Source: Citreicoccus inhibens (GTDB taxonomy: Bacteria > Myxococcota > Myxococcia > Myxococcales > Myxococcaceae). From it: a stretch of DNA of 64,000 bases. The stretch lies in the NCBI RefSeq assembly GCF_019039035.1, contig NZ_JAHNZT010000016.1:62001-126000 (forward strand), given 5' to 3'. The translations under genes were made by a program, and so were the position numbers. Positions 1 to 64,000 of this stretch are shown here, one piece after another; position 1 is the first letter of the stretch; every line of letters begins with the position of its first letter. The notes under the pieces were generated by a model. The model did no database searches. It was not told where the DNA came from and saw nothing but the letters and a program-made list of their open reading frames with translations.

Positions 1-91
1 AGGGGCTCACGGCCTCGACGAGCGCATGGAGTCCCTCAGAGAAGTAGCCGTCGTCGTTGGAGACGAGGATGCGAGGAAGAGGAGCGCTCAC
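1..91 (-). CDS. surE: SurE 5'/3'-nucleotidase, N-terminus only (cut by window edge)
   Basis: Only the first 30 codons are visible. The translation from a GTG at 91 reads MSAPLPRILVSNDDGYFSEG and continues with LHALVEA to the edge. The RILxSNDDGY start is the hallmark metal-binding N-terminus of SurE, the stationary-phase survival nucleotidase that dephosphorylates nucleoside monophosphates; the two Asp residues are the expected metal ligands. It starts 3 bases after the eno stop codon, so it is probably co-transcribed with eno. The rest lies to the left of the window, so its integrity cannot be judged. Confidence 0.85.
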   Translation of the reverse strand, partial: MSAPLPRILVSNDDGYFSEGLHALVEAVSP

Positions 92-94
92 GGC

Positions 95-1408
<1,314 letters not shown>

Positions 1409-1475
1409 CTAGAAGGACATACCGGAGCGGGCAAGCACGCTCACGCGAGGGGCTGCTACACTGTCCACCCGCCGA

Positions 1476-2546
1476 ATGCCTCCTCCCAGTCGCCGCGCCC
1501 GCGCAGGGCCTGATCCACTCCCCGGGCGCCGGGGCCGAGGCGCCCTCATGGGCCTGGCCGTCGGCAACGCCCTGGCCGTCCCCACCGCGGGGCGCGCGCT
1601 CTACGCTCCGGCCTTCCCCCAGCTCACCGACGGCACCTATCAAACGCTCGTGGGCGGCGGCCCTCACGCCTTGCGCAAGGGCCAGGTGACGGAGCCCACC
1701 CAGTTGGCCGTCTGCCTGGGCCTGAGCCTGCGCGAGCTCAAGCGCTATGACGCCCTGGACGCGCTGCGCCGCTATCGGGCGTGGCAGCCCCACGCCATCG
1801 CCGTCAGCGAGGCCATGAAGGAAGTCCTGGACGAGTGCCAGGAGTGCGCCCCGCCCTTGGTCTCCGGCGCGGGCCGGCGCGTGTGGGTGCGCCACTTCCG
1901 CAAGTCCACCGACGCGGGCGCGCTGGCGCGCACCGTGCCGCTCGGCGTCTACCTCGCCCGGAATCCCCAGGCGCGCACCCAGGCCTCGCTCGAGGACTCC
2001 GCCCTCACCCACTTCGCCCCGCTCAGCCAGCTGGCGTGCGCCGCCCTCAACGCAACCATCGCCCACGCGATGACGGGCGGCGCCGACCTCCAAGCCGAGG
2101 ACCTCATCCCCGCGGCGGAGTCCGGCCTCTCGCTGGCAGGCGCCGCCCTGGGCCGCGCTGAGCCGGATGCCATCCAGGACATCGCCGCCGCGGCCGCCGC
2201 ATTGCGGCAGGATCTGGAGCTGGCGCGCCGGGACGATCCCCAGCTCTACGGCCCCGAGGTTCACCTGCACCGCCCAGCCCACCACGCGGTGCGCGCCGCC
2301 TTCCGGCTCGCTTTCTGGGAGCTGCTGCACGTGCCCTCATGGGAGGGCGCGCTCCTGGACGTCATCCACCGAGGCGGCGACACCGAGGTGCATGCCGCCG
2401 TGGCGGGCGCCCTCCTGGGGGCCTTCCATGGCGACGAGGCCATTCCGCAGGACTGGCGGCGGATGGTGCTGGAAGTCCTGGCGCAGTCCCGAGGGCCCCT
2501 GTGGGACGTGTACCACCCGCGCCACCTGGTGACGCTGGCGCTCTAG
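1476..2546 (+). CDS. ADP-ribosylglycohydrolase (DraG)-fold protein with altered metal ligands
   Basis: 356 residues. The family pattern is clear: an N-terminal RGALMGLAVGNALAVP helix, a TEPTQLAVCLGLSL segment, an SALTHFAPLSQLACAALNA helix and a C-terminal GGDTEVHAAVAGALLGA block. DraG proteins use two metal ions to remove ADP-ribose from protein side chains or small molecules. Canonical motifs would be GDALG, TDDT and GGDTDT; here the first Asp is Asn (GNAL), TDDT is TEPT, and only GGDT of the last motif is kept. This may be a catalytically weakened or repurposed member. It is divergent from eno. Confidence 0.72.
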   Translation: MPPPSRRARAGPDPLPGRRGRGALMGLAVGNALAVPTAGRALYAPAFPQLTDGTYQTLVGGGPHALRKGQVTEPTQLAVCLGLSLRELKRYDALDALRRYRAWQPHAIAVSEAMKEVLDECQECAPPLVSGAGRRVWVRHFRKSTDAGALARTVPLGVYLARNPQARTQASLEDSALTHFAPLSQLACAALNATIAHAMTGGADLQAEDLIPAAESGLSLAGAALGRAEPDAIQDIAAAAAALRQDLELARRDDPQLYGPEVHLHRPAHHAVRAAFRLAFWELLHVPSWEGALLDVIHRGGDTEVHAAVAGALLGAFHGDEAIPQDWRRMVLEVLAQSRGPLWDVYHPRHLVTLAL

Positions 2547-2562
2547 GCCCGCCCAATGCGCG

Positions 2563-2603
2563 ACGCCCGCGCGAGCGTCCCGGGGGACACTCAGCGCGGG
2601 CGT
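2563..2603. terminator. Stem-loop between convergent genes, likely bidirectional terminator
   Basis: A perfect 10-base inverted repeat (acgcccgcgc at 2563-2572, gcgcgggcgt at 2594-2603) encloses a smaller GTCCC/GGGAC hairpin. It lies 17 bases after the DraG-like stop and before the end of the convergent small gene. There is no clear T-run, so the terminator role is inferred from position and stem strength. Confidence 0.45.
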
Positions 2604-2641
2604 TGGAACACACCGAGGCCCTGGGGCCACGGCGACTCGCT

Positions 2642-2821
2642 TCAGACGCAGAGGTCGATGACGACCACGCCGCGCGAGGGCTTCTCGTTCTCGGTATCCG
2701 TCTTCCGATGCGGCCGGTCCTCGGGCATCGGCAGCGGCAGTTCCGCCACGGGTCGCTCGTATTCCTCACGGCGCAACCGCTCGCGGCGCTTGATCTCTTC
2801 GATGATGAAGGCGTCGAGCAT
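2642..2821 (-). CDS. Small conserved-looking protein, 59 residues
   Basis: An ATG at 2821 begins a 59-codon frame: MLDAFIIEEIKRRERLRREE, then a proline-rich middle (VAELPLPMPEDRPHRKTD) and an end of SRGVVVIDLCV. A GGGAG ribosome-binding sequence lies about 9 bases upstream. The helical basic N-terminus, proline linker and short beta-like tail look like a designed small protein rather than random frame. It has no recognisable enzymatic motif, and function is unknown. My recollection is that similar short proteins occur in many myxobacterial genomes; this needs a database check. Confidence 0.65.
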   Translation of the reverse strand: MLDAFIIEEIKRRERLRREEYERPVAELPLPMPEDRPHRKTDTENEKPSRGVVVIDLCV

Positions 2822-3090
2822 GGGTTCGGTCTCTCCCTCAGCCTACGTACCCCGATGTACGCCCGCCGTCCCGCCCCAATACCAGTTCCAGATGCGTCAG
2901 ATGCAAATTAAGAACCCTGGTTCCTCTCTAGGCACGCCGGAGCCATCCTGCATGGTTGCCCGTCCGCCAACCGACATCCCAGCCAGGGAGACCGTGGCGA
3001 GAATGTCAGGGGCCGCGCAACCTTCTGCGGATTCTAATAGCGCCGTCGCGGCCCGCAAGCAGCCCAACCCGCGGGCAAAGCCCAGCGATT

Positions 3091-3125
3091 CAGGCAGGCC
3101 CCTTCACGAGGAGGGGGCCCGCCTG
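3091..3125 (-). terminator. Hairpin downstream of the SRPBCC gene
   Basis: Arms caggcaggcccc (3091-3102) and ggggcccgcctg (3114-3125) pair with one mismatch around an 11-base loop. The hairpin lies about 30 bases past the stop of the minus-strand gene ending at 3157. No strong T-run is visible. The interval 2822-3090 shows no gene. Confidence 0.45.
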
Positions 3126-3156
3126 CACGCTCGCCGGACACCGGGGTGGGAACGAC

Positions 3157-3582
3157 TCAGGGCGCTTCCGCGCGGCGCTTGAAGGCGTCCAGCATCTTGG
3201 GCAGCGAGGTATCCACGAGCGCGTTGACGATGGACTTGGGCACGAACGCGCCCAGGGCCATCTCCACGTTGTACGTCGCGCGCGTCTTGCCCTCGCCCTC
3301 CGGCTCGAGCACCCAGCTGCCCCGGTTGTCCTTCATGACCTCGCCCTCGACGAAGGTCCAGGACATGCGGCGGGGGCGCTCCTCGGTGACGCGGATGGTG
3401 TAGCGGATCCGCTTCATCACCTCGACCTCGTAGTGCACCTCCACCGTGTTGCCCTGGCGCTTGGACGTGCTGACCTTCTTCACCTCCGGCAGGAAGTCCG
3501 GGTAGCGATCGAAGTTCATGACGACGTCGAAGACCTTCTCGACGGGGGCATTGATGGTGATGGTCCGCGTGGCGCCAGCCAT
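3157..3582 (-). CDS. SRPBCC (START-like) family protein, COQ10/RatA type
   Basis: 141 residues covering one complete SRPBCC fold. It begins TRTITINAPVEKVFDVVMNF, followed by DRYPDFLPEVKKV, the typical strand-helix entry of the polyketide-cyclase/COQ10-like group, and has the long C-terminal helix SIVNALVDTSLPKMLDAFKR. Such proteins bind hydrophobic ligands such as lipids or quinones in a deep cavity. No signal peptide is seen, so it should be cytoplasmic. It lies 33 bases downstream of glpX on the same strand and may be co-transcribed. The ligand cannot be deduced from sequence. Confidence 0.8.
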   Translation of the reverse strand: MAGATRTITINAPVEKVFDVVMNFDRYPDFLPEVKKVSTSKRQGNTVEVHYEVEVMKRIRYTIRVTEERPRRMSWTFVEGEVMKDNRGSWVLEPEGEGKTRATYNVEMALGAFVPKSIVNALVDTSLPKMLDAFKRRAEAP

Positions 3583-3615
3583 GGATGACTCCGGGATGCG
3601 AGGGTGTGGGACGGA

Positions 3616-4581
3616 TTACAGAGCGTAGCCCGGCTTCTTGTCGAACTTGTGCAGGGACTGGATGAAGCGAACGGTGCTCGTCTTGCTGCGCATGACGACC
3701 GAGTGCGTCTCGCAGCCGCCGCCGAAGAAGCGCACGCCCTTGAGGAAGTCACCGGTGGTGACGCCCGTGGCGGCGAACATCACCTCGCCCCTGGCCAGCT
3801 CCTCCGCCGTGTAGATACGGTGGATGTCGGTGATGCCCATCTTCTTCGCGCGCTCGATCTCCCCCGCGTTGCGCGGCACGAGCCGGCCCTGCATGTCACC
3901 GCCCGTGGCGCGGATGGCCGCCGCGGCGATGACGCCTTCCGGCGCGCCGCCAATGCCCATCAGCACATCCACGCCCGTGCCCTCGAAGCACGTGGCGATG
4001 GCGCCGGCCACGTCACCGTCCTCGATGAGCCGGATGCGCGCGCCCGCGGCGCGGATCTCCTTGATGAGGTCCGCGTGGCGCTCGCGCTCCAGCACCATCA
4101 CGGTGAGGTCCTCGACGTAGACCTTCATCCGCTCCGCGATGGCGCGGAGGTTGTCCGTGGGGCTCTTGGTGAGGTCAATCGCGCCTCGGGCGCGCGGACC
4201 GACCACGAGCTTCTCCATGTACGTGTCAGGGGCGTTGAGCAGGCCACCCTGGCTGGCCATGGCCACCACGGAGATGGAGCCCGGCCGGCCGTAGGCGCAC
4301 AGGTTGGTGCCCTCCAGCGGATCCAGCGCGATGTCCACCGCGGGCGCGCCCTCGCCGCGCTTGCCCACCCGCTCGCCGATGTAGAGCATGGGCGCCTCAT
4401 CGCGCTCGCCCTCTCCGATGACGACCGTGCCGTCGATCTGCAGCGCGTCGAAGGCGCGGCGCATGGCGTCCACCGCGACCTGGTCCGACTCGTTCTTGTT
4501 GCCGCGGCCCATGAGGCGAGCCGAAGCGATGGCCGCCATCTCGGTGACGCGCACGGCCTCCATTGCCAGGTTGCGATCCAT
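3616..4581 (-). CDS. glpX: Class II fructose-1,6-bisphosphatase
   Basis: 321 residues, normal for GlpX. It hydrolyses fructose 1,6-bisphosphate to fructose 6-phosphate in gluconeogenesis. Visible family motifs are DGTVVIGEGERDEAPMLYIG, the metal/phosphate-binding DIALDPLEGTNLCAYG, GIGGAPEGVIAAAA and GDFLKGVRFFGGG near the C-terminus. An amino-acid-consuming predator is expected to depend on gluconeogenesis. It is followed on the same strand by the SRPBCC gene. Confidence 0.96.
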   Translation of the reverse strand: MDRNLAMEAVRVTEMAAIASARLMGRGNKNESDQVAVDAMRRAFDALQIDGTVVIGEGERDEAPMLYIGERVGKRGEGAPAVDIALDPLEGTNLCAYGRPGSISVVAMASQGGLLNAPDTYMEKLVVGPRARGAIDLTKSPTDNLRAIAERMKVYVEDLTVMVLERERHADLIKEIRAAGARIRLIEDGDVAGAIATCFEGTGVDVLMGIGGAPEGVIAAAAIRATGGDMQGRLVPRNAGEIERAKKMGITDIHRIYTAEELARGEVMFAATGVTTGDFLKGVRFFGGGCETHSVVMRSKTSTVRFIQSLHKFDKKPGYAL

Positions 4582-4640
4582 TGTGGTGCTCCTCGTGTTT
4601 CAGAGAATCCGGTGGGACGTCGGGTTCGGAAGTCGCGGGG

Positions 4641-5057
4641 TCAGGCGTCGGGCGGCAGCAACCGGTTGATGGCTTCGGGCATGCGGGTGGGCCGGCCGTC
4701 GCGCCCCACACAGGCATGCTTCGTGCGGCCCAGGCACAGCAGCTCCGGCGACTCGCCGTCGCGCAGCAGCTCGTAGGTGAACACGAGGGACGCGCGCCGC
4801 AACTCGCTCAGCGTCGTGCGGATGACGAGCAGATCGTCATAGCGGGCGGAGGCCTTGTACTGGGCGCTCGCCTCCACCACGGGCAGCATCAACCCCGAGC
4901 GCTCGAACTCGCGGTAGCTGCCGCCGTGCGCGCGGAAGAACTCGCTCCGAGCGAACTCGAAGTAGCGAAAGTAGTTCGCGTAGTACACGACACCCATCTG
5001 GTCCGTGTCGCCATAGATGACGCGCAGCCGTGCCTCGACCATGTGTGGGGCGCCCAT
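4641..5057 (-). CDS. Acyl-CoA thioesterase, 4-hydroxybenzoyl-CoA thioesterase/YbgC hotdog family
   Basis: 138 residues from the ATG at 5057 (MGAPHMVEARLRVIYGDTDQ). An alternative ATG at 5042 trims five residues; neither has a strong ribosome-binding site. The segment YGDTDQMGVVYYANYFRYFE contains the catalytic Asp and the tyrosine-rich helix of YbgC-type thioesterases, and a VVEASAQYKASARYDDLLVI strand follows. Such enzymes hydrolyse short-chain or aromatic acyl-CoA thioesters. Longer upstream extension of the frame lacks family similarity and was not used. It lies 59 bases upstream of glpX on the same strand. Confidence 0.88.
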   Translation of the reverse strand: MGAPHMVEARLRVIYGDTDQMGVVYYANYFRYFEFARSEFFRAHGGSYREFERSGLMLPVVEASAQYKASARYDDLLVIRTTLSELRRASLVFTYELLRDGESPELLCLGRTKHACVGRDGRPTRMPEAINRLLPPDA

Positions 5058-5189
5058 ATCAGGGAGCCCCGCCGTGTCCAAGGACGCCGGCCGTTTGATG
5101 GTGGCTTCTGACCATCCCCCTCCAAGGCCGCGCCTCTCGACAGCAAGGCCCACGCGCCAGAGCGGAGTCCCCCGCGGGGAGGCACCACG

Positions 5190-5224
5190 AAAAACGCGCC
5201 GCCATCGCTTGGATGACGGCGCGT
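5190..5224 (-). terminator. Rho-independent terminator of nadC
   Basis: On the minus strand the arms are acgcgccgtcatc and gatggcggcgcgt, pairing 12 of 13 positions around a 5-base loop, and are followed directly by TTTTT. The hairpin sits about 40 bases past the nadC stop. This is the clearest intrinsic terminator in the window. The rest of 5058-5265 holds no gene. Confidence 0.8.
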
Positions 5225-5265
5225 CGTCCTGCGGTTCGAGCAGGGAGTGCAGGCGCTGGAGCGCC

Positions 5266-6150
5266 CTACCCCTGAGATGCCGCGGCGCGAGGCTTGCGCA
5301 CGGCCTTCTTCGCGCCGGAGATCTCCAGCGACAGGTCCATCGCACGCGCCGAGTGCGTCAGCGCGCCCATGGACACGAAGTCCACGCCCATCTTCGCCAG
5401 CCGAGGCAGGCGATCCAACGTGACACCTCCGGAGACCTCGAGCGGGACACGCCCACCCGCGAGCTTCACCGCCTCGCGAATCTGTGCGTCGTCCATGTTG
5501 TCGAGCATCACCACGTCGGCGCCCGCCTCGATCGCCTCGGCGAGCTGCTTGAGCGTGGTGACTTCGATCTCGATCTTCACCAGCCGGGGACCATGGGCCT
5601 TCGCGCGACGGACCGCCTCCGTCACGGAGCCGCCCACCGCCGCGATGTGGTTGTCCTTGATGAGGATGCCGTCGAAGAGCCCGAAGCGGTGGTTGGTGGC
5701 GCCACCCAGCCGCACGGCCTCCTTCGCGAGCCCGCGCATGCCCGGCGGCGTCTTGCGCGTGTCGAGCACGAGGAGCTTCGAGCCGCGCACGGAGGTCATC
5801 GCCTGCTGCGCCAGCGTCGCGATGCCCGCGGCGCGCTGCACCAGGTTGAGCGCCGTGCGCTCGGCGGCGAGCAGGGAGCGAAGCCGACCGTGGACGCGCG
5901 CGGCGACCACCTTCGGCTTGATCTCCTCGCCGTCCCGCCGCAGCACCTCCACCTCCACCCGGGGATCGACCTTGTGGAAGACGCGGGTGAAGGCCTCCAG
6001 CCCCGCGAGCACCAGCTGCTCCTTGGCGAGCAACTCGCCACTGCCCTCCGCGTCGGCGGGGACCAGGGCCAGGGACGTGACGTCTCCCGCGGCCCCCAGG
6101 TCTTCGTCGAGCGAGAGGTCGATGAGTCGATCGAGGTAATCCTGCTGCAC
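5266..6150 (-). CDS. nadC: Nicotinate-nucleotide pyrophosphorylase (quinolinate phosphoribosyltransferase)
   Basis: 294 residues. It makes nicotinate mononucleotide from quinolinate and PRPP in de novo NAD synthesis. The sequence shows RTALNLVQRAAGIATLA, LDTRKTPPGMRGLAKEAV, RLGGATNHRFGLFDGILIKD and the C-terminal LEVSGGVTLDRL and GVDFVSMGALTHS strands, all diagnostic of NadC. It starts 8 bases after the valS stop, so valS-nadC probably form one transcript closed by the terminator at 5190-5224. The C-terminus carries a short basic extension (AVRKPRAAASQG). Confidence 0.96.
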   Translation of the reverse strand: MQQDYLDRLIDLSLDEDLGAAGDVTSLALVPADAEGSGELLAKEQLVLAGLEAFTRVFHKVDPRVEVEVLRRDGEEIKPKVVAARVHGRLRSLLAAERTALNLVQRAAGIATLAQQAMTSVRGSKLLVLDTRKTPPGMRGLAKEAVRLGGATNHRFGLFDGILIKDNHIAAVGGSVTEAVRRAKAHGPRLVKIEIEVTTLKQLAEAIEAGADVVMLDNMDDAQIREAVKLAGGRVPLEVSGGVTLDRLPRLAKMGVDFVSMGALTHSARAMDLSLEISGAKKAVRKPRAAASQG

Positions 6151-6158
6151 GTCTCCTC

Positions 6159-9100
6159 CTACCTACGAGCCTTGCCGGTCCGGGCCGGTGACTTGCCGCG
6201 GTTGACCTTCTTCGCCACGGCCTTCTTGGCCGGGGCCTTCGACATCTTCTTGGCCGGGGCCTTCTTGGCCGCCGACTTCTTCGCGGGCGCCTTCTTCGCC
6301 GCCGACTTCTTCGCGGGCGCCTTGGCCGCCTTCTTCGCCGCCGACTTCTTCGCGGGGGCCTTGGCCGAACTCTTCTTCGCCGCGACCTTCTTCGCGGGTG
6401 CCTTGGCCGCCTTCTTCGCCGCGGCCTTCTTCGCGGGCGGCTTGCCAGCCTTCCTCGCCGCGGCCTTCTTCGCGGGCGCCTTGGCCGCCTTCTTCGCGGG
6501 CGCGGCACGCTTCGGCTCGGCCACGGCCGGAGCTTCCGCCACGGCCGGCTTCGGCTCGGCCGAGACCTTCTTCTTCGCGGGAGCGGCCTTCTTCGGGGCG
6601 GGCGCCTCGCGCGCGTCGCCGCTCTCCTTGGCCCGGTCGAACTCGCGCATGGCGTCGTCGACGAGGCCCATGCTCATGTAGGCCACGCCCAGGTCATGGT
6701 GGTCCGCCGCGGAGAGCCCTTCCTTCGTGCCCTCGCGCAGCTTGTGGAGCGCCTCCTGGACCTGAGGATCTGCCGCCGCGGCCGTGGGCTCGCGGGTACT
6801 GGCTGCCTCTAATTCGCCCTTTAATTCCTGTCCCAGGTCCACCCCTCCCGCCGCCGGCTTGGCCTCGGGGGAAACCTTCACCTGGGCACTATCGGTGATG
6901 GGCTCGGTGCTGCCCATTGCAGACGCGGGTGTCTCCGACATGGTGGGCTCCGGGGCGATGCGCTGGAGGTGGTCCTGCAGCTTGGCCTTGCGCGCCTGGA
7001 GTTCCTCCACTCGGGCCTTGTCCTTCTCCACCACGTCGGGCGGAGCCTTGGCCACGAAGTTGGGGTTCTCCAGCTTGCGCAGCACGCCGGCGACTTCCTG
7101 CTCGGCGCGGGCAATCTCCTTCTTGATGCGCTCGCGCTCGGCATCCAGGTCCACGAGCCCGGCCAGGGGCACGTAGATCTCCAGGTTGCCACTCACGAAC
7201 GCGGCGGCCTGCGCGGGCTTGGTGCCCGGCGGGCTCACCTGAACCTCGGACAGCCCGGCCAGCGGCATCAGGTAGCCGCGCCAGCGCTCGAGCAGCTCGC
7301 GCGTGCGGGCATCCGGGCTCTGCACCACGGCCTTCACCTTGGCCGCGGGCGACAGGTTGCTCTCGCCACGGATGGTGCGCAGGCCCTCGATGGCCGCCAC
7401 CACCGGCGCCATCTCCGCCTCGGCGGACGGGTCCACCAGCGCCGCGTCCGGCTCCGGGTACGCCGCGATGCAGATGCTCGCCACCGGCCGAGTCATTGGC
7501 AGCTTCTGCCAGATCTCCTCGGTGATGAACGGCATGAACGGGTGCATCAGGCGCAGGATGCGATCCAGGCAGTACACCAGCACCGCGCGCGTCGTGTCCT
7601 TCGCCGCCGCGTCCTCGCCGTACAGCGAGCCCTTCGCCAGCTCGATGTACCAGTCGCAGAACTCCGCCCACAGGAACTGGTACAGCGTGGAGGCCGCCTC
7701 GGCGAAGCCGAACACCTCCAGCGAGGCGCGCACCTCTTCCGTGGCGCGCTGGAGCCGCGAGAGGATCCACCGGTCCGCCAGCGTCAGCGAGCGGCTGGAC
7801 AACGGCCGGTCATCGAGCTGGAAGTCGCCCATGTTCATCAGGGCGAAGCGGCTCGCGTTCCACAGCTTGTTGCAGAACGCCTTGTAGCCACCCAGGCGGT
7901 CCATCGACAGCTTGATGTCGCGGCCCTGCTGGGTGAGCGACGCGAGCGTGAAGCGCAGCGCGTCCGCGCCGAACGCCGGCATGCCCTGCGGGAACTTGTT
8001 GCGCAGCGTGGGCGCGAGCGCATCCGCCTTCGCGCCGAGGATGACGTCCAGGGGATCGATGACGTTCCCCTTCGTCTTGGACATCTTCTCGCCCTTCTCG
8101 TCGCGCACCATCGCGTGCAGGTACACGGTGCGGAAGGGCACTTCCTTCATGAAGTGCAGGCCCATCATCATCATCCGGGCGACCCAGAAGAAGATGATGT
8201 CGTGGCCCGTCTCCATCACGGACGTCGGGTAGAACGTCTTCAGCTCGGGCGTCTCGCGCGGCCAGCCCAGCGTGGAGAATGGCCACAGGCCCGAGGAGAA
8301 CCACGTGTCCAGCACGTCCGGGTCCTGCACGAACTGCGCGCCGCCGCACTTGGGGCACGCCGTCGGCTGCGAGCGCGCAACGATGGGCTCCGCGCGAGCG
8401 AAGTCCACGCCGCCCACCTTCACCGTGGGCGCATCGAGCGGGAGGTCTGTGTCATCGCCCTGCCGTGGGCTGCACGCCACGCAGTAGTACGCGGGAATCT
8501 GGTGGCCCCACCAGAGCTGGCGGCTCACGCACCAGTCGTGGATGTTGCGCATCCAGTGGAAGAACGTGTTCGTCCACGCCTCGGGGACGAACTTGGTGCG
8601 GCCCTGCTCCACCGCCTCGATGGCCGGCTTCGCCAGGGGCTCGATGCGCACGAACCACTGCGGAGACAGACGCGGCTCCACCACCGTGGCGCAGCGCTGA
8701 CACGTCCCCACGTTGAGCTTGTGCGGCTCTTCCTTCTCCAACAGGCCGAGGAGTTGGAGATCCTCCAGCACCGCCTTGCGCGCCGCGAAGCGATCCATCC
8801 CCGCGTACTTGCCGGTGTCCTTCGACATCCGCGCCGCGTCATCCAGGATGGTGAGCATGGGCAGCTTGTGCCGCAGGCCCGTCTGGTAGTCGTTGAAGTC
8901 GTGCGCGGGCGTCACCTTCACCACGCCCGTGCCGAACTCCATGTTCACGAGTTCCGCGTCCGCGATGATGGGGATCTCGCGGTCGGTGAGCGGCAGCAGC
9001 ACGTGCTGACCGACCAGCCCCTGGTAGCGCGGATCATCCGGGTGGACGGCCACCGCGGTGTCGCCCACGAGCGTCTCCGGGCGCGTGGTGGCCACCGTGA

Positions 9101-9749
9101 GCGAGCGGTCGCTGCCCTTCACCGGATAGCGGATGTGCCAGAGCGTGCCGGCCTTCTCCTCGTGCTCGACCTCCAGGTCGCTGAGCGCCGTGCGGCACGA
9201 GGGGCACCAGTTGATGAGCTTCTGGGCCCGATACATCAGGCCCTCTTCGTACAGCCGGACGAAGACCTCGCGCACCGCGGCCGAGGACTGCTCGTCCATG
9301 GTGAAGCGCTCGCGGCTCCAGTCCAGCGAGGCGCCCAGGTAGCGGTGCTGCTCGCCGATGCGGGCGCCGTACTTGCCCTTCCACGTCCAGACGCGCTTGA
9401 GGAACTCCTCGCGGCCCAGGTCGTGGCGGCTCTTGCCCTCGGACTTCTTGAGCTCCTTCTCCACCACCATCTGCGTGGCGATGCCGGCGTGGTCCGTTCC
9501 CGGCAGCCACAGGGCATTGAAGCCGCTCATCCGCTTCCAGCGGGTGAGGATGTCCTGGATGGTCGCCGTGAGCGCGTGGCCGATGTGAAGGCTGCCCGTG
9601 ACGTTGGGCGGCGGCAGGACGATGCAGAACGGAGGCTTGGTGGAGGTGGCCTCGGCGCGGAAGTAATCGCGCTCCAGCCAGACGTTGTACCAGCGGGCTT
9701 CAACCTCACTGGGTTCGTAGGCCTTGGACAGTTCGGTGGTATCGGTCAT
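6159..9749 (-). CDS. valS: Valyl-tRNA synthetase with in-frame TPR-like and histone-H1-like C-terminal extension
   Basis: 1196 residues against roughly 880-950 for ordinary bacterial ValRS. Residues 1 to about 930 are a complete synthetase: the HIGH motif in PPPNVTGSLHIGHAL (55-58), the KMSKS motif in EKMSKTKGNVIDP, and the C-terminal coiled coil ending QARKAKLQDHLQRIAPEPT. Residues from 937 add an acidic linker, a single TPR-like helix pair (about 1015-1045, DLGVAYMSMGLVDDAMREF) and a tail of about 130 residues built of PAKKAA-type lysine/alanine/proline repeats like histone H1. No stop codon separates the parts. An ATG at 6941 (codon 937) is preceded at 6 bases by GGAG, so the tail may also be made as a separate 260-residue protein. 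NadC follows 8 bases downstream. Confidence 0.93.
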   Translation of the reverse strand: MTDTTELSKAYEPSEVEARWYNVWLERDYFRAEATSTKPPFCIVLPPPNVTGSLHIGHALTATIQDILTRWKRMSGFNALWLPGTDHAGIATQMVVEKELKKSEGKSRHDLGREEFLKRVWTWKGKYGARIGEQHRYLGASLDWSRERFTMDEQSSAAVREVFVRLYEEGLMYRAQKLINWCPSCRTALSDLEVEHEEKAGTLWHIRYPVKGSDRSLTVATTRPETLVGDTAVAVHPDDPRYQGLVGQHVLLPLTDREIPIIADAELVNMEFGTGVVKVTPAHDFNDYQTGLRHKLPMLTILDDAARMSKDTGKYAGMDRFAARKAVLEDLQLLGLLEKEEPHKLNVGTCQRCATVVEPRLSPQWFVRIEPLAKPAIEAVEQGRTKFVPEAWTNTFFHWMRNIHDWCVSRQLWWGHQIPAYYCVACSPRQGDDTDLPLDAPTVKVGGVDFARAEPIVARSQPTACPKCGGAQFVQDPDVLDTWFSSGLWPFSTLGWPRETPELKTFYPTSVMETGHDIIFFWVARMMMMGLHFMKEVPFRTVYLHAMVRDEKGEKMSKTKGNVIDPLDVILGAKADALAPTLRNKFPQGMPAFGADALRFTLASLTQQGRDIKLSMDRLGGYKAFCNKLWNASRFALMNMGDFQLDDRPLSSRSLTLADRWILSRLQRATEEVRASLEVFGFAEAASTLYQFLWAEFCDWYIELAKGSLYGEDAAAKDTTRAVLVYCLDRILRLMHPFMPFITEEIWQKLPMTRPVASICIAAYPEPDAALVDPSAEAEMAPVVAAIEGLRTIRGESNLSPAAKVKAVVQSPDARTRELLERWRGYLMPLAGLSEVQVSPPGTKPAQAAAFVSGNLEIYVPLAGLVDLDAERERIKKEIARAEQEVAGVLRKLENPNFVAKAPPDVVEKDKARVEELQARKAKLQDHLQRIAPEPTMSETPASAMGSTEPITDSAQVKVSPEAKPAAGGVDLGQELKGELEAASTREPTAAAADPQVQEALHKLREGTKEGLSAADHHDLGVAYMSMGLVDDAMREFDRAKESGDAREAPAPKKAAPAKKKVSAEPKPAVAEAPAVAEPKRAAPAKKAAKAPAKKAAARKAGKPPAKKAAAKKAAKAPAKKVAAKKSSAKAPAKKSAAKKAAKAPAKKSAAKKAPAKKSAAKKAPAKKMSKAPAKKAVAKKVNRGKSPARTGKARR

Positions 9750-9805
9750 CGCGAGCGGCCGGCCCTCAATGGGGCCGGCGGGGAATCAGTGGGTACTGGG
9801 GAACG

Positions 9806-11056
9806 TCAGTGCTGCGTTTCGCGGTCCTTGATGAGGCGCTCCAGCTCCTGACGGATGATGGTCTCCGCCAGCTGGGGAACGACCTCCCAGGCAATCTTCT
9901 CGATGACGTCGCGGGAGGCCTTGGACAGCGCCTCGCGCAGCAGGGCCTCTCCGCCATCGGCCGCCCGAGCGGTCGCGGCGGGCGCCGGGGTGCCCACGTC
10001 GAGCGAGATCTCCTCCGCGCCACTCGGCTCAGGCAGGGAGTCCTCGATGCTGATGCTCTCGACCGGAGCCGGACGCGCCGCCGCGGGCTGCCCCGCCGGC
10101 GAGCCCAGCCCGAACGGATCCCGAGCACGGGCCGCGGGAGGCGGCGCGGCGGGCGGCAGCGGCGAGCCCCCTGGCGGACGCGGGAAGCCCCCCGGGATGT
10201 TCGGAGCAGGAGCCCCGGGACGCGCGGCCATGCCCGGCGGAGGAGCCCCCGGAGCACCCGGACGCGGCGGCAGGCCCGCGCCACCCGGAGGCGGCGGAAC
10301 TCCCGGCCCAGCGGGACGGGCACCCGCGCCCGGCGGCATTCCAGGCCCCGGAGGACGCGCACCCGGCGGCATCGCGCCCGGCGGCATTCCAGGGCCCGGA
10401 GGACGCGCGCCCGGCGGCATCGCGCCCGGCGGCATTCCAGGCCCCGGAGGACGCGCGCCCGGAGGCATCGCGCCCGGCGGCATCCCAGGGCCCGGAGGAC
10501 GCGCGCCCGGAGGCATCGCGCCCGGCGGCATCCCAGGGCCCGGAGGACGCGCACCCGGCGCCTGCGGAACACCCGGACGAGGCGCGGCCACGGGCGCGGC
10601 GGCAGGGGCCGCGGCCGGCGGAGCGGCGACGGGCGTGGCAGACGGAGGAATCACGCGCGTGGCGGCAGAAGCGGGGATGGTGTTGGACTTCTGGCCGACC
10701 AGCGCCTTCACCTTGTCGAGCAGCACCTGGCTCTCGAAGGGCTTGGTGATGTGGTCATCGGCCTTGGCGGCGCGGGCGCGGCCCTCATCGAAGGCCTCGA
10801 AGGTGCCCGCCAGCAGCACGACCGGGATGCCCTGCGTGGAGGGATCGTTCTTGAGCGCCTCGCAGACTTCGTAACCGCTCTTGCCCGGCATCATCACGTC
10901 GGCGAGCACCACGTCCGGCCGCAGCTCGCGGGTGCGCGAGATGGCGTCCAGCCCATTGTCCACCGCGGTCACCTGGAAGTCCTCGGTCGCGAAGATCATC
11001 CCGATCACCTTCCGGATGGTGAGCGAGTCGTCGGCGACCAGCAGATTCTTGGGCAT
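9806..11056 (-). CDS. romR: RomR-like polarity response regulator (receiver + proline-rich linker + C-terminal helix)
   Basis: 416 residues in three parts. Residues 1-120 are a receiver domain (NLLVADDSLTIRKVIG, phospho-acceptor Asp in VVLADVMMPGKSGYE, conserved Lys in DDHITKPFES). Residues about 130-330 are extremely Pro/Gly/Ala-rich with a 16-residue repeat. The last 80 residues start acidic (SIEDSLPEPSGAEEISLDVG) and end in an amphipathic helix IAWEVVPQLAETIIRQELER. This matches RomR of Myxococcus xanthus (about 420 residues: receiver, Pro-rich and Glu-rich regions), which controls cell polarity and motility reversals with MglA and MglB. The next gene on the same strand is upstream and CheW-like. 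Confidence 0.85.
   Translation of the reverse strand: MPKNLLVADDSLTIRKVIGMIFATEDFQVTAVDNGLDAISRTRELRPDVVLADVMMPGKSGYEVCEALKNDPSTQGIPVVLLAGTFEAFDEGRARAAKADDHITKPFESQVLLDKVKALVGQKSNTIPASAATRVIPPSATPVAAPPAAAPAAAPVAAPRPGVPQAPGARPPGPGMPPGAMPPGARPPGPGMPPGAMPPGARPPGPGMPPGAMPPGARPPGPGMPPGAMPPGARPPGPGMPPGAGARPAGPGVPPPPGGAGLPPRPGAPGAPPPGMAARPGAPAPNIPGGFPRPPGGSPLPPAAPPPAARARDPFGLGSPAGQPAAARPAPVESISIEDSLPEPSGAEEISLDVGTPAPAATARAADGGEALLREALSKASRDVIEKIAWEVVPQLAETIIRQELERLIKDRETQH
10332..10560. repeat. 48-bp in-frame tandem repeat in the romR linker
   Basis: About 4.8 copies of a 48-base unit starting ggcggcattccaggccccgg, with units at 10332, 10380, 10428, 10476 and 10524. Copies differ only at a few third positions. 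On the minus strand each unit encodes a 16-residue Pro/Gly/Met/Ala block (GARPPGPGMPPGAMPP). The near identity at silent sites suggests recent unequal crossing-over, so linker length probably varies between strains. Confidence 0.9.
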
Positions 11057-11172
11057 CGGTTCGGGCCTCGGGGGTGGCTTACCCCCTGAATTCGTTGAGA
11101 TTTCAGACCCAGTCCGCCTGCCTGGCGGCCCGGTGTCAATCGGAGCAGCTTAGAATTCGCGCTCCAAGCCGA

Positions 11173-11988
11173 TCAAGAAAACATGTGCTGCAGGTCCAGG
11201 AACATCACCGGCGCGGACAACCCGGGCGCGGTGAAACTCCCATGAGCCTCGGCGGGAGTGAAGCGCTGCATCACGCCGTGGACCCGGGAGGCCGTCAGTC
11301 CGACGCTCCTCCCGGCGAGTTCCGTCAGCACGAAGAAGGCCTCCGGCAACGCAGGCGCTCCCAGCAAAGCGGGAATCGAGCAGATGGGCCAGAGCACCTG
11401 GGCATGGGGGTAGATACCCGCCACGGGGCCACTTTGCACGGGCAGCACGCTGAACGAGTCCCCGCGCGGCACCACCTGGGACACCACGTTCAGCGGGACG
11501 CCAAAAAGCTGGCCCTGCGACTCGAGCACCAGCGAGCGGTCAGGCGGGGCCTCGGCCCAGTGCACGGGGCGCGGCGGCGCGGGCGCGGCGCGAGGCCCCA
11601 CGCGGTGGGGCAACGCCTCGCAGATGAGCTCCAGGTACAGCCGCTCCTTGTGCATCACCGCGCCACGGCTCAGCGGTGCAAGGGAGTCCGCCAACCCCGG
11701 GGGCAAGAGGAAGAAGGGATCGCGCGCGACATCGGCGACCTCGACGACCGAGCGCACGCGCACCGCGAGCGTGGGGCTGACGTCCAGCACCACGACCATG
11801 CCGGGCGACTCCTCGAGCGCGCCCCCCAGCAGAGCCGACAGGTCCTTGACCTCCAGCACGCCGCGCAGGTTCGCGCCCGGGCCCCCGGGAATCGCGACCT
11901 CCATGACGGACGTGGCTTCCACCGCGTAGCGGGTCTCACCCGCCTCCACGAGGAGGCAGAGTCGGCGACCGCTTTCAAAGGGCAACAC
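11173..11988 (-). CDS. Protein with two CheW-like domains
   Basis: 271 residues from a GTG at 11988. Two consecutive CheW-like units are visible. The first is about residues 8-95 (ETRYAVEATSVMEVAI, LRGVLEVKDLSALLG, VVLDVSPTLAVRVRSVVEV). The second is about 150-265 (LVLESQGQLFGVPLNVVSQV, VLWPICSIPALLG, VLTELAGRSVGLTASRVHGV). CheW domains bridge receptors and CheA kinases; a two-domain form without other output suggests an adaptor. It lies 116 bases upstream of romR on the same strand, so a link to polarity or chemosensory signalling is plausible but unproven. No membrane segment is seen. Confidence 0.75.
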   Translation of the reverse strand: MLPFESGRRLCLLVEAGETRYAVEATSVMEVAIPGGPGANLRGVLEVKDLSALLGGALEESPGMVVVLDVSPTLAVRVRSVVEVADVARDPFFLLPPGLADSLAPLSRGAVMHKERLYLELICEALPHRVGPRAAPAPPRPVHWAEAPPDRSLVLESQGQLFGVPLNVVSQVVPRGDSFSVLPVQSGPVAGIYPHAQVLWPICSIPALLGAPALPEAFFVLTELAGRSVGLTASRVHGVMQRFTPAEAHGSFTAPGLSAPVMFLDLQHMFS

Positions 11989-12041
11989 GACCCCGGACCC
12001 TAGCAGCGTTGCGCGGCTTGGTGGTAAGCCCGCAGCTCGCC

Positions 12042-13412
12042 ATGGCGCGCATCCTCCTCGTCGACGACGAAAAGATCGCCCGGACGCTGTACGGCGACTA
12101 CCTCACGGCCGCGCAGCACACCGTCACCGCCGTGGCCTCCGTGGCCGAGGCCAAAGCCGCTCTCGCCGCCGAGCGCTACGACGCGGTGGTGACCGACCTC
12201 ATCCTCCTCGGCGGAGACGGCATGGAGGTGCTCCGCCACGTGCGCGAGCGCTACCCGGGCGTCGAGGTGGTCGTCATCACCGGCCTGGACAAGGTGGACC
12301 CCGCCGTGCGCGCCATCCAGAACGGCGCGGTGGAGTACCTGGTCAAGCCCGTGGCGCCGGAGGCACTCCAGCACGCCGTGCACCGCGCGCTCACCACGCG
12401 CGAGCTGATGCGCGAGAACGCCTCGCTTCGCCGACACGTGGCGCTCCTGGAGGCAGGGCAGCGCATCGCCACCACGCTGGATCGCGAGCGGCTGGCCCAG
12501 GTGACCCTCGGCGCGCTGGAGACGATGACCGAGGCCTCAGCGGTGCTGCTGCTGGAGCGCGACAGCCCGAGCGGCTTTCGGATCCACGGCGCGCGCGGCC
12601 TCTCATCGGACGCGCAGGAGGCGCTCGCCACCGCGCTGGCGGAGCGGCTCAGTGGCTCGCGCGCGCCGGGCGAGGTGACGGGACTGGAGGTGCCCGCCTC
12701 GCGCGTGTTCACCTTCCCTGCCCTGGAAGCAGACGTCGTGATGGGCCACGCGGTGCTCTTCTTCCACCGCGAGCCGCCCGACAGCCTCGCCGAGTCCGCC
12801 TGCTACCTCACGCGCAACTGGGCCCTGGCCCTGCGCAACCTGGGTCGCTTCGCCGCGGTGGAGGACCTGGCCTACGTCGACGACCTCACCCGCCTCTTCA
12901 ACACCCGCTACCTGCACCTGGTGTTGGATCGCGAGGCGCATGACTCGCTCCAGATGCAGCGGCCCTTCAGCCTGCTGTTCCTCGACCTGGACCGCTTCAA
13001 GAGCATCAACGACACGCACGGCCACCTCGTGGGCTCCAAGCTGTTGGTGGAGGCGGCGCGGGTGGTGAAGGGCTGCGTGCGCGACCACGACGTGGTGGCG
13101 CGCTACGGTGGGGATGAGTACGTCGTGCTCCTGCGTGGCACGGACTCCGGAGGCGCGCTGAAGGTCGCCGAGCGCATCCGGCGCACCATGGAGACCCACC
13201 AGTTCCTCGCGCGCGAGGGCCTGTCGCTGAAGCTCACCACGTGCATCGGCGTGGCCAGCTTCCCCGAGCACGCGCGAGACAAGGCCATGCTGCTGGACCT
13301 GTCGGATCGCGCGATGTACCGGGGCAAGCGCGGCTCGCGAAACGTCGTCTACATCGCGGCGCAAGACCTGGAGGCGACGCCCGCCGAGCGTCGCCAGGGC
13401 GCCACCGGCTGA
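12042..13412 (+). CDS. Response regulator with GAF-like middle and GGDEF domain (diguanylate cyclase)
   Basis: 456 residues from the ATG at 12042, placed at the receiver start MARILLVDDEKIARTLYGDY; an in-frame ATG at 12009 would add 11 residues with no better ribosome-binding site. Residues 1-120 are a receiver with Asp in DAVVTDLILLGGDG. About 135-280 is a GAF-like sensor region (RIATTLDRERLAQVTLGALE). About 290-445 is a GGDEF domain with intact active site RYGGDEYVVLL and an inhibitory I-site RDHD five residues before it. It should make cyclic-di-GMP in a phosphorylation-controlled way with product inhibition. It is divergent from the CheW-like gene and convergent with encC, with a gap of 2 bases. 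Confidence 0.9.
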   Translation: MARILLVDDEKIARTLYGDYLTAAQHTVTAVASVAEAKAALAAERYDAVVTDLILLGGDGMEVLRHVRERYPGVEVVVITGLDKVDPAVRAIQNGAVEYLVKPVAPEALQHAVHRALTTRELMRENASLRRHVALLEAGQRIATTLDRERLAQVTLGALETMTEASAVLLLERDSPSGFRIHGARGLSSDAQEALATALAERLSGSRAPGEVTGLEVPASRVFTFPALEADVVMGHAVLFFHREPPDSLAESACYLTRNWALALRNLGRFAAVEDLAYVDDLTRLFNTRYLHLVLDREAHDSLQMQRPFSLLFLDLDRFKSINDTHGHLVGSKLLVEAARVVKGCVRDHDVVARYGGDEYVVLLRGTDSGGALKVAERIRRTMETHQFLAREGLSLKLTTCIGVASFPEHARDKAMLLDLSDRAMYRGKRGSRNVVYIAAQDLEATPAERRQGATG

Positions 13413-13414
13413 GC

Positions 13415-13801
13415 CTACGGGCGCAGGTTGCCCACGGTGAAGCGCTTGGGGAAGTTGGACTCCTCGGCGGGGGCCCCACCCTCCCCCACGGCTTCCACGG
13501 CCTCGTGGGACGCGCCCCTGGTGATGAGCTGATACTTGGCCGAGGCCTCGCGGTCATGCTGCGCCTGGGCCGGGTCCAACCGCGCGATGAGCTGCCAGAA
13601 GAGCGCCGCGTGCTCGCGCTCCTCATCCATCACGTGCTGGAGGATGGCCTTGGCCTCCGGGTTGTCCGTGGCATCCAGATGCGCCGCGTAGAGGTTGATG
13701 GCGTCCAGCTCCGCCTCGATGTTGAGTCGGATGGAGCGCGCCAGCTCCGAGTCCGTCAGCTTGCGAGGCGTCAGCGAGTGGAAGGGGTTCGTCTGCGGCA
13801 T
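13415..13801 (-). CDS. encC: EncC-type encapsulin cargo: ferritin-like protein with targeting peptide
   Basis: 128 residues from the ATG at 13801, which has GGGAGG 9 bases upstream; the longer frame upstream has no family similarity. The core ARSIRLNIEAELDAINLYAA plus VMDEEREHAALFWQLIARL gives the Glu/His iron-binding pattern of encapsulated ferritin-like proteins. A low-complexity linker follows, and the C-terminus ends KRFTVGNLRP. That matches the encapsulin targeting signal (LTVGSLRR-type), which docks cargo inside the shell. In M. xanthus EncC is encoded away from the shell gene encA, as here: no shell gene is in the window. Its role would be iron oxidation and storage in the compartment. 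Confidence 0.88.
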   Translation of the reverse strand: MPQTNPFHSLTPRKLTDSELARSIRLNIEAELDAINLYAAHLDATDNPEAKAILQHVMDEEREHAALFWQLIARLDPAQAQHDREASAKYQLITRGASHEAVEAVGEGGAPAEESNFPKRFTVGNLRP

Positions 13802-13949
13802 GAAGGGGGCCTCCCGGGGCCATCGATGCGGAGCCGTCCGCGCCCGAAGGCGGCGCTCGGCGTCCAAACCCGGAAAGCATCCGCGTGCCATGGGCACGGG
13901 TCAACGGATTCCCACCGGCTCGCGTTGCGCGGGAGCCACGGCCTCCGTC

Positions 13950-15476
13950 ATGCTCGGGTCCATGGAGACACCCGCCTCGCTCGCTCAACTGCTCCAGGCC
14001 GTGGAGGCAGGAGACCTGCCCGCGGCCAGAGCGGCGGCCACGGCACTCCAGCGCGCGGGCGCGCAGACGACCCAACTGGCGGCGGAGGTCCTCCACGAGT
14101 TGCGCCAGCCCCTGCTGGGCGTCAAGGCGTACGCGCAGCTGCTCGCCGAGGAGGGGGCTCCGAGCGGACCGCTGCGCCTCCTGCTCGCGCAGGTCGAGCG
14201 CATGGAGCAGATCGTCTCCGACTTCACGCGGCTCGCCAGTGAGCGGCCCGCGCCCCAGCAGCTCCTGTCTCTGGCGGCCCCCATCTGGGCGGCGGCGAAG
14301 GTGTTCAGCGTCAACCCGGACTCGGCCCGCATCTCACTCGAAGTCGAGGCGCCCGAGGACATCACGCTCCAGGGAAACGCGCGCTTGGTGGAGCAGTTGA
14401 CACTCAACCTGCTCAACAACGCCCGCGACGCCATGGCGGGCCGCGGGCGGGTGAAGGTGGTCCTCACGCGCGAGGGCGCCTCCCCCGTGCTGTACGTGGC
14501 GGACTGGGGCCCGGGCGTCCCGGAAGAGCTGCGCGAGCGCATCTTCGAGCCGTACGTCACCGCCAACAAACGGGGCACGGGCCTGGGCCTGGCCGTGTGC
14601 CGCCGCATCGCGCAGGAGCACCGCGCGCAGATTGGCCTCGCCTCACCGAGCCTGCTGCGCGACGTGCCCCCACCCGCCACGGTGTTCCGCGTGCTCTTTC
14701 CGCCCGTGGACGCGCCGCCCGCGCCGCGCCGCCGGCTCCTCGTGGTGGATGACGAGACCATCATCCGGCTCGTGTTCCGCGACCTGATGAGCAAGGAGTG
14801 CGAGGTCATCGAGGCGGCCAGCGGCGAGGAGGCCCTGGACCTGCTGCGCCAGGCGCCGGTGGACCTCATCGTCACGGACAAGAACCTGCCGGGACTCTCC
14901 GGCCTGGAGCTGGCGCAACAAGCGCGGCGGCTGCACTCGGGCTCGCGGGTCATCCTGATGACGGGCTACCCGTCGCTCGTGACGACGCAGCAGGCGCTGG
15001 AGCTGGGCGTGGTGGATTACCTGCTCAAGCCCTTCGATGACATCCGGCAGGTGCGCTCGCTCTTGCGCTCGGCCCTCACGACGCCGCCCGCCGCGCCGAG
15101 CGTGCCAGTGGGCACGGTGCGCCGGGTGGACGTGCTGGAGGACAACCCGGCCATGGCGCGGCAGCTCACCGAGGCGCTGGCGCTGGTGGGCCTGGAAGCG
15201 CGCGTGGTGCCCACCGCCGACGTGACACCGCTGGAGCCGCCCGTGGGCGTGGTGGTGAGCTGGGACTTCGCGCCAGCCTACGGCCGCAAGGCCCTGGAGC
15301 TGGCGCGCGCGCTGGGCCAGGGCGCGCCCTTCGTCGTGCTGGCCGAGCACCTCACCATGGAGACGGCGCTGGAGTCGCTGCGCGCCGGGGCGGCCGCGTG
15401 CCTGCCGAAGCTCTTGTCCGACACCTCGGCGCTGAGTCGCGAGTTGAGCCGAGCCTTCAAGAAGGAGGTCCCATGA
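13950..15476 (+). CDS. Hybrid histidine kinase: HisKA-HATPase-receiver plus degenerate second receiver
   Basis: 508 residues from the ATG at 13950 (MLGSMETPASL); an ATG at 13962 is an alternative. The phospho-accepting His is in VLHELRQPLLGVKAYAQLL (about residue 49). The ATP-binding domain shows NLLNNARDAM, DWGPGVPEELRERIFEPYV and GTGLGLAVCRRIA. A canonical receiver follows (RRLLVVDDETIIRLVF, DLIVTDKNLPGLSGLE, LLKPFDD). The final 115 residues resemble a second receiver (VDVLEDNPAMARQLTEAL) but the phospho-Asp strand reads VGVVVSWDFAPAYGRK and the conserved Lys strand is ACLPKLL, so it is probably a pseudo-receiver. No membrane segment is present; it is cytoplasmic. It is divergent from encC and overlaps the next gene. 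Confidence 0.88.
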   Translation: MLGSMETPASLAQLLQAVEAGDLPAARAAATALQRAGAQTTQLAAEVLHELRQPLLGVKAYAQLLAEEGAPSGPLRLLLAQVERMEQIVSDFTRLASERPAPQQLLSLAAPIWAAAKVFSVNPDSARISLEVEAPEDITLQGNARLVEQLTLNLLNNARDAMAGRGRVKVVLTREGASPVLYVADWGPGVPEELRERIFEPYVTANKRGTGLGLAVCRRIAQEHRAQIGLASPSLLRDVPPPATVFRVLFPPVDAPPAPRRRLLVVDDETIIRLVFRDLMSKECEVIEAASGEEALDLLRQAPVDLIVTDKNLPGLSGLELAQQARRLHSGSRVILMTGYPSLVTTQQALELGVVDYLLKPFDDIRQVRSLLRSALTTPPAAPSVPVGTVRRVDVLEDNPAMARQLTEALALVGLEARVVPTADVTPLEPPVGVVVSWDFAPAYGRKALELARALGQGAPFVVLAEHLTMETALESLRAGAAACLPKLLSDTSALSRELSRAFKKEVP

Positions 15477-16609
15477 GGTTCGCGCTCCTGTCCGCCTTGC
15501 TTCTGTGTGGTGCCTGCTCCAACAGCAAGCCTCCGCCGGAGGGAGAGGGACCGGACGCGAGCGTCCCCCGCGACGCGGGGACGGATGACGGAGGGTCCAC
15601 CAAGGTCGATGGGGGCCCGGACAATCCCGACGCGGGCTGCGTGGCGACCTCACTGGTGCAGCCCACCTCCGTGGCACAGGGCCTCAACACGCCGCGCCGG
15701 CTCGCGCAGGACGCGACGGACCTGTACATCTCCGAGACGCACTCGCTGAACCCGACCAAGAGCGACGGCGTGGTGCTGCGCGCCTCCAAGGCGGGCGGCG
15801 CGCCCACCGTGTTCGCGCAGGGATTCAGCGTCCCGGACGCCCTCGCGGTGGACGCGACGTACGTCTACGTGCTGGACGCGATGGGCCTGTGGCGCGTGCA
15901 CAAGGCCTCGGCCCAGAAGGGCGACCTGCCCATCGACGCGCGGCTGGGGACGACCATCGGCGCCACGTTGGGCGGCACGGACCTGCTGCTCACCACGCTC
16001 CAGGGGCGCGAGGTCATCGTGGTGGCCACCACGAGCCGCCTGCTCGTGCGGTTAGATCGCGACGGCCAGACGCGGCAGGTCCTCTTCGACGGCGGCGCGG
16101 GCTCACAGGTCCGCGGGGCCCGACTCGTGGGCACCGACGTGTGGTTCCTCGTCGCCGCGGGGACGAACCCCAACGCGGAGCAAGGGCTCTACCGCGTGCC
16201 GCTCGACGGCAGCGCCGCCGCCACGCGGGTGGATGACAACATCGTCGCGGGGACCTCGCTGGAGGTGTCTCCCGTGGGGCTCACGCCCACGCACCTGCTC
16301 ATCACCGAGGGCGGTGGCGGCTCGGGCACCTTGAAGCGGTGGGCGCTGTCAGGCGGCAAGACGGAGGTGCTCGCCTCCGGCCTCCAGGGCCCCATGTTCC
16401 CGGTGGAGGTGGAGGGGTCGCTCTACTTCAAGGAGTCGAGCGCGGGCACGCCGGACTTCCTGCGCCGCGTGCACGCCTGCGCGCCCGGCGGCTCCGAGCC
16501 CGTGGGCCCGTCCGGCACCGGCCCCGGGGGACTGCTCGTGGACGGCTCGCGGCTCTACTTCACGTCCCAAGAGGCGGGCACGGGGGGCGCGGTCGGACGC
16601 GTCCCCTGA
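15473..16609 (+). CDS. Predicted lipoprotein with beta-propeller-like repeats
   Basis: 378 residues. The ATG overlaps the kinase stop (ATGA) and has a strong AAGGAGGT ribosome-binding site, so the two are translationally coupled. An N-terminal signal sequence MRFALLSALLLCGACS gives a lipidation Cys at about residue 15. A disordered Asp/Gly/Pro/Ser-rich linker then runs to about residue 60. The rest has recurring strands such as DATDLYISE, DATYVYVLDA and VDGSRLYFTSQ, typical of propeller-type surface lipoproteins in myxobacteria. No catalytic motif is visible. It could be the sensory partner of the kinase, which is inference from coupling alone. Confidence 0.8.
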   Translation: MRFALLSALLLCGACSNSKPPPEGEGPDASVPRDAGTDDGGSTKVDGGPDNPDAGCVATSLVQPTSVAQGLNTPRRLAQDATDLYISETHSLNPTKSDGVVLRASKAGGAPTVFAQGFSVPDALAVDATYVYVLDAMGLWRVHKASAQKGDLPIDARLGTTIGATLGGTDLLLTTLQGREVIVVATTSRLLVRLDRDGQTRQVLFDGGAGSQVRGARLVGTDVWFLVAAGTNPNAEQGLYRVPLDGSAAATRVDDNIVAGTSLEVSPVGLTPTHLLITEGGGGSGTLKRWALSGGKTEVLASGLQGPMFPVEVEGSLYFKESSAGTPDFLRRVHACAPGGSEPVGPSGTGPGGLLVDGSRLYFTSQEAGTGGAVGRVP

Positions 16610-16617
16610 CATGACAC

Positions 16618-16655
16618 GGCCCCGAGCCCTTCCCGTGAGGAAGGAGCCCGGGGCC
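16618..16655. terminator. Hairpin between the lipoprotein gene and groEL
   Basis: Arms ggccccg..ccttcc and ggaagg..cggggcc pair with a small bulge around a short loop, between two convergent genes (stops at 16609 and 16683). This is probably a bidirectional terminator; no T-run is seen. Confidence 0.6.
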
Positions 16656-16682
16656 GCGAACGTCAGAGACGGGAGGACTGGC

Positions 16683-18329
<1,647 letters not shown>

Positions 18330-18378
18330 CGCAACCTCCTGGAATAATTAGGGGAATTCGTATTGACGACGATGACCG

Positions 18379-18405
18379 TTAGCACTCGGCCATGGCGAGC
18401 GCCAA
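18379..18405 (-). promoter_or_regulatory. CIRCE operator (HrcA site) upstream of groEL
   Basis: TTAGCACTC (18379-18387), nine bases, then GAGCGCCAA (18397-18405). The consensus is TTAGCACTC-N9-GAGTGCTAA; the first half is perfect and the second has two changes (T to C twice). It lies 50 bases upstream of the groEL start and overlaps the -10 element, the right place for HrcA repression and heat-shock release. Confidence 0.88.
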
Positions 18406-18431
18406 CATAAGGGCCCAACCCAGGTTGTCAA
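18404..18431 (-). promoter_or_regulatory. Sigma-70-type promoter of groEL
   Basis: Read on the minus strand: TTGACA at 18431-18426, a 16-base spacer, then TATGTT at 18409-18404. The -10 box abuts and slightly overlaps the CIRCE element, as in other HrcA-controlled chaperonin genes. Confidence 0.75.
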
Positions 18432-18486
18432 CGGAAAGGGGCGCGGGTGTAACCCGGTGGACGCCTGGAACCTGGGTCCTGGGGGG

Positions 18487-18843
18487 TTACTCGGCGAAGC
18501 GCACGAGGTTGAGCAGCTGCCCCAGGTCCAACGGCTTCTGGAGGGTCATCGCCACGCCCTTGCGCAGGCCCCGGTCCGTGATGTCGGTGTCGGTGCTGGC
18601 CGTCATCAGGAGGACAGGCACGGGCTGGAAGCGCGGGTCCGCCTTCAGCATCTCCGTGAAGTGGATGCCGTCCAGGTGGGGCATCAGGTAGTCAGTGATG
18701 ACCAAGCCCACGGAGTGGCGCTCGAGGATATCGAGTGCCTGCAGCGCATCGGCCGCCGAGTAGACCGTGTACCCATGCGTCTCCAGGAAGCGCGAGAGCA
18801 CGGTGCACAGTTCGAGATCGTCATCGACGACAAGGATGTTCAC
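18487..18843 (-). CDS. Single-domain response regulator (CheY-like)
   Basis: 118 residues from the GTG at 18843, chosen because the receiver begins there (NILVVDDDLELCTVLSRFLE). A GTG at 18915 has a better ribosome-binding site (GAGGAG 10 bases upstream) and would add 24 residues, so the start is uncertain. The phospho-Asp is in GLVITDYLMPHLDGIHF, the switch Thr in VLLMTASTD and the Lys in TLQKPLDLGQLL. There is no output domain, so it acts through protein contact. It lies upstream of groEL on the same strand, but the chaperonin has its own promoter between them. Confidence 0.85.
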   Translation of the reverse strand: MNILVVDDDLELCTVLSRFLETHGYTVYSAADALQALDILERHSVGLVITDYLMPHLDGIHFTEMLKADPRFQPVPVLLMTASTDTDITDRGLRKGVAMTLQKPLDLGQLLNLVRFAE

Positions 18844-18936
18844 GGGACGAGCGGCGGGGGGTCTCAGCCGGCGCGCAACGTAACAGCCGCTGCCGGCGTT
18901 GACAACGCGCAGCACGGCTTCTTAGCTCCTCGACGC

Positions 18937-20013
18937 ATGGTGAAGCGCACAGCGAAGCGAGGGGGGGCGGTGGACGCGGGGGCCCGCCTGGAGGGCGTGG
19001 CGGATGCCTTCGAGGACGGAGACTTCGCCCAGGCGCTGCTCGGGGCCGAGGCCCTGTTGGCCCAGGAGCCAGACCTACCCGAGGCCCTCCACTACCGAGC
19101 CGCCAGCCTCGTGGAGTTGGGTCGCCTGGAGGACGCCGGCCGCGCCTACGGGCAAGCCCTGCGTGCGGCCCCGGACGACCTGGAAATCCTGCTGAGCGCG
19201 GCCGACTGCATGGTCTGCCGGGTGGGAGACGACCGCGAGGCCCTGGAGGAAGGGCTCACGCTGTGCGCTCGCGGACGGAAGCTGGCCCAGAAGGCCGATG
19301 ACGTGGAGCTGCTCTACGAGTTCCTCCTCCTCGAGGGGATGGGGCTCAACCAGCTCGGAGAGTGCGAGCGCGCGCTGGCGAGCCTGGACGCGGCGCTCGG
19401 GCACATGCCGCGCTCGGTGGACGCGCAGTTGGAGCGCGGCATCGCGCTCTTCGAGTCCTGCCGCTTCCCCCACGCCCAGGAGTCCTTCGAGAGGGTCCTC
19501 AAGGAAATGCCAGACGAGCCGTGGGCCCACCACTACCTGGGGCTGATGGCCGAGCGCCGGGGCGACGCGAAGGAGGCGAAGAAGCGCTTCCAGCGGGCCC
19601 AGACGCTCGCCCCCGAGGAGTTCCCTCCACCGGTGGCGCTGGAGGAAGAGGCGTTCGATCGCGCGGTGGAGGACGCGGTGAAGGCGCTGCCCGCCCAGGT
19701 GAAGCAGTACCTGGATCACGTGACGCTGGCGGTGGAGGACCTGCCCTCGGACGAGGACCTGCTGGCGCAGCACCCGCCCTTGTCGCCGAGCATCCTCGGC
19801 GTGTTCCGAGGGACGCCCGTGGGTGAGCGCAACACGGTGATGGGCGGGTTCGATCCGTACCCGGCCTCCATCGTGCTGTACCAGAAGAACCTGGAGCGCT
19901 TCGCGCGCACGCGGGCCGAGCTGCTCGAGCAGATTGGCATCACCGTCATGCACGAGGTGGGTCACCTCATGGGCCTGGACGAGGACGACCTGTGGGAGCG
20001 AGGGCTGGACTAG
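18937..20013 (+). CDS. TPR-repeat protein with C-terminal zincin-like metallopeptidase domain
   Basis: 358 residues from the ATG at 18937. The N-terminal two thirds contain about five TPR-like helix pairs (for example PEALHYRAASLVELGRLEDA and AHHYLGLMAERRGDAKEAKK). The last 130 residues look like the small zincin family: an acidic LPSDEDLLAQHPPLSPSILG segment, YPASIVLYQKNLERFAR and the zinc-binding helix ITVMHEVGHLMGLDEDDL, with the HExxH signature and the following GLDEDDL carrying the third ligand. No signal peptide is seen, so it is likely cytoplasmic. Substrate unknown. The TPR fusion suggests recruitment to a partner complex. It is divergent from the receiver gene. Confidence 0.82.
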   Translation: MVKRTAKRGGAVDAGARLEGVADAFEDGDFAQALLGAEALLAQEPDLPEALHYRAASLVELGRLEDAGRAYGQALRAAPDDLEILLSAADCMVCRVGDDREALEEGLTLCARGRKLAQKADDVELLYEFLLLEGMGLNQLGECERALASLDAALGHMPRSVDAQLERGIALFESCRFPHAQESFERVLKEMPDEPWAHHYLGLMAERRGDAKEAKKRFQRAQTLAPEEFPPPVALEEEAFDRAVEDAVKALPAQVKQYLDHVTLAVEDLPSDEDLLAQHPPLSPSILGVFRGTPVGERNTVMGGFDPYPASIVLYQKNLERFARTRAELLEQIGITVMHEVGHLMGLDEDDLWERGLD

Positions 20014-20033
20014 CTGCCCCCTCCCCTGCCCTC

Positions 20034-20345
20034 ATGCGGGGCATGAACGGACTGGCGAGAGGCGTCCTGGTGGCGGCCATGGCCTGGCTGTCGTCGTGCA
20101 CGTTCGACGGGGAAGGCGGCAACGTGACGTGCGACCGCGTGACGGTGTTCGCGCGGCCCAGCGCCGGCGGTGGCTGTCAGAGCTTCGACAGGCCCTGCGA
20201 CGTCCCCGGCGACTACGTGCAGTGCTGTGGCGGATTCCTGGGCGGCTGCCCGGGCCGCACGGACAACGCGAAGTGCGTGGATGATCCCACGGACTCGTGC
20301 AACCCGTCATCGGGCGGCGCGGACTGCCCCGGAATCTGTCACTGA
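20034..20345 (+). CDS. Small cysteine-rich lipoprotein
   Basis: 103 residues from the ATG at 20034 (MRGMNGLARGVLVAAMAWLS); ATG 20043 is an alternative. The signal sequence ends in LSSC, a good lipobox, giving a lipidated Cys. The mature part has ten further cysteines in about 75 residues, for example GGCQSFDRPCDVPGDYVQCC, suggesting a disulfide-stabilised surface protein. No family is recognised. It starts 20 bases after the TPR-zincin stop, so the two could be co-transcribed, and it is convergent with the next gene. Confidence 0.72.
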   Translation: MRGMNGLARGVLVAAMAWLSSCTFDGEGGNVTCDRVTVFARPSAGGGCQSFDRPCDVPGDYVQCCGGFLGGCPGRTDNAKCVDDPTDSCNPSSGGADCPGICH

Positions 20346-20360
20346 CTCCAGGGCACTTGC

Positions 20361-22715
20361 TCAGGCGGCGCGCTCGGAGGTGTCCTCGAAGTAGACGCGG
20401 CGCTCGCGCTTGCACTGCGCGCAGTGCCACTGCGCCAGGACGAGGCTCCGCTCGCCGAGCGAGATGACCTCGAAGCTCAAATCCGGGGAGCTTCCCGCGC
20501 CGCTCTTGCCGCAGGCGCAGCGCACGGTCTGCATGTACTCGCGGATCTGCCCCGCGCCCGACACGCGCAGGGGCGCCTGCGCGTTCTCGCCGGCCGAGGC
20601 CGTGAACTTGCGAGCGAAGGCGCGCCGCCGCCAGTACGAGCGGAAGTCGCGCCACAGTCGAAGCGGGGAACGGTTGATGAAGAACCAGACCGTCCCCGAG
20701 AACACGAGCGCCGCGAGCACGCCTTGCCAACCGAAGCGAATCGGCTCCGTGCCGGGCCGAGGCGCCCTGTAGACCTCTTCTCCCACGGAGACCTTGTAGC
20801 CAATCTGGTTCTCCACGCTGCGCACCGCGTCCAGGTGCTCCTTGAGCTTCGCGGGTTCCACGACAGCGCTCAGGCTGCGGTACTCGTAGTCCAGCGTGAG
20901 CCGAGGGCCATCCGCCTCGACGCCAAAGTCGACGCGGAAGGCGGGCCCCTCCACGGCGGAGTGCTCCGAGGAAATGGCGAGGACGTGCGGCGCCTCCACG
21001 ACGATGCGGTGGTGCACATGAACGGGATGCGAAATCTCCAGCGGGTGGATCCGCTGGGTGATGGTCGGCTCCCACAACTGGGATGACACGATCGCGCCGG
21101 CGAACTCGTGGCTGGCCCCGTCCACCCAGAAGTTGTCGATGAGGTAGTGCTCGCGCGTGATGTAGACATCGCGGCTCGCGTCATCCTCCACCACGACGGG
21201 AGAGCCGAGCCGCAGGTTCGCGTGCCGCTTCGCTTGAGCGTTGAGGGAGGTGCGGGACAGCTCGGCCAGCGTCATGGACGCCATCGCCCGCCGCATCCGC
21301 ACCGCATCCGGCCCCTTGAGAGTCCGGGTGATGCGCAGCTCGGCCGCGCCGTAACGCTTGGTCGCGCTGTAGTTCTCCTCCACGAACGTGCTGGGCTCAT
21401 CCACCTTGGGCTGAGGAATCTCGACCAGCCCCGTCGTTTCAGGAGCCACGATCAGGGCCCGCGCAAACTCGGGAGGCTGATACGAGGCGAGGCTCCATCG
21501 CTCCTGCGACTGGGTGGGATCCACCCAGTAGTCGCGGCCACCGAGGCGCGCGCGCACGATGGCGTGGTTGAAGGCATACGCCGAGGCCTGCCAGTCATCA
21601 AGGTAGCGCTGGAGGGAGGTGTGCACCAGGGCGGCCTTCGCCTCGATGCCCAGGCCTTTCAGCAGCGTGACGAGCAACAGGGACTTGTCCTTGCAGTCGC
21701 CGAAGCGCTGCGCGAGGACATCATCGGGCGCGTGAGGCTGGTGCGAGTTCGGGCCCAGCTCGATGCCGAGATAGCGGATCTCATCCTGGACGAAGTGGAG
21801 CGCGGCGAGGAAGCGCGCCTCCTCGGTGGGCTCACGCGCCAGGCGTTGAATCTCCTCGTCGAGCGCCTTCGACTTCGCGGGCACCCTGAAGAGCGTGGAG
21901 GCCCAGCGCGCCACCTCCTGCCAGGAGGCGAACTCGCTCAACTGGAGCCACGGGTACATGGCGATGCCCACGGGGACGCGGTCTTCCGGAACCACGGCGG
22001 CGAGCTGCTGGCGCTCCCATACGAGCGTCCGGATGCCATTCGCGCGCGACTCCGTGAACTGGGTCTCGGAGGTGCCATGGGTGCGCATGGCGAGGGGCCG
22101 CGGCTCCGGCCAGAGCAGCACATAGCGCCAGTGGAGCACGGGGGTGTAGTGCGCCAGCGGAACCGCGGATTGGAATCGGCCCTCGAAGACGGGATTGGAG
22201 CCCTCGATGGTGTAGGCGTACTCGAGGGTGTCCCCGACGCGAACGTCGCGCAGCAGGGGGATGACGGAGAGGTCCCCGTTGTAGAGCTGGGAGTCGAGAT
22301 CTTCTTCCTGCTGAAGCACCTTCACATCCGAGGTGCGGAGGATGTCCTCGCGATTGCCGTCGCGGCTGCGCCAGATGCCGTGCAGGGTCAGCGTCTGGTA
22401 GGCGGGATCGAACGAGATGCGGATGTCCGTGGCATCACGGATGCCACCCTGCGAGAGGATTCGCATCGCGCGGTGCATGAAGCGCTGCGCGGAGGGGCCC
22501 ACCACCCGCTCCTGCTGTTCCCAGAGAAGCTCGACGGTCCCCGCGGAATCCGAGGCACTGCTGGGCGCGGCCGAGTCCGCGGGGAGCGGGAGCGGGGAGA
22601 CCCAGCTTTCGGCGGGCCCCATGCGATACGGGCGCTCCGGAGACTTCGCGGGTGCGGCGCTCGAGAGCAGACAGAGCGCGACGGAGAAGACCAGGGTGGA
22701 GACGTAGGAGTTCAA
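20361..22715 (-). CDS. DUF3857 and transglutaminase-like domain protein, membrane anchored
   Basis: 784 residues. A signal sequence (residues 1-23, LVFSVALCLLSSAAPA) precedes a DUF3857-type beta domain (about 60-270). A transglutaminase-like core then shows Cys in RFGDCKDKSLLLVTLLKGLG, His in ASAYAFNHAIVRARL and Asp in GRDYWVDPTQSQE, so the triad is intact. A second beta-rich domain follows to about 640. A transmembrane helix (about 658-675, GVLAALVFSGTVWFFI) then leads to a cytoplasmic C-terminus with two Cys pairs (CACGKSG, HCAQCKRERR) that may form a zinc ribbon. It is probably a periplasmic peptide-bond-modifying or protease-like enzyme of unknown substrate. Confidence 0.85.
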   Translation of the reverse strand: MNSYVSTLVFSVALCLLSSAAPAKSPERPYRMGPAESWVSPLPLPADSAAPSSASDSAGTVELLWEQQERVVGPSAQRFMHRAMRILSQGGIRDATDIRISFDPAYQTLTLHGIWRSRDGNREDILRTSDVKVLQQEEDLDSQLYNGDLSVIPLLRDVRVGDTLEYAYTIEGSNPVFEGRFQSAVPLAHYTPVLHWRYVLLWPEPRPLAMRTHGTSETQFTESRANGIRTLVWERQQLAAVVPEDRVPVGIAMYPWLQLSEFASWQEVARWASTLFRVPAKSKALDEEIQRLAREPTEEARFLAALHFVQDEIRYLGIELGPNSHQPHAPDDVLAQRFGDCKDKSLLLVTLLKGLGIEAKAALVHTSLQRYLDDWQASAYAFNHAIVRARLGGRDYWVDPTQSQERWSLASYQPPEFARALIVAPETTGLVEIPQPKVDEPSTFVEENYSATKRYGAAELRITRTLKGPDAVRMRRAMASMTLAELSRTSLNAQAKRHANLRLGSPVVVEDDASRDVYITREHYLIDNFWVDGASHEFAGAIVSSQLWEPTITQRIHPLEISHPVHVHHRIVVEAPHVLAISSEHSAVEGPAFRVDFGVEADGPRLTLDYEYRSLSAVVEPAKLKEHLDAVRSVENQIGYKVSVGEEVYRAPRPGTEPIRFGWQGVLAALVFSGTVWFFINRSPLRLWRDFRSYWRRRAFARKFTASAGENAQAPLRVSGAGQIREYMQTVRCACGKSGAGSSPDLSFEVISLGERSLVLAQWHCAQCKRERRVYFEDTSERAA

Positions 22716-22888
22716 GCAGAGGGAACGACAGCGCGGCGAGCGCGAAATAGAAGTCGCGCATCATGGGCCCGCGAGAATGGCGGATGCAACGCCACTCCGA
22801 GGCCGCCGAGGCCCGACTCCGCGAGAATCTCCAGAGGTCCACGGGTCTTCAGGGGACTTCAAGCCTGGGGTCCCCTAGGATTGAAAGC

Positions 22889-22987
22889 GGTAGAGCCTCC
22901 GGACCTGGTGGCCGGCTCGGTCTTCAAAACCGATGAGAGGCTGTGAGAGCAGTCTCTGGTGAGTTCGATTCTCATGCTCTACCGCCA
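22889..22987 (+). tRNA. selC: tRNA-Sec (selenocysteine), anticodon TCA
   Basis: 99 bases. An 8-bp acceptor stem (GGTAGAGC with GCTCTACC), discriminator G and encoded CCA are present. The anticodon arm is TCGGT-CTTCAAA-ACCGA with TCA at 22924-22926. A long variable arm (GAGAGGCTGTGAGAGCAGTCTCT) and a T arm with GTTCGATTC follow. The extended acceptor, the large D region and the TCA anticodon are diagnostic of SelC tRNA; it resembles E. coli selC throughout. The organism therefore should decode some UGA codons as selenocysteine. No selA, selB or selD is in the window. Confidence 0.93.
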
Positions 22988-23216
22988 ACGTTCTTCTTGA
23001 GTGATTTCAAGTTCACGTGGCCAACGAGCCCCAACGTGAATGGTGTGCGCAGGCGCGCAGCCCAGACGCAGCGCGGCAATCTCATGGCAAGGCTTCCACT
23101 GAGATGTGACCGCTCAACGAAATAGACAGCCACAGCCACGGATAGCCCGGCCTCGGCGACCTTGGCTATAATCCGCACAACGCGTCGTGTCACGAAGTCT
23201 CATGCCAAGTGGAACC

Positions 23217-24257
23217 ATGCTGAAACTCGACACCCTGACCCGCGAAGAGCTCCTAGGTGCAGGCATTGCCGAACTCGTCGCGGGCATCGTGGCTCGCCAG
23301 CCCGACGAATTCAACGAACGGCTTTCCTCGTGCGATCCATCCCACGCACGAGCTCTGCTCGAGACCTTCGAGAGAACGTTTGGGTGGACACCTCCGGACG
23401 AGTTCCAAACGTGGCTCGCCATCGAAGAGGCTCTGGGGGTCGAAGAAGGCAACGAAGGCTTCTGGGGTTCCGGCGACCGGTCATTGTTCCTCGACTTCTT
23501 CAACTCCGATACGCCCCAAGCCTCCGACGCGCTCCGGACGGGAAGCTATCTTCCACACAATGCAGAGGAACTACTCACCGGGCTGTTCAAACTGAGTGAG
23601 GACGCCGCAGGAGATCGAGTCCTCGCCAGTCTCCTCCCGGATGAACTGGGCCTGCTCAGCGTACACAAAGTCACGCACGGTCGCGGAGCCCTCGACAAAC
23701 CCCAGAGCCTCAAGACGTTCCTGCTCACCACATGGGTCTCGGACGAGCGTCCCGATTCGGAGCAGGCACCGGGCGCAGTCGGAATCGCGCGGTACGAGGA
23801 ACTCATGGCGCTGGCCGATTCAGTCGACTCAATACTGGAGACCCAACGCCAGCGTCCAGCACAGACAACACCGGACAGCAAGTCCCTCTACCATCGCGCA
23901 CAGTGGCTCATTCGAATGACCTGGGGGCATTCGAATCCTCTTCTTGCGCAGCATCTCGCTCAAGCCCCGACAATGGCTGATTGGGCTTCGGAGCAGGCGG
24001 TTCTCCTGAGCATGCCTGTGCTCACAAATTATTGGATGCTCGCCCATTACTTCTTAGGAAACAGCACTGCTTGCACTCAAGCCATTGCAGCGGGAAGACA
24101 ATCCCCGGGACTGCTCACGCGACGACTCGCGGAACAGATTGACGCCCTCCTCACCGCCCCCGAGGTCACGCACCTCGGCGACCTATCCCCGGCGAGGCTC
24201 TCCGAGCTTCGGCATCTCGCACGCGAGGCGGCAAGCCCGGCTCAACTCTCCAGCTAG
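23217..24257 (+). CDS. Hypothetical protein in toxin/immunity island
   Basis: 346 residues from the ATG at 23217 (MLKLDTLTREELLGAGIAEL); an ATG at 23202 and a GTG at 23187 are also in frame. The protein is soluble, helical and rather acidic, with no signal peptide or membrane segment. The C-terminal half has two or three repeat-like helical stretches (AQHLAQAPTMADWASEQAVL, LAHYFLGNSTACTQAIAAGR). I do not recognise the family. It lies 54 bases upstream of the AHH nuclease gene, on the same strand. A chaperone, adaptor or additional immunity role is possible from context only. Confidence 0.7.
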   Translation: MLKLDTLTREELLGAGIAELVAGIVARQPDEFNERLSSCDPSHARALLETFERTFGWTPPDEFQTWLAIEEALGVEEGNEGFWGSGDRSLFLDFFNSDTPQASDALRTGSYLPHNAEELLTGLFKLSEDAAGDRVLASLLPDELGLLSVHKVTHGRGALDKPQSLKTFLLTTWVSDERPDSEQAPGAVGIARYEELMALADSVDSILETQRQRPAQTTPDSKSLYHRAQWLIRMTWGHSNPLLAQHLAQAPTMADWASEQAVLLSMPVLTNYWMLAHYFLGNSTACTQAIAAGRQSPGLLTRRLAEQIDALLTAPEVTHLGDLSPARLSELRHLAREAASPAQLSS

Positions 24258-24311
24258 ACACCACACTCAAGACCTCAACCACACCAGAAGCAAATTGCCA
24301 GGGGGACAGAC

Positions 24312-25079
24312 ATGAGCAGCAAAGACCACCTTGTCGACTGGAAGGAGAATGAACACAAGACCAGCCCCACCACAACGGGATGCCTGTGGCGACATGTCGA
24401 CTACGGAGCCAAGGACTTCCCACGTTGCAACTATCGGAAGAACGCTCACGACTACTCAAAGGCGGCGGAGAAGAACATCTACAACATTCCCAACTTCCGT
24501 TCACCAGAGCGCTGGGTCAACATTTGGTTGGATCGCCTCGGCCCAACCCTCACGAAGAGAGGAACCGCCGTTGCGAAATCTCATCCCTCTACGCCGGCGA
24601 GCGGCGCCTGGGACATTGACCGCGGCGACAATTTCACCGAATGGAAGACTCCGTACTGGCACAACACACATCACGTGATCGCGTGCGGTGAGATCCAGGA
24701 GGCATTTCCTGACGCTACCGAGCAGGCGATCATCCTGGCATCACGCTGGAACATCAACGAGATGCCCAATGTCATCATCTTGCCCAAACAGTACACGGTC
24801 GCGAGGATTCTGAAGCTCCCAACTCACGTCCCGCCCGATGGTCCCGCCGAGCACGCAGGATACAGCAGGGAGTTGGGGAAACGCCTCAACGAACTCAAGG
24901 CCAAGCTCGCCAAGAACAAGAACCAGACAGATCACAAGCTGACTGACGCAAACAAGGATGACTGCAGGAAGGAGCTCGAGAAAGCCTCGTCTGCCATCCG
25001 GCAATTCATCATTGACTCGGGCGAAAAGAACCCCGGCATCAATCTCGACAACCTAAAGCTCGACAGCATCAACTGGTAA
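24312..25079 (+). CDS. AHH-type (HNH/Endo VII superfamily) nuclease toxin
   Basis: 255 residues. The region about 112-195 carries the nuclease signature: WHNTHHVIACGEIQEAF with the paired His, then NINEMPNVIILPKQY, then PTHVPPDGPAEHAGYSREL with further His residues. The HH...N...LP...H pattern is that of the AHH family, nucleases found at the tips of polymorphic toxins. The N-terminal 110 residues hold no recognisable delivery domain (no PAAR, Rhs, VgrG or signal peptide). The C-terminus is lysine-rich and helical. The next gene, 6 bases downstream, is Imm11-like, fitting a toxin/immunity pair. DNA or RNA cleavage is inferred from the family. Confidence 0.78.
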   Translation: MSSKDHLVDWKENEHKTSPTTTGCLWRHVDYGAKDFPRCNYRKNAHDYSKAAEKNIYNIPNFRSPERWVNIWLDRLGPTLTKRGTAVAKSHPSTPASGAWDIDRGDNFTEWKTPYWHNTHHVIACGEIQEAFPDATEQAIILASRWNINEMPNVIILPKQYTVARILKLPTHVPPDGPAEHAGYSRELGKRLNELKAKLAKNKNQTDHKLTDANKDDCRKELEKASSAIRQFIIDSGEKNPGINLDNLKLDSINW

Positions 25080-25085
25080 GCAGCC

Positions 25086-25670
25086 ATGGCTGAGTACTTC
25101 ATCCTCACTGCGGAGCCCCTCCGTGATGGCTGCGTCATTGATCGCTTCCCCGAGGGCACCGACGATATCTGGCAGGCGACCGAGGGGGTACTCCTCGGAA
25201 GCTCCCTCACCCGCGAACCGCTCCGCCTCTCTATGTCCAAACGAATAGGAGGGAAAGCGATTTCTGACGCGATCGAAAACACGCTCGGATATCTCATCAT
25301 CTCGGAGCGAGTACGAAACATACTCGAATCCTACGCAAACGCAGCCATTGAGTTCGTCCCCGTCCGGCTCATCAACCACAAAGGACGAGAGGAACCGCAC
25401 AAGCTCTTCATCGCCAACATCCTACGAACTACGGATTGCGTGGACCGCGAAGCAAGCCTTTACGAAGAAAGCGCCCTTGCGCCCGGCCAGTTCACCCGTA
25501 TCACCAAGCTTGTACTCGACCCCACCCGCATCGACCTGAGCGACGACATCTTCCGTATCGCCAGTCGTCCTCGCATCATCATCGTCACGACTCGCCTCGC
25601 CGCTGACTTGCGCGCAAGTGGTGCCGTCGGCCTCGACCTTCTTCCGTCCACCGCCATGGTGAACCTGTGA
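25086..25670 (+). CDS. Imm11-like (DUF1629) immunity protein
   Basis: 194 residues. The layout resembles the Imm11/DUF1629 family: IISERVRNILESYANAAIEF, then VRLINHKGREEPHKLFIANI, CVDREASLYE, then TKLVLDPTRIDLSDDIFRIA and PRIIIVTTRLAADLRASGAV, ending in a short strand. Members neutralise toxins of contact-dependent or type VI systems. It lies 6 bases after the AHH nuclease and its stop overlaps the start of the next gene (GTGA). The cognate toxin is presumably the AHH protein, which is inference from order. Confidence 0.75.
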   Translation: MAEYFILTAEPLRDGCVIDRFPEGTDDIWQATEGVLLGSSLTREPLRLSMSKRIGGKAISDAIENTLGYLIISERVRNILESYANAAIEFVPVRLINHKGREEPHKLFIANILRTTDCVDREASLYEESALAPGQFTRITKLVLDPTRIDLSDDIFRIASRPRIIIVTTRLAADLRASGAVGLDLLPSTAMVNL

Positions 25671-26467
25671 CGGGACTCGACCTCGCAACGGAAACGCTGG
25701 AGATCTTCATCTCCATGCTCCTCGAGGGGCTGCCACCCGAGGGGAGCTTTCCTCCCGACGATGAGGGGCACCTGACGAACCTCTCCCTCTATTATCGCCT
25801 CCGTGCCATTGCACACTTCCTGCAGACCGGGGACACGACGAGCTATATTTCCGACCTCCATCGCTCGGGTCAGACTCGCCTCTACTATTTGAAAGGAAGC
25901 AGCACCAGCGAACGCTTCCATCGAACCTCACGCAACCGCGCCTTCTTTGATTGCATTGCCATCAACGACCTCAACACAGCAGAACTCCTTGCCGAATACT
26001 GTGACGAGCGCTGGGTCGCGAACCTGGAGTACGAGGACGACTTCTTGTTCATTCAATTTCTGCAAACGCGATTCCTGGCCCTTCATGGGCGACGCACACC
26101 GAGAGATTGTGACCTCGTCCTGAACCGACTCAGCCACGTCGTAGCCGCAACCGACAACCCTTATCTCAATCTTTGCCACGCACTGCAGGAGCGAAACTCC
26201 AACAACACGCAGAATGCCCTCCACCAGATTATAACTCGTCGGGCGGCGAACTATTCGCGGGCGGCAGAACTCGGAGACCTCCACTCGGTCTTCCTCCACA
26301 CGGAGCGCTTCATCGACATTCAGGCCATTGCGATTGTCCGCATCGCGGCGGACCTAGGAATGCAGACGAGAACCTGGAACTTCCCACGCGTGCCGAGTGA
26401 ACTCATTGAGCTGGCAAGTTCGCGGAACAGCTACCCTGGACTCACATCTTGGCGTCGTGGGGCTTGA
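25667..26467 (+). CDS. Probable Imm49-like immunity protein
   Basis: 266 residues from a GTG at 25667 that overlaps the upstream stop codon. The protein is all-helical and acidic. The stretch RAFFDCIAINDLNTAELLAE followed by EYEDDFLFIQFLQTRFLAL resembles the Imm49 family as I remember it. Together with the Imm11-like gene it would give two immunity genes for one toxin, a common arrangement in polymorphic-toxin islands that collect extra immunities. No signal peptide or membrane helix. Family assignment is tentative; the gene itself is well supported by coupling. Confidence 0.6.
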   Translation: MTGLDLATETLEIFISMLLEGLPPEGSFPPDDEGHLTNLSLYYRLRAIAHFLQTGDTTSYISDLHRSGQTRLYYLKGSSTSERFHRTSRNRAFFDCIAINDLNTAELLAEYCDERWVANLEYEDDFLFIQFLQTRFLALHGRRTPRDCDLVLNRLSHVVAATDNPYLNLCHALQERNSNNTQNALHQIITRRAANYSRAAELGDLHSVFLHTERFIDIQAIAIVRIAADLGMQTRTWNFPRVPSELIELASSRNSYPGLTSWRRGA

Positions 26468-26479
26468 CAGTTCTCCGAT

Positions 26480-27550
26480 ATGTCTGCATTTCCAATCACC
26501 TTCTCCGGTCTTGGTCTCATCAGCTCGGTGGGCCTGTCATCCGAAGGGACATGTGCCGCCATCCGTGCGGACATCGTCCGGCCAAGTCCCATCGAGACCT
26601 TCCGTACCTGGGACATCGACTCACAGGACGAGGTCGCACTCACCGGGCACCCTGTCAGGGGATTCACCGACGGTTTCCAGGGCATCGGGCGCTGGTCTCG
26701 CCTGGGACGACTCGCACTCTCTGACATGCTTCGCCACAGCGGCATGCTCGAAGCCCGAGAGAGATTCGCACAAGCCTGTGGCTTCATTCTCTGCACGCCA
26801 GAGATTTCAGGGGACCGATTCCAGTTCGCGTCAGACGAGGTACGTCTGCTGGCTCTCCGCCTCATCGCAGCCGCCGGACTCCACATCTCCAGCACAGATA
26901 CTGTCACCCTCTCCACGGGCATCAACTCGCCACTCCAGGCGCTGCAACTCATCCAGCAGAAGATTGCAGCTGGCGCCTGGCAGCGGGCGATCATCCTCGC
27001 GGTTGACAGTCTCACCGACGAGGCATCCCTCCAATGGCTTCACTCCGCCCATCGACTGAAAACCCCATCAAGCGCGATCGGAATCATGCCTGGGGAGGCA
27101 GGCGTCTGCCTTCTTGTTGAAGGGCCGAGGCGCCTGAGTCCACGCACTGAGGCAGTGCTGGAATCAGTTGCGATCCAGGAGCGAGCGGCGCCCAGGGCAA
27201 CAGCCATTCAACAGGGGCTCGTTCTCTCGGCTGCCATCAACTCAGTCCTGGCCGAAAGCCAAGCCGCTCCTGTCGGCGATATTCTTGGCAATCTGAACGG
27301 TGAGGAGCGAAGAGCACTCGCCTGGGGTATGGCACGCGTACGTATTCCACCGCAGCGGCTGAGCAACACCGTGCGCGAGACCTGGCCCGCGACCTCACTG
27401 GGCGATACTGGAACTACCAGCGCGGCCATCTCGCTGTGCCTGGCCGCCCGCGCCTTCGTTCGAGGATACGCACGAACCGACGCCACCCTCATTTGGACCC
27501 TCGCGGATTCGGGAGCAGCAAGTGCCTGTGTTATTCGCAAGTGGTCGTAA
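26480..27550 (+). CDS. Ketosynthase (thiolase-fold)-like protein lacking all catalytic residues
   Basis: 356 residues. It starts FPITFSGLGLISSVGLSSEG and ends SLGDTGTTSAAISLCLAARA, the N- and C-terminal layout of beta-ketoacyl synthases. The nucleophile strand reads VTLSTGINSPLQALQLI where TACSSS is expected, the EAHGTGT loop reads GDILGNLNGEE, and the NIGH loop reads SLGDTGTT. Cys and both His are therefore absent and condensation is impossible. From memory, such KS-like proteins accompany DUF4150/PAAR effector loci of myxobacterial type VI systems; here it follows two immunity genes by 12 bases. A structural or adaptor role is the likely explanation. Confidence 0.72.
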   Translation: MSAFPITFSGLGLISSVGLSSEGTCAAIRADIVRPSPIETFRTWDIDSQDEVALTGHPVRGFTDGFQGIGRWSRLGRLALSDMLRHSGMLEARERFAQACGFILCTPEISGDRFQFASDEVRLLALRLIAAAGLHISSTDTVTLSTGINSPLQALQLIQQKIAAGAWQRAIILAVDSLTDEASLQWLHSAHRLKTPSSAIGIMPGEAGVCLLVEGPRRLSPRTEAVLESVAIQERAAPRATAIQQGLVLSAAINSVLAESQAAPVGDILGNLNGEERRALAWGMARVRIPPQRLSNTVRETWPATSLGDTGTTSAAISLCLAARAFVRGYARTDATLIWTLADSGAASACVIRKWS

Positions 27551-27639
27551 CACGGGACGCGCCTCGGACCAGTCAACTGTCCCTGGCGTCAACCCAAGGC
27601 GCGATAGACGCGATCGCAGAGGGTTGATCTTCCCTGGGG

Positions 27640-27840
27640 GTGAGCGAAGGACATCCCTCCCCGGAGAAGCTGCGACGGGCCATCGTGCGGGCCGTCCACG
27701 ACGGGGCCTGTCGTATGCGCAGATTGCCCACCTGTTGGGAGTTGGCGAGGCGACGGTCAGCCGCGTCTTGCGGCTGGCTGTACCGCGAGACAGGAGACGT
27801 CGTGCCGCTGCATCGACCGGGCTTCTCACACAGAGAATTC
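27640..27840 (+). pseudogene. Decayed IS630-like transposase N-terminus
   Basis: Pieces in different frames give HPSPEKLRRAIVRAVHDG, then GLSYAQIAHLLGVGEATVSR (another frame), then YRETGDVVPLHRPG (first frame). Joined, they look like the helix-turn-helix N-terminus of IS630-type transposases. At least two frameshifts are needed, and no DDE domain follows, so this is a remnant truncated by the next element. Confidence 0.55.
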
Positions 27841-27909
27841 CTTCGCCGCCTGCGAGCGCGACGCTCCGCCAAGCCTCTGGCGCAGGCGTGTCCTCGGCGC
27901 TCTTTTGGT

Positions 27910-28737
27910 AACCGTCCGGCGAGTGACGTGTGGAGAGCGGTTGAAGACGGATGGGTGCCGTGTTCGGCGAGCGCCGCGACCGGAAGGGTGTTCAGGGCGG
28001 AGGTAGGAGGTGCGCCTGGGGTGCCCGACCGACAAGCCCCGGATGGGATTCTCCTGGTGCTGCGCCCAGGGATGCAGAGGGGCGCGTTGAAGGCCACGGG
28101 CCTATGCCATCCGTCCTCCGCCTATAGACGCTTCCGGGAATGGTTGGCCGCGGGCGTCTTCCGCGAGTTCTGGCGCCAAGGGTTGATTGCCCATGACGGC
28201 CTGGCGGGGATTGATTGGCGCTAGCTGGCGCTGGACGGGACCCAGGGCAAAGCGCCGCTGGGCGGGGGAAAAACCGGCCCCAATCCCACCGACAGAGCGA
28301 GGCGGGGCACCGAGCGCAGTCTGCTGACAGACTCGCGCGGCGTCCCCCTCGGCCTCGTGGTCGCTGGAGCCAACACGAACGACTTCAAGCTGGCGCGCTC
28401 CACGCTTGAATCGATTCCCGTCCGAAGGCCCCTGCCAAGCCGGGGTCGTCGCCAGACGCTGTGTGTCGACCTGGGGTATGCCTTTAGGCCCGTGCGCGAG
28501 ATGGCCCTGGAGTATGGCTTTACGCTCCGGCCCCCCAAACGACGCTCCCAGGTGAGGCCTCGGTGCACACAGCGTCGACGCCCTTCGCCGCGATGGGTCG
28601 TCGAGCGAACCCACCCCTGGCTCAACCGCTTCCGCCGTCTGCTGGTGCGCTGGGAGAAGCGAGAGGACACCTACGTTACGATGCGCCACTTCGCGCTGGG
28701 CATCATCACTTGGTTCCACTCGCTCCTACCGAAATAG
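27910..28737 (+). pseudogene. IS5-family (DDE) transposase, broken
   Basis: One frame runs through ASDVWRAVEDGWVPC, DRQAPDGILLVLRPGMQRGA and RRFREWLAAGVFREFWRQGL to IDWR, then TAG at 28222-28224, then LALDGTQGKAPLGGGKTGPN, RSLLTDSRGVPLGLVVAGAN, CVDLGYAF and WVVERTHPWLNRFRRLLVRW to a stop at 28737. Asp in the DGTQ and DLGY segments and Glu in VERTH form the DDE triad of the IS427-like IS5 group. The amber codon replaces the Trp usually seen there (TGG to TAG), and the N-terminal half is poorly conserved. No terminal inverted repeats were identified. Confidence 0.78.
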
Positions 28738-28968
28738 GTGCTCAGGCTCGGCCAGGATACGTGGCGCGGGATCTCGATTCCGAAACCAGCTCAGAAAACC
28801 AAGCCCCAGGAAGGGACGTTCACCGAAGACGAGTTGCGTCGCGCTCGCGCGCGCCACGGACAAACTACGAGATGCCCCCACTGCAACAGATCTGGCGACA
28901 TCGACGACCTCTTCGGATGGCGGAGGATGCGCCCAGAAGATTCCGAGATCGGTCCTCAGTCGTGGTGA
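28738..28968 (+). pseudogene. Fragment of a zinc-ribbon protein ending at an in-frame TGA
   Basis: 76 codons ending ...TRCPHCNRSGDIDDLFGWRR and then PQSW, TGA (28966-28968). Past the TGA the frame continues FKCRFKQE to a second TGA, so a CxxC...(C)xxC zinc ribbon would be complete if the TGA were a Cys codon (TGC). The start is unclear and there is no good ribosome-binding site. It is most likely a decayed gene end. The stretch 28992-29196 holds nothing I can identify. Confidence 0.4.
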
Positions 28969-29196
28969 TTCAAATGCCGGTTCAAACAAGAGTGACCAAT
29001 AAGCGTCATTCAGGAGGTGTCGGCCGTCCGCGCGCCGAGCTGCGAACGAAGAGTCCCGCGCCCCAGGCACGCCGTCAGCCCCCTTGAGTCAGGACACTCG
29101 TCCGGCGGCGGTGCGACCGCGCACCGTGAAGCCCGTACTCACTTCGCCGCGGGCCCCACGGCGCGGATACTCATGCTGTGACTCAGCCGCGGTGAC

Positions 29197-31476
29197 TCAC
29201 CACAGCTGCACGGGGACTGGCGTGAAGCCGGACTTGTTGTTCCCGACCTGACCGTAGAGGTTGTCACCCCAGGCCCAGACCGAGCCGTCCGACCGCAACG
29301 CCAGCGAGTGGTGGTAACCCGCGGACAGCGCCGTCACTCCCGCGACGCCAAAGACAGTCGCCGGCGCCAGCTGGTTGCCGCGCGTTCCGTCGCCCAATTG
29401 GTACCAACTGTTGGCGCCCCAGGCAGACACCGTGCCGCCCGCGTTCAGCGCCAGTGAATGGGTGTCTCCCGCCGCAAGCGCCTTCACGCCGCCAATCCCC
29501 ACCACCTGCACGGGCGACAACCTCCGCGTCACCGTGCCGTCACCCACCTGGCCGTAGGTGTTCGTCCCCCACGCCCAGACCGTGCCGCCCGACTTCAGTG
29601 CCAACGAGTGCTGCGTGCCCGCCGACACCGCTGTCATTCCCGTGAGGAGCAGTCGAACCGGTGCCAACCGCTGGGTGGTCGTCCCATCTCCCAACTGACC
29701 ATACGAATTGGAACCCCAGGCCCAGACCGTGCCGTCCGACTTCAACGCCAACGCGTGGTCCGCGCGGGCCGAGGTCGACACGGCCGACACTCCCGTCACG
29801 TTCAACACCTGAACCGGGACGGCGCTGCTGAGCCCCGAGCCATCTCCCATCTGCCCACTCGTGTTGAGCCCCCAGGCCCAGACCGTGCCGTCCAACTTCA
29901 GGGCCACCGAGAAGTCACGGCCCGCCGCCACGGCGGACACGCCGCTCAACCCCAACACCTGGACCGGAACGAGGCGCGGCGTCAGCGTCCCATCCCCCAA
30001 CTGGCCCTGCGAGTTGTCTCCCCAAGCCCAGACCGTTCCGTCTGTCTTCAAGGCCAGCGTGTGGGTCGTGCCCGTGGACACCGCGCTGGCTCCCGTGAAC
30101 GTGGGGACCTGCGTGGGCGACTCGCGTCGCGTCGTCGTCCCGTCGCCCAGTTGCCCCACCGTGTTGTATCCCGAGCCCCACACCGTGCCGTCCGCGAGCT
30201 GCACCAGCGAGTGATACATCCCCGCCGAGACGCGCTGCGCGCCGGTGAACAGCGTGGCCGAAGGGACCGTGCCATCAGACTCCGCGAAGGTTCCGTAGCG
30301 GAAGTCGTCGTGAAGGCCCCAGGCCCAGGCCGTGCCGTCCGTCTTCACCGCGGTCGCGTGGTAGCGCCCCGTCTTCAGGACGGCCACGTCCGCGAGGCTC
30401 GTGACTCGCGTGGGAGACAGCCGGACGCCAGGCAACTCGTTGCCCATCAGCCCATACTGATTGTACCCCCATGCCCAGACCGTTCCGTCTGTCTTCAGGG
30501 CCATCACATAGTGCTCGCCCGCATCCACGGAGACGATGCCCGAGAGGCCAGGGATCTGCGTGGGCGACGACCGCGAGGCCATCAGCTCATCCCCAATCCC
30601 GAGCACGCTGTTGTAGTTGTCTCCCCAAACCCAAACCGTGCCATCTGCTTTCAGGGCATAGGCGCTGGAATGCCCTGCCTTCACGAACACCACACCGGTG
30701 AGCCCCGGCACCTGCGCCGCCGTCGCGCGGTTCGTGGTCGAGCCGTTCCCCAATTGCCCCGAGGAATTGTCGCCCCAGGTCCACACGGTGCCGTCCGCGC
30801 GCAGCGCCATCCCGAACGCGTAGCCCGAGGAGACCGCCGTCGCCTGAGTGAGTCCCGCCACCCGCGTGGGCGACAGTCGCTGCGTGGTCGTCCCATCTCC
30901 AATCTGGCCCGAGCCGTTCGAGCCCCATGCCCACACCGTGCCGTCCGACTTCAACGCCAGCGAGTTCATGAAGCTGCCCGACAGCGCCACCACGCCCGAG
31001 AGCCCCGGGACTTGAATGGGCGTCAGCCGCCCCGTCGTCGTCCCATCTCCCAGTTGCCCGTAGGTGTTGTAGCCCCACACCCAAGCGGTGCCATCCGCGC
31101 GGCGGGCCATCGAGTGGTTGTCTCCTGCCTCCACCGCCGTCACGTTCGTGAGGCCCACCACCTGCCCGGGCGTGCGCCGATGCGTGGTCGTGCCATCACC
31201 CAACTCGCCCCCGAAGTTCGTGCCCCACGCCCACACCGTGCCATCCGACTTCAGCAGCAAGCTGTGCGACGACACCGAGAGCATGGACGGCGACAGCAGG
31301 CTCGCGCGGTGCGTGCCGAGCGCCCCCTGGCCTTCGGGCCCCACTCCGTTCGCGACGGCCTCGCTCCCGGAGGACCCACGCGATTCCGGGCCTCCACAGC
31401 CGAGCGCCGCCACCACCACGCACAACCGCCAGATGACTCCGAAGGCAGAGGATACAGCGTGCTTCCTTGCTCCCAT
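29197..31476 (-). CDS. RCC1-repeat lipoprotein
   Basis: 759 residues from the ATG at 31476, which has AGGAGG 7 bases upstream; a longer frame upstream is not needed. The signal sequence ends [10 protein letters not shown], giving a lipidated Cys. From about residue 70 onward the protein consists of about 13 RCC1-type repeats of roughly 50 residues with the core [20 protein letters not shown], followed by TTTxRxxPVQVxGLxxVxAV and AGxxHSLA. These should form two seven-bladed-like propellers on the outer surface. A paralogue lies at 33141-35387 on the opposite strand. Such repeats mediate protein contact; the target is unknown. Confidence 0.87.
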
Positions 31477-31780
31477 GGACTCCCTCCTGGATGTGAGGAA
31501 GGCGACTTCGTAGATCAGCGACACCTCGGACCAAATGAATTTCTCGAATTTCAACTTATGCAGATATCAACGCAATGAGGTGGATTCAGGCGGATTGAAC
31601 GAACGGCCCCGCCGTGGAAAGGGCCGCGCTCCATGGCGGAGGGCCCCGGAGAGGCGGAGGACGTGCCACTCGGGCCTACCTTGTTCCGGAGCGACGAAGC
31701 GCCTGATGGCTTGCACGCAGAGCGCGGATCCCGAAGAAGCGGTGCGTCAGCCCACGCGATCTGGCGTATGAAGCGCGCGC

Positions 31781-32665
31781 ATGGTGCGGACCCTGGATGG
31801 AACCGAGCTGAGTCGAGTGATGCGGGCCGAGATGGCCCAGGATGTCGCGGCGCTCCAAGCCGCGGGGGTCACCCCTGGCCTCTCCGTGGTGTTGGTCGGT
31901 AACAACCCCGCCAGCCAGGCCTACGTGGCCAGCAAGACCCGAGCATGCGAGGCACTCGGCATGCGGGGGCAGACGCTGAACCTGCCCGAGGACGTCTCCA
32001 AGGATGAGCTGTTCGCGGTCATCGATCGCTTGAACCAGGACCCCACGGTCCACGGCATCCTCGTCCAGCTCCCCCTGCCCGCCCACCTGCCCTACAAGGC
32101 CGTCCTCGAGCACATCCGCCCCGAGAAGGACGTGGATGGCTTTCATCCGCTCAACGCGGGGCTCGCCTTCGTGGGCGACCCGCGCGCGTTCGTGCCGTGC
32201 ACGCCCGCCGGCATCATGGAGATGCTCCGCCGCGAGAACGTCCCCACGCGCGGCAAGCACGTCGTCATCGTGGGCCGGAGCCTCATCGTCAGCAAGCCGC
32301 TCGCCTCGCTGCTCATGGCGCCGGGCCCGGACGCCACCGTCACCCTCACCCACCGGCATACGCCTGACCTCGCCACGTACACTCGGCAGGCGGACATCCT
32401 CATCGTCGCGGTGGGCAAGCAGAACCTCATCACCGCCGACATGGTGAAGCCCGGTGTCGTCGTCATCGACGTGGGCCAGAACCGCGTGCCCGATACGAGC
32501 TCGGATCGCGGATATCGCATGGTCGGTGACGTGGACTACGACGCCGTCCGACAGGTGGCCTCGGCCATCACGCCCGTGCCCGGCGGCGTGGGTCCCATGA
32601 CGATCACCATGCTCCTGGCCAATACGATCCAGGCCGCGCGGCAGACTCACGCGAAGCAGGCCTGA
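31781..32665 (+). CDS. folD: Bifunctional methylenetetrahydrofolate dehydrogenase/cyclohydrolase
   Basis: 294 residues, normal length. It interconverts 5,10-methylene- and 10-formyl-tetrahydrofolate with NADP. Signatures: GLSVVLVGNNPASQAYVASK with the catalytic Lys, GILVQLPLPAHL, KDVDGFHPLNAG, PCTPAGIMEML, GRSLIVSKPLASLL and the C-terminal TPVPGGVGPMTITMLLANT. It sits alone between two RCC1 lipoprotein genes. The 304 bases upstream (31477-31780) contain no other gene. Confidence 0.97.
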   Translation: MVRTLDGTELSRVMRAEMAQDVAALQAAGVTPGLSVVLVGNNPASQAYVASKTRACEALGMRGQTLNLPEDVSKDELFAVIDRLNQDPTVHGILVQLPLPAHLPYKAVLEHIRPEKDVDGFHPLNAGLAFVGDPRAFVPCTPAGIMEMLRRENVPTRGKHVVIVGRSLIVSKPLASLLMAPGPDATVTLTHRHTPDLATYTRQADILIVAVGKQNLITADMVKPGVVVIDVGQNRVPDTSSDRGYRMVGDVDYDAVRQVASAITPVPGGVGPMTITMLLANTIQAARQTHAKQA

Positions 32666-33140
32666 CCCAGACGAAGGCCACACTCCCGCGGGAGGCGGCG
32701 TGTCTCCCCGCCCCTCCCCTTCCGGCGCAGCTCCCAGAGCCGCTGGCGAGACGGGGTGCGACGAAACAGAACCTGGTGAGTCCGCGTACAACCCACGCGT
32801 GGCCCTCTCGCGCCCTGCGACCAGCCCGCGACGCCCAGATGACTCACACAACGCAGTAATGCGGATGCTGCGGCCTGCATGCCCGTCCTGTCTTGCCACT
32901 CAATCCCTCTCATCTCCGCGCCCCGCTTCGGCATCCCTGCTCCCGGGCGCTGCCTTTTCGCGCATTCACAGACACCCATCGCGCACCCACACCGTCACAT
33001 CGCGGAGACACCCGGCTCAACCTTGACAACTCATGCTCCAAGCCGCCCAGAACGCCATCACTGTTTTCCATGAATTATTCGTTAGCCCCGCCAGCGACAT
33101 TGGAGTACGCCAGGGCCGCTGTCTCACCTGGAGGGTGTTC
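32666..33140. other. Intergenic region, no gene seen
   Basis: 475 bases between folD and the second RCC1 gene. The frames here have no family similarity and no ribosome-binding sites. A 12-base palindrome ctcccgcgggag lies 20-odd bases after the folD stop and could be a weak terminator stem. The last 150 bases are more A/T-rich and presumably hold the promoter of the RCC1 gene, but I cannot point to boxes. Confidence 0.5.
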
Positions 33141-35387
33141 ATGAGCGCGAGGCGTCCCGCCGTATCGGAGGTATTGAGGTCCGTCTGGCTGTGGTCCGTG
33201 GTGATGGCGTGCGTGGGCTGCTCGGGCGAGGGGCCCGCGCCCACCGCCGAGCCCCTGGGTACGGCGGAGTCCGCCCTGGTGACGCGCGAGAGCGTGGCGC
33301 TGGGCATCGGGCATTCCGTGGTGGTGAAGGCGGACGGCACGGTGTGGGCGTGGGGCGACAACGTCTCCGCGCAGTTGGGCGATGGGTCGTACACCAGTCG
33401 CGTGACGCCCGCGCAGGTGCCAGGGCTCACCCAGGTCACCGCGGTCGCGGCGGGCAACCTGCACAACCTGGCGCGCAAGGCGAACGGGACGGTGTGGGTC
33501 TGGGGCACGAACAACTACGGCCAGCTCGGAGATGGAACCATCACCGTGCGATGGCTGCCCATCCAGGTGCCGGGCCTGACCAACGTGGCGACGGTGGCGG
33601 CCGGTTACTGGCACTCGCTGGCGTTGAAGTCGGACGGCAGTGTGTGGGCCTGGGGTGACAACTCCCTGGGCCAGTTGGGAGATGGGACGACGACTGCGCG
33701 TCGCTCACCCGTCCAGGTGTCGGGGCTGAGCAACGTGGTGGCCGTGGCCGCGGGCTATGGGCACTCGCTCGCGCTGAAGGCGGATGGCACCGTGTGGGCC
33801 TGGGGTGACAACACCGATGGACAGGTGGGCGATGGCACGCTCACCCAGCGGCTGACGCCCCGGCAGGTGCCCGGACTCACGGGTGTGTCCCTCATCACGG
33901 CGGGCTACCGGTTCTCGTTGGCCGTGAAGTCGGATGGCTCCGCGTGGACGTGGGGCGACAACGCCGCGGGACAGCTCGGTGATGGCACGACGACGGATCG
34001 CACCTCGCCCACGCTCGTGCCGGGCCTCACCCAGGTGACGGGCCTCTCCGCGGGTGACGACTACTCACTGGCTCTGAAGTCGGACGGCACCGTGTGGGGC
34101 TGGGGCGCCAACGGACAGGGGCAGCTGGGCGATGGCACGACGACCCAGCGGCTGACGCCCACGCAGTCGCCGGGCCTCACCGGCGTCGCGGTGGTGACGG
34201 CGGGCAACTTCCACTCGCTGGCGCTGAAGACGGATGGCACCGCCTGGGCCTGGGGCCGCAAGGATACGAACCAGTTCGGTGACGGCACGCCGTCCCGCTT
34301 CCTCTCTCCCACGGCCTTCCCGCTCACGGGGGTGGCGTCCATCGCCCTGGGCAACCAGCATGCGCTCGCCCTGAAGACGGACCACACCGTCTGGGCCTCG
34401 GGTGAGAACCGATGGGGACAACTCGGAGAGGGGAGCAACGCGCGGCGCCTGACCATGACGCAGGTCTCGGGGCTCACGGATGTGCAGACGGTGATTGCCG
34501 GTGACAGCCACTCGCTCGCGCTGAAGACAGACGGCACGGTGTGGGCCTGGGGGCGCAATGACTACGGACAGCTCGGCGACGGCACCACCACGTCGCGCTC
34601 CGTGGCCGCGCCGGTGCCGGGCCTCACGGGCGTGAAGGCGGTCGTGGCGGGCACGCACCATTCGCTGGCGCTGAAGCTGGATGGCACGGTCTGGGGCTGG
34701 GGACGCAACGACCTGGGGCAGATTGGCGATGGAACGGGCACCCAGCACCTGACGCCCACCCTCCTGCCTGGACTGGCGGGCGTTTCGTCGCTCGCGTCGG
34801 GCGCGCACCACGCGCTCGCGCTCCTCATGGACGGTACGATCTGGGGCTGGGGCTACAACGCCTATGGCCAGGTGGGCGATACGACGACCACGAACAAGCT
34901 GGGGCCGACGAAGCTGACGAGCTTCGGGACCACGCCGGGCGTGACGGCGCTGGCCGCTGGCGCGGAGCACTCGCTGGCGCTGAAGGCGAACGGCACCCTC
35001 TGGGCCTGGGGCTACAACATGTATGGCCAGATTGGCGACAACACGACCACCCGGCGCGCGCTGCCCGTGCAGGTGCAGAACCTGACCGGCGTGACGGCGA
35101 TGTCCGTGGCCTCCATCGGGCGCTACGCACTCGCCATGACGGGGGACGGCACGTACTGGGGCTGGGGCAACAACGCCTCCGGGCAGATTGGCGATGGCGG
35201 AAATGGCAGTCGCCTGGTGCCCAGCCACGTCCTGTACTTCGCGGATGTGACGAGCGTGTTCGCCGGGAATCAGAACTCGGTGGTGATGACCTCGGATGGC
35301 CGGGCCTGGTTCATGGGTGACAACTTCTACGGCCAGCTCGGCAACGGCCGCGCCGGCTACGAGATGACACCCGTCCAGGTGTGGTGA
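33141..35387 (+). CDS. RCC1-repeat lipoprotein (paralogue)
   Basis: 748 residues from the ATG at 33141, preceded by GGAGGG. The signal sequence ends WSVVMACVGCSG, giving a lipidated Cys. A short linker is followed by about 13 RCC1 repeats with [20 protein letters not shown]-like cores through to the C-terminus (MGDNFYGQLGNGRAGYEMTP). The C-terminal end is very close to that of the minus-strand paralogue ([16 protein letters not shown] against LGNGRAGYEMTPVQVW), pointing to duplication and inversion around folD. It is probably a surface-exposed propeller protein. Confidence 0.87.
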   Translation: MSARRPAVSEVLRSVWLWSVVMACVGCSGEGPAPTAEPLGTAESALVTRESVALGIGHSVVVKADGTVWAWGDNVSAQLGDGSYTSRVTPAQVPGLTQVTAVAAGNLHNLARKANGTVWVWGTNNYGQLGDGTITVRWLPIQVPGLTNVATVAAGYWHSLALKSDGSVWAWGDNSLGQLGDGTTTARRSPVQVSGLSNVVAVAAGYGHSLALKADGTVWAWGDNTDGQVGDGTLTQRLTPRQVPGLTGVSLITAGYRFSLAVKSDGSAWTWGDNAAGQLGDGTTTDRTSPTLVPGLTQVTGLSAGDDYSLALKSDGTVWGWGANGQGQLGDGTTTQRLTPTQSPGLTGVAVVTAGNFHSLALKTDGTAWAWGRKDTNQFGDGTPSRFLSPTAFPLTGVASIALGNQHALALKTDHTVWASGENRWGQLGEGSNARRLTMTQVSGLTDVQTVIAGDSHSLALKTDGTVWAWGRNDYGQLGDGTTTSRSVAAPVPGLTGVKAVVAGTHHSLALKLDGTVWGWGRNDLGQIGDGTGTQHLTPTLLPGLAGVSSLASGAHHALALLMDGTIWGWGYNAYGQVGDTTTTNKLGPTKLTSFGTTPGVTALAAGAEHSLALKANGTLWAWGYNMYGQIGDNTTTRRALPVQVQNLTGVTAMSVASIGRYALAMTGDGTYWGWGNNASGQIGDGGNGSRLVPSHVLYFADVTSVFAGNQNSVVMTSDGRAWFMGDNFYGQLGNGRAGYEMTPVQVW

Positions 35388-35454
35388 GACTCATTGCAAT
35401 GGGATTGGCGATGATTGGATTCTCTTTGTATTCTCTCCACGGGGGTCCAACGCC

Positions 35455-35718
35455 ATGAATCCAGAGCAAATCCTCGCCAGCCTGACTCAGTATGTCGCGC
35501 ATGAGATTCTCGAAGACGCCGCCGAGGATCTCACGTCCACCACGCCACTGCTCGAGTTGGGAGTCCTCAACTCCTTGGAGACCGCGCGCATGATGGCTTT
35601 CGTCGAGAAGCAGTTCGGCATCACCGTGCCCGCGGATGCGATGAGGGTCGAGAACCTCCAGACCCTCGCCGCAATCACAGACATGGTGTGCGCGTGCGCG
35701 CGGGTGCGCACGCCCTGA
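35455..35718 (+). CDS. Free-standing acyl carrier protein
   Basis: 87 residues. ACP fold: EQILASLTQYVAHEILEDAA, then the phosphopantetheine site LLELGVLNSLETARMMAFVE and QFGITVPADAMRVENLQTLA. The usual DSL is NSL, so Ser is present but the preceding Asp is Asn. It lies on the plus strand, convergent with the KS-AT gene at the end of the biosynthetic cluster, which itself has no ACP. It may serve that ketosynthase in trans. It also follows the RCC1 gene by 67 bases. Confidence 0.85.
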   Translation: MNPEQILASLTQYVAHEILEDAAEDLTSTTPLLELGVLNSLETARMMAFVEKQFGITVPADAMRVENLQTLAAITDMVCACARVRTP

Positions 35719-35720
35719 TA

Positions 35721-35766
35721 CTTCAGGGAGGACTCCCCCACTCCGTCAGGGGGAGTCCTTCTGAAG
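35721..35766. terminator. Strong bidirectional hairpin between ACP and KS-AT genes
   Basis: ggactccccc (35730-35739) pairs perfectly with gggggagtcc (35749-35758), extended outside by cttcag (35721-35726) and ctgaag (35761-35766). The stop codon of the minus-strand KS-AT gene (35746-35748) sits in the loop, so the hairpin overlaps its last codons. Confidence 0.75.
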
Positions 35767-38577
35767 TCCCAGCAGCGCCTGGACTTGCTCGTCCGAGAGC
35801 TGCTCCAGCATTTCGAGCTGTCCCGCCAGCGCATCCGCGTCCTCCGCCAGTGCCCCGACGAGCGTGTCCGCCACTCGGGGCGCGGGCGGTGCGGGCTGCT
35901 CGAACCAGTAGCGGCTGCGCTGGAAGCAGCTCGTGGGGAGCACGACCTTGTCGCGGCGCTGCTCGCGATAGAGGTCCTTCCAGGAGACCTCCGCGCCGAG
36001 CGCCACCAGCCCTCCCAGACAGGCCATGAGCGCCGCCCGGCCGTCCTGGCCTCCTCGCATGGGGAAGACGTTGGGCGGGTCGGAAACCAAGCGGAGCCGC
36101 GCCGCGAGGGGCGCCCAGCCCGTGCCAGTCCCCAGCTCCACGCCGCCGCTCAGCTCCTGTCGGCGCAGCTCCTCCACGACGGGGGTGAGCCGCGCCAGGG
36201 CTCCGGCTCGCGCGACCCAGGAGGGGCCGACGAGGAACGAACTCCAGGGCGCGCGGGGATGATCCGCGCCGTTCGCGCGTGCGGCCGCGAAGAGTGCCTC
36301 ACGCGCCGCGCCCCAGACCTCCGGGCTCCAGGCGTGCGAGGACTCACGCAGCTCGAACGACGCGCCTCGGCTGCGCAGGTCGGCCGCGAGCGCATCGACT
36401 TGCGCGCGCTCACCCGAGAAGTGGCCTCGGCCGTCCACGGACACGCCCACCCAACTGACGTCGGGATGCAGGGCCAACGTGGCCTCGTGCGACTCGAAGG
36501 CTTCGAGCGTCAGCATCGCTCCCGGCGCGGAGCGCTCCAGGCGTTCGGCCAGGGCCGCGACGTGGCGCATCCCGTCCTCCCACGACATCGCGCCGGCCGC
36601 GCACGCTGCCGCGAACTCCCCCGCGCCGATGCCCGCGAGGCATGCGGGCGTGATGCCCCAGTCCTTCCAGAGGCGCACGAGGCCGGCCTGCAACGCGAAC
36701 AGTCCAGGCAGGGCGACTCGCGGAGGAAGCGTTGCGGAGTCCTCGCCCCTCGCGGCGAGCAGCGCGTCGAGGAGGGGCCGCCCCAGCGCGCTCTCGCAGC
36801 GCTTCACGGCCTCGCGGAAGGATGGTTCGGACTCCAGGAGCGCGCTGCCCCACTCCAGCCCCTCCCCGTTCGCGCCCCCGAAGAGGAAGAGGAGCCGAGG
36901 GCGTTGCCTGCCGGTGCCTGCCCATCTCCCCGCGCCAGCCTCGGTGCCGTCGATGAAGGCCGCGAGACTCCGTCGGGCCTCGGCGGCATTCGAGGCCACC
37001 AGCGCGAGTCGATGGCTGAACGTCACGCGCCCGGTGTTCGCGGTGAAGCAGACGTTCGCGAACGGGGCGGGCGAGGCATCGTCCGGGGACAGGTGCGTCA
37101 CGTACCGCTGCGCCAGCTCGCGCAGCGCGGGGGCCGTCCTCGCCGACAACGTGAGGAGCTGCGTCGCGGGAAGCTCCGCCGACGGCTCGCCTTCCAGGGT
37201 GGGAGCCTCTTCGATGAGCACGTGCGCGTTGGCGCCGTTGAAGCCGAACGCGGTCACCCCAGCGATGCGCCGCTGCGCACCCCGCGTCCAGGGCGTGGCG
37301 CTCCGGGTGACGCTCACGGGCAGCTCGCTCCAGCGGATGTTGGGGTTGGGCGTCTCCAGGTTGAGGTGCGCGGGGAGTCGCTCGTGCTGGAGCGCGAGCA
37401 CGACCTTGATGATGCCCGCGACGCCCGCCGCGCCCTCGGTGTGACCGATGTTGGTCTTCACCGAGCCGACGAGCACGGGGTTGTCGCGCGTGCGCCCAGG
37501 GCCGAAGACGCGACCGAGCGCCTCCATCTCGATGGGGTCGCCAATGGCCGTCCCGGTTCCGTGCGCCTCCAGGTAGCTCACCTGGGCGGGCTCGACTCCG
37601 CCGGCCTGGAGCGCGGCCCGCATCACCTTGGCCAGCGCGGTTCCGTTGGGGACCGTGAGGCCGCTGGACTGGCCGCTGTGGTTCGTCGCGGAGCCTCGGA
37701 CGAGCGCGAGGATGGGGTCGCCATCCGCCAGCGCGTCCGAGAGCCGCTTGAGGACGAGCATCCCGCAGCCTTCGCCCCGGACGAAGCCATCCGCCCCCGC
37801 GTCGAACGTGCTGCATCGGCCCTTCACGGAGAGCATCCGCATCGCGCAGTTCACCACGGAGGTGAGCGGCGAGAGGACCAGGCTGATGCCACCCGCCAGC
37901 GCGAGGTCGCACTCGCGCGTGCGCAGGCTCTGACACGCGAGGTGCACGCTGACCAAGGAGGACGAGCAGGCCGCGTCCACCGCGAGCGTCGGGCCTTGGA
38001 GCCCGAGGATGTACGCGAGCCGCCCCGCCGCGACGCTCAGCCCGGAGCCCGAGGCGGTGTGCAGATCAATCTGCGTCGCGTCCTTCATCAGGTGCGAGAA
38101 GTCCTCGTTCATCATCCCGACGAAGACGCCGGTGGAGCTTCCCTTCAGGTCGGTCGCGGACAGGCCCGCGCGCTCCAGCGCCTCCCAGGAGACCTCCAGG
38201 AGCAACCGCTGATGCGGATCCATCCGCGCGGCCTCGCGGGGCGAGATGCCGAAGAACTGCGGGTCAAAGTCCTCCACGCCTTGGATGAACGAGCCGTGGC
38301 GGGTGTACATCTTCCCAGGCGTGCCCGGCGTGGGGTCGTAGTACGCGTCCAGGTCCCAGCGCGACGCGGGGATGGTCGAGATGGCGTCGCGACCCTGGTC
38401 GAGCAGCTCCCAGAAGGACTCGGGGGTGTCCGCTCCGCCGGGGAAGCGCAAGCCCATGCCGATGATGGCGATGGGCTCGCTCAGCGCGAGGGCCAGCTTG
38501 GGTTGGAGCTTGCGCGCCGCCAGCGCCAGCTTGAGCGGCGGCAACTCGGAGATGCGAGGCGAGGAATCCGTCGTCAT
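35746..38577 (-). CDS. Polyketide synthase: active KS with dead AT, no ACP
   Basis: 943 residues. An N-terminal docking helix (ISELPPLKLALAARKLQPKL) precedes a complete KS (about 34-455) with Cys204 in DAACSSS, His in EAHGTGT and KTNIGH. The following AT (about 560-880) has lost its catalytic residues: GHSxGE is GIGAGE (649-654) and HAFH is HAWS (748-751); the entry FTGQG is FGGANG. No DH, KR or ACP follows; the protein ends with an acidic docking-like tail LEQLSDEQVQALLGL. A functional partner would need an ACP and acyl supply in trans, possibly the free ACP at 35455. Last gene of the minus-strand operon, 21 bases after the previous PKS. Confidence 0.9.
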   Translation of the reverse strand: MTTDSSPRISELPPLKLALAARKLQPKLALALSEPIAIIGMGLRFPGGADTPESFWELLDQGRDAISTIPASRWDLDAYYDPTPGTPGKMYTRHGSFIQGVEDFDPQFFGISPREAARMDPHQRLLLEVSWEALERAGLSATDLKGSSTGVFVGMMNEDFSHLMKDATQIDLHTASGSGLSVAAGRLAYILGLQGPTLAVDAACSSSLVSVHLACQSLRTRECDLALAGGISLVLSPLTSVVNCAMRMLSVKGRCSTFDAGADGFVRGEGCGMLVLKRLSDALADGDPILALVRGSATNHSGQSSGLTVPNGTALAKVMRAALQAGGVEPAQVSYLEAHGTGTAIGDPIEMEALGRVFGPGRTRDNPVLVGSVKTNIGHTEGAAGVAGIIKVVLALQHERLPAHLNLETPNPNIRWSELPVSVTRSATPWTRGAQRRIAGVTAFGFNGANAHVLIEEAPTLEGEPSAELPATQLLTLSARTAPALRELAQRYVTHLSPDDASPAPFANVCFTANTGRVTFSHRLALVASNAAEARRSLAAFIDGTEAGAGRWAGTGRQRPRLLFLFGGANGEGLEWGSALLESEPSFREAVKRCESALGRPLLDALLAARGEDSATLPPRVALPGLFALQAGLVRLWKDWGITPACLAGIGAGEFAAACAAGAMSWEDGMRHVAALAERLERSAPGAMLTLEAFESHEATLALHPDVSWVGVSVDGRGHFSGERAQVDALAADLRSRGASFELRESSHAWSPEVWGAAREALFAAARANGADHPRAPWSSFLVGPSWVARAGALARLTPVVEELRRQELSGGVELGTGTGWAPLAARLRLVSDPPNVFPMRGGQDGRAALMACLGGLVALGAEVSWKDLYREQRRDKVVLPTSCFQRSRYWFEQPAPPAPRVADTLVGALAEDADALAGQLEMLEQLSDEQVQALLGLQKDSP

Positions 38578-38598
38578 GGGTGTCTTTCGAGGCGAGGC

Positions 38599-41500
38599 TC
38601 AGCGGGAGCGGCGCAGCATGGCCTGCACCTGCCCGTCATCCAGGTCGTCCACGTCCGCGAGCAGTGCGTCCACCTCCGCGTCCTCGGCGACCTTGCGTTC
38701 CTTCGAGGCGTCGCGCAGGCCGAGGACCTCGACCGCGAGGTGCTCGGTGAGCGCGTTCACGGTGGGGTTGTCGAACGCCACGGTGGCGGGCAGCGAGGCC
38801 CCCAGGCTGCGCTGGAGGACGTTGCGCAGCTCGACAGACATCAGCGAGTCCATGCCGAGATCGAAGAAGCCCTGGGCAGGGTCGAGCGGTTCGAGGGCGG
38901 GCCGGCCCAACACCCCATTCACCAACGTGCCCACATGGGCCCGCAGCGCGGCGCGGCGCTCATCGGGTGGCAGGCGATCCAGTTTCGCGCGCAGGTTCTC
39001 CACCGTCGCTGCTGCCGCGGGCTGGAGGAAGCCCTCGTAGAGCGGCAGCCGGCCATGGCGGCCCAGCACCTCCCAATCCACTGGGAGGATGCCAAGCTGC
39101 CCGCGCAGCGACAGGGCTTGCTCCAGCACCCGAAGGCCCTCCTCGGGAGGGATGACGCCGAAGCCCAGCATCTCCATGCGCCGCTGGAGCTGGGCCTCGG
39201 AGGCCGCGCCCACTTCCGCCCAGGCGCCCCAGTTCATGCTCAGGCCCGGTAACCCCGAGGCGACGCGCAGCTGCGCCAGCCCGTCCAGGAAGGCATTGGC
39301 CGCCACATAGCCCGCCTGCCCCGCCGAGCCGATCAACGAGGCGGCCGACGAGAACAGGATGAAGAAGTCCAGCTGCGTCTCGCGAAGCGCCTGGTGCAGA
39401 TTCCAGCCGCCAGCGACCTTCGCGGCGAAGACCGTCGCGAAGCGCTCGGGCGTCATCTGCATGAACAGGCCATCGTCGATGACACCCGCCGCATGCAGGA
39501 CCCCGCGCAGTGGCGGACGGCCCTTCAGGCCCGCATCCAGGCACTGCTGAAGCGACTCCGCCCGCGACACATCGCATGCGAAGACGTGGACCTCCACGCC
39601 GCGCGCCTTCAACGCGTCGAGCCGCGCGCGCGCTTCCACCTGAGGCTCGCGCCGCCCGAGCAGGACAAGGTGCCGCGCGCCCCGCTCCGCGAGCCGCTCC
39701 ACCACGGCCAATCCCAGACCTCCGAACGCCCCGGTGACGAGGTAGCTCGCGTCTGGGCTCAGCGTGGGCTCCGGCTCGGACATCGCCACGCGGCGACTGC
39801 GCGCCAGACGGGCCACGCGACGCGACTCTCCGCGCCACACAATCTCCTCCTCCGCGCCGCTGCCGAACAGCTCGGCCTGGAGGTGCTCGACGTCGCGTTC
39901 GGAGGCTCGCGGACTCAGGTCCACGCGGCGGCAGTGAAGCTCCGGATGCTCGCGAGCAATGGCCTTGCCCAGGCCCCACAGCGCCGCGCCCTCCAGATGC
40001 TCCACCGATTCACGCTCCAACACGGACTGCGAGCCGCGCGTCACCAGCCAGAGGGACGTCGGCGCCTGCTTCTGCGCCCGAATGAGTGACTGCGCGAGCT
40101 TCAACACCCGCGAGCCCTGCGCCAGGACAGCGTCCGGAACAGCCGAACCTCGCGCCGCATCCTCCAGGCTCCACAGGTCAATGACGTGCAGGGGCGACGT
40201 GGCGTCTCGCTTCGCGAGCAACGCCTCCACGCGCGCCTCGTCGGACTCGGTGGCCGTGGCACCTCGCGCCACGGTCACGACACGCCAACCCTTTGCTTCG
40301 AGCCGGTCGGCCAGCGCGCGCCCCAGACCTCGCGCCTCCGCGAGGATGAGGCACTGCGCGGGCTCGGGCGGAGTCGTGGTCGCGGCGAGAGGAGCTTCCC
40401 GCCACGCCAGCTCATAGAGCCAGTTGCGCAGGCGCTTGCCGCGCGCGCCCAGGAACCCCTCGCGGGTGACTCGCCGCAGACGCAGGCGCTCGACCTCCGC
40501 GACGCGCTCGCCCTCCGGAGTGAGCAACACGAGGTCGCAGGCGTACCCCGGCCCCGAGGGCTCGTCGGTCCGCGAGACCTTCGCGTGCACCCACACCTCC
40601 TTCGCACCCGGGTTCCACACGCGCACCGCGCCGACTCCGGCGGGGAGGTAGGCCGCGTCCGCCGACTCCTCCACCACGGCCCCCACCATCTGGAAGCACG
40701 CATCGAGGAGCGCGGGCGGCAAGGCGTAGCGGCCCGCGTCCGCGATGGCCGCGCCCTCCAGTGCAAGCCGCGCGAGCACGGCGCCGTCCCCAGTCCACAG
40801 GCCCCGGATGGCGCGGAAGCTGGGGCCATAGGCGAGCCCCGCGCGCTGGAGCTTCGCGTAGTAGCCCTCGACGTCCACCTCTTGAACAAGCTCGCCTTGG
40901 AGTCGTGCGAGGTCCACGCGAGCCCCCGACGCAGCGGGCGTCGAGGACAGGCGTCCGTGCGCGTGGAGCGTCCAGGTCGGCTCGGGCTCGCCCTGAGAAT
41001 CGTCCTGACTGAAGATTTCAAATCGCCCCGCGCGATCGCCCTCGGGGGTGTAGAGGAGTTGCAGGCGTCGCTCCGTTGCATCCGCGAACAGGAGCGCTTG
41101 CGCGAACGTCACCTCGTCCAGCCGTGCCTGCCCCGCGCCCAGCACCGCCGCGCCGGCTGCGAGCCCCATCTCGACATACGCGGCCCCTGGCATCACGACC
41201 TGACCGAAGACGCTGTGGTCGCGCAGGAACGCGGGCCGAGATGGCGCCACGAAGGACTCGAACGCGCGCACCTGTCCTGGCGAAGCCTGACGACGTCCCA
41301 GCAAGGGATGAACCTGCTCGGTCCCTGCGGTGTCCCGCGCACGCGTCCCCTGTCGATCCCACTCCGTACCCGCGAGCTCCATCCAGTACTTCCTCCGCTG
41401 AAAGGGATAGGTGGGAAGCGCTGCCTTGCGCCGATCCCATCCTTCATCGAGTCCCGCCCACCGCACCGGTGCGCCGGCGACATAGAGGGACGCCAGTCCC

Positions 41501-44133
41501 TCCAACATCTGCTTCCAATCCGAGTGCTCGGGCCGAAGGCTGGCCACCCACTTCGGGCCTTCGCGCGAGAGGCACTCCTGCCCCAAGGTCAGCAGCGTGG
41601 GACGAGGCCCCAGCTCCACGAAGCACTGGATGCCCGCGCGCTCCAGCGTCTCCATGCCGCGCGCGAACAGCACGGGCTGGCGCAAGTGGTCCACCCAGTA
41701 CCGAGGCCGGGTTACTTCCTGCCCCGCCTCCTCGCCGCTCACATTGGAGATGAGCGGAATGGACGGCGGCTGTAGCCGCACCTTCGCCACCGCGCGCTCG
41801 AACGCATCGAGGATGGGGTCCATCCGCGCGGAGTGGAACGCGTGAGAGACCCGCAGCAGCGTGCCTCGCTTGCCGTCGCGCGCCAGCTCCGCGAGGCAGT
41901 CGCGCACCGCGTCCTCGTCCCCCGAGAGCACCACGCTGCGCGGACCGTTGATGGCGGCGAGCGACACCCGCCGGCCGTGCTTGGACAGCAGCGCCTCCGC
42001 CGTCACCGCGTCGGTGGAGACCGCGGCCATGGCACCGCCCGCCGGCAACGACTGCATCAGCCGGGCGCGCGTGGCGATCAGCTCCAACCCTTCTTCCAAG
42101 GTGAAGACGCCGGCCACACACGCGGCCACGAACTCGCCCACCGAGTGCCCCATCACGGCCTCGGGCGTCAGCCCCCACTGCATCCACACCTGGGCCAGCG
42201 CGTACTCGAGCGCGAACAGCGCGGGCTGCGTGCACCCCGTCTCATCCAGCCGGGCCCGGGCACGCTCGTCCCGCGCGGCGGGATAGAGCAACGAGGTGAG
42301 GGATTGCCCCAGCATCGGCGCGAGCACTTCGTCGCACCGGAGCAGCGTGCGCCGGAACAGCGGCTCGGTGCGGAACAGCTCCTCGCCCATGCCCAGCCAC
42401 TGCGCGCCCTGCCCCGTGAAGAGGAAGGCGCAACGAGGCGTGCCCTCCTGCTTCCCCTGGAACATCGACGGCGCGGGCTGCCCCTGCTGGAACGCGCGCA
42501 GTTGCTCGCGCATCACCTCGCGCGAGGCGCCCACCAGCGCGAGCCGATGCCGGAAGTGGGTGCGGCCGGTGTTGGCGGTGAAGCAGACGTCCTCCAGCGG
42601 CTCGGACGAGGGCGCGCCGAGCGCCTCCTCGTAGCGCTGGGCGAGTGCGCCGAGCGCCTCCGGGCTCCGCGCGGACAGGGTCAGCACCTGGACGGGGCGA
42701 GGGTTCGGCTCGGGCTCACGCGGAGCCTCGGCGGGTGCCTCCTCGACGAGGACGTGCGCGTTGACGCCGCTCAGTCCGAAGCCGCTGATGCCCGCCACCC
42801 GGGGCGCCTCGCCCGCTGGCCACGGGGTCAGCCGCGTGGGGATGGTGAGGCGCAGCCGGGCCCAGTCCACCGCGGGGTTGGGCTGACGCAGGTGGAGATG
42901 GGGCGGCAGCTCGCCATGGCGCAGCGACAGGGCGACCTTGATGAGTCCGGCCGCGCCCGCCGCGGACTCCAGGTGCCCCAGGTTCGTCTTCACCGAGCCG
43001 ACCTTCAGGAGCCCCTCGGGCCCGCGCCCCTCGCCGAGTACGGCGTCCAGGGCACGCAGCTCGATGGGGTCGCCCAGCGGAGTCCCCGTGCCGTGTGCCT
43101 CGATGTACTGCACGTCCGCGGGCTTGAGCCCCGCTGAGTCGAGCGCCTTGCGCAAGAGCTTCTCCTGCGCGGGGCCGTGCGGCACGGTGAGTCCGCCGCT
43201 CGGCCCATCATGATTCACGGCCGAGCCTCGGACGAGCGCGAGGATGCGGTCCTTGTCGCGGCGGGCATCCGACAGCCGCTTGAGGACGAGCACGCCGCAC
43301 CCCTCGCCGCGCCCGTAGCCGTTGGCCGAGGCGTCGAACGTCTTCGAGCGCCCGTCCGGCGCGAGGGCCCGCATCTTCGACAGGACGATGTTGTTGTCCG
43401 GATGGAGAATGAGGTTCACCCCACCCGCGAGCGCCAGGGAGCACTCGCCCTGGCGCAAGGCCTGCGCCGCGAGGTGCACGGACACGAGCGCGGACGAGCA
43501 CGCCGTGGCCACCACCATCGAGGGGCCTTGCAATCCCAAGACATACGAGACACGGCCCGCCGAGAAGCTCAGCTCATTGCCGGTGCCCATATACGGCAGG
43601 TCCCCGGTCTTGATGGCATTGAAGGGGACGCGGCCGTAATCACTGCTCAAGAAGCCGACATAGACGCCGGTCTCGCTGCCCGCGAGCGAGCCTGGGGCGA
43701 TGCCGGCGTCCTCCAAGGCCTCCCACGCGACCTCCAGCATGAGCCGCTGCTGGGGGTCCACGTAGCTGGCCTCGCGGGGCGAGAGCCCGAAGAACTCGGA
43801 GTCGAACCCCGCGATGGGCTGCGCGAGGAAGCCCCCCTCCCGCACGCTCATCTTCCAGGCCGCGTCCGGGTCCTGGGCGTAATAGGCGTCCGCATCCCAA
43901 CGATCCGCGGGCACCGGCCCCACCGCGTCGGTGCCCGAGCGCAACAGCTCCCAGTACTGGCGCGGACTGTCCGCGCCGCCCGGGAAACGGCAGCCCATCC
44001 CGATGATGGCGATGGGCTCCGAGCGTGCCTGTTCCAGGCCCTCCACGCGCGCGCGGAGGGTCTTGATGGCCAGCGCCGCCCGCTGAAGGGGCGTCATCGC
44101 CTCCGGCGAGGAGGAGGTCGGATCGTTGGGCAT
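38599..44133 (-). CDS. Type I polyketide synthase module KS-AT-DH-KR-ACP
   Basis: 1844 residues. A coiled docking helix (residues 14-36) comes first. KS about 38-465 with Cys212 in ATACSSA, EAHGTGT and KTNLGH. AT about 565-860 with GHSVGE and the malonyl-type HAFH. DH about 945-1210 with HSVFGQVVMP and LLDACFQ. A structural KR half and catalytic KR to about 1690 with GAFGGLG, IDDG and Tyr in GQAGYVAANAF. ACP about 1730-1800 with GMDSL. The C-terminus is acidic (AEDAEVDALLADVDDLDDGQ), a likely docking tail. It extends a chain by one malonate and leaves a double bond. 9 bases follow the radical SAM gene. Confidence 0.95.
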   Translation of the reverse strand: MPNDPTSSSPEAMTPLQRAALAIKTLRARVEGLEQARSEPIAIIGMGCRFPGGADSPRQYWELLRSGTDAVGPVPADRWDADAYYAQDPDAAWKMSVREGGFLAQPIAGFDSEFFGLSPREASYVDPQQRLMLEVAWEALEDAGIAPGSLAGSETGVYVGFLSSDYGRVPFNAIKTGDLPYMGTGNELSFSAGRVSYVLGLQGPSMVVATACSSALVSVHLAAQALRQGECSLALAGGVNLILHPDNNIVLSKMRALAPDGRSKTFDASANGYGRGEGCGVLVLKRLSDARRDKDRILALVRGSAVNHDGPSGGLTVPHGPAQEKLLRKALDSAGLKPADVQYIEAHGTGTPLGDPIELRALDAVLGEGRGPEGLLKVGSVKTNLGHLESAAGAAGLIKVALSLRHGELPPHLHLRQPNPAVDWARLRLTIPTRLTPWPAGEAPRVAGISGFGLSGVNAHVLVEEAPAEAPREPEPNPRPVQVLTLSARSPEALGALAQRYEEALGAPSSEPLEDVCFTANTGRTHFRHRLALVGASREVMREQLRAFQQGQPAPSMFQGKQEGTPRCAFLFTGQGAQWLGMGEELFRTEPLFRRTLLRCDEVLAPMLGQSLTSLLYPAARDERARARLDETGCTQPALFALEYALAQVWMQWGLTPEAVMGHSVGEFVAACVAGVFTLEEGLELIATRARLMQSLPAGGAMAAVSTDAVTAEALLSKHGRRVSLAAINGPRSVVLSGDEDAVRDCLAELARDGKRGTLLRVSHAFHSARMDPILDAFERAVAKVRLQPPSIPLISNVSGEEAGQEVTRPRYWVDHLRQPVLFARGMETLERAGIQCFVELGPRPTLLTLGQECLSREGPKWVASLRPEHSDWKQMLEGLASLYVAGAPVRWAGLDEGWDRRKAALPTYPFQRRKYWMELAGTEWDRQGTRARDTAGTEQVHPLLGRRQASPGQVRAFESFVAPSRPAFLRDHSVFGQVVMPGAAYVEMGLAAGAAVLGAGQARLDEVTFAQALLFADATERRLQLLYTPEGDRAGRFEIFSQDDSQGEPEPTWTLHAHGRLSSTPAASGARVDLARLQGELVQEVDVEGYYAKLQRAGLAYGPSFRAIRGLWTGDGAVLARLALEGAAIADAGRYALPPALLDACFQMVGAVVEESADAAYLPAGVGAVRVWNPGAKEVWVHAKVSRTDEPSGPGYACDLVLLTPEGERVAEVERLRLRRVTREGFLGARGKRLRNWLYELAWREAPLAATTTPPEPAQCLILAEARGLGRALADRLEAKGWRVVTVARGATATESDEARVEALLAKRDATSPLHVIDLWSLEDAARGSAVPDAVLAQGSRVLKLAQSLIRAQKQAPTSLWLVTRGSQSVLERESVEHLEGAALWGLGKAIAREHPELHCRRVDLSPRASERDVEHLQAELFGSGAEEEIVWRGESRRVARLARSRRVAMSEPEPTLSPDASYLVTGAFGGLGLAVVERLAERGARHLVLLGRREPQVEARARLDALKARGVEVHVFACDVSRAESLQQCLDAGLKGRPPLRGVLHAAGVIDDGLFMQMTPERFATVFAAKVAGGWNLHQALRETQLDFFILFSSAASLIGSAGQAGYVAANAFLDGLAQLRVASGLPGLSMNWGAWAEVGAASEAQLQRRMEMLGFGVIPPEEGLRVLEQALSLRGQLGILPVDWEVLGRHGRLPLYEGFLQPAAAATVENLRAKLDRLPPDERRAALRAHVGTLVNGVLGRPALEPLDPAQGFFDLGMDSLMSVELRNVLQRSLGASLPATVAFDNPTVNALTEHLAVEVLGLRDASKERKVAEDAEVDALLADVDDLDDGQVQAMLRRSR

Positions 44134-44142
44134 CGTGTCGAC

Positions 44143-46167
44143 CTAGTGTCCTGCGGTGGCGAGTGCAGGCCCCGGGCTCACGGCTGGACGGGCGCCCATG
44201 CTCTTCCAGTCAATCGTCCCGAGCTGCGCGGCGATCTTCAGGTCGATGATGCGCTGACGCTCACCTCGGTCCAGGACGATGCTGAGGTAGCGCGCGCCCT
44301 CGCTGATGATCCAATTGCGCTCGACGAAGCTCGCGAGCAACGCGTCGAAGTCCGCCTCCGACAGCGGCCCGCCCTCGCGGCCCTCGTTGACGTGCGCCAG
44401 CGCGGAGCGCGAACTCTGGATGGAGTCCATGAACTTGAGCAGCCGCAAGCCGTCCGCGGTCAGCGGTGTCTCGCGCGACGCGCCGTCGCGCGAGTCGAGG
44501 ATGAACGTCTTGCTGCCCTCGGTCTTGAGCTCCAGCGTCACGCCTCGGCTGTAGCCGTCGCGCCACTGCTCGGTGCGCTTGAGGGTGTCCTGGAGATAGA
44601 CGGTCGGGTCGCGCTCGTCCTCGTGGTCGTAGTCGAAGTAGTAGGCGATGCGGCGCCGCTCCTCGGGGGGGAGCTGCGCGTAGACGTAGTCGTAGGACCA
44701 CTTCTGGCGGACGTTCTTGAGCTTGTACTTCTCCGGGCTCTTCCAGTACGGCGCGAAACGATCCAACCGGATCTTCCCGGCTCCGCCCGGCGGCGGCAGG
44801 TGAAACAGCGAGGGCATCAGCTCCGCCATCGCCGCGTACTCAGACGGCAGCTCTCCCGGGAAGCCGAAGAGGATGTTCCAGTTGACGTTGATCGCGAACT
44901 CCTCGCACCACTTGATGAGCTGGATGTTCTGGAGACGGGTGGTCCCCTTGTCCATCAGCTCCAGCACCGCCGTGCTGAGGCTCTCGATGCCCGGCTGGAG
45001 TTCGGTGACGCCGCCCGCGACCATGAGCTCCAACTGATCTTTGCGCAGGTTGCTCTTGGTCTCGTAGAACATCGTCAGCTCATCACCTTGCGTGATGAGG
45101 GCCGGGAACACCGACTTGATGTATTTCAAGTCGAGGATGTTGTCGGCCATCATGAAGAAGTTGAAGCCATACTTCCGAGACAGCGTGCGCATCTCCTGGA
45201 CGAAGCGGCCCGGGTCCTTGCTGCGATAGGCCATGCCAGAGCCGTTGAGGCCGCAGAACGTGCAGTGCGCCTTGGCGCCCCACCAGCAGCCGCGCGACGA
45301 CTCGGCCGTGAGGTTGGCGCGCTTCGCCATGGGCATGTCCTTGATGGCCGCGAAGTAGTGATCGAAGTCGGGCATGGGCAGTGAGTCCATGTTTTCGATC
45401 TGCGGCGCCGCCACGTAGCGCGGCTGGGGACGCCCTCCGCTCTTCTCCAGCACGTTCTGCACGAGGCTCAGGATGACGCCCTCTCCCTCGCCGGACACCA
45501 CGTGGTCCATGAACGGGAAGTTGTCCGCGAGGGCCTTGCCCATGTCCGCCTCGCAGTTGGCGCCGCCCATGATGAGCGTCAGCTCCTCACGGGGCCGCAG
45601 CCGACGCAGCTCCTTGGCCAGCGCCAGCGACGCCAGGCTCTGCTGGAAGGTGGACGTGAAGCCGATGACGCGGGGGTTGTCGCGGAGGATCTCCTGCGCC
45701 CACTGCTTCACGATGCGCGGGCTGTCCTCGCGCAGCGCGCGGATGAGCTCGCGGGCCCGGCCCCAGTGCAGGGCCTGCTCGCGGCGCGCGCCACCGCCCG
45801 AGCTGGCGCCCTCCGTGTGTTGTTTCACCTCGAGGAGCGGCGTGAGCCGGTCCGCATACTCCTCCCAGTTCGACGCCGCGTCGCCCCAGAGCGCCGGCGC
45901 GAAGACCATCTCCCCCAACAGCAGGTCCGGCGACGCGGGGAGGAAGGCCATCTCACCGGCGAGGATCTCCGGGGGCGTGGCGTAGGACAGGTAGTAATAC
46001 AGCTCCCAGCCAATCTGACGCATGAACTGCACGTTCAAATACTGCACATCCGCGCGGATGCCGTTCTGCTGGAGGAGGCTGAGCATCGTGCTGACGCCGA
46101 GGGCGGGCTGATGCTCGGGGAGGAACGGCGCGACGACGAATCGGACTTGAATGGAATCACCAGACAC
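44143..46167 (-). CDS. B12-binding radical SAM protein of the RiPP-maturation type
   Basis: 674 residues from a GTG at 46167 with AAGGAG 6 bases upstream. Residues 5-245 form a cobalamin-binding-like domain (RFVVAPFLPEHQPALGVSTM, VIGFTSTFQQSLASLALAKE, ELTLIMGGANCEADMG, VVSGEGEGVI). The radical SAM core starts SSRGCWWGAKAHCTFCGLNG, with Cys294, Cys302 and Cys305 in a C-x7-C-x2-C arrangement. This WWG...CTFCGLNG motif is that of ribosomal-peptide maturation radical SAM protein 1. Such enzymes make methyl transfers or other radical changes on peptides. No precursor peptide gene is nearby; the substrate here is presumably a carrier-bound intermediate or the final product. It sits between two PKS genes in one operon. 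Confidence 0.9.
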   Translation of the reverse strand: MSGDSIQVRFVVAPFLPEHQPALGVSTMLSLLQQNGIRADVQYLNVQFMRQIGWELYYYLSYATPPEILAGEMAFLPASPDLLLGEMVFAPALWGDAASNWEEYADRLTPLLEVKQHTEGASSGGGARREQALHWGRARELIRALREDSPRIVKQWAQEILRDNPRVIGFTSTFQQSLASLALAKELRRLRPREELTLIMGGANCEADMGKALADNFPFMDHVVSGEGEGVILSLVQNVLEKSGGRPQPRYVAAPQIENMDSLPMPDFDHYFAAIKDMPMAKRANLTAESSRGCWWGAKAHCTFCGLNGSGMAYRSKDPGRFVQEMRTLSRKYGFNFFMMADNILDLKYIKSVFPALITQGDELTMFYETKSNLRKDQLELMVAGGVTELQPGIESLSTAVLELMDKGTTRLQNIQLIKWCEEFAINVNWNILFGFPGELPSEYAAMAELMPSLFHLPPPGGAGKIRLDRFAPYWKSPEKYKLKNVRQKWSYDYVYAQLPPEERRRIAYYFDYDHEDERDPTVYLQDTLKRTEQWRDGYSRGVTLELKTEGSKTFILDSRDGASRETPLTADGLRLLKFMDSIQSSRSALAHVNEGREGGPLSEADFDALLASFVERNWIISEGARYLSIVLDRGERQRIIDLKIAAQLGTIDWKSMGARPAVSPGPALATAGH

Positions 46168-46187
46168 ATCCAGCTCCTTTGAAGGAT

Positions 46188-49025
46188 TCAGCGCAGCGCC
46201 AGGTAGAGGGAGTCCGCCAGCTCGCCGATGCTCTTGCCGGCCAGCAGCTCCTGGAGGGGAAACTCGACGCGAAGCTCGCTGTGCAGCAGCTTCTTCAACT
46301 CCACGCCCATCAACGAATCGAGGCCCAGCTCGTGCAAAGTCTGCTCGGGCTCGGGGAGCTGGGAAGCGCCCAGCTCGAGCACGCGAGCCACCCGTGCGCG
46401 GAACCAGTCGAGCACCGCCGCGCGACCTTCGTCTCGCGAGCCGCTCCGCACGCGGCGCAGCAGCTCGCGACGCCCACCCGCGTCGCTTCGGGCCGCGTCC
46501 GTGCCGCCCCAGAAGTCCTCGAACAGCGGCGGCAGCGCGTCGCCCGGCAGGCCGCTGATGAACGTGGGCCAGTGAATGGGCATCACCCCCACCGCCGCCG
46601 GCACGGGCCCGAAGATCTGCTCCAACACCGAGAAGGCACGCGCCGCGGGCAGCATGCCCACGCCCTTCTTGCGCATGCGCGCATCCAGGGCCTGGAGGGC
46701 TTCGTCACCCGGCTGCATCCACGCGCTCCAGCTGGAGCTCTGGGCATGTTGTCCCAGGGAGCGGCGGTACTCCGCGAAGCCATCCAAGAAGGCCGTGGCC
46801 GCCAGGTGGTTCGTCTGCCCCGAGCCGCCCAGGAGCGACGTCGAGGATGACAAGGACAGGAAGAAGTCGAGAGGCCGGCCCGCGAGCCAGCGGTGGAGGT
46901 TCCACGCGCCGGCCACCTGCGCCGCGAACACGCGCCCCATGCGCTCCCGCGTCTGGTGCACGAGGATGCCGTCATCCACCTCCATCGCCGCGTGGATGAC
47001 CCCGCGCAAGGGAGGCATGCGCTTGGAGATGCCGGCCATCACGAAGTCGAGGTCCGAGTCCACCGAGACGCCCGCGAGCGAGACGATGGTCGCGCCTCGG
47101 GCGCGCATCTCGCCCACCTCCTGGGTGGAGACGTCGCTGGCGCGCTTGCGCCCGAGCAACACGAGGTGGCGCGCGCCGTGCTCCACCATCCACCGGGCCA
47201 CCATCAACCCGAGACCGCCGAGTCCGCCCGTCACGAGGTAGGTGGCGTCCGCGCGGAACGCCCCTCGCCCCACGCCCTCCCAATCCCACTGGCGATGACG
47301 CATGAGCCGCAGCACGTGGCGGCCCCCGTCGCGGAACAGGACCTGATCCTCGCGCGAGCCGGCGCGCAGCTCCGTCCAGAGCGCGAGCGCGGCGGACTCG
47401 GCATCCCGGTTGGGGTCGAGGTCCACGCGACGGCAATCCAGCTCGGGATGCTCATACGCGATGGCCTTGCTCAGCCCCCACAGCGGAGCGCCCAGCAGGC
47501 CGGGCAGCTCGCCCCGCTCCTCCAGGCGCTGCGCGCCGCGGGTGACGACCCAGAGCGAGGGTGACGCGGCGCCGCTCTTGAGCAGCGCCTGCGTGAGGTA
47601 CAGCACCGCGCCGCACCCATCGAGCGACTCATCCTGAAGCTCGAGGACCGACATCGCTTCTGGCCGGGGCGCATCCAGGTTCCACAGGTACACCGCATGC
47701 GACGGCGCGATGCCGGCCGCGGTGAGCGACGCCATGAGTTGATGGAAGGACTCGGGCGCTCGCGCGGAGACCTCGTGTCCACCCGCGCCATCCGCTCGGT
47801 ACGCCGCACCAGGGCGCACGAGCGTGCAGCGCCCGCCGGCGGCTTCGATGTGTCGGGCCAGCGCCTCCGCCACGCCGCCCCGGTCCGCGAAGAGCAGACA
47901 GTGGACGGGCGTGGGCGCGACCTCCACCTCGGGCTCGCGCGCGCGCTCGGAGGCGGGCCGCCAGCGCGGCGCGTACAACCACGTGTGCGGCAGCTCCGCG
48001 TAGCGCGGGGCATGCATGAGCCGCTCGCGGTTCTGCGCTTCGAGCTGGGACGGCTCCAGCGAGGACTGCTTGCGCGCGGTCAACAGCAGGTACGAGACGG
48101 CGTCTCCCGCGAGCAGGCCCGCGAGCGCCTCGTGGGCCCGCGCGACCTCGGTCCGGACGTCATCCTGGGCCCAGCCCAGTCGCTGCAGCTGCGCGTCCAG
48201 CCCCGGCGCGTGGAGGTAGTTGGCGGCCTCGCGCGCCGCGTCCACGCAGTCCTCGATGAGGAAGCCCTGGGCCGAGAGGTCCGCGCACAGCTCGTCGAGG
48301 AGCGGCAGCCCCAGCCGCTCGACGTGAGGCAGCGACAGGCGGGTGCGAAGGAAGAGGTCGCCCAGGACAAGCTGGCCCCCTTCCTTCACCCGCCCGCCCA
48401 GCGCGGCGAAGAGCGCCGAGCGGTCCTCTGTCTGGCGCAGCGCCTCCAACCCGAAGGCCAGATCGAACGGCTCCCCCGCGCGCTCCCCTCCGAGCGCCTC
48501 GGTGGTGATGGCGACGCGCTCCTCGAGGCCGTGGCTGCGCACGAGTTGGCGCGTGGCCTCCACCTCGGCGGCGGAGGAGGCCTGACCGACGAGGTGGCGC
48601 GTCGCCGTGCGGCGGGCGAGCGCGACGAGTTCCTGCCCCTGCCCTGCTCCGAAGCCCAGGATGCGCTCGCAGCGCGTGAGGTCTACGTTGCGGAAGAGCG
48701 CGCCCCGCAGCTCTCGGTGGGCTTCCGCCAGAAGCACGGCCTGCGCCCCCGAGGCCGCGCCGCGCGCCGCATCCAGCCAGGAGAACGCGGGGATGACCTC
48801 CCCGAGCAAGGCGAGCGTGGGGAACGCGCCCACCGTGCCGCCGCCCTGCTCCGCCTGGGCGCGGAAGAACGCGTCCAGCGTGAGCGCGCGGCCCCGAGCG
48901 CTGGGCGCCTCGTTGGACGTCGCGGTCCCGCGAGACTTCAGCGCCAACTCCAACAACGCGCGTCTCTCGGGTGATAGCGCGGCGAGCCGCTCCGCGAGAA
49001 TCCGGCCCGTTCCCTCGTGTGCCAT
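46188..49025 (-). CDS. PKS protein: methyltransferase-like, catalytically dead KR, ACP (no KS or AT)
   Basis: 945 residues. A short helical docking start (LAALSPERRALLELALKSRG) is followed by a methyltransferase-like domain about 60-320, with the SAM-loop relative ILGFGAGQGQELVALA. A structural KR half about 370-560 comes next, then a KR-fold about 595-770. In the KR the cofactor loop TGGLGGLG is intact, but catalytic Tyr is His740 (GQTNHLAATAF) and catalytic Lys is Gln703 (AAQVAGAWNL), so ketoreduction is unlikely. ACP about 870-940 with GLDSL (Ser904). The absence of KS and AT makes it a partial module that must work with another protein. The GxGxG loop of the methyltransferase is also not canonical. 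Confidence 0.85.
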   Translation of the reverse strand: MAHEGTGRILAERLAALSPERRALLELALKSRGTATSNEAPSARGRALTLDAFFRAQAEQGGGTVGAFPTLALLGEVIPAFSWLDAARGAASGAQAVLLAEAHRELRGALFRNVDLTRCERILGFGAGQGQELVALARRTATRHLVGQASSAAEVEATRQLVRSHGLEERVAITTEALGGERAGEPFDLAFGLEALRQTEDRSALFAALGGRVKEGGQLVLGDLFLRTRLSLPHVERLGLPLLDELCADLSAQGFLIEDCVDAAREAANYLHAPGLDAQLQRLGWAQDDVRTEVARAHEALAGLLAGDAVSYLLLTARKQSSLEPSQLEAQNRERLMHAPRYAELPHTWLYAPRWRPASERAREPEVEVAPTPVHCLLFADRGGVAEALARHIEAAGGRCTLVRPGAAYRADGAGGHEVSARAPESFHQLMASLTAAGIAPSHAVYLWNLDAPRPEAMSVLELQDESLDGCGAVLYLTQALLKSGAASPSLWVVTRGAQRLEERGELPGLLGAPLWGLSKAIAYEHPELDCRRVDLDPNRDAESAALALWTELRAGSREDQVLFRDGGRHVLRLMRHRQWDWEGVGRGAFRADATYLVTGGLGGLGLMVARWMVEHGARHLVLLGRKRASDVSTQEVGEMRARGATIVSLAGVSVDSDLDFVMAGISKRMPPLRGVIHAAMEVDDGILVHQTRERMGRVFAAQVAGAWNLHRWLAGRPLDFFLSLSSSTSLLGGSGQTNHLAATAFLDGFAEYRRSLGQHAQSSSWSAWMQPGDEALQALDARMRKKGVGMLPAARAFSVLEQIFGPVPAAVGVMPIHWPTFISGLPGDALPPLFEDFWGGTDAARSDAGGRRELLRRVRSGSRDEGRAAVLDWFRARVARVLELGASQLPEPEQTLHELGLDSLMGVELKKLLHSELRVEFPLQELLAGKSIGELADSLYLALR

Positions 49026-49115
49026 CCCGACTGCCTCCTCACTGGACGCCTCGCGTGGGGCGCAGGGCTCCCACGGGGCGAAAGAACGTCGTGGTCGTTC
49101 AACAGCGCGCTGGCG

Positions 49116-49547
49116 CTAGGTGAGCTTGATCTTCTCCGGCGCGGTGGCCGGAACAGGCGCGGCGGGCTTCGGCTGCGCCGGGGCTTGCGCCTGGGGATGG
49201 GCCTCGCCCTGCTTGGGCTCCTGGCCGCGCGCGCGCGTGGCCTCCTCCATCAGCTGCTTGAGGGTCTTCATGCGAGGGCTGAGGCGCCGATCACCGCCGG
49301 CCTCGCTGCCCTGCGAGCGCGCGTCATCCTGGATGGCCGTGTCGATGTGCTCCAGCTCGTGAATCTGCGCGTCGAGCAGGTGCGACACCCCCTGAAGGAA
49401 ATCCCGCTTGGCGCGATAGAGCTGCTGCACGAAGCCGCGCCCTCCTGGGATGACAGCGTCGACGAAGCCGGCGACCTGCGCCCCTTCCTCGGGCTGGGTC
49501 TCCAGTCGAAAGAACCCCTTGGGCAAACGCTTGTTCTGCGAAGTCAT
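49116..49547 (-). CDS. Small helical protein of unknown function in the PKS/NRPS operon
   Basis: 143 residues. Residues 20-65 form amphipathic helices (VAGFVDAVIPGGRGFVQQLY, RAKRDFLQGVSHLLDAQIHE), residues 80-105 a basic helix, and residues 106-143 a Gln/Pro/Ala-rich disordered tail. Its ATG overlaps the ArsA stop (ATGA), so the pair is translationally coupled. I do not recognise the family. The pattern resembles surface-coat or phasin-like proteins, but that is only an impression. 90 bases separate it from the next gene. Confidence 0.75.
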   Translation of the reverse strand: MTSQNKRLPKGFFRLETQPEEGAQVAGFVDAVIPGGRGFVQQLYRAKRDFLQGVSHLLDAQIHELEHIDTAIQDDARSQGSEAGGDRRLSPRMKTLKQLMEEATRARGQEPKQGEAHPQAQAPAQPKPAAPVPATAPEKIKLT

Positions 49548-50617
49548 GTGTCTCTCCTCTCGTGTTGAAAGCTCACCGTCAGTCTGTTCCCTTCCAGCCG
49601 GGCTCCCGTGGTTGCCAACGAGGCAATCATTCGCGGAAGCAAGACATTTCGCCGGAAGTCACCCACCTGGATGACCAGCTCCGACTCACGACGCGAGAGA
49701 TTGATTTCGTCTCGGGTCGTGAACGGCAGATGGATCTCCAGGCAATACACATCCACCGCGTCCTTGCGGATCCCCAGCGCGGGCGAGGTGACGCGGGCCC
49801 CGGTGGGGTCCTCGTCCGCGTGCAGCAGTCGCGCGAAGGCCATGAGCGCGTCCGGGCCCACGACCTCGGCGGACTGCCGGGGCACTTCGACGACTTGCAG
49901 CGGCTCGACCTGCGCCTGAAGCGCCCGAGCCAGGCCCTCCGCCGGAGCCGCGCCGAGGTGGTTGACCACCAGGCCGTCCACGCAGAGCCCCTGGAGACAG
50001 AAGGCCGAGTACGCCCGACGCACCTCCTCGACGGCGCCGGCGCGGGGGGCCGTCACGAGGCGAAGGGTGGTCACCTCGGGGTCGCGCAGCAGCACTTCGA
50101 GCGCGCTCAGGCGGTCGCGAACCCGGGCGAGGGCTTCGACATTGCCCCGAGCCCAGCGCACGCTCCGCTCCGGGCCCGCCCAGCGCCGCACGAACCAGCT
50201 CAGCGAGGCCGGGCCGCTCACGAAGCGCAGCGCCGCGCCGAGCGAGGGCCCGTCCACGATGATCAACGCGTAGCGCCCCGAGCGAACGTGCTCCTCCAGG
50301 AGGAGCAGCGCGAGCAGCTCATCCAGCCCCGGCGCGAGCGCCACCTCGTCCGCCGTCACCCCCTCCAGGCCCCCACCCAGGAGCGTGGCGATGTCGCCCC
50401 GCCCCTCGTTCCAGCCACGCGCCAGCTCGGCGTGGACGTCGAGGGTCTGGATGTCCAGGTGCGCGTCCGGGCCGAGCACGTCGCGAAGTCCTCGCGATTG
50501 ATCGAAGGACAGCACCAGCGTCCGCGTGCCTCGGCGCGAGGCGGCGAGGCCGGTCGCGGCCGCCACGGTTGTCTTTCCGACTCCGCCACTTCCCGTGACA
50601 AGGATGATGCGCGTCAT
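49544..50617 (-). CDS. ArsA/Get3-family ATPase
   Basis: 357 residues from the ATG at 50617 with AGGAG 8 bases upstream; a GTG at 50641 is an alternative. Deviant Walker A loop VTGSGGVGKTTVAAATGLAA, switch-like DQSRGLRDVLG, DGPSLGAALRFVSGP, and a C-terminal strand-rich domain ending ESELVIQVGDFRRNVLLPRM, which is the ArsA-HSP20-like end piece. Proteins of this group dimerise on ATP and move metalloids or hydrophobic proteins; the function in a biosynthetic operon is unknown. It follows patatin by 46 bases and overlaps the small helical gene. Confidence 0.88.
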   Translation of the reverse strand: MTRIILVTGSGGVGKTTVAAATGLAASRRGTRTLVLSFDQSRGLRDVLGPDAHLDIQTLDVHAELARGWNEGRGDIATLLGGGLEGVTADEVALAPGLDELLALLLLEEHVRSGRYALIIVDGPSLGAALRFVSGPASLSWFVRRWAGPERSVRWARGNVEALARVRDRLSALEVLLRDPEVTTLRLVTAPRAGAVEEVRRAYSAFCLQGLCVDGLVVNHLGAAPAEGLARALQAQVEPLQVVEVPRQSAEVVGPDALMAFARLLHADEDPTGARVTSPALGIRKDAVDVYCLEIHLPFTTRDEINLSRRESELVIQVGDFRRNVLLPRMIASLATTGARLEGNRLTVSFQHERRDT

Positions 50618-50663
50618 TCCACGGCTCCTGTGTTCACTCACGCTCGGGGACGGTTCGCGGTCT

Positions 50664-51764
50664 TCAGCCCACCGCGGGCGCGGGTTGGGTCCCCGCGGCG
50701 GCGTCTCCCAGCCAGCCGGAGCGCTGCAACCACTGGCGCGTGCGCTGGAGGAGATCCTGGGTGGACTGCTGGCTCAGCAGTTGGACGAGCACCTTGTCGA
50801 CCTGCTCCAGGTCGGTGGCGGACAGGCTCTTCTCCACCGGAGGATTCAGCCGGAGGTACTGCTTCCGGAGGATCATCCGGCACTGGTAGTGCACGGCGTC
50901 CGAGCCGGCATCGAGCAGCATCTTCACCAGGACCATGGGGTCGCGCAGGTCGAGCAGCCACTCACTGAAGCCCCAGTTGGCCGTCCCGTCCCGGAACTTG
51001 GGGTCGAGGTAGCTGGGCATGACGCCATTGCCCATGGACAGCAGCAGGATGTTGCTCAGGTCGGGCGCCTCCGACTCCAGCGTCTCCAGCTTCTCGTGTT
51101 TGCTCTTGCGAGACGCGTCGTTGATGACCTGCGCGAGCCCGATGAGCGAGGGGTTGTTCGCATACACCCCGCCATCCACGTAGCCGCTGCCCTTCTCCCG
51201 GAGGCCCTGGTAGATGGGATACGACATGGGCGGCGAGCCGCTGCGCATCAAGACATCCACCACCAGCTCGTTCATGTCCGGGTCGTTCTCCGAACCCGTG
51301 TTGTGAAACACCTTGGCCTTCCAGGCGCGCACGACACCCCGGTTGCCGTCGAGTTGGAACGAGGGGATGACGACCTTGCGCTTCAGGTCCCCCAGCTTCA
51401 GGTTGGGCCCGAAGTAGCTGGAGAAGAAGTCGCGCATGTAGCTCGAATCCAACAGCGAGCTGCCTCCCATCAGCGCCCGGACGGTGCGAGCCAGGGAGAC
51501 ACCCTTCTTGTTCATGGAGACGACCTCACCCCAGAACTGGAGACACTTGTCGAAGGCGCGGTCCGGGTCCTGCTCGCTGGCGAAGAACGCGGCGTTGAAC
51601 GAGCCCGCGGAGGTGCCAACGAACATGTCCACCTGGTTGAGCAGTGCTCGTGAGTCTCCACTCTCGTCAAGCAGCTGGCGCAACGCGCCCAGCATGCCTG
51701 CCGAGACATACCCCTCGCCCCCAGACACGGGCGTTCCATCCAATGCGAGAATCCGGTGCGGCAT
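50664..51764 (-). CDS. Patatin-like phospholipase/acyl hydrolase
   Basis: 366 residues from the ATG at 51764, overlapping the NRPS stop (TGATG) with an AAGGAGGT ribosome-binding site, so the two are translationally coupled. The nucleophile motif is VDMFVGTSAGSFNAAFF and the catalytic Asp is in GYVDGGVYANNPSLIGLAQV. The oxyanion region is LALDGTPVSGGEGYVSAGML, lacking the usual GGGxRG form. No signal peptide. It could hydrolyse a lipid or cleave an acyl chain or ester from the natural product. The C-terminus is a helical, Gln-rich extension. Confidence 0.88.
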   Translation of the reverse strand: MPHRILALDGTPVSGGEGYVSAGMLGALRQLLDESGDSRALLNQVDMFVGTSAGSFNAAFFASEQDPDRAFDKCLQFWGEVVSMNKKGVSLARTVRALMGGSSLLDSSYMRDFFSSYFGPNLKLGDLKRKVVIPSFQLDGNRGVVRAWKAKVFHNTGSENDPDMNELVVDVLMRSGSPPMSYPIYQGLREKGSGYVDGGVYANNPSLIGLAQVINDASRKSKHEKLETLESEAPDLSNILLLSMGNGVMPSYLDPKFRDGTANWGFSEWLLDLRDPMVLVKMLLDAGSDAVHYQCRMILRKQYLRLNPPVEKSLSATDLEQVDKVLVQLLSQQSTQDLLQRTRQWLQRSGWLGDAAAGTQPAPAVG

Positions 51765-54700
51765 CACGCGACCTCCTTCGAGGAAGAACCGGTCCACTGA
51801 GTCAAGGTGGGCTCGGTGCGGCGGGGTTCTTGTCTGGCGAGCGCGACGGCCACCTCATCCAGACAGTTCTGCAGGTGTTGCGCGAGGACCGTCACGTTCC
51901 GCTCATCCATGATGAGTGTCATGTGATTGCCCGGCACGCTGATGACTTCCACGCCGGAGCGCGCGAAGCGGCGCACGCTCTCGACGAGTGAATCCTTGCC
52001 CGGACGCGACGGCCCCGCGCGGAACAACGTCGCGTGGCCTTCGTACGAGGAGAAGGTGTACGAGCGCTCCGCCCGCAGGGTGACGAGCATGTTTCGCGCG
52101 GTGCGCCGCACGTCGCGGAGGAAGCGCCGGAGGTAGCTGCGATGGCCGTCCGAGTCGCGGCGGAGCAGCTCGCCTGGAGCGTCCGGCAGGCTGATGCCCA
52201 TCCACTCGCCCACCAGCTTCAGGCTCGCGTAGTCCCGCGGCAGCGGCGTCTGGACCAGCACCTTCACGAGCTGAGAGCCCGTGCTGACGGCTTCCTTCAC
52301 ATCATGGCTGTCCTGAGCGGCCTTGCGGTCCAGAGAGGCGCCGTCAATCAAGGCCAGCAGCGCGACGTGCTCACCCTGGGCCTCGAGTTGACGCGCCATC
52401 TCGCAAGCGACGATGCCGCCGTAGGACCACCCCGCGATGCGGTACGGCCCTTGAGGCTGGACCTGCCGCATGCCCGCCACGAAGAGCGCGGCCGTCTCCT
52501 CGATGGAAGCCAGGGCCGGCTTCTCGTCCGTGACGCCGGGCATCTGAAAGCCATACAGCGGCTGCTCCGGAGACAGGTGGCGCGCGAGTGAGACATACAC
52601 GGCGGGACTGCCCGCGGACGGCGGCGTGCAGAAGATTGGCGACTTGCTGCCCCAGGGCTTGAGCGCGACGATGCAGTCGGGCAGTCGCACCGCGAGCGCG
52701 GTCGGGCGGTCCGCGCGCGTGAGCCACTGCGCGAGGCCCTCGATGGTCGGGCGCTCGAAGATCTCGTTGAGCGGCACGTCCACGCCGAGCGCGCTCCGGA
52801 TGCGCGCGATGAGCTGGATGGCCAGCAGGGAGTGTCCTCCCAGCTCGAAGAAGCTCGCATCGGGGGCCACCGCGTCGAGCCCGAGCAGCTCGCGGAACAG
52901 CGGCTCCAGCTGGCGCTCCATCTCGGTGCGGGCCTCCGAGCGAACCCCCAGGCTGGCATCGCGCGGACGGGGCGCAGGCAACGCCTTGCGGTCGACCTTG
53001 CCGCTGGGCGTGAGCGGCAGCTCCGGCAACACCAGGAAGCTCGACGGCCACATGTACTCGGGTAGCTGTCCCTGGAGGAATCGGCGCAGCGACACATCCA
53101 GGTCCTCGGCGTCGCCCGGCCTCGGAGGCGTGGGCTGGACGTAAGCCACCAGGCGCGGCGACTCCCCCGTCGCGCGGTGCAGCACCACCGCCGCGTGGAC
53201 CACCTGCGGATGACGGGCGAGCGCGGACTCGACCTCGCCGGACTCCACGCGGTGGCCGCGAATCTTGAGCTGATCATCCAGCCGGCCCAGGTACTCGATG
53301 TTCCCGTCAGGCAGGTGCCGCGCCACGTCACCGGTGCGGTACAGGCGGGAGCCGGACTGCCCGGGCAGCTCGCCTGCGAAGGGATTGGGGACGAACCGCT
53401 CGGCCGTCAGGTCCGGACGCCCGAGATAGCCTCGCGCCAGTCCCGCGCCCGCGATGTACAGCTCACCGGGCACGCCTGGGGGCACCAACTGTCCGTGGCG
53501 ATCCAGGATGTAGAGCTGGGTGTGGGTGATGGGACGGCCAATGGGGATGCGCTCCGGAAGCGGCGCGCCCGTGGAGGGCACGTCGTAGAACGAGCAGGCC
53601 ACCGCGGCCTCGGTAGGGCCGTACTCGTTGATGACGCGCGTGGAGAGGCCCAGCTCCCGCCAGCGCGCGAGGTCCCCGCCGTGGAGCCCCTCGCCGCCGA
53701 GGACGACCGCGTGCGTGCGCTCCAACACCTCGCGAGCGCGGCCCAGGCCCTCGAACGCCCTCAGGTGCGAGGGCGTCATCTTGATGAAGCTCAGCCCCTG
53801 CTCGGGGTACTCGCGCGAGGCCAGCAGCTCCAGCTCCTGTCCGCGAGGGAGCAGGAACAAGGCGCGCCCCGTCAACAGCGGCGCGAAGAGGCTGGTGAGC
53901 GTGCCATCGAAGCTGATGGAGCCCAGCACCGGGCTGCCCGCCCCCCGGGGGAGTCGGTACGCCTCCGCGCTCCATCGCAGGTAATTGACGATGCTCGCGT
54001 GCGTCACCTGGGTGCCCTTGGGCTGCCCGGTGGAGCCCGAGGTGTAGAGGATGTATGCGAGGTTCTCCGCGGTGACGTCGCGGCGCAGGCGGCGCCCCGT
54101 GGCGCTCGGCAGGCCCGTGCCCTCGTCATCGAGGTGAACGACCGTGAGGCCTTCCGCGCCGGGGACTTCGCCCGAGGTGAGCAGGACGTGCGGACGCGCG
54201 TCCGTCAGGATCCGGCGCAGACGCTCAGGGGCTTCGTCAGGGTCCAACGGGAGGAACGCGCCGCCGGCCTTGAGCACCGCGAGCAGGCCGACGATCAGCC
54301 GAGGCGCGCGCTCCAGGCAGACCCCCACCACCGCCTCCGGCCCCACGCCCAAGGTCTGCAGATGCGCGGCGAGTCGATCGCTCTGCTGATCCAACTCACC
54401 ATAGGTGAGTTCCCAATCCCCCATGACCAGGGCGCACGCATCCGGGGTGCGCTCCGCGCGGGCTTCGAAGAGCGCGTGCAGGCACTCCGCGCGAGGCGGC
54501 GCGGCGCGGGTGTCGTTCCACTCGAGGAGCACGCGGGCCCGCTCGGCCACCGGCAACAGCGGCAGCTCGGTGACCGGGCGGTGCGGCTCCGTCACCAGCG
54601 CCCGCATCAGCGTGAGGAAGCACGCCACGTAGCGCTGGATGGTGTCCCGCTCGAACAGCTCGCGATTGAAGACGATGCGCCCGGTCAGTCGTTCGCCGTG

Positions 54701-56074
54701 GTCCTCGGCGAAGAAGTTGAGGTCGAACCGCGAGGCCGTGGTCTCGAACTCCAACGGCAGCATCCTGGCGCCGGCTGGGTTCGTGAACCCGCCCGCCTCT
54801 CGCGTCCACGAGAACACCGTCTGGAACAGCGGATTGAAGCCCAGGTTGCGCGGCGGCTTGAGCTCCTCGACGAGCAAGTCGAAGGGAAGGTCCTGGTGCG
54901 AGAACGCGCCCAGCACCACTTCGCGAACGCGCTCCAGCACCGTGTGGAAGCTGGGCCGTCCGCTCAGGTCCACGCGCATCACCAGGTTGTCGACGAAGAA
55001 GCCGACCAGGGGCTCCAGCTCCGGGCGTCCGCGGTTGATGGAGTTGGCGCCCAGGGCCAGGTCCTCGCGGCCCGACAAGCGGTGGAGCAGGACGAAGAAC
55101 GCGCCCAGCATGCTCACGAAGGGCGTGGCGTTCGCCGCGTGGCCGAGCGCCTTGAGCCCCTCGGCCAAGGCGGGCTCGACATCGAAGCGGACCTCGCCTC
55201 CCGCGAAGGACTGAACGCGCGGGCGCGGATGGTCCGTGGGCAGCTCCTGCAACGGGGACAGGCCCGCGAGCTGCTTGCGCCAATAGTCCACCAACCCCTG
55301 GCGCACCTCGCCCACCAGGTAGCCGCGCTGCCAGACCGCGAAGTCCGAGTACTGGAGTTCCAGCGGAGGCAGCGGCGACGGCTCGCCTTGCGAGAACGCC
55401 GCGTACAACATCATCAGCTCGCGGATGATGATGCCGCGCGCCCACACATCCGCCGCGATGTGATGCATGCAGACCTGGACGAGCTGCCCTTGGGTCCCCT
55501 GCGTGATGACGAGCACGCGCAGCATCGCGTCGCGGCTCAGCTCGAAGGGGCGTTGCCCCTCGCGATGCAGGTAGGCCTCCACCCCCTCGGGGCAGAGCGC
55601 GAGCACCGTCTCCTCGGAGAGCACGCGGAACTCGAGCCGAGGGTCGGGGTCCACGATTTGAACCGGAACGCCCTCGTCCTCCGCGTAGTACGTGCGGAGG
55701 ATTTCGTGGCGCTGGACGATCTCCGCGAAGCAGCGCTCCAGGATGTCGGTGTCGAGCGCGCCCTCCACGCGCATCGGCAGCGCGAGGTTGTAGGTGGAGC
55801 TGCCCGGCTCCAGCTGATCCAAGAACCACAGCCGCTGCTGACCAAAGGAGAGCGGCGCCGGCTTGTCGCGAGGCGCGCGGGTGATGGGCTGCACCTCGCG
55901 GACCCGATGCCGCTCGCGCAACAACTCCAACAGCTCGCCCTTGTGCTCGGCCAGTACCTTGCGCAGGTCGTCCCCCGCGGCGCCCTTGGGGCCGCGCAGA
56001 CGCAAGAGGTCACCCTCCGCCCAGACCTCGAGTCCTCGCCGGTTCAGCTCGGCGAGCAGCTCGCCCATTCTCAT
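51764..56074 (-). CDS. NRPS: docking-C-A-PCP-TE, probable asparagine incorporation
   Basis: 1436 residues. TubC-like N-terminal docking domain (3-55, GELLAELNRRGLEVWAEGDL). C domain about 70-500 with HHIAADVW (His204, His205, Asp209). A domain about 510-1030 with LAYILYTSGSTGQPKGTQVT, NEYGPTEAAVAC, YRTGDVARHLPDGNIEYLGR and a final lysine in TPSGKVDRKALP. My hand-read specificity residues are D-G-T-K-V-G-E-V-A-K, near the Asn codes such as DLTKVGEVGK with Gly for Leu at position 236. PCP about 1050-1120 with GGHSLLAIQL. Thioesterase about 1140-1430 with GWSYGG and His in PGNHMTL. The TE releases the chain, so the assembly line should end here although PKS genes follow. It overlaps the upstream PKS stop by 4 bases. 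Confidence 0.93.
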   Translation of the reverse strand: MRMGELLAELNRRGLEVWAEGDLLRLRGPKGAAGDDLRKVLAEHKGELLELLRERHRVREVQPITRAPRDKPAPLSFGQQRLWFLDQLEPGSSTYNLALPMRVEGALDTDILERCFAEIVQRHEILRTYYAEDEGVPVQIVDPDPRLEFRVLSEETVLALCPEGVEAYLHREGQRPFELSRDAMLRVLVITQGTQGQLVQVCMHHIAADVWARGIIIRELMMLYAAFSQGEPSPLPPLELQYSDFAVWQRGYLVGEVRQGLVDYWRKQLAGLSPLQELPTDHPRPRVQSFAGGEVRFDVEPALAEGLKALGHAANATPFVSMLGAFFVLLHRLSGREDLALGANSINRGRPELEPLVGFFVDNLVMRVDLSGRPSFHTVLERVREVVLGAFSHQDLPFDLLVEELKPPRNLGFNPLFQTVFSWTREAGGFTNPAGARMLPLEFETTASRFDLNFFAEDHGERLTGRIVFNRELFERDTIQRYVACFLTLMRALVTEPHRPVTELPLLPVAERARVLLEWNDTRAAPPRAECLHALFEARAERTPDACALVMGDWELTYGELDQQSDRLAAHLQTLGVGPEAVVGVCLERAPRLIVGLLAVLKAGGAFLPLDPDEAPERLRRILTDARPHVLLTSGEVPGAEGLTVVHLDDEGTGLPSATGRRLRRDVTAENLAYILYTSGSTGQPKGTQVTHASIVNYLRWSAEAYRLPRGAGSPVLGSISFDGTLTSLFAPLLTGRALFLLPRGQELELLASREYPEQGLSFIKMTPSHLRAFEGLGRAREVLERTHAVVLGGEGLHGGDLARWRELGLSTRVINEYGPTEAAVACSFYDVPSTGAPLPERIPIGRPITHTQLYILDRHGQLVPPGVPGELYIAGAGLARGYLGRPDLTAERFVPNPFAGELPGQSGSRLYRTGDVARHLPDGNIEYLGRLDDQLKIRGHRVESGEVESALARHPQVVHAAVVLHRATGESPRLVAYVQPTPPRPGDAEDLDVSLRRFLQGQLPEYMWPSSFLVLPELPLTPSGKVDRKALPAPRPRDASLGVRSEARTEMERQLEPLFRELLGLDAVAPDASFFELGGHSLLAIQLIARIRSALGVDVPLNEIFERPTIEGLAQWLTRADRPTALAVRLPDCIVALKPWGSKSPIFCTPPSAGSPAVYVSLARHLSPEQPLYGFQMPGVTDEKPALASIEETAALFVAGMRQVQPQGPYRIAGWSYGGIVACEMARQLEAQGEHVALLALIDGASLDRKAAQDSHDVKEAVSTGSQLVKVLVQTPLPRDYASLKLVGEWMGISLPDAPGELLRRDSDGHRSYLRRFLRDVRRTARNMLVTLRAERSYTFSSYEGHATLFRAGPSRPGKDSLVESVRRFARSGVEVISVPGNHMTLIMDERNVTVLAQHLQNCLDEVAVALARQEPRRTEPTLTQWTGSSSKEVA

Positions 56075-59000
56075 AGCGTCAGCTCCTCGACCTCGGTGGC
56101 GGGGATGGGCGTGCGCGCGAGCAGCTCGCTCAGTTCGAGCTGGGCGTGCAGCGACTCGACGATTCCGTCGATGCCCGTTCCATCGATGAAGCGCGACATG
56201 GGCAGGTCCACCCCCAGCTCGCGACCCATCCGGTTCTTCAGTTCAACGGCGCGCAGCGAATCGAGCCCCATCTCGTTGAGCGAGATGCGTCGCTGGAGCA
56301 CCTCATGCTCGGGCGAGAATCCGAGCAGCGGGGCCAGACGGTCCTGCACGTAGTGGGTCAGCAGGCCGCGACGACGTGCGGCATCCGCGCGCTTGAACTC
56401 CTCCAACAGGCCCGTCAGGCGCGCCGCGCGAGCAGGCGTTCCCGCCGCGAGCGCGGAGAACAGACGACCGTGGCCCGGCGAGGGCGGCGCCTCCATGGAT
56501 GTCGCGCTGAAAGGCAGCACGCCCACCTGCGTGGATTGTCGCGCGAGCAACGCCTCCAGGACTTCGAGCGCGCGACGCGGGGGGAGCACCGAGGCGTCCT
56601 CCGCGCTCCCCTGCCCTCGGCCGCGCGACCGCTCCGCCATGCCCGCGCCCGCCCATCGCCCCCAGTTGACGCTGAGCGCGGGCAGCCCCTGGGCTCGCCG
56701 ATGATGGGCGAGCGCGTCCAGGAACGTATTGGCGGCCACGTAGTTGGCCTGTCCTGCCACGCCCACGAGCGATGCCGCGGACGAGTAGACGACGAAGAAG
56801 TCGAGTGGCAGTTCCGAGGTGACCCGGTGCAGGTTCCACGCCCCCAGGACCTTGGGCTCCAGCACCCGCGCCAGGCGGGCCGGGTCCTGATGAGGCAACA
56901 CACCATCGTCGAGCACACCCGCGGCGTGGATGACTCCGCGCAGCGCGAGTCCTCGGGCAGCGACCTCCGCCACGACGCGCAGGAGGTCCTCGTGGCGCGA
57001 GGCATCTGCTCGGGCCACCGTCACCTCGCAGCCTCGCTCGGCCAACGCCGCGAGCCGCTCCTTCGCGTGCTCGCCCGGCTCACCTCGACCCAAGAGGACG
57101 AGGTGACGGGCACCCGCGTCCGCGAGCCACGCGGCGGTCTCCAGGCCGAGCGCGCCCAAGCCCCCCGTGACGAGGTAGGCCCCGTCCGCGTGGAGCCGCG
57201 GAGGTTCGGACTTCGCGCCAACCCTGTCCGCGCGCAGGAGCCTCGCCGCGAGGAGCTGCTCCCCGCGCAAGGCCAGCAGGTTCTCTTCGAGCACCGCTCC
57301 GAGCAGCGTCAGGAGTCGTGCGGGGGCCTCCGCGCTGTCGTCCAGGTCCACCAGTCGGCAGCCCAGCTCGGGATGCTCCAGGGCGGCGGCGCGCCCCAGT
57401 CCCCACACGGGAGATTGCGCAAGACCGCTCACGGTGTCGCCGGGCCGCGCGGCGACCGCGCCACGCGTCACGAACCACAGCGCCGGACGACGCGCCCAGT
57501 TCGCCCGCGCCATGGCCTGCACGAGGTGCAGCGCCCCGAGGGCTCCCGCCATGGCCGCGTCCGCCAGCGATGCGTCTGCGCGCTCCACGCGACGCTCGAG
57601 GCCCCAGAGCCAGACCACCGTGGTCGGCTCCTTCTGAATGGCCAGCTCGCGGAAGACGGCGTCAAAGCCCGCGGGGTCGCGAGGGTCCACCACGTACCGG
57701 TTCGCGCTGTCCTGCGCGGAGCGCTCCCCTGGAGTCACGAGGATGCAGCGACGCGACGGGCCCTCCAGCCGCTCGCGCAGCGCGTCCGTGACGGCTCCCT
57801 CTTCGGCCACCAGCACGTACCGTCCACCCTGGGGCAGAGGGCCTCCCTGGCGCGGCGCGGGCTGCTCCTTCCAGGCCATCTCCAGGAGCACCTCGCGCGC
57901 GGCCTCCGGGCGCGCCGAGAGGACAACCTGCCGATCGATGCGCTTGAGTTGGAGTCCATCCACCTCGGCGATGACCTCGCCGTCCTCGCCCAGGAGGCGC
58001 AGGTCGATGTGGAGCATCTCCACCGAGGGGTCCGCGTTCCCGTTGTTCCGCGCGTGCACCCAGATGGCGCTGGTGGGCCGCCGGAACCAGCGCAGGCGCT
58101 GAATGGCGACCGGCATGCGCTGGCGGTGGGACGTCGAGCGCTGGGCCTCCTCCATGAAGAGGGCCGCGACCGTCTGGAAGCAGGCATCCAGGATGAGGGG
58201 ATGAAGCCGGTACGCCTCCATGCCGAGGACGTGCTGATCCGGCAGGCGGATCCGCGCCAGGCATCCGCTCGGCTCGAAGCGCAGCTCCTCGATGGCCTGG
58301 AACGACGGGCCATACTCGAGCCCATGCTTCGCCATCAGCGCGTAGAGCGGCGCCGCGGAGCTGGGTGCCCCGAAGCGCGCGAGGAACCGCGCATCGAGCG
58401 CACCCCTGGTCCCTGGCGAGGGGAGGTCCCCGATGAGACCGCGCGCGAGCCGCTGCCAATCCTGCCCCTCGGCATCTCGCCCGTGGATCTCGAAGCGCGC
58501 GCCGCCGTCGTCCGGGGTGAGGACCGTCTGCACGTCGCAGACCGAGCCGTCGCCGAACACCAACGGGCGCTCCAGCTCGAAGGACTGGAGCTGAAGTGGA
58601 TGCTCGCGCTCCGTGGGAGGCAGCGCGGCGCTCAGCGCCATCTCCACGTAGCAGGCGGCGGGAAGAACGGTGGATCCAAACACGCGGTGCTCGGCGATGA
58701 AGGCCGGCGAGGAGGCGCTCAAGCGAGCCGAGAGCCGCGTCTCGCGAGAGCCCGCGAGGGGCATGGGCACACCGGCCAGCGGATGGGACTCTCCCTTCGC
58801 GCCGCCCGACTCCGCCACGTAGCGCCCCGGGCCCACATCCAGCCAGTAGCGCTCGCGCTGGAAGGGATACGTCGGCACGTTCGTCGGCCGTCGCTCGAAG
58901 GGCGCATCGAAGCCGGCCCAGTCGATCTCAAAGCCGCGCGTGTACAACCCACCGAGCGTGGACAAGAGCTGCGCGGCCTCGCCCGCCGAGGGCCGCAAGC

Positions 59001-61548
59001 TCGGCAGCCACGCCAGCGCGTCCTCTCCCGCGAACAACCGGCGTCCCAGTCCCGCGAGCACCGGCGCCGGCCCGACCTCCAGGTACGTCCCGTGCTTGAG
59101 GGCCCGCATGCGCTCCAGGCCCTGAGCGAAGCGCACGGGCTCGCGCAGGTGGCGGCTCCAGTACCCCGGCCGCGTGAGCGCCTCGGTGACAAGGCCCCCC
59201 TCCAACGTCGAGACGAAGGGCAGGCGCGGCGGCGAGAGGGACACACCTTGAACCGAGGCCTCGAAAGGCCCCACCACCGGATCCATCAACGGCGAGTGGA
59301 ACGCGTGGGTGACCCGCAGGAGCTTGCACGTCACGCCCTCGCGCTCGAGCGCGCCGGCCAGGTCGGCGATCGCGGCCCGGCTCCCCGAGACGACCACTTC
59401 CTCGGGGCCATTGATGGCCGCGATGGACACGACCTCCGCGAAGGGCGCCAGCACGCGCGTCGTCACATCCTCCGACGCGGTGACCGCGAGCATCGCGCCG
59501 TCACCCGGTGCATCGCTCATCAGTCGGGCGCGATCGACGACGAGCCGCAGCGCGTCCTCGATGCTCATGACGCCCGCGACCACGGCCGCGGCGTACTCCC
59601 CCAGGCTGTGCCCCATCACCGCCGAGGGGACGATGCCCCACGATGCCCACAGCTCGCAGACCGCGAACTCGAGCGCCACCAGCGCGGGCTGGGCGCAACG
59701 TGCGTCCTCTTGCAGCCGCGCCGCCTCGTCCCCGAAGAGGATGTCCTCCAGGCGGGGGACGATGAGGCCCGCCAGGACGGCCGAGCAGCGTTGCAGGGCC
59801 TCGCGGAAGACGGGCCAGAGGTCATGCAGCTCGCGCCCCACGCCGGCCCGCAGCGAGCCTTGTCCAGTGAAGAGGAAGACGGGCCGCGGACTCTCGATGC
59901 CCCGCCGGGGTTCGCGTGGGAGCGCCGCCTTCTCGTCACGCAGGCGCTTCAGCGCCGCGCGCAGCTCCGCGGTGGTGGCGCCCGTAACGGCCGCGCGGTG
60001 CTCGAACTGCGAGCGCCCCACGTTGGCCGTGTAGCACCAGTCCCCGAGCGCCGCGTCGTCACTCGGCAGCTCCTCCACGTGGGTGGCCAGGAGGGCATCG
60101 AGCGCGGCCTCCGTCTTCGCCGAGAGGGACAGCACATGGAGCGGACGCTCACGCGCGGGCACGGGGCGTTCGAGGACAGGGGACTCCTCCACCAACAAGT
60201 GCACGTTGGTGCCGCTGAAGCCGAAGCTGCTGACGCCCGCGATGCGGCGCGCCTCGCCCCGAGGCCACGGCTGCGCGGAGGTGGGGATGGTGACGGGCAG
60301 ATCATCCCAGCGGATGTTCGGGTTCGGCGTCGCGAAGTGCAGATGCGCGGGGATGCTCTCGTGGCGCAGCGCCAGGATGACCTTGATGAGCCCCGCGACG
60401 CCGGCGGCGGCCTCCAGGTGCCCGATGTTCGTCTTCACCGAGCCCACGAACAGCGGACGCTCGCGCGTGACGCCCCGGCCGTAGACGGCGCGGATCGCCT
60501 CCATCTCGATGGGGTCGCCCAGCGCGGTCCCGGTCCCGTGCGCCTCGATGAAGCCCACCTGGTGCGGCTCCACGCCGCCGTTCTCCAGCGCCATGCGCAG
60601 GACGCGCTCCTGCGAGCGCCCGTTGGGCACCATGAGCCCGCTGCTGCGCCCATCGTGGTTGAGCGCCGAGCCTCGGATGACGGCGAGGATCTGATCTCCC
60701 GCCGCCAGCGCATCCGACAGCCGCCGCAGGACGACGACGCCGCACCCCTCTCCGCGGCCAAAGCCGTCCGCCGACGCATCGAAGGCCTTGCACCGGCCAT
60801 CCGCGGACAGCATGCGGTTCTGGCACTCGAACATCATGGTCAGGGGCGCGAGGCTGAGGCTCACCCCTCCGGCAAGCGCCAGATCGCTCTCGTCATTGCG
60901 CAGGCTCTGACACGCGAGGTGGACCGCCACGGCCGAGGACGAGCAGGCGGTGTCCACGGTGAGCGCCGGCCCCTGGAAGCCCATCGTGTGAGCGATGCGC
61001 CCCGCGGCCATCGACGGGTAGTTCAGCGACGCGGACTGCATCTCCACGCCCGCGGTGATGCCGAGCACGTTGTAGTCGTTGTGCATCAGCCCCACGAAGA
61101 CGCCCGTGCGGCTCCCGACGAGGCCGCCGGGAGGGATGCCCGAGCGCTCCAGCGCCCGCCAGCACTCCTCCAGCAGCAGCCGCTGCTGCGGATCCATGTC
61201 CTTCGCGTCGCGCGGCGGGATGCCAAAGAAGCTCGGCTCGAACAGGTCCACGTTCTCGATGAACGCGCCGCGACGCGTGTAGACCTTGCCCCTCACGCCC
61301 GGGGTGGGGTCGTAGATGTCGTCGATGTTCCATCGCTCGCGCGGCACCTCGCGCGTGGCGTCTCCTCCGTCACGGAGGAAGCGCCAGAAGGCCTCGGGCA
61401 GCTCATCGCCGCCCGGGAAGCGACAGGCCATGCCGATGACCGCGATGGGCTCCGCGGCCAGCACGTCCTTCTTCGCGCGGAGCTGGTTCGCCAGATAGGC
61501 CAGCTTGACGACCGGAAGCTCCGAGATGCGTGTCGGCAGTTTCGCCAT
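56071..61548 (-). CDS. Type I polyketide synthase module KS-AT-DH-KR-ACP
   Basis: 1825 residues. N-terminal docking helix ISELPVVKLAYLANQLRAKK. KS about 34-455: Cys202, His337, His377. AT about 555-855: Ser648 in GHSLGE, malonyl-type HAFH at 748-751. DH about 920-1205: His954 in HRVFGSTVLP and Asp1121 in LILDACFQ. A structural KR half, then KR about 1455-1640 with GGLGALG, LDDG and Tyr1603. ACP about 1735-1800 with Ser1764 in GLDSL. It adds one malonate and gives an enoyl chain. The C-terminus carries a short helix, and the gene overlaps the NRPS start by 4 bases, consistent with direct transfer to the NRPS docking domain. Confidence 0.96.
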   Translation of the reverse strand: MAKLPTRISELPVVKLAYLANQLRAKKDVLAAEPIAVIGMACRFPGGDELPEAFWRFLRDGGDATREVPRERWNIDDIYDPTPGVRGKVYTRRGAFIENVDLFEPSFFGIPPRDAKDMDPQQRLLLEECWRALERSGIPPGGLVGSRTGVFVGLMHNDYNVLGITAGVEMQSASLNYPSMAAGRIAHTMGFQGPALTVDTACSSSAVAVHLACQSLRNDESDLALAGGVSLSLAPLTMMFECQNRMLSADGRCKAFDASADGFGRGEGCGVVVLRRLSDALAAGDQILAVIRGSALNHDGRSSGLMVPNGRSQERVLRMALENGGVEPHQVGFIEAHGTGTALGDPIEMEAIRAVYGRGVTRERPLFVGSVKTNIGHLEAAAGVAGLIKVILALRHESIPAHLHFATPNPNIRWDDLPVTIPTSAQPWPRGEARRIAGVSSFGFSGTNVHLLVEESPVLERPVPARERPLHVLSLSAKTEAALDALLATHVEELPSDDAALGDWCYTANVGRSQFEHRAAVTGATTAELRAALKRLRDEKAALPREPRRGIESPRPVFLFTGQGSLRAGVGRELHDLWPVFREALQRCSAVLAGLIVPRLEDILFGDEAARLQEDARCAQPALVALEFAVCELWASWGIVPSAVMGHSLGEYAAAVVAGVMSIEDALRLVVDRARLMSDAPGDGAMLAVTASEDVTTRVLAPFAEVVSIAAINGPEEVVVSGSRAAIADLAGALEREGVTCKLLRVTHAFHSPLMDPVVGPFEASVQGVSLSPPRLPFVSTLEGGLVTEALTRPGYWSRHLREPVRFAQGLERMRALKHGTYLEVGPAPVLAGLGRRLFAGEDALAWLPSLRPSAGEAAQLLSTLGGLYTRGFEIDWAGFDAPFERRPTNVPTYPFQRERYWLDVGPGRYVAESGGAKGESHPLAGVPMPLAGSRETRLSARLSASSPAFIAEHRVFGSTVLPAACYVEMALSAALPPTEREHPLQLQSFELERPLVFGDGSVCDVQTVLTPDDGGARFEIHGRDAEGQDWQRLARGLIGDLPSPGTRGALDARFLARFGAPSSAAPLYALMAKHGLEYGPSFQAIEELRFEPSGCLARIRLPDQHVLGMEAYRLHPLILDACFQTVAALFMEEAQRSTSHRQRMPVAIQRLRWFRRPTSAIWVHARNNGNADPSVEMLHIDLRLLGEDGEVIAEVDGLQLKRIDRQVVLSARPEAAREVLLEMAWKEQPAPRQGGPLPQGGRYVLVAEEGAVTDALRERLEGPSRRCILVTPGERSAQDSANRYVVDPRDPAGFDAVFRELAIQKEPTTVVWLWGLERRVERADASLADAAMAGALGALHLVQAMARANWARRPALWFVTRGAVAARPGDTVSGLAQSPVWGLGRAAALEHPELGCRLVDLDDSAEAPARLLTLLGAVLEENLLALRGEQLLAARLLRADRVGAKSEPPRLHADGAYLVTGGLGALGLETAAWLADAGARHLVLLGRGEPGEHAKERLAALAERGCEVTVARADASRHEDLLRVVAEVAARGLALRGVIHAAGVLDDGVLPHQDPARLARVLEPKVLGAWNLHRVTSELPLDFFVVYSSAASLVGVAGQANYVAANTFLDALAHHRRAQGLPALSVNWGRWAGAGMAERSRGRGQGSAEDASVLPPRRALEVLEALLARQSTQVGVLPFSATSMEAPPSPGHGRLFSALAAGTPARAARLTGLLEEFKRADAARRRGLLTHYVQDRLAPLLGFSPEHEVLQRRISLNEMGLDSLRAVELKNRMGRELGVDLPMSRFIDGTGIDGIVESLHAQLELSELLARTPIPATEVEELTL

Positions 61549-61555
61549 CGGGTCC

Positions 61556-64000
61556 TCAGCGCGTGAGCGCGCTCTCCAGTTCCTGATCGATGAGGGCCGT
61601 CAGCTCCTGCTCGGACAGCCCTTGAATCTCCTCCGCCATGACGTCCTGGACCGGGCGCCCCGTGGGCTCGGACTTGGGCGCGGCGTCTCCCAGCCCCAGC
61701 TCTTCCCCGAGGTGCGCCACCAGCCCGCTCACCGTGGGGAAGTCGAAGACGAGCGTCGTGCGCAAGCTCCGGCCCAGACTCGTCGCGAGGCGGTTCTTGA
61801 GTTCGACGGCGAGCAACGAATCGAAGCCCAGGTCGAACAACCGCTCGCTGCCCGTGGGCGCGTCCGCCTCCGCCAACCCCAGCGTCGCCGCCACCTGCCC
61901 CGCCACGTGCTGGCGCAGCAATTCCAATCTCCGCGCGGGAGGTGCGCTCTCCCAACGCGCGCGGAAGGCGGGCGCCTGTCTCCGACTCCCTGCGGGAAGC
62001 TCCAGCAGGCCCTGCACGAGCGATTGGCGCGCGAGCCCGGGCAGTTGCTCGGCCAGACGTGCCCAGTCGACCGGGAACACGCCCACCTGCACCTGCGCCC
62101 GGCCCAGCAGTCGCTCCAGGAACGCCAGGCCCTGCTCGAGGGTGAGGGCGCCAAAGCCCAGCGCCCCGGAGGGCGGCGCGTCGGCCGACCTCAGGCGCGC
62201 GGCCATGCCGGCCTCGCCCCAGGAGCCCCAGTTGAGCGTCAGCGCGGGGAGCGCCAGCGCGTGGCGCAGATGCGCGAGTCCATCCAGGAACGCATTGGCG
62301 GCGACATAGTTGGACTGCCCCGGCGTCCCGATGAGCGAGGCGACGGATGAGAAGCCGATGAAGAAATCCAGCGCGGCATCCCGCGTGAGCACGTGCAGGT
62401 TCCACGCACCGAGCACCTTGGGCGCCAGCACCTCATGGAAACGTGCGGGCGACTGCGAGCCCAGGGTGCCGTCGCGCAACACGCCCGCCGCATGGATGAC
62501 GCCGCGCAACGGCGGCCCGGCGCGCAGCCCTTCCAGCACCGCCGCGACCTCCGACCGCACCGAGAGGTCCGCGAGGGCCACGCGGACCTCGACGCCTTGC
62601 TCGCGCAGGGCTGCGATCCGCACGCTCGCCTCCTCGGAGGGCGCGTGCCTTGCGAGCAGGACCACATGGCGCGCGCCCTTGCGCGCCAGCCACCCGGCGA
62701 GGTGAAGCCCCAGACCACCGAGCCCGCCCGCGAGGAGATAGGTCGCGTCGGGTGACACCCCCACGTCGCGATTCGGCGCCGAGCGGGGACGGATCCGCTC
62801 CAGTCGTGCCGTGTGCAGGCGCCGCTCGCGCACCGCCACCTGGGCCTCGGACTCGGGCAGCGAACAGGCGCGCAGCAACAGGTCGAGGTCCTCCGCGACC
62901 GGCTCAGCGGGGAGGTCCACGCGAAGGCACTTCAGCTCCGGAGCCTCGGTCGCGATGGCCTGCGCGAAGCCCCACAGCGGGGCCTGCGCGACGTTCGGCA
63001 GCTCGGACTCCATGCCCAGCCGTTGCGCCCCCCGCGTGACGACCACGAAGCGAGGCGACGCGCGCCAGGGAGCCCGCAGCAGTCCTTGAACCAGGAGCAG
63101 CGGCGCATCGAGCGCATCCAACCGCGGCTCGGCGTCGCGTGGCGCGTCGACGTCCCACAGGTAGAGACAGACCTGGGGCGGCGCATCCGTCCAACGCGCC
63201 AGGAGTGCCGCGATGGACTCCGGCGAGGACGGGTCCACCGACAGATGCTCCGGGGCGGTGCGCTGTTCCGAATCTCGGTGCACCCACGTGACGCGTGCGC
63301 CGCGCGCGGTGAGCTGGCTTGCGAGGAGGTCCCCCGCCCCACCCGCATCCGCGAACACCGCCCAGTGCTGACCCACGAGCCGCGTCACCGCGAGGTCCTG
63401 CGCAAGGCTCCACGCCGTGCGATAGACGCAATCCGGCAGCTCGCCATCCAGCCCGCGAAGCAACGCGTCGCGATCCGCCTTGCGGACCGTGAGGCCCGTG
63501 AGCGTGGCCACCACGGAGCCGTCCTCAGCGCACACCGTGAGGTCCGTCACGGGCAGTCCCGCCGCGCCCGGGGCTGAGCGCTGCGTGGCGTGCGTCCAGA
63601 CGCGCGCGGGCAGCGGCTCGTACAGGTCGATCCGCTGAAGCGCGACCGGCAGGAGCAAGGGGTCCTCGGGCGCCAACGGCGTGACGGCGGCGGCCGTCCT
63701 CAAGCACGCATCGAGGAGGGCCGGATGTGCGCGGAGATTGTCGGGCCCGGCCTCCACCTCGCTGACAGAGAACGCGGCCTGCCGCCCACGGTGCAACGAT
63801 TCGAGGACGCGCAGCGACGGGCCGTAGTCCAGTCCACGCTCGCGAATCGCGGCGGTGAAGTCCTCCACCGAGACCTGCTCCGGGCAGCTCCGCTTCCACG
63901 CGTTGCGATCGCCCCGCGGCCTGGGCGCATCGAGCACCGAGAGTCGGCAAGTGACATGCGTGCGCCAACCCGCCGATTCGCTCGCCCCCTCCTCGGCGCC
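61556..64000 (-). CDS. Type I polyketide synthase, C-terminal part (DH-KR-ACP), cut by window edge
   Basis: 814 residues visible; the frame is open to the edge, so the KS and AT would lie beyond it. Numbering from the edge: part of a DH domain (to about 165) with RGLDYGPSLRVLESL and ALLDACLRTAA. A structural KR half about 190-400. KR about 418-600 with LLAGGLGGLG, LRDG and Tyr in GQSNYVAANAF. ACP about 690-765 with GFDSL. The C-terminal docking tail is IQGLSEQELTALIDQELESA. The stop is 7 bases before the next PKS. The upper part of the DH domain is not seen, so its catalytic His cannot be checked. Confidence 0.92.
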   Translation of the reverse strand, partial: GAEEGASESAGWRTHVTCRLSVLDAPRPRGDRNAWKRSCPEQVSVEDFTAAIRERGLDYGPSLRVLESLHRGRQAAFSVSEVEAGPDNLRAHPALLDACLRTAAAVTPLAPEDPLLLPVALQRIDLYEPLPARVWTHATQRSAPGAAGLPVTDLTVCAEDGSVVATLTGLTVRKADRDALLRGLDGELPDCVYRTAWSLAQDLAVTRLVGQHWAVFADAGGAGDLLASQLTARGARVTWVHRDSEQRTAPEHLSVDPSSPESIAALLARWTDAPPQVCLYLWDVDAPRDAEPRLDALDAPLLLVQGLLRAPWRASPRFVVVTRGAQRLGMESELPNVAQAPLWGFAQAIATEAPELKCLRVDLPAEPVAEDLDLLLRACSLPESEAQVAVRERRLHTARLERIRPRSAPNRDVGVSPDATYLLAGGLGGLGLHLAGWLARKGARHVVLLARHAPSEEASVRIAALREQGVEVRVALADLSVRSEVAAVLEGLRAGPPLRGVIHAAGVLRDGTLGSQSPARFHEVLAPKVLGAWNLHVLTRDAALDFFIGFSSVASLIGTPGQSNYVAANAFLDGLAHLRHALALPALTLNWGSWGEAGMAARLRSADAPPSGALGFGALTLEQGLAFLERLLGRAQVQVGVFPVDWARLAEQLPGLARQSLVQGLLELPAGSRRQAPAFRARWESAPPARRLELLRQHVAGQVAATLGLAEADAPTGSERLFDLGFDSLLAVELKNRLATSLGRSLRTTLVFDFPTVSGLVAHLGEELGLGDAAPKSEPTGRPVQDVMAEEIQGLSEQELTALIDQELESALTR

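What the first reader, a model, noticed from the sequence alone, without database searches (positions are those of the whole stretch)
44143..46167. RiPP-maturation radical SAM without a RiPP precursor
The motif GCWWGAKAHCTFCGLNG places it with ribosomal peptide maturation radical SAM protein 1. No leader-peptide gene was found in any neighbour. In a PKS/NRPS setting it probably acts on a carrier-bound chain, perhaps as a methyltransferase partner of the MT-KR-ACP protein.
Basis: partly seen in the sequence, partly recalled or inferred. Interest (0 to 1): 0.62.

Follow-up and report, generated by a model that had tools for sequence, protein, structure and literature searches.

The report
RiPP-type C-methylase inside DKxanthene pathway
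An enzyme of a family that normally adds methyl groups to ribosomally made peptides sits, strongly conserved and without any peptide partner, inside the assembly line for the myxobacterial yellow pigment DKxanthene, where it most likely adds methyl groups to the pigment itself in only about half of the species that carry the pathway.

Summary
Observation confirmed. The gene at 44143-46167(-) is a full-length TIGR03975 protein (574 bits, cutoff 282) with a CX7CX2C motif and a cobalamin-type radical-SAM fold. No RiPP precursor fits: the gaps on either side are 9 and 20 bp. The same cluster lies in M. stipitatus DSM 14675 (G110, exact genome length), a strain with a published DKxanthene cluster. 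Of 23 such clusters, 12 genomes carry the radical SAM gene. In four lacking clusters read in full, exactly three genes are missing: this one, the MT-KR-ACP and a KS-AT protein. That split module is degenerate (AT without serine, KR without tyrosine) and its MT resembles O-methyltransferases. Paralogues elsewhere in the order stand alone or beside RiPP precursors, none beside a PKS. Best reading: a RiPP C-methyltransferase lineage recruited to methylate DKxanthene intermediates, probably carrier-bound. The substrate carbon is unknown.

The parts
44143..46167 (-). radical SAM C-methyltransferase of family TIGR03975 (674 aa)
45472..45708 (-). cobalamin-binding region (residues 154-232)
   Evidence: Pfam B12-binding 26 bits, below cutoff; fold match to cobalamin enzymes
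45253..45288 (-). CX7CX2C [4Fe-4S] motif C294, C302, C305; invariant in 34 aligned homologues
44818..45297 (-). radical SAM core (residues 291-450)
44248..44556 (-). C-terminal winged-helix domain (residues 538-640), region shared with RiPP-associated paralogues; RRE-like topology
46188..49025 (-). OMT-KR-ACP protein: O-methyltransferase-like domain, KR without catalytic Tyr/Asn, intact ACP serine; absent from the four clusters without the radical SAM gene that were read
35746..38577 (-). KS-AT protein: intact KS cysteine, AT without catalytic serine, no ACP; third gene of the co-occurring trio
38599..44133 (-). PKS KS-AT-DH-KR-ACP, present in all DKxanthene-type clusters read
49116..49547 (-). 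143-aa protein of unknown function, next to the Get3-like ATPase; not a RiPP precursor
49544..50641 (-). ArsA/Get3-like ATPase
50664..51797 (-). patatin-like hydrolase
51764..56074 (-). NRPS C-A-PCP-TE; A-domain code DGTKVGEVAK, Asn-like
56071..61548 (-). PKS KS-AT-DH-KR-ACP
61556..64000 (-). PKS KS-AT-DH-KR-ACP, continues beyond the window into L037; followed there by Cy-A-PCP-KS-AT-DH-KR-ACP, KS-AT0-KR-ACP, KS0-ACP, prolyl-PCP dehydrogenase and prolyl ligase
35455..35718 (+). free-standing carrier protein at the cluster edge, probable prolyl/pyrrolyl carrier

Best explanation
The protein is a cobalamin-dependent radical SAM C-methyltransferase that descends from the RiPP-maturation family TIGR03975 and has been recruited to a DKxanthene assembly line. 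It most likely puts one or more methyl groups on an unactivated carbon of a DKxanthene intermediate, using methylcobalamin and a 5'-deoxyadenosyl radical. Shown here: family, cofactor motif and fold, cluster type, lack of a precursor, strong conservation, and joint absence with the OMT-KR0-ACP and KS-AT0 genes. Inferred: that the intermediate is carrier-bound, most likely on the ACP of the OMT-KR-ACP protein loaded by the KS of the KS-AT protein; that the extra split module is mainly a modification station; and that the C-terminal winged-helix domain, which may bind a leader in RiPP relatives, now contacts the assembly line. The methylated carbon is not known.
For: TIGR03975 at twice its cutoff; CX7CX2C invariant; confident model (pLDDT 87.8) closest to OxsB, TsrM, TokK and CysS. 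Pyrrole starter: dehydrogenase 497 bits to PigA (cutoff 500), ligase best match the solved L-prolyl carrier ligase 6o6e; heterocyclization motif; Asn-like A domain in all ten clusters compared. Published DKxanthene: Asn, polyene, oxazoline, pyrrole, variable methyl branching (PMC4902038). G110 length 10,350,586 bp equals M. stipitatus DSM 14675 (PMC3622980), which makes at least eight DKxanthene variants with side-chain modifications (PMC13218925). Trio missing together in G103, G118, G100, G074. The 12 orthologues form one clade, support 100/100. Twenty paralogue loci hold no PKS; one holds an NRPS about 7 kb away; several have NHLP or double-glycine leader precursors next door.
Against: No product data tie the gene to a methyl group. 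The extra module may add other chemistry that explains the variants. Timing (on carrier, before loading, or after release) is untested. The winged-helix domain matches many DNA-binding proteins as well as it matches the RRE of TbiB1. The O-methyltransferase SAM motif varies between species, so that domain may be inactive.
Confidence: 0.66

Rival explanations
1. The radical SAM enzyme extends an alkoxy group: the O-methyltransferase domain makes a methoxy group on the carrier-bound chain and the radical SAM enzyme alkylates that methyl, as CysF and CysS do in cystobactamid biosynthesis.
For: The O-methyltransferase-like domain and the radical SAM gene are absent together; CysS is a myxobacterial cobalamin radical SAM enzyme that iteratively alkylates methoxy groups, with CysF as the assumed O-methyltransferase (PMC7966384); CysS structures, two of them with pantetheinylated substrate, match the model at Z 14-16.
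Against: No sequence match to CysS or any PDB chain by phmmer; CysS acts on an aryl ether; the O-methyltransferase motif I is variable.
Confidence: 0.15
2. It methylates an early building block (pyrrolyl-carrier, the oxazoline precursor amino acid, or Asn) or the released pigment, not the chain on the extra module.
For: The family is annotated as peptide C-methyltransferases, and DKxanthenes contain amino-acid-derived parts; several carriers are available.
Against: The starter and NRPS genes are the same in clusters with and without the enzyme, whereas the enzyme is missing together with the extra module and lies between its ACP gene and the next PKS with gaps of 20 and 9 bp.
Confidence: 0.25
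3. It catalyses a cobalamin/radical SAM reaction other than methylation (ring contraction, rearrangement, cyclisation).
For: Best structural match is OxsB, known for ring contraction (its reaction from general knowledge).
Against: The sequence family is annotated as C-methyltransferases; the fold is shared by cobalamin radical SAM enzymes in general.
Confidence: 0.1
4. It is a genuine RiPP maturase with a distant precursor gene and sits in the PKS operon by chance or for shared regulation.
For: Its paralogues in the order are in RiPP-like or stand-alone contexts.
Against: Every orthologue locus read over enough length has the gene at the same place in the PKS operon; no leader hit near it; no room in the operon.
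Confidence: 0.04

Closest known systems
TIGR03975 RiPP maturation radical SAM C-methyltransferases
   Same: Full-length profile match, CX7CX2C motif, shared C-terminal region
   Different: No precursor; embedded in a PKS/NRPS operon; separate clade with a long stem (0.88 changes per column)
DKxanthene-type clusters of G103, G118, G100 (M. xanthus-like, inferred) and of G074
   Same: Same genes in the same order from the free carrier protein to the prolyl ligase
   Different: They lack the radical SAM, OMT-KR-ACP and KS-AT genes; G103, G118 and G100 carry two other genes (oxidoreductase-like and phosphatase-like by inspection) next to the dehydrogenase
CysS (cystobactamid) and TokK (carbapenem)
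   Same: Cobalamin radical SAM enzymes outside RiPPs, solved with pantetheinylated substrates; fold match Z 14-16
   Different: No detectable sequence similarity by phmmer; different pathways; whether they score with TIGR03975 was not tested
StiD and StiE O-methyltransferase domains (stigmatellin)
   Same: Closest solved relatives of the MT domain in the neighbouring protein
   Different: Here fused to a degenerate KR and paired with a degenerate AT

Membership tests
TIGR03975 (RiPP maturation radical SAM C-methyltransferase) | Score above curated cutoff, full length | tested here: met
   574.4 bits vs 281.85, profile 2-605/606
TIGR03975 (RiPP maturation radical SAM C-methyltransferase) | Conserved cluster motif CX7CX2C | tested here: met
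TIGR03975 (RiPP maturation radical SAM C-methyltransferase) | Methylates carbon in a ribosomal peptide | not testable with these tools
   needs biochemistry
RiPP gene cluster | Precursor peptide gene near the maturase | tested here: not met
   small ORF 49116-49547 excluded
Class B (cobalamin-dependent) radical SAM methyltransferase | Cobalamin-binding N-terminal domain plus radical SAM barrel | tested here: met
   Pfam radical SAM above cutoff, B12-binding below cutoff; fold of OxsB, TsrM, TokK, CysS
DKxanthene gene cluster | Pyrrole starter genes | tested here: met
   prolyl-PCP dehydrogenase and prolyl ligase, free carrier protein
DKxanthene gene cluster | Oxazoline-forming NRPS module and polyene PKS modules | tested here: met
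   Cy motif and DH-KR modules
DKxanthene gene cluster | Terminal asparagine-loading NRPS module | tested here: met
   code DGTKVGEVAK vs textbook DLTKVGEVGK, positions read by motif
DKxanthene gene cluster | Orthology with a cluster shown to make DKxanthene | tested here: inconclusive
   same cluster in M. stipitatus DSM 14675, a producer; the paper that mapped its cluster is cited but not held
DKxanthene gene cluster | Product made by this strain | not testable with these tools
   needs culture and LC-MS
RRE (RiPP recognition element) domain | Beta3-alpha3 winged helix of PqqD type | tested here: inconclusive
   TbiB1 RRE Z 7.8, 78 of 83 residues, tied with generic winged helices at Z up to 8.6
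CysS-type alkoxy alkylase | Sequence relationship to CysS | tested here: inconclusive
   no phmmer hit; fold match Z 14-16

The most novel reading that the evidence does not exclude
A RiPP maturase, including its leader-recognition-like winged-helix domain, has been converted into an assembly-line enzyme: a degenerate split PKS module (KS-AT0 plus OMT-KR0-ACP) no longer extends the chain but parks it on an ACP so that the radical SAM enzyme can alkylate it, making the rSAM-bearing species producers of a distinct branch of DKxanthenes.
Probability: 0.25. Interest if true: 0.75.

Novelty: new variant of a known kind. Interest (0 to 1): 0.52.

Why it matters
It shows a peptide-modifying radical enzyme family crossing from ribosomal peptides into a polyketide/nonribosomal pathway, so an automatic 'RiPP' label on such genes can mislead. 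It also splits the DKxanthene clusters into two genetic types and offers a concrete candidate for the unexplained extra variants of M. stipitatus, a strain with existing DKxanthene mutants. A B12 radical enzyme acting on an ACP-bound polyene would be a useful C-methylation tool.

Tried and rejected
RiPP precursor search with NHLP and Nif11 leader models, and by ORFs in every gap: nothing. The 143-aa protein as precursor: rejected, present in clusters without the enzyme. The second pyrrole-type cluster on contig C35 as 'the' DKxanthene cluster: rejected, its radical SAM gene occurs in only four genomes while the window's cluster is the one shared with M. stipitatus and others. Sequence search of the PDB with the enzyme: no hit. 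A single change explaining the distribution of the trio: not supported by the backbone tree, which needs two changes with G074 as root, for example a gain followed by a loss in the G100/G103/G118 lineage. Papers linking radical SAM to DKxanthene or to M. stipitatus PKS clusters: none held. A first reading of the NRPS A-domain code used wrong offsets and was corrected.

Full report
OBSERVATION. Pfam finds the radical SAM domain above cutoff and the B12-binding domain below cutoff. AlphaFold2 gives a confident model (mean pLDDT 87.8) whose best matches are cobalamin radical SAM enzymes: OxsB, TsrM, TokK and, by the second aligner, also CysS. The cluster cysteines C294, C302 and C305 are invariant in 34 homologues.

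NO PRECURSOR. The gene is 9 and 20 bp from its neighbours; the other operon gaps are at most about 90 bases and hold no plausible peptide gene. Leader models for NHLP and Nif11 precursors give only sub-threshold hits on other contigs of this genome. The only small protein, 49116-49547, has a conserved N-terminal half and a Pro/Ala-rich tail and occurs also where the enzyme is absent.

CONTRAST WITH RELATIVES. Of 145 genomes of the order, 12 have an orthologue at 82-98%; others have only relatives at about 30-41% identity. I read 20 loci of such relatives (20 kb each): none has a KS, AT or KR; one has an NRPS about 7 kb from the gene. Several have NHLP precursors within about 5 kb, mostly adjacent (G074, G046, G081 twice, G109; against positions), and others have small double-glycine-leader peptides next door (L061, L063, L065, by inspection). 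The 12 orthologues form one clade (100/100) on a long stem. This supports one recruitment from a RiPP-type lineage, with the caution that many branches are long.

THE CLUSTER IS DKXANTHENE-TYPE. Outside the window the operon continues with a Cy-A-PCP-KS-AT-DH-KR-ACP protein, a KS-AT0-KR-ACP protein and a KS0-ACP protein, then divergent genes for a PigA-like prolyl-carrier dehydrogenase and a PltF-like prolyl ligase. A free carrier protein closes the other end (35455-35718). The terminal A domain carries DGTKVGEVAK, eight of ten positions of the textbook Asn code, in all ten clusters compared (positions were read from motifs, not from a full alignment). Published DKxanthenes consist of asparagine, a polyene, an oxazoline and a pyrrole, with varying chain length and methyl branching (PMC4902038). 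G110 has 10,350,586 bases, exactly the published length of M. stipitatus DSM 14675 (PMC3622980), and carries this cluster from end to end. That strain has a DKxanthene cluster, mutants without the pigment and at least eight variants with side-chain modifications (PMC13218925).

PRESENCE AND ABSENCE. The dehydrogenase orthologue (79% or more) marks 23 such clusters. Twelve of these genomes have the radical SAM orthologue; 11 do not. Reading four of the 11 in full (G103, G118, G100, G074) shows colinear clusters that lack exactly three genes: radical SAM, OMT-KR-ACP and KS-AT. I did not read the other seven. On a backbone tree rooted with G074, the trio needs two changes (quick method, SH-aLRT support only), for instance one gain and a loss in the G100/G103/G118 lineage. 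If so, the well-studied M. xanthus type would be the exception.

THE EXTRA MODULE. Together KS-AT and OMT-KR-ACP make one split module. In all six trio genomes compared the AT has lost its GHS motif and the KR has lost the catalytic Tyr and Asn, while the KS cysteine and the ACP serine stay. The MT domain is most like the O-methyltransferase domains of StiE and StiD (E 5e-27 and 3e-24), so the idea of two cooperating C-methyltransferases does not hold. The module may be a station for modification, or it may be loaded in trans; the KS-AT0-KR-ACP protein present in all clusters compared also lacks an active AT motif, so sharing of ATs is plausible here (inference).

CONSTRAINT. Among the cluster's proteins the radical SAM enzyme is the best or second-best conserved: dN/dS 0.07, 0.09 and 0.14 in three pairs, against roughly 0.13-0.40 for the PKS and NRPS genes. 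The only comparably constrained gene across the three pairs is the prolyl dehydrogenase. A tolerated passenger would not look like this.

C-TERMINAL DOMAIN. Residues 538-640, modelled alone (pLDDT 88.9), form a three-strand, three-helix winged helix. The RRE protein TbiB1 matches over 78 of its 83 residues at Z 7.8, but generic winged helices score up to 8.6, so RRE identity is inconclusive. The region aligns with the RiPP-associated paralogues at low identity (11-26%).

MECHANISM AND LIMITS. Shown: family, cofactor signature, cluster type, absence of precursor, joint absence, constraint. Inferred from the family and from CysS and TokK, solved with pantetheinylated substrates: methyl transfer through methylcobalamin to an unactivated carbon of a carrier-bound DKxanthene intermediate. 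A CysF/CysS-like alkoxy route is a serious rival because an O-methyltransferase-like domain is absent whenever the enzyme is absent in the clusters read (PMC7966384).

VERDICT. Observation confirmed; interpretation partly right; new variant of a known kind. Whether earlier DKxanthene papers already tested this gene could not be checked.

Noticed in passing
G000:C35:105301-142000 (L083-L085): A second pyrrole-starter PKS/NRPS cluster in the same genome has its own cobalamin radical SAM gene, of another family (TIGR04190, 379 bits, below its 500 cutoff), directly before the prolyl-carrier dehydrogenase; the gene occurs in four genomes.
   Followed up: partly
49116-50641: A Get3/ArsA-like ATPase and a 143-aa partner overlapping it by 4 bp are present in every DKxanthene-type cluster read; their role is unexplained.
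   Followed up: partly
L088-L090, L091-L093, L097: Clusters of G103, G118 and G100 have two genes (865 and 474 aa in G103, by inspection an FAD oxidoreductase-like and a phosphatase-like protein) between the KS0-ACP and dehydrogenase genes that the rSAM-type clusters lack.
   Followed up: no
L067:5132-12892: Four radical SAM genes related to the finding stand in tandem in G112 with no PKS nearby.
   Followed up: no
29197-31554 and 33033-35387: An RCC1-repeat protein at 29197-31554 and a gene of similar size at 33033-35387 border the cluster.
   Followed up: no
L038:2357-5158: Type 2A encapsulin shell gene (SrpI-like with cNMP-binding domain) next to a similar gene, just beyond the far end of the cluster.
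   Followed up: no
46188-49025 and L037:4105-13011: KR domains with His in place of the catalytic Tyr: in OMT-KR-ACP and also in the Cy-A-PCP-KS-AT-DH-KR-ACP protein of all clusters compared, although the latter module should feed the polyene.
   Followed up: partly
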